Source: a virus. Taken from it: a stretch of DNA of 34,093 bases. Each line of letters starts with the position of its first letter. The stretch's first letter is position 1. A model generated the notes under the pieces. The model had not been told where the DNA came from. It saw only the letters and a program-made list of their open reading frames with translations, and ran no database searches. The stretch lies in IMG/VR virus record IMGVR_UViG_3300047356_000483, positions 1 through 34,093 of that record; one strand, given 5' to 3'. Positions 1 through 34,093 of this stretch are shown here, in pieces. The position numbers and the translations under genes are program-made.

Positions 1-798
1 TTGCCATTCTTTAACAAGTCTAGCAGTTCCTGGACCAAATATACCATCTGCTGGCGAAATATCTAATATCTCTTGTACTTCCTGTACTAGTGGACCACGT
101 GAGCCTTGACGAATGGTTTGATTGGTATTCAACTCTTTTTCTTCTTCGACTTCCATTTCCATGTCGCCGCCTAATACATCTAGGGCATGTGCCCAATGTT
201 TTTTGCGATCTTCTAGTCCAATAGTACCACCATTGATACGTTTGGTCATTTTTAGTATGTCCATATTATCACAATGTTTATTAATATTGTTTTCATCCCA
301 GAACCAGCAAGCTGAATCTAGGGCGCCTTTTTTTGTTCTGACGTAGTCAACTGCTTCTTCTGGGGACATTTCGACGTCTTCTGCGAATTCAGTATAATTG
401 TATCTGCCTGTAAGTTGAAGAATGCCACCGCCCCGAAATCTCCAACCATCACCGGAGGCACTATCACCGTTGTCCATTCTATTTGCGTAAATAACGTTCG
501 CAATTTTTTCAGGTTGTCTATGATATTCATTTGCATCTCTCCCTGCACGTTTAAAATATTTTGGGAAGATTGTATTGAGTGCTTTAGCACTGTAGTTTAA
601 GTTTTCACTTAGTACTCTAAAGCCGCCGCTTTCGTGTCCACATTGTGCAATAAAGCCTGCTACTCTTGGTATTGTGTTTACGTCCCAGAGTGGAAGTATT
701 TCACACATTGCTTCATACCATTCTTCCCAGTCGCTTCTGTGGATTAGTTCTTCTGCCATCCACGGTTCAAAATCAAAATCAAAATCTTCTTTAGCCAT
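1..798 (-). CDS. GH19 chitinase-like endolysin with C-terminal peptidoglycan-binding domain (3' end outside window)
   Basis: Likely cleaves peptidoglycan glycan strands for host lysis. The frame is open from the ATG at 798 to the window edge (266 codons visible), so the C-terminus is missing. Residues 45-65 carry the GH19 hallmark GHESGGF, with Glu56 as probable general acid, followed by SENLNYSAKAL with Glu65. Residues 119-135 (WRFRGGGILQLTGRYNY) match the GH19 substrate-cleft motif. After an acidic linker (about 212-225), residues 228-266 (IRQGSRGPLVQEVQEIL, then DGIFGPGTARLVKEWQ) look like a PG_binding_1 repeat. The start is set by AAGGA about 7 bases upstream. It is the last visible gene of the late unit starting near 2197. 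A lysozyme rather than true chitinase activity is inferred from the phage context and the PG-binding domain. No signal peptide or signal-anchor segment is visible, so it would need a holin; none is seen here. Confidence 0.9.
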   Translation of the reverse strand, partial: MAKEDFDFDFEPWMAEELIHRSDWEEWYEAMCEILPLWDVNTIPRVAGFIAQCGHESGGFRVLSENLNYSAKALNTIFPKYFKRAGRDANEYHRQPEKIANVIYANRMDNGDSASGDGWRFRGGGILQLTGRYNYTEFAEDVEMSPEEAVDYVRTKKGALDSACWFWDENNINKHCDNMDILKMTKRINGGTIGLEDRKKHWAHALDVLGGDMEMEVEEEKELNTNQTIRQGSRGPLVQEVQEILDISPADGIFGPGTARLVKEWQ

Positions 799-800
799 AG

Positions 801-959
801 TTATTCCTTTTTTTCCGGGGCACAGGCTTCACATCTGCAACATTCACATATTTTTATTATTGTTGGTGAAGCATAATTCGGTATACCACAGTGTCCTGGG
901 TATCCACAGTTTTTACAATATGTTCCGTTATAGTCTTTCGACCACGAGTGTATATCCAT
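801..959 (-). CDS. Cys-rich miniprotein (52 aa), putative zinc-binding
   Basis: Unrecognised small protein. It starts at the ATG at 959 (weak TGGA upstream) and ends with TAA at 801-803, two bases before the endolysin start. It overlaps the 3' end of the upstream 237-aa gene by about 32 bases in another frame. It has eight Cys: CKNC at 15-18, C24 after a Gly-His (PGHCG), then a dense cluster CECCRCEAC at 38-46. Paired CxxC spacing suggests zinc ribbon or rubredoxin-like metal binding; this is inference. Support for it being real is the tight packing between two late genes, a clean frame and a non-random composition. The function is unknown. Confidence 0.6.
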   Translation of the reverse strand: MDIHSWSKDYNGTYCKNCGYPGHCGIPNYASPTIIKICECCRCEACAPEKKE

Positions 960-1641
960 TGTTTTCCAGTGTTAACGTTTTGTCACCATATTTAGTAACA
1001 TTGTAGTCTCCAAGGTATTTAGTTAAAAAGAGCACCTCTGCGTAGTCATTCATATTAATTTTTTCTTGCAAATTTTCAAGTATATTAACAGTAGGACCAA
1101 AATCTTTTACTTCAAATCCTACTGGATCAGCATAAACTTTTTTCACAATCAAATCATTTTCGATTAGACTAATTTTTTCTACAAAACTTTTATTAAAAAA
1201 TTCTTCGTAACTTGTTTGTTTAGATTCCATCATACTAACTGTATATGTATTTGGATCTAGTGGTACTGTGGCCATTATTTCTTCTAAACTTACATCTTTA
1301 CTTTTGAAGTTTTTATGATATCTAAATTTAAAATCTTGACCAGTTAGTTTAGAAACACCATCTACTATTTCCATTATTCTATCTGATATATGTCTATCAC
1401 GATCAATCTCTATAAAAACTTTGTAGTTACCGTCTTCAATAGTACCAGGGGTGTTATCTGCATCTAAAACAAATTCAAAACCAGTTTCTATAAAACGCAC
1501 TAAATCTTTTGCTGCTTCTTCTTGTTTTACATCAAAACTCATTACAACAATATCTTCGTCACTGCCCATTTTACTTTTGAAACTATCTATTTCAAAAATA
1601 TTATACACTAGATCTTTTAAATCGCCAGCTCTTAAACCCAT
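928..1641 (-). CDS. Conserved T4-like marine phage virion-associated protein (237 aa)
   Basis: Predicted late protein of unknown biochemical role. The opening MGLRAGDLKDLVYNIFEID and the following acidic region (about residues 25-40, DEDIVVMSFDV) resemble, from memory, a family found in T4-like cyanophages and pelagiphages and often listed as a structural protein. No enzymatic motif, transmembrane segment or signal peptide is visible; the protein is acidic with mixed alpha/beta composition. Its ATG at 1641 shares bases with the preceding gene's stop, so translation is probably coupled. It lies between another conserved late protein and the Cys-rich/endolysin pair behind the late promoter at 2189-2197. 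A tail-completion or neck role is possible but not shown. Confidence 0.65.
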   Translation of the reverse strand: MGLRAGDLKDLVYNIFEIDSFKSKMGSDEDIVVMSFDVKQEEAAKDLVRFIETGFEFVLDADNTPGTIEDGNYKVFIEIDRDRHISDRIMEIVDGVSKLTGQDFKFRYHKNFKSKDVSLEEIMATVPLDPNTYTVSMMESKQTSYEEFFNKSFVEKISLIENDLIVKKVYADPVGFEVKDFGPTVNILENLQEKINMNDYAEVLFLTKYLGDYNVTKYGDKTLTLENNGYTLVVERL

Positions 1642-2168
1642 TATACTGTGCCTTCCAATCCGCCATCGTCTAGTCCAGCATCACCTATTTGTGCTGTATT
1701 TGCTTGTTGACTTAGTTGTACATCTTCTACTTCGCTTTTTTCAATTGCTTGTGATCCACCAAAAATATCTACAATTAATTTTTTTGGAATACGTATTTCA
1801 ACAAACCAAACAGGGTGTTTATCTAATTTGCCTTTTTTAGTTCCTGGACGAAAATCATTAGGCGATTTTATCTGTCTAGCCCTTAACACATGACCTTTGG
1901 CAATTCTTACTTTACAATCGTAATCTAATAAACGTTTTGCACCGGCAGGATCTGGCATATTTTTGTAATCCCACATAAATGTGCATGATACCCAATGACG
2001 TTCAATTTGTGGGCCACTTGCAAGTTCCCCTTCTTCCCAGTTATCGTATACATATACGCCTAACTCGTCAATTACTCTTTCAAAGTCTTTCAAAACTCTA
2101 AAAGAATTATCGCTGTCATAGATTGTTTCTAAGTTTTTAATTATATCTAATGTGTCGAGAATTGCCAT
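1641..2168 (-). CDS. Conserved T4-like marine phage structural protein (175 aa)
   Basis: First gene of the leftmost late unit. The N-terminus (LDTLDIIKNL, then NSFRVLKDFERVIDEL) and the central segment with MPDPAGAKRLLDYDCKV and FRPGTKKGKLDKHP resemble, from memory, a conserved cyanomyovirus/pelagiphage family usually annotated as structural or hypothetical. There are no catalytic motifs. The C-terminal 30 residues are low-complexity and acidic (rich in Gln, Ala, Gly, Asp) and probably flexible. The start at 2168 follows GGAAATAACC, a weak ribosome site, and lies about 20 bases downstream of a GATAAATAC late promoter motif. Translation of the 237-aa gene is coupled to its end. The exact virion location is not known from sequence. 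Confidence 0.7.
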   Translation of the reverse strand: MAILDTLDIIKNLETIYDSDNSFRVLKDFERVIDELGVYVYDNWEEGELASGPQIERHWVSCTFMWDYKNMPDPAGAKRLLDYDCKVRIAKGHVLRARQIKSPNDFRPGTKKGKLDKHPVWFVEIRIPKKLIVDIFGGSQAIEKSEVEDVQLSQQANTAQIGDAGLDDGGLEGTV

Positions 2169-2188
2169 GGTTATTTCCTTTTACAGTA

Positions 2189-2197
2189 GTATTTATC
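2189..2197 (-). promoter_or_regulatory. T4-like late promoter motif GATAAATAC
   Basis: Minus-strand GATAAATAC sits 20-28 bases upstream of the 175-aa gene start. It matches the T4 late consensus TATAAATA in seven of eight positions, and the same 9-mer or a near variant recurs before other structural genes here (17685, 28737, 20840). No -35 box is present, as expected for late promoters read by a gp55-type sigma with gp33/gp45. Confidence 0.65.
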
Positions 2198-2264
2198 AAA
2201 AACTTTTTTACAGTAGATATTATTCAATGCGCACTTAACTTTTTGTTTCAGATAGTAAATACCA

Positions 2265-2302
2265 TAGCAGGAGTGATTTCCTGCTTTGGAATCACCCTGC
2301 TA
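2265..2302 (+). promoter_or_regulatory. Stem-loop in phoH leader, with an alternative internal hairpin
   Basis: TAGCAGG (2265-2271) pairs with CCTGCTA (2296-2302), and GTGATT (2273-2278) with AATCAC (2290-2295), around one bulged A and an 11-base loop: a 13-bp stem. The loop itself contains TCCTGC (2279-2284), which can instead pair with GCAGGA (2267-2272). The two folds are mutually exclusive. The structure ends 10 bases before the phoH Shine-Dalgarno and has no T-run, so it looks like a leader or mRNA-stability element rather than a plain terminator. Confidence 0.5.
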
Positions 2303-2324
2303 ATCGATCCATAAGGAGGTATTG

Positions 2325-3038
2325 ATGGGTAAAGCAAAAGCTAAAAAAATTAGTAACAATAATGTTGTTAAAATTAACAACTTTCTTCCACAAAAAACTC
2401 GTAACATTACGCTGATTCCTAGGAATCGGAACCAAGAAAATTATGTACTTAGTTTGTTAGATGAAACTAAGAATATTGTATTTGGTATCGGTCCTGCTGG
2501 TACAGGCAAAACTATGTTAGCAGTACAAGCGGCTGTAAAAAGTTTTATAGAAAAGGATGTTGACAGAATTGTTGTAACTAGACCTGCTGTAAGTGCCGAC
2601 GAAGACTTAGGTTTTCTACCCGGCACACTAGAAGAAAAAATGGCACCTTGGACACGACCAATATTTGATGTGTTTAGAGAACATTTTTTTGCAAATGAAA
2701 TTGAAGGTATGATAAAAGAAGGAGTAATTGAAATATCGCCACTAGCATATATGCGTGGACGAACGTTTAAAGATTCTTATATTATCGCTGACGAAATGCA
2801 AAATGCAACACCAAACCAAATGAAGATGCTACTTACTAGAATAGGAAGTGGTAGTAAAATGGCAGTAACAGGAGATCTTGCACAAGCAGATAGATTAAAA
2901 GACAATGGATTAATTGATTTTACAACCCATTTAGAATCAAAGGAACTAAAATATATAGATGTATGTCAGTTCGAAAGTAAAGATATTGAAAGGCACGAGG
3001 CAGTCAAAGAAGTATTAGAGATTTACGGAGACACTTAA
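2325..3038 (+). CDS. phoH: PhoH-like P-loop ATPase
   Basis: Member of the PhoH family, cytoplasmic P-loop ATPases very common in marine phages. The in vivo role is unsettled; RNA-associated ATPase activity and phosphate-stress links are known for some members. Walker A is GPAGTGKT at residues 56-63 and Walker B is YIIADEMQNA near residue 150, followed by TGDLAQ. The 237-aa length equals a single PhoH domain without a PIN or KH extension. I chose the ATG at 2325 because a strong AAGGAGGT ends four bases upstream; a TTG three bases earlier would be too close. It is the only plus-strand gene in the left 28 kb, with its own structured leader, and its stop overlaps that of the convergent 83-aa gene by four bases. 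Confidence 0.95.
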   Translation: MGKAKAKKISNNNVVKINNFLPQKTRNITLIPRNRNQENYVLSLLDETKNIVFGIGPAGTGKTMLAVQAAVKSFIEKDVDRIVVTRPAVSADEDLGFLPGTLEEKMAPWTRPIFDVFREHFFANEIEGMIKEGVIEISPLAYMRGRTFKDSYIIADEMQNATPNQMKMLLTRIGSGSKMAVTGDLAQADRLKDNGLIDFTTHLESKELKYIDVCQFESKDIERHEAVKEVLEIYGDT

Positions 3039-3286
3039 TAAGAACGTATCGAAACAGGATGATTATATTTTTCATCCTGTTTCAATAACATCATAAGATA
3101 CTCATTTTCAGTATAGATTAACGTCCAAGAACGCTCCTTGATTGGCGGTCGCCCCATTGCATCATAAAAGATTTCTCCTTTCCAATAGTGCTTTAACCAA
3201 ATACGCTTTTTACTCCAACTACTACGTGTTGGCCACCATGCGTAATGTTGGTTCCATTCAACTTCTATTTCAACTGTTGGCGGCAT
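3035..3286 (-). CDS. Hypothetical protein (83 aa), last gene of the ThyX operon
   Basis: Not recognised. A basic, aromatic-rich protein with many Trp and Tyr (for example HYAWWPTRSSWSKKRIW) and no membrane segment or cysteines. It begins 17 bases inside the end of thyX and its stop overlaps the convergent phoH stop in a shared TTAA. Its last 20 codons contain a perfect 12-bp inverted repeat (3051-3083), so this coding end also works as a potential transcript end. No clear ribosome site precedes the ATG at 3286; coupling to thyX translation is likely. Confidence 0.55.
   Translation of the reverse strand: MPPTVEIEVEWNQHYAWWPTRSSWSKKRIWLKHYWKGEIFYDAMGRPPIKERSWTLIYTENEYLMMLLKQDEKYNHPVSIRSY
3051..3083. 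terminator. Perfect 12-bp inverted repeat between convergent phoH and the minus-strand operon
   Basis: GAAACAGGATGA (3051-3062) and TCATCCTGTTTC (3072-3083) are perfect complements around a nine-base AT loop. The repeat begins 12 bases after the phoH stop and lies inside the 3' coding end of the convergent gene. There is no U-tract after the stem in either direction, so it may be a processing or weak bidirectional termination hairpin rather than a classical intrinsic terminator. Confidence 0.55.
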
Positions 3287-3962
3287 TAAGTTCGTTTGCT
3301 AATGGAAATATTTCAGCAATAGCTTTTGCACAAGCGATTGCAATATCCATATGCTCTTTTTGTGTACCATTGGCACTACGTAATTCGATATAATGCACCC
3401 AACTACGGATAGTACCATTCATATACAAACGTGTTTTAGTAAGACCTTCTGGCAATACTTTACGTGCTTGTTCTTTTGCAATGCCATTAGAAATTGCCCA
3501 ATCATATGCTTTACCTGCTGTATAAATTACATCTTGTTGTAATTCTTCCCATTTTGTAATTAGGTCAGCTGCATTGTCATCGCCAAGATCGATTTCTATA
3601 GAGTTTTGACGATTTTTTAGATCTTGTAATCTTGCTTCACTGGTAACAAACGCTTCTCCCATTTCACTAGGTTCTGCATAACGCTGCGAAAACTCTTGGA
3701 ATGCAAAACTTCTATGTCGCACAATTTGATGTGCAATATCACGTGTTGTATCGATTTCTAAGACAGCATTAGCCATTTCTAAAGGAGACCAGTGCTGATG
3801 TTTAATCAAATATTTAATTAATCGTTCACTTGTTTCTTTGTTAATTTGTGCTGTTGGGTTAGAAACTTTTGCACAAAACGCAATTAAATCCTGTACGTTT
3901 TCTAAACCTTCTGCTTTAAACTCTTCTGTGGGTTGTGTATAACTTACTAATCGAACGGCCAT
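3270..3962 (-). CDS. thyX: Flavin-dependent thymidylate synthase ThyX
   Basis: Makes dTMP from dUMP using methylenetetrahydrofolate, FAD and NADPH, without consuming tetrahydrofolate as reductant. The ThyX signature is at residues 82-94 (RHRSFAFQEFSQR, fitting RHRxxSxxxxSxR loosely, with the first Ser shifted). An upstream HQHWSPLEM at 55-63 and a C-terminal LTKTRLYMNGTIRSWVHYIELR fit the family's dUMP- and FAD-binding parts. The length of 230 aa is normal. The ATG at 3962 has GGAG nine bases upstream and overlaps the end of the preceding 59-aa gene. Placement in an early operon with a clamp loader and MazG-like proteins fits phage DNA precursor supply. Confidence 0.95.
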   Translation of the reverse strand: MAVRLVSYTQPTEEFKAEGLENVQDLIAFCAKVSNPTAQINKETSERLIKYLIKHQHWSPLEMANAVLEIDTTRDIAHQIVRHRSFAFQEFSQRYAEPSEMGEAFVTSEARLQDLKNRQNSIEIDLGDDNAADLITKWEELQQDVIYTAGKAYDWAISNGIAKEQARKVLPEGLTKTRLYMNGTIRSWVHYIELRSANGTQKEHMDIAIACAKAIAEIFPLANELNAANS

Positions 3963-4126
3963 TCAGCTAATTCTCCTTTTAAATTCGATAATCTTTGGCT
4001 TAAAAAATTTATTGTAGTGTGTATATGACCAGTGTCATGCGGCTGCAATAAAGTTTTGTAATATTGTATTTCTTCTTCTAGTACATTTATACGCACTAGG
4101 TCATTTATTAATGTTTGGTTGCTCAT
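3947..4126 (-). CDS. Small helical/coiled-coil protein (59 aa)
   Basis: Unrecognised small protein that fills the apparent gap between thyX and the DUF6356-like gene. It starts at the ATG at 4126 (MSNQTLINDL) and ends with TAG at 3947-3949, overlapping thyX by 16 bases and the upstream gene by 26. Heptad-like hydrophobic spacing (VRINVLEEEIQYYKTLLQ, then NFLSQRLSNLKGEL) suggests two short helices. Operon position and frame integrity are the support; function is unknown. A small adaptor is as plausible as anything else. Confidence 0.6.
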   Translation of the reverse strand: MSNQTLINDLVRINVLEEEIQYYKTLLQPHDTGHIHTTINFLSQRLSNLKGELAEWPFD

Positions 4127-4307
4127 CTAAAATCCTGCGCATTGTGTCACTTGCATACGTTTTAAAAAAACGTGGTCCGATACTATGTACTATAACAGCT
4201 AGTACAACAACTTGCAACCTAAAAGCAATGCCAAGGGCATGTTTCATGTGTTGCCACCCTGTCATGTTTACTGACTTTAAATGTAATTTGCATTGTTTAC
4301 TTAACAC
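4101..4307 (-). CDS. DUF6356-like small membrane protein (68 aa)
   Basis: Resembles, from memory, the bacterial DUF6356 family: a HLKSVNMTGWQHMKHAL opening (family pattern: His/Pro-Ser-Val-Asn then an EHM-like motif), a central hydrophobic helix around residues 28-47 (LGIAFRLQVVVLAVIVHSIG) and a closing SDTMRRILDE. The family function is unknown. The start is GTG at 4307, within TAGTG at the ferredoxin stop and preceded by GGAAAGGGAG, so it is translationally coupled. Such proteins are typical of alphaproteobacterial genomes, which supports host-derived acquisition. An ATG 14 codons in is an alternative start. Confidence 0.6.
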   Translation of the reverse strand: MLSKQCKLHLKSVNMTGWQHMKHALGIAFRLQVVVLAVIVHSIGPRFFKTYASDTMRRILDEQPNINK

Positions 4308-4648
4308 TAATCTCCCTTTCCAGGTGCTTCACTAAAATATTCCATTTTTCCTTCAACTCCGTGCCAATCTGCTGCATCTTCGGGTACATCTTCAGAACGC
4401 ATCTCTGTGATATTAGGCCAAATGTCGCTCCATTTTTGATTAAATTCTACCCACTCTTTTGCACCTGTAGCACTATCGGGTAATATAGCATCAGCAGGAC
4501 ATTCGGGTTCACATACTCCGCAATCAATACATTCAACTGGATTAATAACCAGCATATTTTCACCTTCATAAAAGCAATCCACAGGACACACTTCTACGCA
4601 ATCCATATGTTTACATTTAATACACGAATCGTTAACTATATACGTCAT
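4307..4648 (-). CDS. fdxA: 7Fe (3Fe-4S/4Fe-4S) ferredoxin, FdxA type
   Basis: Small low-potential electron carrier. The cysteine pattern matches Azotobacter ferredoxin I-type proteins: Cys9, 12, 17, 21, 25 in [17 protein letters not shown] and Cys40, 43, 46, 50 in [12 protein letters not shown]. By family analogy C9, C17, C21 and C50 hold the 3Fe-4S cluster; C25, C40, C43 and C46 hold the 4Fe-4S cluster. The C-terminal extension after residue 60 ([10 protein letters not shown], later DWHGVEGK) is also typical of FdxA. Length 113 aa. The ATG has GGAG about nine bases upstream and overlaps the nucleosidase gene by 17 bases. Phage ferredoxins are more often plant-type 2Fe-2S; this bacterial 7Fe type suggests a heterotrophic proteobacterial source. 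Its electron acceptor is unknown; radical SAM chemistry is one candidate. Confidence 0.93.
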
Positions 4649-5213
4649 TTAACATCTCCATAAACATTGTAGCACCGTTAGCAACATTTTGTTGCCATGT
4701 TTCTGCTGCATCCTCGTCTGCAAAATCGCTTACATACTTATAACACTCAAAATCAATTCCCATAGCATTTGCAGCCTTTCCTATAGCGTATGCTTCCATA
4801 TCAACTAAGTCTACATTTGCATAATCAAACCAAGGATCATGATCCATTACAAAACTATCACCTGTGCCTAATGTAATGTTTGTGTTAGTGTTAAGCATAA
4901 TTGGCCCAGCAGTATCGTCCTTTTCAAACGGAGTCACACCTCTTGGTGCTTGCGGTTCGGCTAACATATCTCTTTGTAAAATTACATCTGGTTTTACAAG
5001 TTTTCCGATAAGATCTTTGTTACTAACAATACCAGCAGTACCGTAATTTATAATTTTTGTGCAACCTACTAGTTTTCCATATTTCATTGTAGAAATTGCA
5101 GCATTAACTTTACCTACACCACAATAAGATATTTGAAAATTAGACTCCGGTCTCTTATCAAAAAAATCCTTAGTAGATAATTCATTTTCTAATGCTACTA
5201 TTACCCAAATCAT
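4632..5213 (-). CDS. mtnN: 5'-methylthioadenosine/S-adenosylhomocysteine nucleosidase-like protein
   Basis: Predicted purine nucleosidase of the PNP/UDP phosphorylase superfamily, hydrolysing MTA, SAH or 5'-deoxyadenosine to adenine plus the 5'-modified ribose. Visible motifs are an N-terminal ALENEL (catalytic/ribose-side Glu region), GVGKVNAA at 32-39, NYGTAG at 56-61, [12 protein letters not shown] at 137-148 (ribose-binding Met-Glu) and SDFAD at 162-166 holding the proposed catalytic Asp163. At 193 aa it is shorter than the usual 230, with the losses apparently in loops. Start and stop are coupled: ATGA is shared with the clamp loader stop, and the 3' end overlaps the ferredoxin gene. It would relieve product inhibition of SAM-dependent methylation or of radical SAM enzymes; which one applies here is inference. 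Confidence 0.87.
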
Positions 5214-6124
5214 AAAGCCCCCAATCTAATCAGTGTTGCTGCTAAGTTAATTTCTGGATCTACAACCAAAGTGTGATCTACCAAACCTTGCTTAATAATT
5301 AGCACTGCTTGATCCTGTTGCTCGTCTGTTCCGAACAACTCAATATTGTCATACAACCAACGATAGATCTCTTCCATTTCTTCTGCTCGTACAGTGCCAC
5401 ACAATAGCTTACGTGCATCTGTAATCTTACCTGCCTTAAACAGTTCAACCATATCAAGTTTCCAGTCTGCTTCGCCACTGTCGCCTTCATTGGGTTTTGT
5501 AAGCACACCTTCTACACTGTTCATTTGTACTGTGTTGATACACTTACGCAAGTCTGGATATGTACCCTTTACATATGTATCAAGTGTATCCAAGTCTGGA
5601 GTTACGCCTTCTGTGATAAGAATCTCGGCTACTCTTGCTGTAAACTCTGTTTGATCAATCTTAGCAATGTGAAAGCCTTGACACCTACTATGAATAGCAG
5701 GAATAATTCTGTTGGGATAGTTGCATGTTAGAATAAAACGTGCTGTTGTATGATACTCCTCCATAACACCGCGAAGTGCTGCCTGTGCGTTGGGCGACAA
5801 GTAATCAGCCTCGTCTAGCAGTACAACCTTAAAGTCGCCAAATGGAATCATTTGCACAAATGCAACAATCTTATCACGTACATCATCTACACTGTTGGTT
5901 CGACTTGCGTTAATTTCTAGTATATCTAATGGATTTACATCAAGCTCGTTAAAAAGTAGTTTAGCAAGAGTAGTTTTACCAATGCCAGCATTGCCACTAA
6001 AAAGCAAATGCGGAATAGTTTTGTCTTTGATCCATGTGTTAACTTGATTTCTTTGTGCGTCATCTCTAAATACATAACCATCCACTGTCTTTGGACGATA
6101 CTTTTCTACCCATAATTCTTTCAT
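5210..6124 (-). CDS. 44: Sliding-clamp loader ATPase subunit, T4 gp44-like (RFC small-subunit type)
   Basis: AAA+ ATPase that opens and loads the sliding clamp at primer-template junctions. It starts WVEKYRPKTVDGYV, the typical RFC/gp44 opening. Walker A is GNAGIGKT at 44-51, Walker B is LLDEAD at 102-107, sensor 1 is FILTCNYPNRI at 130-140 and the arginine-finger motif HSRC is at 145-148. Length 304 aa fits gp44 (319 aa in T4). An AGGT-containing ribosome site precedes the ATG at 6124, which overlaps the previous gene's TGA as ATGA. A gp62-type small subunit and gp45 clamp are not visible in this window; the small 68-aa neighbour is too short to be gp62. Confidence 0.93.
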   Translation of the reverse strand: MKELWVEKYRPKTVDGYVFRDDAQRNQVNTWIKDKTIPHLLFSGNAGIGKTTLAKLLFNELDVNPLDILEINASRTNSVDDVRDKIVAFVQMIPFGDFKVVLLDEADYLSPNAQAALRGVMEEYHTTARFILTCNYPNRIIPAIHSRCQGFHIAKIDQTEFTARVAEILITEGVTPDLDTLDTYVKGTYPDLRKCINTVQMNSVEGVLTKPNEGDSGEADWKLDMVELFKAGKITDARKLLCGTVRAEEMEEIYRWLYDNIELFGTDEQQDQAVLIIKQGLVDHTLVVDPEINLAATLIRLGAL

Positions 6125-6327
6125 TTACCTGCCTCTATAATTTGTTCTAGTCTTGCCATCCATTTAGGATTGCGTTCAATAATTTCATCTAATACATCAT
6201 CTAACTCAGCCAAACTACGTTTATTAAATTCAACAGCATCAGTTTGCAACGGCATTGCTTCACCGGTCATTTCAAAATCATCCGATATAAGTTCTGCTAT
6301 TATAGCAGTCTTTTCAAACTTTGTCAA
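6121..6327 (-). CDS. Hypothetical acidic protein (68 aa)
   Basis: Not recognised. Acidic and probably all-helical (SLAELDDVLDEIIERNPKWMARLEQIIEAG), with no membrane or metal motif. The predicted start is TTG at 6327, supported by GGAG eight bases upstream; no in-frame ATG near the 5' end is better. It overlaps the MazG-like gene by 14 bases and the clamp loader by four, so the three are likely translated together. A role connected to the clamp loader is suggested only by position. Confidence 0.55.
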   Translation of the reverse strand: MTKFEKTAIIAELISDDFEMTGEAMPLQTDAVEFNKRSLAELDDVLDEIIERNPKWMARLEQIIEAGK

Positions 6328-6598
6328 TTAATGTACTCCACTTTTTAAGTTTTTCTATTTTTACATCAGCACGTTCTTGTAACTCAATCCAGTCGGTAAT
6401 ATCATGTTCAACCATTAGTTCCATCATACAAAACACATCACCTAATTCTTCAACTAATTTAATACGTTGATCTTCTCTTATTTGGTCGATACTATCATAT
6501 TTGCGTAAAATTTTTGAGCATCGCTGTGTTAGTTCGCCACACTCTTCGGCTGTAATAATCATTAATTGTTGTAGTGTGTTAATAGGACTTTTATCCAC
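6314..6598 (-). CDS. MazG-like all-alpha nucleotide pyrophosphohydrolase (94 aa)
   Basis: Predicted NTP/dNTP pyrophosphatase of the all-alpha NTP-PPase superfamily. The metal-binding pattern is visible as EECGEL at 18-23 (EExxE) and EELGDVFCMMEL at 50-61 (ExxD). The length of about 95 aa corresponds to one MazG core. The start is GTG at 6598, overlapping the previous stop. A second, clearly different MazG-like protein lies at 8847-9200. Substrates may be aberrant nucleotides or (p)ppGpp-related compounds; proposals that phage MazG lowers ppGpp are debated, so I assign no substrate. Confidence 0.8.
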   Translation of the reverse strand: MDKSPINTLQQLMIITAEECGELTQRCSKILRKYDSIDQIREDQRIKLVEELGDVFCMMELMVEHDITDWIELQERADVKIEKLKKWSTLIDKV

Positions 6599-6818
6599 AA
6601 TTTACTCCAATGTTTTCTAGCATATCCTTAGCTTGAGACAAATTATTATTTTCTTGTTCTGCAAATTCTTGCATTAGCATGTCTTGAAGTACCAATGCCA
6701 TTTGAAACTCGTCATCGTTTAAAGTTTCAAAATATGCAAATAACTCAGCTGTTGTATCTAGGCTCCACAACTTGTCTAAAATACGACATTGTTGCTCAGT
6801 TAATCCGTCAATTCTCAC
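6591..6818 (-). CDS. Conserved phage hypothetical protein (75 aa)
   Basis: Function unknown. The opening MRIDGLTEQQCRILDKLWSL resembles, from memory, a small family present in many T4-like and other phages. It is strongly acidic and helical, without Cys clusters or membrane segments. It starts with GTG inside the GTGA that also holds the exonuclease stop, and overlaps the MazG-like start by eight bases. Position between exonuclease and MazG-like genes suggests an early accessory role. Confidence 0.6.
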   Translation of the reverse strand: MRIDGLTEQQCRILDKLWSLDTTAELFAYFETLNDDEFQMALVLQDMLMQEFAEQENNNLSQAKDMLENIGVNCG

Positions 6819-7336
6819 AGACCTAACTCCTTGTATACCATTTGAACACCTTTGGCTTGGAAGTATGCGTCTGCTAGTGCATTGTGTAAATCGCTTTGCA
6901 TAGCTTTGCGTGGATCTACTTTTGCCATGCTAAACAATGTTCTACTGTCACGCACTTGCCAAAACTGCCACGGAATAGGTTTGCCCTGCTGCCGCAACAT
7001 ATCTTCAATAATAGTAATATCAAAACCATAGCCGTGTCCCCACAGCACATCGACACCTACCATCCATTTGGGCAAGCTATCAAGAAACACATCAACGTGT
7101 TCACGCCCGTCTGTTCCAAATGCTTCGTCTTGCACCTTTTGATCCTGACGGCTCCACCAAGCAATAGTATCGTCGTTTACACTACGGTCTTGACTATCCA
7201 AGTCTAGTTTGTAATAAAATTCGCTGTGAGGTTCCGAATTGTTATGAGGATCAAATTTTACCCCACCTACTGTGAGTACAGTTGCTTGCGGTGTAACGTC
7301 AAGCGTCTCGAGATCAATCATTGCGTGAGTTGCCAT
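6815..7336 (-). CDS. DEDDh 3'-5' exonuclease (DexA / Rv2179c-like)
   Basis: Predicted two-metal 3'-5' exonuclease on DNA or RNA. The DEDD motifs are in order: Asp8 and Glu10 in AMIDLETLD, Asp106 in LWGHGYGFDITII, and His151 with Asp156 in HNALADAYFQA. The TIAWWSRQD segment near residues 57-65 recalls the Rv2179c-type exoribonuclease family (DUF5051); T4 DexA is a more distant relative. I set the start at the ATG at 7336 (173 aa), not the upstream frame extension, because GAGGAAAAC precedes it and the ATG overlaps the SWIM gene stop as TAATG. Likely roles are mRNA turnover or trimming of host DNA; the choice between RNA and DNA is open. Confidence 0.85.
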   Translation of the reverse strand: MATHAMIDLETLDVTPQATVLTVGGVKFDPHNNSEPHSEFYYKLDLDSQDRSVNDDTIAWWSRQDQKVQDEAFGTDGREHVDVFLDSLPKWMVGVDVLWGHGYGFDITIIEDMLRQQGKPIPWQFWQVRDSRTLFSMAKVDPRKAMQSDLHNALADAYFQAKGVQMVYKELGL

Positions 7337-7530
7337 TAAAAGTTTTCCTCTACTGCCTTTATGTGTTTGCACTTTTTAAATGCAGGACAGTCGCAACTAA
7401 AGCCTTTGTCCAACATTTCTATATTATATATACCCTTACTACCCTCGGCTTGCCAAATTGTACCGATTGCCCAATGTTTTTTTGTGTTAATAATATCACT
7501 TGGATATACTTTAGGTCCGTATTTTGACAT
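7336..7530 (-). CDS. SWIM zinc-finger protein (64 aa)
   Basis: Small protein with a SWIM-type zinc motif CxCxnCxH near its C-terminus: SCDCPAFKKCKHI, using Cys46, Cys48, Cys54 and His56. SWIM domains bind DNA or protein partners in bacterial SNF2-type and other proteins; a stand-alone SWIM of this size is probably an adaptor. I prefer the ATG at 7530; a GTG nine bases upstream (7539) is the alternative and gives 67 aa. It is the first gene after the strong sigma70-type promoter at 7562-7590, so it should be among the earliest products of this operon. Confidence 0.7.
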   Translation of the reverse strand: MSKYGPKVYPSDIINTKKHWAIGTIWQAEGSKGIYNIEMLDKGFSCDCPAFKKCKHIKAVEENF

Positions 7531-7561
7531 TGCCGCCACTCTGCTTGGTTGTTATAAAATA

Positions 7562-7590
7562 GTTATAGCATATTACTTGACAGTTGTCAA
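7562..7590 (-). promoter_or_regulatory. Early sigma70-type promoter with overlapping 9-bp inverted repeat
   Basis: On the minus strand, -35 TTGACA (7585-7590), 17-bp spacer and -10 TATAAC (7562-7567), with a TG at the extended -10 position (TGCTATAAC). The -35 hexamer is one half of a perfect 9-bp inverted repeat, TACTTGACA / TGTCAAGTA (7574-7593, two-base centre), which could be an operator. The promoter overlaps the last codons of the radical SAM gene. Predicted transcription begins near 7555 and runs through the operon toward 3035. Confidence 0.8.
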
Positions 7591-8688
7591 GTACTTTGTC
7601 AACATTGGATGAGCAAATGCGAGACTTTTATCAGTTGTCTTATCAAATTCCTCTGTAAATTTGCAAAACTTATCAAATAAATCTTTATCAAACTGATAAT
7701 TAGAAAAATATTTTTTTATCATATTATTTTTACAAAGTTTTTTTACATAGGCTGGAGGCAACGCATTTAAAGATAAATGGCGTGGACTTGTGCAAATAGT
7801 AAAATGTGGAGGAAATCCACCTTCTAAATACATGCGCCCAAAATTGTGTAATAAAGGTATTTGGTCAACATTTAAAGCATTTATTACAGAATGTCCTGAT
7901 ACATTAAACCCATGCGATTTCCATAGTTCAACATTTTTTATTTTTTCTTTCCATATTGTACCTTCACGTATATATTCATCTCTATGCAATATACCATCTA
8001 CACTTATACATACATTTACATTTGCAAATTTTTTAAGATAAGAAAGATATTTGTGTGGAAAGAATGTTGCGTTTGTATTAGTAAAAAGAGTAGTTTTTGT
8101 TAAGTCTACTCTTGCATCTAAATATTTAAATAGCTTACCTATCTGCGGTGTAATAAATGGTTCGCCGCCTATGTATTTTATTATTTTTACATTACTTAAA
8201 TCTACAGGATCAAACATTTCCTCTACGCTATTACTTATTCTAGCGCAATCTGTACTACCAAAATCTACAAAGTCCAACAAACGAGGATTTGTTTCTATAC
8301 GTTTAATATAGTCTGTACTAAAGTTTGGCGCACACATTCTACAAGTTACATTGCAATCATTACCTAAACTTATTTCTATAAATTCAATTTCATCGTTTTC
8401 AGTTTTTTTATGCTTGATACTTCGATTGTTGCCAGTTCGTAGACTGTTGTTGTTGACTTGTTCACTTTCTTTACAGGCTTTACAACCTTCGTGCCAGTCA
8501 CCAGATTCCATTGTATTTTTTAAGTCTTGATATTCTGGTAAGTTTCTGTAATCATCAAACGTTATGCTTGTCCAATGATTGGATATTAATGGATCTTTAT
8601 TACTGTTTGATCTATACATACAGCAAGGAATTCTATATCCATTAATATCTAAAGCTAAATGACTCTTATAGGCAAAACATTCAGGCAT
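7573..8688 (-). CDS. Radical SAM protein, twitch/SPASM-like type
   Basis: Predicted radical SAM enzyme that reductively cleaves SAM to a 5'-deoxyadenosyl radical; the substrate is unknown. The [4Fe-4S] motif CNVTCRMC uses Cys112, Cys116 and Cys119, and GGEPF at 174-178 is the SAM-binding GGE motif. Further Cys at 4, 22, 23, 69 and 72 (CKACKES) could hold an auxiliary cluster. Proteins of this look, often called twitch-domain radical SAM, are frequent in marine phages. The start at ATG 8688 (371 aa) is preferred over a TTG 45 bases upstream; it overlaps the preceding gene's stop by eight bases. It is the last gene of its unit, and its 3' end carries the next operon's promoter. Peptide or cofactor modification is possible; no precursor peptide was recognised nearby. 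Confidence 0.88.
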   Translation of the reverse strand: MPECFAYKSHLALDINGYRIPCCMYRSNSNKDPLISNHWTSITFDDYRNLPEYQDLKNTMESGDWHEGCKACKESEQVNNNSLRTGNNRSIKHKKTENDEIEFIEISLGNDCNVTCRMCAPNFSTDYIKRIETNPRLLDFVDFGSTDCARISNSVEEMFDPVDLSNVKIIKYIGGEPFITPQIGKLFKYLDARVDLTKTTLFTNTNATFFPHKYLSYLKKFANVNVCISVDGILHRDEYIREGTIWKEKIKNVELWKSHGFNVSGHSVINALNVDQIPLLHNFGRMYLEGGFPPHFTICTSPRHLSLNALPPAYVKKLCKNNMIKKYFSNYQFDKDLFDKFCKFTEEFDKTTDKSLAFAHPMLTKYLTTVK

Positions 8689-8863
8689 TCTGGGCTCTGA
8701 ATTTTTCGTAAAGTTTCCAACCTTCCCAAGCAAACACTAGCATCACACCTGTTATAAAGCCGCCGCCAAATAATGTTGCTAAGGCTAGTGTGCTTAGTAG
8801 ATTAGCAAAGAACAGTATGACCGGAATGTCATACCATTCAAAGTTTTCAAATAAATTGGGCAA
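8681..8863 (-). CDS. Small membrane protein (60 aa)
   Basis: Unrecognised. A hydrophobic stretch from about residue 13 to 46 (IPVILFFANLLSTLALATLF, Gly-rich turn, ITGVMLVFAW) predicts two membrane helices with a basic C-terminal tail (KLYEKFRAQ). The start is TTG at 8863 inside the end of the MazG-like gene (17-base overlap); no better ATG exists upstream. A holin or holin-like role is conceivable from size and topology, but it is not near the endolysin and has no family signature I know. Confidence 0.55.
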   Translation of the reverse strand: MPNLFENFEWYDIPVILFFANLLSTLALATLFGGGFITGVMLVFAWEGWKLYEKFRAQNA

Positions 8864-9200
8864 GCTCTGGAGCCTTCCATCCTTCTGGCTTTAGTACCTT
8901 GCCATCTTCACGCTTGCGAACTTTACCAGTGTCTGAATCGATTTTAGCAAAGTTAGTATCCATGACTTCTTTCCAAGCACCTTCACCATTCCAGCCTGCT
9001 GCACGAATAGCACCCATAGTAACAACTAATATGTCGATGAGTGCGTCAAGTTGTTCGACTTTATCATCTGCTGCTACTGCTTCTACAAGTTCACCTACTT
9101 CTTCATCAATAAGACTTAGATACATTTTGTAGTTTGATTCGCTTGGCGGTTGGTCACACGCTGTTGCAAATGTGTCAATATCTTTAAATACGTCTGTCAA
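8847..9200 (-). CDS. mazG: MazG-like nucleotide pyrophosphohydrolase, phage C-terminal extended type (117 aa)
   Basis: Predicted all-alpha NTP pyrophosphatase. Metal-binding motifs are EEVGEL at 33-38 and EQLDALIDILVV at 49-60 (Glu49, Asp52/Asp56). The C-terminal block TGKVRKREDGKVLKPEGW is typical, from memory, of the MazG-like proteins of T4-like cyanophages and other marine phages. The start is TTG at 9200, with GGAGC eight bases upstream and the preceding TAA just before it. It differs from the 94-aa MazG-like protein at 6314-6598 in motif spacing and tail, so the two are unlikely to be a recent duplication. Both may sanitise or rebalance nucleotides during genome synthesis. Confidence 0.88.
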   Translation of the reverse strand: MTDVFKDIDTFATACDQPPSESNYKMYLSLIDEEVGELVEAVAADDKVEQLDALIDILVVTMGAIRAAGWNGEGAWKEVMDTNFAKIDSDTGKVRKREDGKVLKPEGWKAPELAQFI

Positions 9201-9623
9201 TTATCTTGCTCCAAATGATTCTGGGCTTATTTCTGCCGGGCCATCGTCATACTCTGCTCCAAGTTGAACGTCATCTGGTTTTTTATCTGAAACCATTAAT
9301 ACACTTTCGGCTTCTACCATACGTAGTTGTATTTCTCCGTTGCCTTCGTCCATATCGATACCACGAGTCCAACGTCCGTGTTCGATTAAAATCCAGTCAC
9401 CTATATCATAATCTTCTTTGTTTTCTGGACCTTTTGCATGTACTTGCGCCCAACGTGGATAGATACCTCTAGTTTCGCCATCGTCACTACGTATGATAAG
9501 TCCGCCTTTTGTCTTTTGTTCGCCAAAATGCATATTGCTTACTATTACTCTATTTCCAATAGGAGTTAGTTTACCTTTAACTTTTGGGGTTATTTTATAA
9601 CCGCCGGCCGAAAATTCTGTCAT
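9201..9623 (-). CDS. GroES-like co-chaperonin (functional analogue of T4 gp31)
   Basis: Predicted co-chaperonin lid for host GroEL, needed for folding large phage proteins. The chain has the GroES core: LTPIGNRVIVSN at 19-30, a mobile loop ending in GGLIIRS (hydrophobic Leu42-Ile43-Ile44, the GroEL-binding tripeptide), VHAKGPENKEDYDIGDWILI at 61-80 and a closing strand VEAESVLMV. Length 140 aa exceeds host GroES (about 97), with an extended acidic C-terminus. The start ATG follows AGAGG. The gene lies among late-expressed genes behind the motif at 10047-10056, consistent with capsid or tail-fibre folding. No gp31 sequence identity is claimed. Confidence 0.88.
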   Translation of the reverse strand: MTEFSAGGYKITPKVKGKLTPIGNRVIVSNMHFGEQKTKGGLIIRSDDGETRGIYPRWAQVHAKGPENKEDYDIGDWILIEHGRWTRGIDMDEGNGEIQLRMVEAESVLMVSDKKPDDVQLGAEYDDGPAEISPESFGAR

Positions 9624-9632
9624 ATGTTCCTC

Positions 9633-10031
9633 TTATGTTTTCTTTATAAAGTTACCATCAGCGTCTTCAATCCATTCTTCTTTTGGTGCAGGGGTAGTTT
9701 TTGAACGTGTTGTTGTCTTCTTAACCGGTGCTGGTTCGTCGTCAAATTCTGCAAGTTCTTTTTCCTCTGCTTTACTAAGAGCGGTAGCTGGCGGCATTAC
9801 TGCTTTACGTGTAGGTTCATCGACCACTGTTCCTGAATTGTAAAAGTCTTGAATTACTTCTTCTCGCTTTTTAACAATTTTACCACCAGGGCCAAGTTCG
9901 TCTCCACGTGCATTTACTTTAGCATTACCTACCGCAGGTGTCAACTCATTTCTTTTGATTAACATATCTAAATCAATTTGTTTGCCTTGCATTGTGCGAT
10001 AGACTTTAGCTTGTTTGTTTTTCATTGCCAT
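9633..10031 (-). CDS. Conserved T4-like marine phage protein, Lys/Pro-rich tail (132 aa)
   Basis: Predicted late protein, unknown function. The N-terminal part (KVYRTMQGKQIDLDMLIKRN, then LTPAVGNAKVNARGDELGPGG) resembles, from memory, a family found in most T4-like cyanophages. The C-terminal half is disordered and rich in Lys, Pro, Thr and Glu (VKKTTTRSKTTPAPKEEW). I place the start at the ATG at 10031, seven bases after AAGGAGA; another ATG two codons in is possible. A CTAAATATT late-type motif lies 16-25 bases upstream. A virion-internal or core protein is possible but unproven. Confidence 0.65.
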   Translation of the reverse strand: MAMKNKQAKVYRTMQGKQIDLDMLIKRNELTPAVGNAKVNARGDELGPGGKIVKKREEVIQDFYNSGTVVDEPTRKAVMPPATALSKAEEKELAEFDDEPAPVKKTTTRSKTTPAPKEEWIEDADGNFIKKT

Positions 10032-10046
10032 TATATGTCTCCTTAG

Positions 10047-10056
10047 CAATATTTAG
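10047..10056 (-). promoter_or_regulatory. Late promoter-like motif CTAAATATTG
   Basis: Minus-strand CTAAATATT keeps the TAAATA core of the T4 late promoter and sits 16-25 bases upstream of the 132-aa late-type gene, over the stop codon of the gene before it. It differs from the best copies in the first two positions (CT for GA), as does the copy at 12065. Confidence 0.45.
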
Positions 10057-10697
10057 TTTTTAAAAATGTCAACTAATGACTTATTATGTTTATATAAAAG
10101 TGTTTTGGCTTCTAAACTGTAACCTGGAATAGGATCTGGATTGCCAGGATATTTAGGTGTTTCTTCACAAATTATAAATTCTTTAATTTTCTTTCTTTTT
10201 CTGACAATTTTATTCCATTTTGGTTTATTAGATTTTACTATATATCTAAATCCGGCAAATTGTTGCCCTGTCCATGTTTTATTACTTAGTTCTACATATA
10301 AGTTATCAACCCTATCGTGAAACCAATCGATAATTGGTACTACACTTTCACAACGTAAAACCGGATGGTATTTTCTAAAATCGCTGGTATTTGATATATG
10401 TAAGTAAACATGAGTTTGATTTAAATTCAACTTATTAAACAATTCATAATACGATTCTGCATCGTTTCTATCTACTTTTATATCAAGATGATATATTTTT
10501 TTAGTTAAACACGCATCGTATTCTTTTTTGTTGTCTTCCATCGGCGGCGGAAAGTCACACGTAGGTGCTATATACAAATCTTTATAACCATCCATTCTTA
10601 TTGCAATACTGTGTTCGTATAAAGGAAGATTGCTAAGAACTGATGCAAAAGCAAGTTCTTTTCTATTTTGCTCTTGTCCTTCGATTATCTCTATCAT
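10053..10697 (-). CDS. Hypothetical protein (214 aa)
   Basis: Not recognised. A soluble, Lys/Tyr-rich protein with no membrane segment, P-loop or metal motif I can support; it holds a few scattered Cys (APTCDFPPP, ILRCESVV in similar contexts). Predicted mixed alpha/beta. Its ATG overlaps the stop of the upstream Pol III-alpha-like gene as ATGA, so the two are co-translated. I checked whether it could be a frameshifted continuation of that gene; it has none of the polymerase motifs. Composition (more Lys, Asn) is a little unlike its neighbours, compatible with accessory DNA. Confidence 0.6.
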   Translation of the reverse strand: MIEIIEGQEQNRKELAFASVLSNLPLYEHSIAIRMDGYKDLYIAPTCDFPPPMEDNKKEYDACLTKKIYHLDIKVDRNDAESYYELFNKLNLNQTHVYLHISNTSDFRKYHPVLRCESVVPIIDWFHDRVDNLYVELSNKTWTGQQFAGFRYIVKSNKPKWNKIVRKRKKIKEFIICEETPKYPGNPDPIPGYSLEAKTLLYKHNKSLVDIFKN

Positions 10698-11224
10698 CGT
10701 AAAAATTCATGCCAGTCTAAATCATATTTAATACTATTGATCTTATGTACACCTATTAAGTATAACACATAACTCGCTACAGAGCTACCTCTGCCAACGC
10801 CCCATACGATATTGTTTTCACGCATAAAGTCTACAAGATAAATCATATAGCGTAGTAAGTCAAGCATGTCACGTGCTTCGTACTCACATAGCTCATTCCA
10901 TATGCGTTCTTGTACATGTTGTGGACAGGGTGTTTCTGCTTTGCCTAGTACATATTCATATACATTGATGTCTTTGTATTCATCAGGCATAAACCATTCA
11001 CTTTGACATACACCGTCAAAAGTCTTTTGATCTACGTCTAGTGGAATATACTTTTGTAGTTTGTCAAAGCCTTGCTCTTCCATAGCAGTATTGAACTTGT
11101 CTACATCGTCTGATTCTTCGCATAATACCACATGGCACTTGTCAACATGACCCGAATAGATCATGTCAACTAAGTCTTTGTTAGAAAATCGTGGGATACC
11201 GAGAGAGTCTGTTTTCATTAGCAT
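10694..11224 (-). CDS. DNA polymerase III alpha (DnaE)-like fragment lacking the catalytic aspartates (176 aa)
   Basis: The C-terminal third (about residues 100-176) aligns by eye with the start of the DnaE palm: a helical segment RYMIYLVDFMRENNIVWGVG, then GRGSSVASYVLYLIGVHKIN and KYDLDWHEFLR, corresponding to the bacterial GRGSGAGSLVAYAL...FERFL. The protein ends just where DnaE would continue with the PDFDxDF catalytic aspartates, so it cannot be a polymerase by itself. The N-terminal part (GIPRFSNKDLVDMIYSGHVD) is not recognised. ATG 11224 or the second ATG at 11218 may be used. A near-consensus promoter (11231-11259) would start the mRNA almost at the start codon. It may be a decoy or adaptor derived from host polymerase, or a conserved phage domain of unknown role. 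Confidence 0.65.
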   Translation of the reverse strand: MLMKTDSLGIPRFSNKDLVDMIYSGHVDKCHVVLCEESDDVDKFNTAMEEQGFDKLQKYIPLDVDQKTFDGVCQSEWFMPDEYKDINVYEYVLGKAETPCPQHVQERIWNELCEYEARDMLDLLRYMIYLVDFMRENNIVWGVGRGSSVASYVLYLIGVHKINSIKYDLDWHEFLR

Positions 11225-11230
11225 ACATAT

Positions 11231-11259
11231 ATTTTAGCTTACTTTTATTAGGTTGTCAA
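11231..11259 (-). promoter_or_regulatory. Sigma70-type promoter before the DnaE-like gene
   Basis: Minus-strand -35 TTGACA (11254-11259), 17-bp spacer, -10 TAAAAT (11231-11236). The spacing is identical to the promoters at 7562 and 33308. It lies in the last codons of the 77-aa gene. Predicted +1 falls near 11224, so the transcript would have almost no leader. Confidence 0.6.
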
Positions 11260-11467
11260 GATCATTATCATCATTTTGTTGAGATAATTTTGCTTTGTTA
11301 CGTTGACGTTCTTCTAATTCTAATTTATATGAATCCATTAAAAGCTGCATTTGATGACGCACCGATTCGTCATGTGTCATAAAATACATTCCGTTGAGTT
11401 TGTATAATTTTTGCTCAATTTGATGATCTGTATATTCATCTAACTTTTCAGCGTGAGGATGTATCAA
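11234..11467 (-). CDS. Conserved phage hypothetical protein (77 aa)
   Basis: Function unknown. A helical, Gln/Glu/Lys-rich protein (DEYTDHQIEQKLYKLNGMYF, then SVRHQMQLLMDSYKLELEER) ending in DLDNLIKVS. The overall plan and the DNDLDNLI-like end resemble, from memory, a small protein found in T4-like cyanophages. It is the last gene of the tail-fibre block, its start overlaps the 194-aa gene stop by four bases, and its final codons hold the promoter of the next unit. Possibly a small virion or assembly factor. Confidence 0.6.
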   Translation of the reverse strand: MIHPHAEKLDEYTDHQIEQKLYKLNGMYFMTHDESVRHQMQLLMDSYKLELEERQRNKAKLSQQNDDNDLDNLIKVS

Positions 11468-12048
11468 CTAAAAGATGCCTCATACGATAAGAATACATTA
11501 GCGCCACCATCATAAGAAAATGCTTTAATTAATTTACTATCGGTTGCTGTTGTTCCTGTTTGTACAATATTACCAGTAAATGCTGCATTACCATCAGTTT
11601 TTATACTACCGGCGTTTTCTGTTAAGAATGTTACTGCACGATCACTTATACCGTCACCATAAACTTGTACACGCATTTCACAATAGCGTCCGCTGTTTGG
11701 CCAATCAGTAAATGTTAGAGTAATATCGCCTTCAGCTTTAATTACATGATGATGTCCTGCTGTCAAACTTATGTTTGCTGCTGACAAAATACCATTTGTA
11801 AAAGCACTTGTGTCTGATTTTTCAACTGATTGAGCAAGATTTACGTTTTTCTGTTCAAAATTATTGTCAAACTCGTTTGTCACATCTAATCTTGCACGAT
11901 TTCCCTGTAATGATTCGATCTCTAAAATAGCATTTCTAAAGTTTTCTTTAATAATGTTAAAATTGTCACGAAATCCTTGACTATCATTATCCTGACCTGC
12001 TACTGGATATTCTTCGTCAATTGTTGTATACGTAATGTTACTTGCCAT
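11464..12048 (-). CDS. Tail/baseplate-associated structural protein (194 aa)
   Basis: Predicted virion protein. The N-terminal 40 residues (QDNDSQGFRDNFNIIKENF) are a divergent form of the NDGTGDxxRxxFxKxNxNF module found on three other proteins of this block, suggesting attachment at a related virion site. The remainder is beta-rich with alternating Thr/Gly (TLTFTDWPNSGRYCEM, later VQTGTTATDSKLIKAFSYDG), typical of fibre or baseplate decorations. The ATG at 12048 follows GAGAGG, and a CTAAATACA motif is 17-25 bases upstream, giving this gene its own late promoter. No enzymatic motif is visible. Confidence 0.7.
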   Translation of the reverse strand: MASNITYTTIDEEYPVAGQDNDSQGFRDNFNIIKENFRNAILEIESLQGNRARLDVTNEFDNNFEQKNVNLAQSVEKSDTSAFTNGILSAANISLTAGHHHVIKAEGDITLTFTDWPNSGRYCEMRVQVYGDGISDRAVTFLTENAGSIKTDGNAAFTGNIVQTGTTATDSKLIKAFSYDGGANVFLSYEASFS

Positions 12049-12064
12049 ATTTTTTTCCTCTCAA

Positions 12065-12073
12065 TGTATTTAG
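12065..12073 (-). promoter_or_regulatory. Late promoter-like motif CTAAATACA
   Basis: Minus-strand CTAAATACA, 17 bases upstream of the 194-aa structural gene and just after the 1643-aa gene's stop. The motif lies inside an 8-bp inverted repeat (CAATGTAT 12062-12069 / ATACATTG 12082-12089), which may separate the transcripts. Confidence 0.5.
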
Positions 12074-12079
12074 TTTAGA

Positions 12080-15000
12080 TTATACATTGTATTTGTAATT
12101 ACTGAACAGAATATACTGTTCATTGCTGTTATTTAATGTACTATCAATAATATATCTATCAATTTCGTAATCTATTTGATTAAAATTAAAATTGGTGCTA
12201 TTAATATAATTATCAATATTGTCTTTTACAAAGTTACCAGTACCTGGCTTGCAATATGCTAATGGTAATGCAAAAACATATTCTTCGCTTGGTGCTCCTA
12301 CTTCTTGTTGAGTTCTCATCCATAAAGGTAAGAAACTGTTATCTGTGACAATTTGATCAAATTGCTCACTGTCGTTTGGTAACGATGTTTGAATAGTTTT
12401 AAGTCTTTCTCTCATGTTACTAATGTTGCATATATATCTTAAAATATCTTTGTTTTGTCCGGCAAGTATACCTGTATTATCAGTAGTGATTGTATTTCCG
12501 TCTGGTCTATGTCTATAGCTACTGCTAGTTGTAACAATACTACTACTGTTTTCAGTTATAGTCACATCTAAGCCTGAGCGTAGAGTTATCGTAAAACTAA
12601 TACCCAATGATGGAACATTTAAAATATCATTAACTCCGCTGCTGTCTTCTGATCTTAAAACAATATCTACACTTGACGCACTACCTACAAATTTTATAGG
12701 ATTGCCATCATTGCCTACCAAAGAGTATGACGCTGCACTGGTTATAATGTCTGCACTATTATCATCTAAAATTTCTAGGTTTACACTATCAATTGTAATC
12801 GGACTACCGTATTTTGTTTTAAAGTTTTGTTTAGTTTTACCTTTTTTACTATCGCCTTTATCTATTAACTCTACATAGACTACTTCATAAACAACATTAT
12901 TTTGTCCTCGCTCTTTTGCAATAGCAGTCTTAACATTTCCAAAATAAAAGTTTTTCTTTTTATGATTTAATGCCGTAGCACCAACGTATTCATTTATATT
13001 TGTAGTTTGTATGCCTGCATATACTAAACTTTTAAGATTTTTTTGCACACCAAAATTTCCATCTGCCGGGCGATATATGTATTGAGGTGTAAAGATATCA
13101 ACATTATTGATAAATTCGTTGAAGTAATTTCTTTGTTGCTTTGGTAAAAACGGTTTCATTGAAATATTTGAATATAGATTATTATCAGGATCTAGAATAT
13201 TAAGTTCAAATGTTTTTACTGCAATCTTATCAGCAAATTTATCTTTTACCAATACAACAAATTCGTATTTACTGTCAAATCGTGTTGTTCCGTTATCTAT
13301 TGTTGTTTGGTTTGTGTCGTACAAAGTTAGACCTGGAATACCTGCTACACCAAACTGTTGTATGGCACCTGTAATTTCGCCAGATTTTTGTAGAGTTATT
13401 CCTGTAGGTAGTTTTCCTTTTACAATTATATATTCTAGTCTACCTAATCCTGTAGTAGTTTCCGCTTCAACTCTTAGGGTACTAATTCTGTTGGCTTGTA
13501 AACTTGGTAACAGTCTATCTGTTTTCCATACTAATTGCGAGTCAATTTCGCCTTGTAAATCTAATGTAAAGGTTTTACGTACACTTACAACTTCTTGATC
13601 AATTGTTCTAATACGTTCTACAATATTTGATCCGTTTGGTGCACCGATAGCAATTGTAGAGTCGTTCTCTAATGTTCTAATTAAATTTGAATCTAATGTA
13701 ACCTTATTAAAATTATAAGTTTTGCTTATATCTAAGTCACTACTATCTTCTTTGTAAAATAATCTTTTTATGTCAAGTCTGCGATTGGTTGCGGCAGTTT
13801 CTGGCAATCTAAGAATAATTCTAGTTTGGGATTCAACTGTAATGTATGCATCGCCCGAGATACTATTATCTGATAAGAATCCTTCAACTGCTCTTGTAAT
13901 TGATTCGGCTAACGTTTCTCCTTGTGCAGCACCTTCTACTTCTAGTGCAGCACCGTCACCTGACTCTACAGTATATTCTATGTAAGTATCGATGCTAGTA
14001 ATCTGATATTCTTCATTTGCATTATAATTAATGTATCTGTTTGTATAAAACAATTTACTTTTTTCGTCTATAGGATCAACAAAGAAGTAGTTGTTTCCGT
14101 TTACACCTTGGGTATATAATTTTAAATTTTGTGCTTGAAATGTTGGAAATAATGGTTCTGTTAGAGAAATAACATCATATTCTGCATTACTATTGTTTAC
14201 ATTTTTTACCACATACGATCTGTTTTCAATTGTAATATTTCTAGCTCTCAGTAATTCTAAATCTCCTTCGGGTAATTTTGCTACCCTAATTGAACTAATG
14301 CCTGCTCTAATATCGTAATTTATAAGAGCATTTACTTCTACTATTTCATCATCGCTTTCGCTGCGTTCTGCTCTAATAGTAAATTTAAATTCTTTTTCTG
14401 ATACTGGCTGATAACCAACTCTTCCTGCAATCTCTCCATTACTTCCATCTAACTCTAGTCCTGGTGGCAAAATACTTTCGCTTCCATCATTGTTAATTGG
14501 TTCTAAAATATAACTTACTGTACCTAATAAAATATTTGGGTCATATACTTCCATCGGAAGTGTTATGTAATTGTTTGCACGTTTCTTTCCTAAATAACTA
14601 TTTGTTAACCATATTGGAGATCTCAAATATGTTGCATCGGCATTAAACACACCACTAGCAGATTTCATAATGGTATTATCGGCACGTACAAAATCGTCAC
14701 CTACTACAAATATATTAAATTTTCTTTTTGTTGTATTAACACCGTCATTTACACTTACAAAGAATTGATAATTTCTATTTAATTTTTTTGGTTGTTTTGT
14801 AGCTACACCAAATTCATAATTTTGAGCATCAAACAAATAACTATCAAACCCATCGCCGTCAGGTATGCCCCAGTCAATTGGATAAGCATCAAATACATTT
14901 GTGTCATATCCAGCTTCTGCATCTGCATCTAAAGCAAGTAATGGATCTACAAAGCCAGTGATTTTACCACTTTTGCTTAAAGTTAATCCTCCGGGTAATT

Positions 15001-17011
15001 CTCCGTCACCGTCTGCAATAAAAAATTCCAATTCTTGTCCTGCACGAGTATCGTTGTCTTTGGCTTCTATTTGAAAGTCAATATATGCATTATCTAATAT
15101 ATATGTTGTAGGCTCGTTAGAAGTAGGAGCAGATAGACCTGCTTCGTAATCTAACATTACAAAAGCGCCCTCGTTTCTATCAAAACGTTTTATATTGAAA
15201 CGAGTTGTATTAGCAAAAGTTTCTATCCATAATTCGTCATCGGCAGGATTAAGAGGTTCGTTAAAACTTACAGTAAAATCTTGTGTTAAAAATAAACCAA
15301 ATTTAGAATCATATTTTCTGATTACAGGAAAGAACCCATTATCCGAATTGCCTAGCTTCCACCAATAATCCACTGTTGCATTAGGTGGTTGTGCAAATTG
15401 AGCTGTAACTCTATTTCCATTGTTAAAGTCTACACTAAGAACTTTTGTATCTAATTCATACCATTTATCTTTTAATATATAAAATTTACTTACGCCTTTA
15501 TCAAACGATACTACTATGTTACCCGCTGGTATTCCTGGTATTCCTGGTATTGCTGGCGATCCTTCACTTAATTCATCAACAACATAACCTGACGCACCTG
15601 CCAAACTAGGATCATCTTGCGCTGGTGTATTGCCGTCTTGGAATATATTTCTAATAGTAGCAAGTGACGGTTTACTAATAACTGTAGAAATGTATGTGTT
15701 GTGGAACGCATAACCTAATGGGTTATTTGCTAATATGCCTGCTTGAGTACGCATGTCGTCTGTCCACTCCGGAGCAAGACTTCCGCCATCCCATAAATCT
15801 GTGTATTCAAACATACAAAAGTTTAGTAGATACAAGTATTCTTTTGCGGCTACTTCAAACGCATCTGCGATTGTTTTCCAATCAGCTGGATTTTCTAGGT
15901 AACCTGATGGATCCCACTTGCCTGCGTCAAATGCTTCTTCCATTGCTGCATATAACTCACCTGACTGCCAATCAGCTGCTAAGAACTGATATAATTTTAT
16001 GTCATCTGCAGGTAAACCGTGCATGTGTAATGTATGGAATACGTGTTCAATAACTTCTTGTGCATCTATATCGCCATCGCCATAACCATCACCAGTTGAG
16101 TTTAAGTACCACACCATGTCATTTTGTACGTGAGTATCAAACAGGTTAGTTAGGTTCCAACTAATAACACCTGCATCAGTTAGGAAGTTTGGAGTATAAT
16201 CTGCTCCAGCACCTCTAGCCACTCTTTGTATAGTTGGCAGTCCTGCGTGATAAGTTCCTGCGTCACCACTTAGTGTTTTGATCATTGCTCTTTGGAATGA
16301 TTCGTTAATACCTGCGCCATTTGGATCTAAGAATAGTTCATACATACGTGCTACTTTTTCTAGCCACGCATCTGGAACTGCTGTTTGTCCACCTACTGTG
16401 CCAGCACCCATAATTCTTACACCGTTGGTTGTAACTTCACGCTTGAAGAAATCGCTGCCATCGCCTGTAACATTGCTAATTGCACCATTGTTGTATTCTG
16501 GGTCTGCTTCTTCTGCTGGTACTGCTGGTACTGCTGGTACTGCTGGTACTGCTGCACCATAGCTTTCTAATGTAGTAGGTTTACCATTTACAACAGCTAC
16601 CTCTTGATCTACATATGTAAGTCCGTTCCAATATTTTATGCCCCACACTGTATTTGCAGCATCTAACCAATAACGCCCGCTTGGTTCAGGTCCTACTTTA
16701 AGATCGCCTTCTGGTGTTATAAATTCAACATCGTCTGGTCCGTTGATAAAAATCTTAAATGTTCTATCAGCAATACCTTCGTTTGATGTAGCTCTTATAC
16801 AAAATTCAAAAGAGCTGTAAACACTTACTTCAAACGGATTACCTGTTAAATTATTTTCTATTAATGATATTCCAGGCGGCAATGCTCCTGAAATTACCTT
16901 TGTTGTTACATCGTCTGGATTATCTAAAGGCAACGGAATGTCTAGTGATATTCTCTCTTGAAATTCTCCAAAGCTATGTCCAGATCCAACTGTCCATTCT
17001 GGTAATGCCAT
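12080..17011 (-). CDS. Giant tail/baseplate structural protein with Ig-like (He_PIG) repeats and an inserted domain (1643 aa)
   Basis: Predicted virion protein, probably baseplate or fibre. Putative Ig (He_PIG-like) modules, recognised by LPPGIxL-type turns followed by a YxFxVxxxD strand, occur at about residues 36-92, 655-772, 836-900 and 1190-1275. Residues 153-166 are an (AVP)n linker and 486-497 an IPG-rich linker (AIPGIPGIPAG), both encoded by 9-bp tandem repeats. They bracket a helical domain (170-485) with an EF-hand-like loop (Asp308-Glu319) followed at once by EHVFHTLHMHG (322-332) and a later conserved-looking EYLYLLNF (391-398). The C-terminal part is Asn/Ser-rich. The ATG follows the preceding stop by one base (TAATATG). 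A metal-binding or peptidase-like function for the insert is inference; no He_PIG count is certain without a profile search. Confidence 0.8.
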   Translation of the reverse strand: MALPEWTVGSGHSFGEFQERISLDIPLPLDNPDDVTTKVISGALPPGISLIENNLTGNPFEVSVYSSFEFCIRATSNEGIADRTFKIFINGPDDVEFITPEGDLKVGPEPSGRYWLDAANTVWGIKYWNGLTYVDQEVAVVNGKPTTLESYGAAVPAVPAVPAVPAEEADPEYNNGAISNVTGDGSDFFKREVTTNGVRIMGAGTVGGQTAVPDAWLEKVARMYELFLDPNGAGINESFQRAMIKTLSGDAGTYHAGLPTIQRVARGAGADYTPNFLTDAGVISWNLTNLFDTHVQNDMVWYLNSTGDGYGDGDIDAQEVIEHVFHTLHMHGLPADDIKLYQFLAADWQSGELYAAMEEAFDAGKWDPSGYLENPADWKTIADAFEVAAKEYLYLLNFCMFEYTDLWDGGSLAPEWTDDMRTQAGILANNPLGYAFHNTYISTVISKPSLATIRNIFQDGNTPAQDDPSLAGASGYVVDELSEGSPAIPGIPGIPAGNIVVSFDKGVSKFYILKDKWYELDTKVLSVDFNNGNRVTAQFAQPPNATVDYWWKLGNSDNGFFPVIRKYDSKFGLFLTQDFTVSFNEPLNPADDELWIETFANTTRFNIKRFDRNEGAFVMLDYEAGLSAPTSNEPTTYILDNAYIDFQIEAKDNDTRAGQELEFFIADGDGELPGGLTLSKSGKITGFVDPLLALDADAEAGYDTNVFDAYPIDWGIPDGDGFDSYLFDAQNYEFGVATKQPKKLNRNYQFFVSVNDGVNTTKRKFNIFVVGDDFVRADNTIMKSASGVFNADATYLRSPIWLTNSYLGKKRANNYITLPMEVYDPNILLGTVSYILEPINNDGSESILPPGLELDGSNGEIAGRVGYQPVSEKEFKFTIRAERSESDDEIVEVNALINYDIRAGISSIRVAKLPEGDLELLRARNITIENRSYVVKNVNNSNAEYDVISLTEPLFPTFQAQNLKLYTQGVNGNNYFFVDPIDEKSKLFYTNRYINYNANEEYQITSIDTYIEYTVESGDGAALEVEGAAQGETLAESITRAVEGFLSDNSISGDAYITVESQTRIILRLPETAATNRRLDIKRLFYKEDSSDLDISKTYNFNKVTLDSNLIRTLENDSTIAIGAPNGSNIVERIRTIDQEVVSVRKTFTLDLQGEIDSQLVWKTDRLLPSLQANRISTLRVEAETTTGLGRLEYIIVKGKLPTGITLQKSGEITGAIQQFGVAGIPGLTLYDTNQTTIDNGTTRFDSKYEFVVLVKDKFADKIAVKTFELNILDPDNNLYSNISMKPFLPKQQRNYFNEFINNVDIFTPQYIYRPADGNFGVQKNLKSLVYAGIQTTNINEYVGATALNHKKKNFYFGNVKTAIAKERGQNNVVYEVVYVELIDKGDSKKGKTKQNFKTKYGSPITIDSVNLEILDDNSADIITSAASYSLVGNDGNPIKFVGSASSVDIVLRSEDSSGVNDILNVPSLGISFTITLRSGLDVTITENSSSIVTTSSSYRHRPDGNTITTDNTGILAGQNKDILRYICNISNMRERLKTIQTSLPNDSEQFDQIVTDNSFLPLWMRTQQEVGAPSEEYVFALPLAYCKPGTGNFVKDNIDNYINSTNFNFNQIDYEIDRYIIDSTLNNSNEQYILFSNYKYNV
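15527..15553 (-). repeat. 9-bp tandem repeat encoding Ile-Pro-Gly linker
   Basis: Three 9-bp units on the plus strand (TGGTATTCC twice, then TGGTATTGC) encode AIPGIPGIPAG on the minus strand, residues 487-497 of the 1643-aa protein. It marks the C-terminal border of the inserted domain. The unit length keeps the reading frame, so copy number can change without frameshift. Confidence 0.8.
16513..16552 (-). repeat. 9-bp tandem repeat (four perfect copies) encoding Ala-Val-Pro linker
   Basis: TGCTGGTAC occurs four times without change (16513-16548), with a partial fifth, and encodes AVPAVPAVPAVPA at residues 154-166 of the 1643-aa protein. It marks the N-terminal border of the inserted domain and should be prone to copy-number slippage in frame. 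Confidence 0.9.
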
Positions 17012-17012
17012 A

Positions 17013-17666
17013 TTAGCTCCCTACTGCACCAAAGTCAACTACACTCCTTGAGGGTTCGGTAATACTTCCTAAATCAACATCTGTATCATTTAAAATGAAA
17101 TCAAATATGCTTGTTCTAACATCACTAAATGCTCCAAAGTCCCACCCAAATGCCTTTTCAAGTTCTACAACAGGAATGTTTAAATTTATTGTAGATAAAT
17201 TAAAGATACCGTTATTATTAGCATTTAGTTGTCCTGCTAATTGAGGCTGTGTTTCGTGCTGTAGTTTACTATCTATTATTATTTTGTTAGGTGTTGTATT
17301 TCCATCAACACTAACTCTTGCAGCGTTTCTGCCATCTACATTTATAATAGAACCTGCACCACTAATTATACTAGTGTCAGCATTGTCTCTAAAAATAAAT
17401 TGTCCTGCAAGACTGCTTATTTCTACTTCGTTTTCGTTTTCGGTTAATGTAATGGCATTACCCGCTGTTAATGTTTTAAATGCTAATTCTTGTCCTGTTT
17501 GGACTTTAAAAATTTCAGCACCTACGCCTGTATTAATTGCGGTAGTGGATTCTGTACGTAAATCTAAATCATCAAAGTTTTCGTTTACTTTGATAAATGC
17601 TTCTCTTAAATCATCCCCTGTACCGTCATTAGCTACTAAGCCCACGTTTATAGTTTGTAATGGCAT
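17013..17666 (-). CDS. Tail-fibre/baseplate protein with NDGTGD N-terminal module (217 aa)
   Basis: Predicted virion protein. Residues 1-35 carry the module INVGLVANDGTGDDLREAF and KVNENFDDL, nearly the same as the N-termini of the 2395-aa and 99-aa proteins. The middle is beta-rich (AITLTENENEVEISSLAGQF), with a Gly/Asn-rich segment resembling fibre shaft repeats, and the C-terminus is distinct (DFGAFSDVRTSIFDFILNDT). A strong GGAG and a GATAAATAC late promoter precede it. It lies between the subtilase and the 1643-aa protein, so all three are probably made together late. Confidence 0.75.
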   Translation of the reverse strand: MPLQTINVGLVANDGTGDDLREAFIKVNENFDDLDLRTESTTAINTGVGAEIFKVQTGQELAFKTLTAGNAITLTENENEVEISSLAGQFIFRDNADTSIISGAGSIINVDGRNAARVSVDGNTTPNKIIIDSKLQHETQPQLAGQLNANNNGIFNLSTINLNIPVVELEKAFGWDFGAFSDVRTSIFDFILNDTDVDLGSITEPSRSVVDFGAVGS

Positions 17667-17684
17667 CTTTCTACTCCGTTTTTA

Positions 17685-17693
17685 GTATTTATC
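17685..17693 (-). promoter_or_regulatory. T4-like late promoter motif GATAAATAC
   Basis: The same 9-mer as at 2189 and 28737, 19-27 bases upstream of the 217-aa gene. It overlaps the TGA stop of the subtilase gene, so it can restart late transcription inside the fibre block. Confidence 0.65.
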
Positions 17694-19287
17694 AAGTTCT
17701 AAGTGTAAGTCCATTCCGAGGCCTGAGTAAATTTGACATTGCAAAAGGAACTTTGTTATATCTGTTAAACATAATTCTATTTGGTGATCCGTGTAAACTA
17801 CGGGGTTCTCCGTAATCAACTATACTTGCTGTATCGTATATAATTCCAGTTACAGCATCATCTTCTATTATTTGTTTAGTTTGTGCAGGAGTAAGCGTAG
17901 GATCTTTTTGTAATAAACATGCTATAACACCTGCAACTTGCGGTGACGCCATACTTGTACCACTTATATTACATTGTCTAAAACTGCTATTTTTTGAATA
18001 TGCTGCATCTGTAAATTTATTAGTATTACTTGTGCAACTCATAATATTACTACCACCTGCCCATATATTACAACCAGGTCCAGTGCAACTAGATGTAGAA
18101 CGTGTATCTAAATTACCAAATGTAGAATCTAAAATATTTCCTACTATCATTGCATCGTTACTAAACGGGCTGCTACCTCTATGATAGAACTCAGACGATC
18201 CACTTCTCAGTATAGTGTTATTATAATCAGGTCCACCAGGTACATCAATTTTAAATCTACTATTTCCAGCAGCGATACAAACATGTATTCCATCGTCTAT
18301 CATATCTTGAACATCAGCATCAACACTAGCAATACGAACAGGCATTCTTGTTGTATTATTTTGTCCAAATATTGGAATAATTACTCCTACAGCATTTTGC
18401 AGTGTTTGACTTGTACTACTATAATCAGTAGCAAAGTCCCATGCAGTGCCTCTATAATTTCCTGTTGTGATATCGTCGGGGTCTAAGTTGTATCCATACC
18501 CCCAACTCATATTTACTACAGTTGGTCTTCCAGCATCGGCACCACTTTTTGAGTTATGCCACAATCTAATAGTATCAAAGATATCGCTTACACTAATACC
18601 GTTGCCACTATCACCTGTGCCTTCTAATCCTGCAACTTTTTGTCCGTACACTCTTGCATTTTTAGCCCAGCCAAATGTCAACCCTGCTGCTATACCTCCA
18701 CAATGTGTTCCATGCCCATCTGTATCTCTGTCATGATTAGCACTTTGAGTACCGCTTACGCCACTTGCTGTATACCAATCTATAGATCTATATCGTGTGT
18801 TACCAGCAGCATCATTCCATTCAGGATGGTCAATCTGCAATCCGCTATCTTGTATTACAACATCCACACCTTCTCCGTCGAAACTATAATTGATAGTATC
18901 ACCATTTGCGTTGTTAGTGCCTCCGACATTAGTAAAATTGTATGTTTCACTCATATGTCGAAACAAGCCCCAGTTTTGAAAATCGCCACTAGCCACACTA
19001 GTTTTTCTAAAATTTCCTACTTGTTTTGCATTAAGTTCGATAGTAATGTCAGTACGATATTCTGCAGGAATTTCTACTGCTTCGACTCTAGAATCTCTAC
19101 GGATCATTGCAGCTTCTTCGTCGGTTAATGAAAAATAAGTTTGACGTCTACTTCCTGCTCTAGGATGTGCTATATCTACTTTCCTGTTAGGAATATTATC
19201 TAGCAACGTATATCTAGTAAGATCATCTTGTATTTGATCTATAGTTGTTCCTCTGTTGGCTATAACTGTATAGACCTTTTCAGTCAT
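17692..19287 (-). CDS. Subtilisin-like serine protease (peptidase S8) in the tail-fibre operon (531 aa)
   Basis: Predicted active serine protease. The catalytic residues are all visible: Asp147 in VDVVIQDSGLQIDHPEW, His192 in DTDGHGTHCGGIAAG, oxyanion Asn342 in CIAAGNSR and Ser445 in ISGTSMASPQVAG. Residues 1-80 (ending SRVEAVEIPAEYR) look like an I9-type propeptide/inhibitor fold, but there is no signal peptide, so it acts in the infected cell or as part of the virion. The region 400-440 holds several Cys (CTGPGCNIW, SCTSN). Its ATG overlaps the fibre stop as TAATG, and its stop overlaps the next late promoter. Likely roles are maturation of the neighbouring fibre proteins or degradation of a host surface layer; neither is shown by the sequence. 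Confidence 0.93.
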   Translation of the reverse strand: MTEKVYTVIANRGTTIDQIQDDLTRYTLLDNIPNRKVDIAHPRAGSRRQTYFSLTDEEAAMIRRDSRVEAVEIPAEYRTDITIELNAKQVGNFRKTSVASGDFQNWGLFRHMSETYNFTNVGGTNNANGDTINYSFDGEGVDVVIQDSGLQIDHPEWNDAAGNTRYRSIDWYTASGVSGTQSANHDRDTDGHGTHCGGIAAGLTFGWAKNARVYGQKVAGLEGTGDSGNGISVSDIFDTIRLWHNSKSGADAGRPTVVNMSWGYGYNLDPDDITTGNYRGTAWDFATDYSSTSQTLQNAVGVIIPIFGQNNTTRMPVRIASVDADVQDMIDDGIHVCIAAGNSRFKIDVPGGPDYNNTILRSGSSEFYHRGSSPFSNDAMIVGNILDSTFGNLDTRSTSSCTGPGCNIWAGGSNIMSCTSNTNKFTDAAYSKNSSFRQCNISGTSMASPQVAGVIACLLQKDPTLTPAQTKQIIEDDAVTGIIYDTASIVDYGEPRSLHGSPNRIMFNRYNKVPFAMSNLLRPRNGLTLRT

Positions 19288-20816
19288 TATAAATTGCTCC
19301 AGTTACTTCCATCGTAGAATTGACAACGACCAGCATCGCTGTTTGCTATTAACATACCAAATACTGCCGAGATACCATTCCTTGTACTATTATCCATAAC
19401 TGGTAATTGCAAAGGTCTAGGTGAGTTTATATTAGGTACATACATAAATCCGCCATTACCGGCGCCGTCTGCATTACTACTATAAAATGCTAATGTTTCT
19501 GCGTTGTCGTCATAGTACATATCACCTGTTGCACCAGAGATACCGCTTGGTGCGCCAGAGCTTGCAGGTACTTGGAATAATCCTGCAATTACATCTACTC
19601 TTCCTGTAAGTGATGCATTTAAAACAATATCGCTACTACTTTCTAGTGTTGGTGTTCCTGTACTACCGCTATCAACTCTATCAGCTGTTATAGTACCTGT
19701 TACATCTAAGTCACCTGTGATATTAGCACCACTTGGTATATTCATAACATTGCCATCTGAAGTGTCAATGTTGAAACCGGCAAGTGCTATTAGTCCACCA
19801 CTCGGTGATACAGTAACAATAGTACCGCCTGCTAAATTTGTAAACAAATTTCCACTTACTGTTAAACTACCAGCAATTGCACTAGCACCCGATCCTGTAA
19901 TATCTATATCAGTTGCTTCAAGTGATCCTATTGTTGTTAAACCACCATTACTAACAGTAAGGTTATTTTGAAAATCTACTGCTACGTTGGTTGTTGCGCC
20001 TCTAGCAGTAACACTTTGTAAGTCATCTTCTTCTTCAGTTATGCCGCCACCGCCGCTGCCTTGTTCATCGGCTGCTGATGTCCAGTTAGCACCATTCCAT
20101 TTTAAAACATCGCCAGTATTAGGTGTACCTGTATTTACATCTCCTAAGTTACCTAATGAAAAAGTGCTTAAATCTACTGATGGTGCTTCTCCGTCAAAAT
20201 CAATTTGTATTTTGCCTAGCCCGTTAATAGAGACACTAATATCATCACCAGCGACAATTTCTGGAAACGCAATTTGGAATTCACCAGTGTTGTTATCATA
20301 GGTAAATGCACCAGTTCCACTGTCGGCTATTTTTGAAGCACTAAGATCTGTTAAAAAACTGCCGCCGCCACCTCCGGTTATAGTTTCAAATTGAAACTTT
20401 ATATCTTCTCCGACTAATTTTCTAACAATTAAAGTATCGCCGTCTGATGCTCCATCTAGTCCTTCTAAGTCTGTTTGGTCTTGAATTCTGCTTACACCAA
20501 ACTCTGTTGGTTTATTTTGAATAAAAGCCGGACTATTTTCGTTTTCTTCTGTCCAATCTGATTTCGTCTGAGAAGTTAACGGCACAATTCCGTTTATTGT
20601 TAAACTTGTAGTATTAACTTCACTTAATGATGTTACACCTGTTACACTAAGACCGCCTGTGATTGTAGTGTCTGCACCAACTACTAACGAATTTGACAAC
20701 GATAAGTCACTTAGATTAACAATACCTGATCCTTCTAAGTCAATACTGTCGCCTGTTGGTATTTCTTTTATTTTACTATCAGTTGTATCTACTACTAGTG
20801 GAAATCTATTTGCCAT
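19287..20816 (-). CDS. Tail-fibre protein (509 aa)
   Basis: Predicted fibre. The opening MANRFPLVVDTTDSKIKEIP is typical of marine T4-like fibre-related proteins. Residues 85-105 carry the fibre motif DWTEENENSPAFIQNKP (general form DWxxxxxxSPAFIxNKP). Then come repeating Ser/Thr/Gly strands (TTITGGLSVTGVTSL, and similar later), a GGGGG hinge near residue 147, and a C-terminus with MYYDDNAETLAFYSS and QFYDGSNWSNL that resembles the end of phage fibre shafts displaying receptor-facing loops. AAGGA and a GATAAATAT motif stand before the ATG. The downstream subtilase starts inside its stop codon. Confidence 0.82.
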   Translation of the reverse strand: MANRFPLVVDTTDSKIKEIPTGDSIDLEGSGIVNLSDLSLSNSLVVGADTTITGGLSVTGVTSLSEVNTTSLTINGIVPLTSQTKSDWTEENENSPAFIQNKPTEFGVSRIQDQTDLEGLDGASDGDTLIVRKLVGEDIKFQFETITGGGGGSFLTDLSASKIADSGTGAFTYDNNTGEFQIAFPEIVAGDDISVSINGLGKIQIDFDGEAPSVDLSTFSLGNLGDVNTGTPNTGDVLKWNGANWTSAADEQGSGGGGITEEEDDLQSVTARGATTNVAVDFQNNLTVSNGGLTTIGSLEATDIDITGSGASAIAGSLTVSGNLFTNLAGGTIVTVSPSGGLIALAGFNIDTSDGNVMNIPSGANITGDLDVTGTITADRVDSGSTGTPTLESSSDIVLNASLTGRVDVIAGLFQVPASSGAPSGISGATGDMYYDDNAETLAFYSSNADGAGNGGFMYVPNINSPRPLQLPVMDNSTRNGISAVFGMLIANSDAGRCQFYDGSNWSNL

Positions 20817-20839
20817 TCTCGTGTCCTTGTATTGTTATA

Positions 20840-20849
20840 CATATTTATC
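20840..20849 (-). promoter_or_regulatory. Late promoter motif GATAAATATG
   Basis: Minus-strand GATAAATAT, 24-33 bases upstream of the 509-aa fibre gene, in the short gap after the 99-aa gene. It differs from the best copies only in the final base. Confidence 0.6.
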
Positions 20850-20856
20850 GCATTAA

Positions 20857-21156
20857 TTATAATGCTGCTATTCGTGCTTGGAAGTCTGCGAAATCTGCTG
20901 CTGCTGCTGCTTCTGTTTGAAGTGTTGTTAAACTTACATATCCTGGAATAATTCCGTTTACAGCATCTACTAACAATGTACTATCGTCGGCAAATACGCT
21001 ACCTTTAATATCAGTATCAATTTGTCCGTCTTCGAGTGCAACTATATCTGCATATAGTTCTGTAAAGTTTTCGTTGATTTTAACCATAGCAGTGCGGAGG
21101 GGATCTCCCCCTCCACTGTTTACCGATGTTCCTATGTTTATTACTTGTTGTGCCAT
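20857..21156 (-). CDS. Small tail-associated protein with NDGTGD-like module (99 aa)
   Basis: Predicted small virion protein. It consists mostly of the docking-type module: INIGTSVNSGGGDPLRTAM and KINENFTELYADIVAL match the N-termini of the 2395-aa and 217-aa proteins, followed by a short tail ending in an Ala-rich helix (TEAAAAADFADFQARIAAL). With almost nothing but the module, it may cap or compete for the attachment site used by the larger fibres. It starts inside the TAATG at the end of the 2395-aa gene, with GGGAG upstream. Confidence 0.7.
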   Translation of the reverse strand: MAQQVINIGTSVNSGGGDPLRTAMVKINENFTELYADIVALEDGQIDTDIKGSVFADDSTLLVDAVNGIIPGYVSLTTLQTEAAAAADFADFQARIAAL

Positions 21157-24100
21157 TATACTCTCCCAACCACTACTTCAACAATGCCACGTTCTGTATC
21201 ATCCTTGCTGCCTACTGCTTTACCAATGACCTGGCCAACACCTGGAGTATTATTTACAACAGCAAATCCCGGTATAGAACTTGTTACTAACATATCACCT
21301 GGTGCAACTTTACCTATTACTTTACATGGAACACGACCTTGTAACGCTAGTCCTACAACATGATCGCCTTCTAGTGCGCTGTTCATCAAGTGTGCTGGAT
21401 TAGTTGTAACAATACCGGCAACTCTGTGATCACCTTTTGTAGTTGTAATTGTTAATTCAGCGTCACCTCCAAATACTAAAACTGTTCCTGGTTCGTAACT
21501 TTCATCACCTAAATAGTTTTCTGCCAAGTCAGCGTATAGTGCTTCAGTAGCAGTACCATCAAATACTGTTGCGTAAACTGTATTCCATCTTGCGCCGCTC
21601 TTACCAAGATTATAAGTGTTGTTAGTGCCTGGGAACATAGCAAGTGCATCACTAGCAGTTTGGGCTCGTGCATTTGTGCTTAAAGAAATCCTTAATCCGT
21701 GACCCGAGTTTATCTGTAAGTTATCTCCTGTATCCATATCAATGCTATGATTGTTAAATTGGCCTTGGCTAATTGCTTCAAATAATAAACGTGAACCCCA
21801 GTTGAAAGTATCATCAATTTCTAATGCTGATGATATTTCAGACATACGATTTATGCCACTAATAGGACCTTGTCTATTCCATATTAGTCTGCCATACTTG
21901 CCTTGTGAGTATGTACTAGTAGTGGAATCAGTCATGGTTATTACTGGTACACCTTCTGGTGCCATGTTTATAGTTGGTGTATCAATTGTACTACTTACAG
22001 TTAAAATGTTTGTACTTGGATTGTAACTTACACCTGCATCAGTATACAAATTTTCTGCTGTAGCAGTGGAGTTATCACTATCTACAAACGTCATGTAATG
22101 TGTTGCATTAGTTGAACGCTGTACTGTATCAATAGTATCAGCACTAGCAGCATTACCAGTTGTATTAGCATTAATAGTACCTGGCAAGCTAATTGTAAGT
22201 GTACCGCTGCTTTCGCTTACACTAATTTCATTTGTTGTACCTGCAAATGTCATTGTACTACCTAAAGCTACTGCTGTGCTTGTACCGCCACTTGCTGCTA
22301 TTGTAATACTGCTGTTTGCTAGTTCTGCATTTGCAACGCCGCCTTCTTTGATTCTAACACGGCCAGTAGATACATTAGTGCCGCCGCCTATGTCATCGCT
22401 TTCAACTTCAAAGTTATTATCACTGAATGCTGCTAAACCAACAAAGCTCTGACCAACTTGTGGTGCAGTTCCGCCAATTCCGTTTGTTACATCATCTTCG
22501 TCGAATGTTCCTGCACGATTCATAAACAATTTAGCTTGTGTAATACCTTCGCCAAATGCTGTTGGTGTAAATACTTTTCCGTCATCAACAGTACCAGCTT
22601 GTATTAGTGTATCTATTTCATTTAAATTAGATGGATCATACGTAAATCCAATGTCACCTGTGACTGTTGCATTTTGGCTTAATTGAGCGCCCGATGCACC
22701 TTGTCCTGTAAACACAAGTATATCGCTTTGTATAGCTGATGTATTACCTGTTATTGTAACATCACCTATATCATTCAACTCATCGGTTTTGTCATTAACA
22801 TATCCAATCGTTGCAGCATCGTCAGCAACACTAGTATTAGGCTGTAAGTTTGTAATACGGTTATTATCCATATTCAACGTACCGACCATTGTGTCACCAG
22901 CTTTGTATATAAATCCACCACCGGACGGTATTACATCACTACTTGGAACTAGTTGTCCTTCTCTGTCTCTTCCTAGTCTACTGTTGATATAGCCTTCAAC
23001 TGCTGTTTGAGTCGGAACTGCATCGCCTTTGGCATCTGTAAATGTATCGTCACTGCTAAATTCGTTTACACGTACACCACGTTTAAAGCCAATACCGTCA
23101 ATGTTTGTAAGTACAAGTGCAGCGTTAAATGTAATAGCACCAGTACCTTGGTCAACTTCAAAGAATCTACCTACACGGAAGAAACCGTCTTGGTCTGTTA
23201 GTACAGCAAACACACGACCTTTATCACGTTCTTGTACTTGTGCTTTAGATTTGTTACCTGTACTGTCAATTGCATCACTAGATGTTACAGGTTCACTTAC
23301 AGGCTGTCCTAAGATACGCTCTGGATAGTTTGTAGCATTGTAACCACCTGTACCAATATCTAACATATCGTGACTTGTTGCACGACAGGTTGAAATATTA
23401 ACGGTAATTTCAACTGGTTCACCAGTTTCTAATCCTGCTTTTAGTGTTATTCCTCTTGCACTAACAAGTTCACTTCCTGTTCCTCCAGGAAAAGTGTTTA
23501 AACCAGTACCGCTTGCACCATTTACAATATTAGTAGCGTGATCTGTAAACTCAATTACAGCAAATTGATTTCCTGTACTTGTGTTTGTATGTTCACTGTA
23601 TCCTGTAATTTTAAATGCTTTACCGCCCCAAGTAAAAATCATATCCTGTGTATCTAAACGTGCTTCGTCGACTGTCGAAATTCTGTTTATAGCAATTTGA
23701 GTATCTCCTGCACTTGCGCCTAGTGTTTTTGCACCGGCAGCACCTGGAATAGCAGGACTTATATTTGCATCATTGTCGGCTAAAGCAAGGGCATCTTGAT
23801 CAAGATTTAAGTCTAAGTAATCATAATTACTGTCAAACGTGATAACACTTTGATTTGCTGCAACTACTTTTCCTGCTGTAATAGTTCTACCAAAACCAAT
23901 TGTCCTGTATGTTACTGATCCATTTGGATCTCCTGCAAATACAAGAGCAGTACTTGGACGAGTTGGAACACTTACTACACCGTCCATTACAAAGTTTTGT
24001 TTGTGTCTAAACACAATCGGAGTGTCGTGAGCAGTTTCGTATTGTAAGCCGTTTTCTGCTGTGCCTTCAATACCAGTACCTAAATTAAACTTCCAAATTT

Positions 24101-27100
24101 TGTTATCAATTACCGCAGTGTTACTATCAGTAACTGCTGTACCTGTAATAGTAGCGCCTGTAATTGTTCCACTGTCAACTTCACTAACAGTAATAGTAAC
24201 ATTGTTAGCTGGTGTTGCACCACCTAAGTCTGCGCCAACTACTGTAAATGTATCTGAAACACTATAACCACTGCCTCCTGCTGTAACTGTTACGTTATAT
24301 CCACTTGATGTTGTCTTGCCAATTCTAAATGAAGCACTTGTACCACTAGCTGCGGTTGTATAGTTTACTTCACCGCCACTGGCTTCTGCTTGATACGAAC
24401 TTATGTATAGATTTGGATCTGTTGAATTGGTAACTTCGTATGGTTGATATACATCATCGGCTCTGTGATAAATTTCAATTTCACTTACATTCAGCGGATC
24501 TCCACTTAAATCATATGCATATACAACTAGATCGCCTGCTTCACTAAAGGCATCCATTAATTTAACAAATGCTGGAGTGTTAGCTGCACCTGCGGATGCT
24601 GTTCCATCTACATACGTGCCTGTTGCTGCTGCTACGGCTGTTGCTCCAAATCTTATACCATTAGTTGCTGTCGTATTCCATATACCGTTTACAGTGCTTA
24701 ACACATGTACATCTCTACCACTGTTTGAAATAAAGCTAACTTCTGCTACTGCGGTAGTATTATCCTGGTATATAAAATCGCCTACACTAACATTACTACT
24801 TACATCTCCAGTAAATCTTACTTGATACTGTGCTTGGAAAGTTTTACATGGAAATACCATGTCTTGGTTGAGTGTTGCATCCTGTGGAATCTCATCTGGA
24901 TCTGCACCTTCTGAAACAAGTCCGTATATACCATAACTGTTGTTACCTGTAAGTGAACGAATTTGCGAACCATTGGCTGCAATGTAACCAGTGTGACAGT
25001 AATATGTAAACACACTAACAAGTTCTGATAGTGCGTTGTTTGTAGCAATAACACCATACCCGTTGTCGTTTAACTGTGTGTAGTCGTTTGCAAGCATTGA
25101 GCGGTTACCGCCACTTTGCATAAAGATATCTGCTGGTAAGGAACCTGACCATCCTGTTCCTGCTACCACTGTTCTTACATCACCGCCACTTACATATGCA
25201 CTAACTTCTGAAACTAATACTGGATCAGTTAGTGCTGAATCTCTATAGACAGTAAATGATGTTGCAACTGTGTTTCCTACATAGTAGGTGTTGCTGTTTA
25301 ACTCAGTAGTACCATTTACATTTGTAATTATTATTTGTTGTGCATTGTTTAGTCCGTGTGCGCTGCTGAATTCTAATACAACATTAGTACCAGTTAAATT
25401 AATACTTTGAATAGAGTTCTCAACAGGATCAGGAGCATTACTATCTTCATCTAAAATTAGAACCGCAGTACCCGCTGATTGATTGTAATTTTCAATAGCA
25501 TTAACTTGATAACGAATTCCTCCAACGTAAAATGGAAATGGCGTTTGTGGTTTGCGTATGAACAAACCGTGATCTGCCGGGCTAGATACCGATAGCCTAA
25601 ATACATTACTATTGTTTAAACCTGTGATAGTTGCAGGCATATTACCTGCATATCCGTCAATGTACATGCCGCCAGCAAATACTTTGTCAGTTCCTTGGCT
25701 TTGAGAAAAACTACTACATGTCTGCGCATAAGGCGAACGTGTTAGTATTTGTCCAGTTGGATCGAGGACCATCATAAATCCTCCATGCTTTTGACATGTA
25801 ACGTTTCTTACGATAGTATTGTCATTACATAAGAATACATCCATTTTGTTATTATCTTTTGCAGGATTATAAGCGGAATTATCTAATCCAAATGCTACAC
25901 AATCTACTAATGCATCTGCATTGGTGTTACTAGCTGCTTCTGGAGGTAAGTCAACGTCAGTAGTCACTGATATTGATCCTAATGTAGTATAAGATACACC
26001 ACCGGCGCCATTGTCCCAGATATATTCAAATAAAACCTTCAGTTGTTGTATTGCTGCTTTGGTTTGTGCTTCTTGTCCTGTTACAGCAGCCCCACTAGCA
26101 TAAAACCCTTGGTTAACTAATGTAGCTTCTCTTCCACCGTTGTCTAAATCTAAAATTATACCATCTATAATAAATCCTAAATCTCTGCGGCACTTTGATT
26201 CGTCGTAAGTAAATCCTGCCCAAATACCTGTTCCGATTGCAACCTGAGCTGTGATATATTGTATTGTTTCTTCTATAGCATAACTTTTATTTTTATATAA
26301 TAAATCGCCAGCATTTTTAAAAGCACCAGGATTAGCTGCGCCATCTGTTCCAATATTTTGTACTGCACTTGGGTCTGTTATATAATGACGTCCGTAAAAT
26401 CCTGTTTCGGTAGTAGCAGGATTTGGATGTGTAAATGCTAATCCGCCTGTTGCAGTGGTTATACCATCAACAGAACCTGATCTATAAAAATATGTATTTG
26501 CCCATTTACTTTGAGATTGTCCACGTTTTGGACGTATAACAGTTCTTCTAAATTCGTCGCCTTTTATCGAAACATTTTCTGGTATACGAATTGGCATATG
26601 CTCGTCATATATACCAGATTCAACTCTTATACTAATTTGGTTATTTTGTGTTTTGTTACCAAATTCCAGTTCTTCGCCGACTATAAATTCAATTGGTTCT
26701 AGTAATTTTAAACTAAAATCATCAGTTGCACCGTTGGCAAAAGTATAGTCTATAATTTCAGCTACGGCACCTGATTGTTTACCCTTGACTATTTTTCCTG
26801 CTCTAATATCTCTATTAGCAGTGTTGCCTTGCTCTAAACCAATGTTACCATTTGTGATTTGTAGTGCATAATAATCACCAGTTTCAGATAGTGCTACTTC
26901 TGCTGTATTAGGATCTAAGAATGAAATTACATCATCAAAACGGCTTTCTATTGCTGTTCTATAGTTTGCAGGTATGCCCTCAGTTATCGCTGCTGATATT
27001 AGTGTGGTTTTTGCATATTCTATTCCTGCAACTGTTTCTGTGTTTTGATTTACTCTAGCAATATTAGCACTTGGATTAGCATAATATCTTAAACCGGCCC

Positions 27101-28343
27101 AGCGTGATAGATAATTTTGCTGTAAATCGCCTAGAATATCTAATCTTACACTGTCAATTATTAAACCTACATCTCTAGCACACAGATCTACATTATAAGT
27201 AAACCCTGGATAAGTTGTTGTAATATAATTAGTGGTAGATTCTGCCACATCATCTCTTAGAGTAGCAAGTAAAGCTGCTGTTGCTAATGCATCTGCACCC
27301 GCATTTGAAACTGCTGGTGTGCCTGTTACTTTACCCGGAATACTATTACCGCCACTTAGGTAACTCATTGTTTGCACATAAGGACCAGGCTCAAATGGTG
27401 TGCCTCTTATAATACCTTCTGCTGCTTCACATGCTGCTGCAATAGTTCTATATGCATAACTTAATGCACGACCTTCTTTACCTGCAGGTGTTTTAGCTTG
27501 TGAATCGTCGCCTTGTGTGCTTACAAATAAATTTGTACTACTTGCAAAACTAGTATTGTCAACGTAGTATTTTGTTGCGGCTTGTAAATCTTCAGGACCA
27601 GTTGGTGTGCCTGCTCCAGATAATGCTCCAGGATGGTCGTGTAAAAATAGTGCATCATCCATTGTTCTGTTTGCTACACTACCAGCTCTTGTTATAACTT
27701 CTTGTGTTTGTGGAACTTGTGTACCTGTGTTAGGAGTATTAGATACAGTTAAGGCTCCAGTGATACCTAAGTTTCCGGTCATTGCATCGCCAGTAACGTT
27801 TACATAATTACTATCAGCATATCCTTTACTAATAACTAGATTATCTTCTGTAATAACGCCACTGCTAGTTCCATGTGTTGCATTGTATTGTGCTACTAAG
27901 TCAGCAGTATTGTTGACAAGAGAATTATTAATTGCTGTTGTGTAGCCTATTACAGCACCAGCAGCAAGTTCTGACGTTAAAACAGGCTTACTATCTTGGC
28001 TAAGTCTTGTATTAATTGCTCTTATTTTTATTTGTCTTGCATCATCATCAAAACTAAACGCCACTGTGTTATTTGGATCAGTTGCATCATTAGTTCCAGC
28101 ATCTGAAACTAGTTCAAAAAATTCAACTCCTAGTCCGTCGCCTTTTGAGAATACAACACGGTTTTCGTTACCAGCATAGTCAGTTGGTGTATCATCTAGG
28201 TTAAGAAAACTAATGTTTCCGCCTTGTCCAAATACAGCATAAAGTTCTGTAAAGTTATTATTTACTTTACGAAAACTTTCACGTATACTATCACCTGTGC
28301 CGTCATTGCCCTCAACACCAATATCAACTTCTCTTCTTGCCAT
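21156..28343 (-). CDS. Giant tail-fibre/structural protein (2395 aa)
   Basis: Predicted long fibre or baseplate protein. Residues 1-38 hold the module VEGNDGTGDSIRESF and KVNNNFTELYAVFG. DAMTGNLGITGALTV near 186 and a later GDTMVGTLNMDNNRITNL are fibre-shaft motifs. Residues 571-608 (ending IPENVSIKGDEFRRTVI) resemble a pectate-lyase-like beta-helix opening. A repeated unit with YxxxxCxRDxGxIID occurs near 383-397 and 713-727. A middle segment holds NGSQIRSLTGNNSYGIYGLV, frequent in marine phage fibres. The last 127 residues (DLAENYLGDESYEPGTVLVF to the end) form a distinct globular C-terminal domain common on phage fibre proteins. GGAG precedes the ATG. The gene follows the IscA-like gene in the same late unit. 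Exact T4 counterpart unknown. Confidence 0.88.
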   Translation of the reverse strand: MARREVDIGVEGNDGTGDSIRESFRKVNNNFTELYAVFGQGGNISFLNLDDTPTDYAGNENRVVFSKGDGLGVEFFELVSDAGTNDATDPNNTVAFSFDDDARQIKIRAINTRLSQDSKPVLTSELAAGAVIGYTTAINNSLVNNTADLVAQYNATHGTSSGVITEDNLVISKGYADSNYVNVTGDAMTGNLGITGALTVSNTPNTGTQVPQTQEVITRAGSVANRTMDDALFLHDHPGALSGAGTPTGPEDLQAATKYYVDNTSFASSTNLFVSTQGDDSQAKTPAGKEGRALSYAYRTIAAACEAAEGIIRGTPFEPGPYVQTMSYLSGGNSIPGKVTGTPAVSNAGADALATAALLATLRDDVAESTTNYITTTYPGFTYNVDLCARDVGLIIDSVRLDILGDLQQNYLSRWAGLRYYANPSANIARVNQNTETVAGIEYAKTTLISAAITEGIPANYRTAIESRFDDVISFLDPNTAEVALSETGDYYALQITNGNIGLEQGNTANRDIRAGKIVKGKQSGAVAEIIDYTFANGATDDFSLKLLEPIEFIVGEELEFGNKTQNNQISIRVESGIYDEHMPIRIPENVSIKGDEFRRTVIRPKRGQSQSKWANTYFYRSGSVDGITTATGGLAFTHPNPATTETGFYGRHYITDPSAVQNIGTDGAANPGAFKNAGDLLYKNKSYAIEETIQYITAQVAIGTGIWAGFTYDESKCRRDLGFIIDGIILDLDNGGREATLVNQGFYASGAAVTGQEAQTKAAIQQLKVLFEYIWDNGAGGVSYTTLGSISVTTDVDLPPEAASNTNADALVDCVAFGLDNSAYNPAKDNNKMDVFLCNDNTIVRNVTCQKHGGFMMVLDPTGQILTRSPYAQTCSSFSQSQGTDKVFAGGMYIDGYAGNMPATITGLNNSNVFRLSVSSPADHGLFIRKPQTPFPFYVGGIRYQVNAIENYNQSAGTAVLILDEDSNAPDPVENSIQSINLTGTNVVLEFSSAHGLNNAQQIIITNVNGTTELNSNTYYVGNTVATSFTVYRDSALTDPVLVSEVSAYVSGGDVRTVVAGTGWSGSLPADIFMQSGGNRSMLANDYTQLNDNGYGVIATNNALSELVSVFTYYCHTGYIAANGSQIRSLTGNNSYGIYGLVSEGADPDEIPQDATLNQDMVFPCKTFQAQYQVRFTGDVSSNVSVGDFIYQDNTTAVAEVSFISNSGRDVHVLSTVNGIWNTTATNGIRFGATAVAAATGTYVDGTASAGAANTPAFVKLMDAFSEAGDLVVYAYDLSGDPLNVSEIEIYHRADDVYQPYEVTNSTDPNLYISSYQAEASGGEVNYTTAASGTSASFRIGKTTSSGYNVTVTAGGSGYSVSDTFTVVGADLGGATPANNVTITVSEVDSGTITGATITGTAVTDSNTAVIDNKIWKFNLGTGIEGTAENGLQYETAHDTPIVFRHKQNFVMDGVVSVPTRPSTALVFAGDPNGSVTYRTIGFGRTITAGKVVAANQSVITFDSNYDYLDLNLDQDALALADNDANISPAIPGAAGAKTLGASAGDTQIAINRISTVDEARLDTQDMIFTWGGKAFKITGYSEHTNTSTGNQFAVIEFTDHATNIVNGASGTGLNTFPGGTGSELVSARGITLKAGLETGEPVEITVNISTCRATSHDMLDIGTGGYNATNYPERILGQPVSEPVTSSDAIDSTGNKSKAQVQERDKGRVFAVLTDQDGFFRVGRFFEVDQGTGAITFNAALVLTNIDGIGFKRGVRVNEFSSDDTFTDAKGDAVPTQTAVEGYINSRLGRDREGQLVPSSDVIPSGGGFIYKAGDTMVGTLNMDNNRITNLQPNTSVADDAATIGYVNDKTDELNDIGDVTITGNTSAIQSDILVFTGQGASGAQLSQNATVTGDIGFTYDPSNLNEIDTLIQAGTVDDGKVFTPTAFGEGITQAKLFMNRAGTFDEDDVTNGIGGTAPQVGQSFVGLAAFSDNNFEVESDDIGGGTNVSTGRVRIKEGGVANAELANSSITIAASGGTSTAVALGSTMTFAGTTNEISVSESSGTLTISLPGTINANTTGNAASADTIDTVQRSTNATHYMTFVDSDNSTATAENLYTDAGVSYNPSTNILTVSSTIDTPTINMAPEGVPVITMTDSTTSTYSQGKYGRLIWNRQGPISGINRMSEISSALEIDDTFNWGSRLLFEAISQGQFNNHSIDMDTGDNLQINSGHGLRISLSTNARAQTASDALAMFPGTNNTYNLGKSGARWNTVYATVFDGTATEALYADLAENYLGDESYEPGTVLVFGGDAELTITTTKGDHRVAGIVTTNPAHLMNSALEGDHVVGLALQGRVPCKVIGKVAPGDMLVTSSIPGFAVVNNTPGVGQVIGKAVGSKDDTERGIVEVVVGRV

Positions 28344-28354
28344 TTTTTACTCCA

Positions 28355-28720
28355 TTATATAGCCGGTATGGCCAATTTATCCATATCGAAATTTACACTC
28401 ACACCACAACCACATGCTGACTGAGCGTTAGGATTTTTAATCTCAAAGTTAGAACCAACTAGACTCTTTACATAGTCAACTTCAGTTCCTATTAAAAACA
28501 TTAAACTATGTGCGCCAACTACAAAAGCCGAACCGTTCGCAGTTTTAACTACTTCGTCATCGTCTTGTAAATCTGTTGGACTTGTAATTGTACCCCATTC
28601 GTATTCAAAGCCAGCACATCCTCCGCCTTTTATGTTAAGAGTAATGCCGTAGCACTCGTTTTCTTTACTTAAAAGGTCAATTTGTTTCTCTGCTGCTTGG
28701 GTTAGTGTACACATTGCCAT
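28355..28720 (-). CDS. A-type iron-sulfur carrier protein (IscA/ErpA/HesB family)
   Basis: Predicted Fe-S cluster carrier that delivers [2Fe-2S] or [4Fe-4S] clusters to apo-enzymes. The three invariant cysteines are present: Cys35 in GGGCAGFEY and Cys103, Cys105 in SACGCGVSVNF. Length 121 aa is usual. The ATG at 28720 has AGGAGA about eight bases upstream and a GATAAATAC late promoter 17-26 bases upstream. It is the first gene of the fibre block, only 11 bases before the giant fibre gene, so it should be made late, together with virion proteins. Possible clients in this window are the ferredoxin and the radical SAM protein. Confidence 0.92.
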   Translation of the reverse strand: MAMCTLTQAAEKQIDLLSKENECYGITLNIKGGGCAGFEYEWGTITSPTDLQDDDEVVKTANGSAFVVGAHSLMFLIGTEVDYVKSLVGSNFEIKNPNAQSACGCGVSVNFDMDKLAIPAI

Positions 28721-28736
28721 TATTTGTTCTCCTACT

Positions 28737-28746
28737 CGTATTTATC
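28737..28746 (-). promoter_or_regulatory. T4-like late promoter motif GATAAATACG
   Basis: Minus-strand GATAAATAC, 17-26 bases before the IscA-like start. It is the most upstream late motif of the fibre block and probably the main late start for IscA and the 2395-aa fibre. It lies in the 59-base divergent gap shared with the plus-strand sulfotransferase gene; that strand has TATAAT at 28756-28761 without a recognisable -35 box. Confidence 0.65.
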
Positions 28747-28779
28747 GTTGCTTTTTATAATCTTAATGTAAATATAGTT

Positions 28780-29562
28780 ATGAATAAGAATATAATTGTA
28801 ATTTGTTTTGGTAGAAGTGGTTCTACAAATTTACTAGATGCGTTTGTTGAAAACGACAATCTAAACTACATTAATGCTGCTGAAATATTTTGCAGAGGAC
28901 GAATGTTTGATATAATACCTACAGAAAAAAAGAATTTTACATTCTTAAAAGCATCGCATTACGAAGAAAAAGCAACATTTGAAAAACAATATTCGGTGTT
29001 GAATCAATACAATACCCAAGACAAACCTATAATATTTAAAATGTGGGTAGGTTGGCACTTACATTATATTCAAGAACCATTTTACAAAGAGTTTATAGAA
29101 AATAGTCATGTAATATTATTATTTAGAAAAGATATAGTTGCACAAGGTATTAGTGGTTTTATGACTAATCATGCTCTTAGTAGTTTACGAAATGTAAAAA
29201 AAATAAATTGTGATCCATTTCCTCTTGAAATTGATTATCAAAGAGACATTGAATGGAAAATTCAACAATTAGAAAATTTTGTTAAAAATGTACCTGTAAT
29301 TGACAATTTAATAATCAGTGAAGATATTTTTAACAAGGATTCTTGCATAGAACAACTTCGTAGCACTTATGGAATAGATTTTTATAAAAGAAATCAAACT
29401 AATCCTGATTATTTAAAAAAAGAACTTATTACAAATTATAACGAAATACAAGCACAAATGATAAAGTTGAGATATGTAAGTCGTTATACAGTTGCTACTA
29501 ATAAACTACGTTTGATTGCAAAAAATAAAAGGATAATTAAAAACGTAATAGGAAAATTATAA
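28780..29562 (+). CDS. Sulfotransferase-like protein A (260 aa)
   Basis: Predicted PAPS-dependent sulfotransferase fold; the acceptor is unknown. The 5'-phosphosulfate loop is CFGRSGSTNLLDAF at 9-22 and the 3'-phosphate motif is VILLFRKDIVAQGIS at 111-125 (Arg116, Ser125). The C-terminus is basic (KLRLIAKNKRIIKNVIGK). I start at the ATG at 28780, since the frame upstream of it is only antisense to the IscA gene. There is no good ribosome site, and a TATAAT at 28756-28761 would give a very short leader. High Lys/Asn and AT content are more extreme than in the conserved genes, which suggests an accessory island. A targeted carbohydrate or small molecule is as likely as a protein. Confidence 0.78.
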   Translation: MNKNIIVICFGRSGSTNLLDAFVENDNLNYINAAEIFCRGRMFDIIPTEKKNFTFLKASHYEEKATFEKQYSVLNQYNTQDKPIIFKMWVGWHLHYIQEPFYKEFIENSHVILLFRKDIVAQGISGFMTNHALSSLRNVKKINCDPFPLEIDYQRDIEWKIQQLENFVKNVPVIDNLIISEDIFNKDSCIEQLRSTYGIDFYKRNQTNPDYLKKELITNYNEIQAQMIKLRYVSRYTVATNKLRLIAKNKRIIKNVIGKL

Positions 29563-29849
29563 TGTTTATTAAAGAATACCTAATTGATACATGGCATATG
29601 CGCCGTAGCAAACTTGGAAAACAACATACATACAATCGTAAAAAAACAATGTGTTTATTTAGATGCGATAGTTGCGATGACGAATTTACAAGAGAACGAG
29701 GAAGTATGGATCCAAAAAGATTAAGTAATAATTACTTTCATGTTTGTGAGAACTGTGATGCAAAACGCTTTGCACAAAAGAAAGGCGTAGATAAAAAGAA
29801 AGTATGGAGTATGAGTGCTAGTAGTGGCATTTCAATAAGTAAAATTTAA
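29562..29849 (+). CDS. Zinc-ribbon protein (95 aa)
   Basis: Predicted zinc-binding protein: Cys35-x-x-Cys38 in RCDSCDDEF and Cys62-x-x-Cys65 in VCENCDAKRF form a four-Cys ribbon, with basic stretches on both sides. Similar small proteins in marine phages are sometimes called HNH-like or zinc-finger, but no HNH histidines are visible here. Its ATG overlaps the sulfotransferase A stop as TAATG, so the two are translated together. It ends four bases into the convergent sulfotransferase B gene. Probable DNA or RNA binding; function unknown. Confidence 0.7.
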   Translation: MFIKEYLIDTWHMRRSKLGKQHTYNRKKTMCLFRCDSCDDEFTRERGSMDPKRLSNNYFHVCENCDAKRFAQKKGVDKKKVWSMSASSGISISKI

Positions 29850-30445
29850 TAATACTTTCTTTTATAAAAATATGTAATTTCTTTTATGAGCTTTTTATCA
29901 TAGTCACTTAAAATAATGTCCTGTGGTTCTGTTTGATTGGTATGCGGTATTACAATATCTTTTGTATCAAAATAATAACCAAGCCATTTTTGCAATAAAT
30001 CTAAATTTTCTAATTTGAATACTCTTACATCTTTATATTTTTCAAAATGCTTGTTAGGTGTTATTCCGCAATGCCACCACCAGTCTCCCCAATCTTCTCT
30101 TTCGTAACGCAAATGAGTATAAGTGTTTAAAGGGTTTCTGATTAGTTCTAAATGTTCAGTGATACTCAAAGTATAATTTCTACGCTGTGCAAACATTCTA
30201 TATCCACTAAGAATCCAATCAACTGGTTCTCTTATTACAGTGAATACTTTGTAACCGTTAGGAATTAATAGATTAGTATCGTTAGGATGCTGCGGATTTT
30301 TTACTGGCAACTCCCAATTGTCTAACTTTTGTAAATATTCGCAAACACTACAACCGCCACATTTAGGCAAAAATAAGTATACCAGTTGTTTATTGTGATT
30401 TACAATACTTTGATAATGTTTTATTCTGCTTTCCAAATTGTCCAA
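29846..30445 (-). CDS. Sulfotransferase-like protein B (199 aa)
   Basis: Predicted sulfotransferase family member different from protein A. The P-loop-like 5' motif is LFLPKCGGCSVCEYL at 24-38 (family form PKxGGTS; Thr replaced by Cys32) and the 3'-phosphate motif is FTVIREPVDWILSGYRMF at 68-85 (Arg72, Ser80), which is well conserved. It is short, with the C-terminal acceptor region reduced. The start is ATG at 30445, inside the end of the membrane miniprotein gene. Very AT-rich and Lys/Tyr-rich. Convergent to the sulfotransferase A/zinc-ribbon pair with a four-base overlap. Confidence 0.75.
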   Translation of the reverse strand: MDNLESRIKHYQSIVNHNKQLVYLFLPKCGGCSVCEYLQKLDNWELPVKNPQHPNDTNLLIPNGYKVFTVIREPVDWILSGYRMFAQRRNYTLSITEHLELIRNPLNTYTHLRYEREDWGDWWWHCGITPNKHFEKYKDVRVFKLENLDLLQKWLGYYFDTKDIVIPHTNQTEPQDIILSDYDKKLIKEITYFYKRKYY

Positions 30446-30579
30446 GCACCATAAAAGATTGCTGCATATGCAATTAAGTCCATAGGTGCTATTATCATAA
30501 GCACACCTAATCCAACTAGAACTGCTCCATCAAGTGTTGTTCGTTCTGCTAAACGATGCTCTATCCATTTTTTGATCAT
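30421..30579 (-). CDS. Membrane miniprotein (52 aa)
   Basis: A short gene overlapping both neighbours. It starts at the ATG at 30579 with GGAG nine bases upstream and stops at 30421. A basic N-terminus (MIKKWIEHRLAERT) is followed by two closely spaced hydrophobic segments (about 19-31 and 33-47), giving a hairpin-like membrane protein ending AWTIWKAE. It overlaps the coiled-coil gene by 50 bases and sulfotransferase B by 25. I recall similar small proteins in other T4-like marine phages, but cannot name a family. Function unknown. Confidence 0.62.
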   Translation of the reverse strand: MIKKWIEHRLAERTTLDGAVLVGLGVLMIIAPMDLIAYAAIFYGAWTIWKAE

Positions 30580-30820
30580 TGTTTAATCTCCTAATTTGTT
30601 TTTCAAGCACAGCCATTCTTGCATCTTGTTGTCTGACTTTTTCTTCTAATGCTTGTACATATGCGTATGTAGGAATATGTTTTTCTTGTTCATCTTCGCC
30701 GAGCATAGTAAAACTATTAACTCCTGCACCTTTTAATCCACCAAGGACTCGGTTAGGATTTTTATCATTTGCAATAGATTGTTTCTGTTGCACTGCATAC
30801 ATTTTGTTCAAATAACTCAT
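30530..30820 (-). CDS. Coiled-coil hypothetical protein (96 aa)
   Basis: Unrecognised. Three parts: a basic N-terminus (MYAVQQKQSIANDKNPNRVL), a Gly/Ser segment with GGLKGAGVNSFTML, and a heptad-rich coiled coil at about 53-80 (VQALEEKVRQQDARMAVLEK). I start at the ATG at 30820, eight bases after the upstream stop; the ATG at 30798 is the alternative. A TATAAATAC late-type motif at 30823-30832 lies too near the first ATG for a normal leader, but would serve the second. Probably a small structural or scaffold protein if truly late. Confidence 0.55.
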   Translation of the reverse strand: MSYLNKMYAVQQKQSIANDKNPNRVLGGLKGAGVNSFTMLGEDEQEKHIPTYAYVQALEEKVRQQDARMAVLEKQIRRLNNDQKMDRASFSRTNNT

Positions 30821-30822
30821 AA

Positions 30823-30832
30823 CGTATTTATA
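30823..30832 (-). promoter_or_regulatory. Possible late promoter TATAAATACG
   Basis: Minus-strand TATAAATAC is an exact match to the T4 late core, located over the stop of the 310-aa gene. It is 25 bases before the internal ATG at 30798 but only three before the ATG at 30820, so either the later start is used or the match is accidental. Confidence 0.4.
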
Positions 30833-31760
30833 AACTTTCTTCCCATGCATCTTGTAATCGAACACTTTCTCGCATACGATTCATTACATCATACAAACTA
30901 GCACTACTTTGATTTAAATTTGTTTCTCTAGTAATTGGTAATACATTATATGGCCGAGTCATCCATTTGTCTTCACTAATTGGATCAACATGACCAAACT
31001 GAATACCTTTTAAGTCTTCGTGTCCTTTACCGTACCAATCAACTTCAATAGTTTCCCACAAAATAGGATCCTGTAATTGGTCGTTATCGTTGTAAATTCT
31101 AAGTCTTTTACTTGCATAAAACTCTTTTAATTCTTGCCAGCGATGATGTAAAATAGTTTCAAATTCTGTAGGTACTTCCAAATGCTGTCTTGCATCCTTA
31201 CTGTGCCAAATACACGCAAACATATCAATATATGCTAGTCCCATCATCAAAGGACTACTCACCATAGGTAACCTTAACGCAATGTTACTCAGTTCTTTAC
31301 GAAATCCTGTTTCTTTGTTGTATTCGTACCAACGTGCTCTTTCATTTTTGTCAAACGCTAATGGAAAATTACGTTTATGCGATCGGTTGGCGCCTTTCTT
31401 AGGATCATCGCCTGGATTAGTGAGCGGGTCTTTTAGTTTTTGCTCGATGCCTTTTGAAATTTTATCTTTGCCTTTGGGCAAGTACGGGTTGCAACTACAT
31501 GGGCCTGTGTGTCCAGCTTCTTTGACACAATAAGTACTCATCCACATAGGTGCTTCAATGTTTTCTGTTAGCCAAAGATAATCATTAGATGAAAGGAAGC
31601 CACTTTCTAGTAGCATGTCTTTTTTGTGTTGGTAAACATTGCCTTTGCTTCTAATTGTTTTGCCACACAAATTGAGTCTACTAATTTCTATAGTGCCTAC
31701 ATTTTTATCCCATTCACAAGATTCTGCAAAAGGAATTTTAAAATTATCTAAGATACTCAA
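30828..31760 (-). CDS. Hypothetical protein with possible HNH-like features (310 aa)
   Basis: Not recognised with confidence. A Cys/His cluster TYCVKEAGHTGPCSC at about 76-90 could bind zinc. A C-terminal stretch FGHVDPISEDKWMTRPYN followed by LPITRETN has the His...Asn...Arg spacing seen in some restriction-type HNH endonucleases; this is a weak reading by eye. The middle is basic (KGANRSHKRNFPL). The start at ATG 31760 overlaps the GIY-YIG-like stop by four bases. It sits in the early unit behind the promoter at 33308, next to ParB-like and GIY-YIG-like genes, which supports, but does not prove, a nuclease role. Confidence 0.5.
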   Translation of the reverse strand: MSILDNFKIPFAESCEWDKNVGTIEISRLNLCGKTIRSKGNVYQHKKDMLLESGFLSSNDYLWLTENIEAPMWMSTYCVKEAGHTGPCSCNPYLPKGKDKISKGIEQKLKDPLTNPGDDPKKGANRSHKRNFPLAFDKNERARWYEYNKETGFRKELSNIALRLPMVSSPLMMGLAYIDMFACIWHSKDARQHLEVPTEFETILHHRWQELKEFYASKRLRIYNDNDQLQDPILWETIEVDWYGKGHEDLKGIQFGHVDPISEDKWMTRPYNVLPITRETNLNQSSASLYDVMNRMRESVRLQDAWEESL

Positions 31761-32077
31761 CTGTCTGACTCCTTGATGATATCATTGTAGGTGTTTTCTA
31801 TTTCCCACTCAAGCCACTGTATGACTTGTTCAGTGGATACAGTCTCCCGTATCCACTCATATTTTCCTGTAGTTGTTTGGAACAAGTGATCCCAAAACTC
31901 GCCTTTGATACGATCTTCCAAGTCTTCGATATGGTTGCTAGGACCTGCATAAAGTTTTAACCAATTAACTTCAAAGCCGTTGTGTCCTTCGTACTTGCGT
32001 TTACGAGTGTCGGGGTTGCTTGTGATGCCATAGCATGTACGGCCTAAGTGATTAGTCCATATGTACAGGTAACGCAT
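31757..32077 (-). CDS. GIY-YIG nuclease-like protein (106 aa)
   Basis: Predicted small GIY-YIG-fold protein. The two-strand start RYLYIWTNHLGRTCYGITSN holds variant GIY (LYI) and YIG (YGI) motifs, with Arg25 in DTRKRKYEGH as the possible catalytic Arg and Glu51/Glu54 in IEDLEDRIKGEF as possible metal ligand. It resembles, from memory, a short family in T4-like cyanophages. I start at the ATG at 32077, one base after the ParB-like stop, not at the earlier in-frame ATG inside that gene. Nicking of host DNA or a repair role is possible; activity is not assured because the GIY part is degenerate. Confidence 0.6.
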   Translation of the reverse strand: MRYLYIWTNHLGRTCYGITSNPDTRKRKYEGHNGFEVNWLKLYAGPSNHIEDLEDRIKGEFWDHLFQTTTGKYEWIRETVSTEQVIQWLEWEIENTYNDIIKESDS

Positions 32078-32078
32078 C

Positions 32079-33245
32079 TTAAATACCGTTGTATTTGTTG
32101 ATGTGCTGGTCTGGCAAGATTGGAAAGTCCAAGTTGTTTGTATCACAGTAAGCATAGAAGTCTAAGATCAAAATGCTCAACAAACAGTTGTCGCTCCAGC
32201 CGCCTGGTAAATCGTGTGAACGATTAAACTTCTCCAAACGATTCTTTGCTTGCTTATGAAACTTGCTTGGCGATGCGTATGTAGTTTTAAAGAACTGCAT
32301 CAGTGCATCCTGCCATTCACGTGTGATAGTTGTTTTGTTTTTACGTGCAAGTTTAGCATAGCGACCTAGTGCTAGGATAAAGCCACCGTCGACACCTTTT
32401 TCATTTGCAAAATAACGATCATGCAAGCTCAATGCAAACTCCAAGTCGTTAATAGCAACATCAAAGTTATCACTTTCCATTTCGGCAATCTTATTAAGTC
32501 CTGAAATGTATGTTACCATACCCGGCTTTGCGCCTTGACCACGTGCTTCTACTGCTGGGCGTGTGTACATGTTTGCGCTTTCTACTACGCTTTGGATACG
32601 CTCGGCGTGCAAATCTTCTGTAAGTGTGCTACCATAGTTGCGTACACCACTTACACGGCTTTTGTGCATGTAGTAAGGCTCAACTGCTTTACGACCTTTA
32701 TAGTTGATCAAACGAAACAAGAAGTTACCAAATGCTTCGCCTTTTGTATCACTACCAGGTACTACTGCAAGAGCATCAACTACTTTACATGCAACTGTAA
32801 AGTCTTTTTCAATCATACCAGCTTTCCATAAAATGTAAAGTGCTACTGCGGTATGTTGGCCTTCCGGAATACTGTAACGTCCATTAGGCAATTTAATACT
32901 GTTTACAACTTGTACTGCCCGTGGATCAAATGTTTCGATAATATGTGCTACGTGATCCCAATCAACATCACGTTGATTGTCTACGTTAATATCCAACAGT
33001 TCAAATGCTACGAACTCAATACCACCAAAGTCTTTGGTTGTATAGGTACCATTACAACGAGCTCGCAAGCTGTTGATTGCATCTGTAATTAATTTGTTTG
33101 TTGGGGGTGTTTTAGTTGGGTTTGTACGTGTTTCAAGATCTTCGTATAAGTCTTTATCTTGATTACGTTCCATCAAGTTTTGAATTTTAGCTACGCTAAA
33201 AGGGTTACGCTTGGGCATTACCCGTGTTTCTAATTCAACTGTCAT
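32079..33245 (-). CDS. ParB/Srx-domain nuclease-like protein (388 aa)
   Basis: Predicted ParB-like N-terminal domain protein. Residues 85-140 show the ParB/sulfiredoxin pattern: ELLDINVDNQR, then WDHVAHIIETFDPRAVQVV, then GRYSIPEGQHTAVAL, where EGQHT (128-132) corresponds to the DGxHR active motif with Arg replaced by Thr. The remaining 240 residues are helical (RGQGAKPGMVTYISGLNKIA and beyond) and unrecognised. No helix-turn-helix for parS binding is evident, and no ParA is nearby, so partition is unlikely; phage proteins of this class are usually considered nucleases or NTP-binding regulators. GGAG precedes the ATG at 33245; the early promoter is at 33308-33336. Confidence 0.7.
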   Translation of the reverse strand: MTVELETRVMPKRNPFSVAKIQNLMERNQDKDLYEDLETRTNPTKTPPTNKLITDAINSLRARCNGTYTTKDFGGIEFVAFELLDINVDNQRDVDWDHVAHIIETFDPRAVQVVNSIKLPNGRYSIPEGQHTAVALYILWKAGMIEKDFTVACKVVDALAVVPGSDTKGEAFGNFLFRLINYKGRKAVEPYYMHKSRVSGVRNYGSTLTEDLHAERIQSVVESANMYTRPAVEARGQGAKPGMVTYISGLNKIAEMESDNFDVAINDLEFALSLHDRYFANEKGVDGGFILALGRYAKLARKNKTTITREWQDALMQFFKTTYASPSKFHKQAKNRLEKFNRSHDLPGGWSDNCLLSILILDFYAYCDTNNLDFPILPDQHINKYNGI

Positions 33246-33307
33246 TTTGTTTCTCCATTTTGATTCAGTTAAGAATTGCGTAGGGCTGTTATGCTTCCTA
33301 CTATTAA

Positions 33308-33336
33308 GTTATAGCATAGTTAAATGCTGTTGTCAA
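33308..33336 (-). promoter_or_regulatory. Early sigma70-type promoter before the ParB-like gene
   Basis: Minus-strand -35 TTGACA (33331-33336), 17-bp spacer, -10 TATAAC (33308-33313) with extended TGC before it (ATGCTATAAC). It is almost a copy of the promoter at 7562-7590, including the ATGC context, but without the large inverted repeat. Predicted start is near 33301, leaving a leader of about 55 bases. Confidence 0.8.
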
Positions 33337-33345
33337 CCATATATT

Positions 33346-33744
33346 TTAGCTTTGTGTCCACGCTAAGTGAGCCAATTTATTTTTTTCTGCCCAGCGAATA
33401 AACAGTCCGGGCTCGCGACCAGTTGCTTCAATCTCACTAGGCTTATCCCAGTAGTCCATGCCTTCTTCGTTGGTCTGTGTTAGTGTACCTTCTTCGTACT
33501 GTTTTACATGCACCATCTCGTGTGCAATAGTGCATAGCATTTCACGCAGTCTTAAACTACGCTTGATATCAATTTCATATTCACCTTTATCGACCTGCAT
33601 ACAATAACCAAAGTTGGTATCATTGCTCATATTACGGAAACTAATTTCCACATCAGGATTGATGTTGAATTTATCACAAACATAGTCCGCCATGCTGTAG
33701 GCATATTTGCGTTGCGTTTTTGTGCCGCCTTGTACGTAAATCAT
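33346..33744 (-). CDS. HExxH metallopeptidase-like protein (132 aa)
   Basis: Predicted small zinc metallopeptidase. The HExxH motif is His75-Glu76-Met-Val-His79 in TIAHEMVHVKQYEEG, followed about 25 residues later by YWDKPSEIEATGRE with Glu104/Glu106 as candidate third ligand, as in gluzincin-like SprT/minigluzincin proteins. From memory, similar proteins occur in T4-like cyanophages. There is no signal peptide, so it acts in the cytoplasm, for example on host proteins. Its ATG overlaps the preceding gene stop as ATGA. The target is unknown. Confidence 0.8.
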   Translation of the reverse strand: MIYVQGGTKTQRKYAYSMADYVCDKFNINPDVEISFRNMSNDTNFGYCMQVDKGEYEIDIKRSLRLREMLCTIAHEMVHVKQYEEGTLTQTNEEGMDYWDKPSEIEATGREPGLFIRWAEKNKLAHLAWTQS

Positions 33745-34040
33745 ATTTGCCTCGGTGTTTTGCCTGTGATTAAATACATCTTCTTTATAATAGCATCAAC
33801 ATCTGCTTCTGTCAAGTAACCTTTTACAGTATCATTCTCGTCTGTGATGCCAGGCATTTCTGCTAGGTTGCCGTGTTTGATTACAGCAATCTCATAAGGA
33901 GCTGTTTCTGTGCTGTAAGAACCTTTACCTGAGATAATGCTAAGTTCGTATTCGTCGCCAAAATGTAACACACACTGATGCTTTTCCAAAAAATCAGCAG
34001 TGTTTTCTATCATTTCAAAACTTGATAATTCTAGTATCAT
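33741..34040 (-). CDS. Hypothetical protein (99 aa)
   Basis: Not recognised. An acidic alpha/beta protein with strand-like segments (CVLHFGDEYELSIISGKGSY, then PYEIAVIKHGN) and a helical C-terminus (TEADVDAIIKKMYLITG). No Cys-metal or membrane motif. It is the first gene after a promoter cut by the window edge and is co-translated with the metallopeptidase-like gene through ATGA. GAGGGTAAC lies just before the ATG at 34040. Confidence 0.6.
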   Translation of the reverse strand: MILELSSFEMIENTADFLEKHQCVLHFGDEYELSIISGKGSYSTETAPYEIAVIKHGNLAEMPGITDENDTVKGYLTEADVDAIIKKMYLITGKTPRQI

Positions 34041-34068
34041 GTTACCCTCATACGTTGCTTATATTACT

Positions 34069-34093
34069 AATATAGCATACAAAGTATAAGTTG
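34069..34093 (-). promoter_or_regulatory. Early sigma70-type promoter, -35 cut by window edge
   Basis: Minus-strand TATGCTATATTAG contains -10 TATATT (34069-34074) in the same ATGC context as the promoters at 7562 and 33308. At exactly 17 bp upstream only CA remains in the window, which would be the last two bases of TTGACA. The missing four bases lie outside, so the -35 is inferred. Confidence 0.5.

Follow-up and report, generated by a model that had tools for sequence, protein, structure and literature searches.

Promiscuous virion domains, the Ig-like ones among them, are mostly seen as modules for binding. Ig-like domains are said to occur on many unrelated virion proteins of tailed phages, to be variably present and to have spread horizontally, as reportedly described by Fraser et al. 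in 2006. Otherwise unrelated phage proteins also share fragments, most strongly in receptor-binding and tail proteins, and this sharing has been described as ongoing and read as driven by interaction with the host (Smug et al. 2023, PMC10684548); that work describes domains already known from ECOD, and neither cyanophages nor marine phages are mentioned in its main text. The locus described here lies in the window, which is the whole stretch of 34,093 nucleotides analysed (positions 1 to 34,093 of virus record IMGVR_UViG_3300047356_000483). It encodes a domain of ~310 aa that is, with a probability of roughly 80%, a self-contained module passed among T4-like marine phages and grafted into tolerant virion proteins.

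The domain is inserted in P0001 (Table 1), whose scaffold around the insert contains Ig-like domains with He_PIG matches, as had been predicted for the surroundings of the insert. P0001 had also been predicted to be a late-expressed tail protein; its neighbours are a protein with a gp9/gp10-like N-terminus, a subtilase and tail-fibre proteins. By its family match, the gp9/gp10-like neighbour places P0001 in what appears to be the tail/baseplate cluster of a T4-like virus, and a virus of this type is consistent with the genes for a clamp loader, thymidylate synthase and PhoH that the window has at other sites. Counterparts of the subtilase P0003 in other phages carry the same domain (L004, L020, L022, L030, L047, L067).

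Table 1. Features of the inserted domain and its carrier gene in the window
Feature	Position	Strand	Evidence or remark
Inserted unit, ~1023 nt: N-terminal linker, domain and C-terminal linker	15518..16540	-	No counterpart in sister contig L153
Mobile domain, residues 170-481, DPEYNNG...SGYVVDEL	15569..16504	-	Borders common to copies in other proteins
N-terminal linker (AVP)n, 9-bp repeat x4.7	16513..16554	-	TRF score 84, 100% matches
C-terminal linker IPGIPGIP, 9-bp repeat x3.4	15526..15556	-	TRF score 55, 95% matches
Invariant motif EVIEHVFHTLH (E319, E322, H323, H326, T327), proposed metal site	16025..16057	-	Invariant in alignments A3 and A4
Second conserved helix, which contains KEY; its E391 is a proposed additional metal ligand	15812..15868	-	E-Y conserved without exception in A3 and A4
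P0001, Ig-repeat virion protein of 1643 aa with the insert	12080..17011	-	He_PIG, E 1.8e-13
Protein with gp9/gp10-like N-terminus, neighbour of P0001	17013..17666	-	PHROG 677, baseplate wedge tail fiber connector
Virion-type subtilase P0003, no domain in the window	17692..19287	-	Pfam Peptidase_S8, E 5e-29

Elsewhere in the window, a 176-aa protein at 10694-11224 (minus strand) matches a DNA polymerase PHROG and part of a DNA polymerase III alpha family, and may be a polymerase fragment or belong to a split polymerase. The ORF at 31757-32155 (minus strand) has a weak T5orf172 match slightly under the Pfam cut-off, and the overlapping gene at 32079-33245 has a weak match to DUF6551. Two ORFs on the opposite strand (28705-29849, plus) have no Pfam match and lie in the kilobase with the lowest GC content of the window (27%).

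The insert differs in composition from the rest of P0001. Its GC content is 42.2%, against 33.3% in the remainder of the gene, and the encoded residues are enriched in A, G, H, M and W and depleted in I, K and N. Structure prediction, of modest confidence (pLDDT 65.7, pTM 0.69), yields twelve helices plus two short strands, and Pfam gives no Ig match within the insert. A helical insert unlike its surroundings, as originally predicted, is therefore present.

The predicted linkers encoded by 9-bp repeats are also found at both borders. The upstream repeat codes for AVPAVPAVPAVPA, residues 154-166. In 40 Markov-simulated windows the best TRF scores had a mean of 47 and a maximum of 66, so the upstream score of 84 is beyond chance. 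The downstream score of 55 is, taken alone, inside this chance range; that repeat draws its weight from its in-frame position at the opposite border of the same insert. Repetition leaves the edge of the insert ambiguous by some bases.

Pro-rich linkers accompany about 20 of the 134 copies of the domain, in four contexts, and the linker DNA is alike between contexts (the window, L014, L005 and L043). Because this similarity at the DNA level surrounds copies in unrelated proteins, the linkers tend to travel with the domain. The original prediction had taken the repeats to be the breakpoints of exchange. As a general rule this fails, since most copies lack such linkers and AVP-type repeats are common in phages without the domain: 119 viral stretches have AVP-type 9-bp repeats and none of them contains it. 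The AVP repeat was accordingly rejected as a marker of the element. Repeat slippage, also proposed originally, fits the linkers, whose length does change by repeat duplication – the linker of L287 has a perfect additional 18-bp unit relative to L299 and L302 – but leaves the movement of most copies unexplained.

A scan for the P0001 scaffold found five relatives (L152-L156), and all five lack the insert. The closest is L153, whose scaffold protein has 96-97% amino acid identity to P0001. By blastn, the window matches L153 at 97.5% over 7083-15517 and at 93.0% over 16541-20849; these two segments adjoin in L153, where a handful of bases stand in place of the window's 1023 and nothing matches between the flanks. 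Most 500-nt intervals on either side of the insert are 92-99% identical, and the DNA borders of the insert are abrupt. At the protein level, '...TTLESYSTS' of L153 runs straight into 'IVASF...': the L153 sequence is '...NGKPTTLESYSTSIVASFNNG...', against '...NGKPTTLESYGAAVPAVPAVPAVPAEEA[domain]...SPAIPGIPGIPAGNIVVSFDKG...' in the window. No second-site copy of the domain was found in the 31 kb of L153. The more distant scaffolds L152 (73%) and L154-L156 (~40-45%) are likewise empty.

With all five of the nearest scaffolds empty, gain in the lineage of the window is the simplest reading. Judged from these alignments, the acquisition by the window virus was probably recent, and its site is the linker region that follows the first Ig-like domain of P0001. 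In L017, which has an orthologous Ig protein, the domain occupies a site in the same inter-domain region, shifted by ~27 residues, and the differing insertion points indicate a separate insertion. A further pair with and without the domain is L151 and L216. The proposal of a mobile and exchangeable insert carried on linkers is thus borne out: the scaffold occurs in both states, and the linkers are part of the inserted unit.

Comparison with L153 also showed a difference elsewhere in this region. The middle of the subtilase gene (18041-19040) is just 83-86% identical between the two; the protease core may have been exchanged locally or may be evolving fast.

The P0001 scaffold was not found in cultured phages, while the domain alone was. 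It is present in 85 isolate records, all of Synechococcus or Prochlorococcus phages, at one place in each, and the carrier proteins are annotated as hypothetical or baseplate proteins. In Syn33, S-RIM12 and S-RIM2 the domain is in a large protein (~1710-1720 aa) between gp9 and gp8; in S-B43 it is in a 'baseplate wedge initiator'. S-RIM2 and S-BM1 form a filled and empty pair: the flanks are 84.5% and 84.9% identical, and S-BM1 has 1 nt between them where S-RIM2 carries an extra 958 nt. Both phages are assigned to Nerrivikvirus and both are linked to Synechococcus WH7803. As S-BM1 lacks the domain, growth on WH7803 does not require it, at least not in this phage. S-SSM5, S-RIM8, P-RSM1 and others have a contiguous match to the joined flanks, and so also have empty sites.

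Overlapping scans found the domain in 108 viral stretches (protein scan), 183 (alignment scan) and 352 (alignment including bacterial relatives). The 134 non-redundant copies occur in 37 flank contexts, which include tail-fibre, baseplate and other virion proteins, a subtilase, C-terminal fusions and a single free-standing gene; in PHROGs, the carriers match families of tail fibres, baseplate wedge, virion structural proteins and proteases. From these carrier proteins we infer that the domain is displayed on the virion. The ends of the domain are constant across carriers and coincide with the natural ends of the closer bacterial proteins. The phage subtilase alone has the domain in at least four positions, one of them inside the catalytic domain: between the regions of the catalytic Asp and the His (L020); ahead of the catalytic domain (L070); ahead of the region of the catalytic Ser (L035); and at the C-terminus (L013).

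Copies in different proteins can be nearly identical. The domain of the window and that of the L004 subtilase share 91.8% DNA identity over 927 nt, and those of L020 (inside the subtilase) and L013 (subtilase C-terminus) share 97.5% over 903 nt, against at most 83%, mostly 65-77%, in the other matches of these two; L139/L151 (96.5%) and L003/L006 (94.1%) are further cases. These transfers are recent, and near-identical copies within dozens of different proteins indicate that the domain moves between proteins as a module. Between contexts, dN/dS is 0.08-0.26; synonymous change is far above non-synonymous change, and the domain is under purifying selection. Across 131 copies, GC averaged 40.6% in the insert and 36.8% in the flanks, with a weak correlation (r=0.21). 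A quick tree of 118 clean copies, in which many branches are weak and the number of changes is approximate, requires at least 49 changes of context, compared with a minimum of 35 and a mean of 82 with shuffled labels. The copies are therefore mostly inherited in place but have often moved.

An ancestral domain that was part of these proteins and was lost many times, with no mobility, is very unlikely. Some slots (the subtilase, context 0) are filled in many lineages, as loss from an ancestral state would have it. Against this, the nearest scaffolds of P0001 are all empty, 76 of 80 subtilase relatives have no domain in the fetched stretch, and non-homologous proteins share the domain at up to 97% DNA identity, which already contradicts this reading.

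Chimeric assembly at a conserved domain could produce the same pattern, and one such case was identified. L008 is 99.8% identical to L011 exactly from the start of the domain, and its missing continuation is on L032, from the same sample; L008 was left out as a probable chimera. As an explanation for the data as a whole, assembly artefact is highly improbable: both flanks of the window continue a single gene that is intact in L153, complete cultured genomes show the same pattern, and copies lie deep within contigs of 85-268 kb.

In-frame insertion in many genes, even in the middle of a catalytic domain, could also be the work of a self-splicing intein, an intron or a translational-bypass element. 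This is hardly credible here. The insert has no stop codons; an Rfam scan of the whole window at gathering thresholds found no match, and thus no group I or II catalytic RNA; there is no match to an intein/Hint family; and the borders (D-x-E-Y...V-V-D) lack the Cys/Ser and His-Asn residues of splicing. Flanking linkers, C-terminal fusions and a free-standing gene argue against it as well.

Several copies depart from the common arrangement. The contig of L025 has two copies, one of each subfamily, so a rule of one copy per virion or genome is not strict; the second, divergent copy is in bases 3-314 of L459, in the same slot as in L293. L064 and L076 have the DPEYNNG motif after the domain instead of at its usual place before it, and the border seems to be permuted or duplicated. 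Divergent alleles appear to have been exchanged in the same slot between L066 and L293 and between L005 and L330. These exchanges look real, but are not relied on because in each pair at least one contig stops within the domain.

The domain has no significant match to a known family in Pfam, NCBIfam, PHROGs or PDB sequences, and searching the PDB with Foldseek produced no hit of E < 2. The best structural matches are weak – 4l7a with Z 5.6 over 198 aa and 3dl1 with Z 4.3, from a model with pLDDT 65.7 – and these are levels reachable by chance, as unrelated models score likewise. 4l7a is a putative zinc metallopeptidase from Bacteroides, and 3dl1 a metal-dependent hydrolase from Klebsiella. The pattern ExxEHxxHT and a later E-Y are invariant in A3, an alignment of phage and bacterial members, down to 25-45% identity; A4 comprises 53 members. 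HExxH is the canonical zincin motif. It is absent from the domain, which has the invariant EHxxHT instead and is for that reason not filed under the zincins.

Bacterial relatives of the domain are rare. A pattern scan of 84,980 species gave 3 matches, and the domain is present in 10 of 397 genomes of Flavobacteriaceae, 3 of 395 of the Planktomarina family, 3 of 385 of Alphaproteobacteria and 1 of 368 of the phylum of Opitutaceae. The relatives belong to Flavobacteriaceae, Rhodobacteraceae, other Alphaproteobacteria and Opitutaceae, with the domain 25-67% identical and its natural ends kept in the closer members. Usually it forms the C-terminal part of an apparent lipoprotein that also has InlB-type repeats; in two relatives, which are long proteins, it is combined with M10/serralysin-like peptidases. 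These bacterial proteins look like secreted types. One is L338, a protein of at least 1204 aa from a 1.4-Mb alphaproteobacterial genome, in which the domain occurs with an M10/serralysin peptidase and RTX repeats.

The conserved residues, together with the weak fold match, suggest that the domain may be a metal-dependent hydrolase on the particle, acting on the host surface or the surrounding matrix, at odds a little below even. More broadly, it is put forward tentatively that the domain represents an undescribed family of metal-dependent enzymes, derived from secreted bacterial proteins and used by marine phages as a plug-in for which any mounting point on the virion suffices. The same mobile module could instead be a binding domain for adhesion or receptor recognition, with the conserved His and Glu holding a structural metal, and this too is somewhat short of an even chance. 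The usual view of Ig-like virion domains as binding modules, the occurrence of the domain in tail fibres and baseplate proteins, and the fact that EHxxH is not a canonical catalytic motif favor binding. The strict invariance of the charged cluster among such divergent members and the co-occurrence with peptidases fit an enzyme better.

As a grafted module, the domain would originally have been taken from secreted bacterial proteins and transferred through illegitimate or short-homology recombination between co-infecting phages. It would be placed, with or without short Pro-rich linkers, at surface loops or ends of a tolerant virion protein. The presence of the domain on the virion would be the selected trait, and the mounting place would matter little.

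With 4l7a and 3dl1, the domain has in common a His/Glu-rich helix followed by a later Glu, and the fold match to them is weak, at Z levels that chance can reach; it has EHxxH rather than HExxH and no sequence similarity to either. The secreted-type bacterial proteins have the same domain as the phages, in a C-terminal position in lipoproteins or fused to M10 peptidases. In the literature searched, no description was found of the domain or of its internal plug-in use, even within a protease, and the searched libraries have no family model for it, although it is present in marine viral stretches by the hundred and in 85 records of isolates.

Shuffling of domains among phage tail proteins is already known, and the fragments common to otherwise unrelated phage proteins in the published domain mosaicism (PMC10684548) resemble the present case; here, relative to the known domains treated in that paper, a single undescribed domain can be traced across dozens of slots with exact empty sites. 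Exact empty and filled alleles are available, including a pair of cultured phages of one genus and one host strain. They allow the direct question of what benefit the module brings to the virion and whether its mounting position is relevant. A close likeness is to the promiscuous Ig-like domains of phages, which are also found on many unrelated virion proteins, vary in presence between relatives and spread horizontally. The present domain is larger, helical, unrelated in sequence and mostly an internal insertion, and its invariant charged residues hint at a metal site. With one domain in several non-homologous virion proteins (37 contexts), present in some and absent in others of close relatives (window/L153, S-RIM2/S-BM1, L151/L216), it belongs with the promiscuous virion domains, a class defined by function and not by homology.
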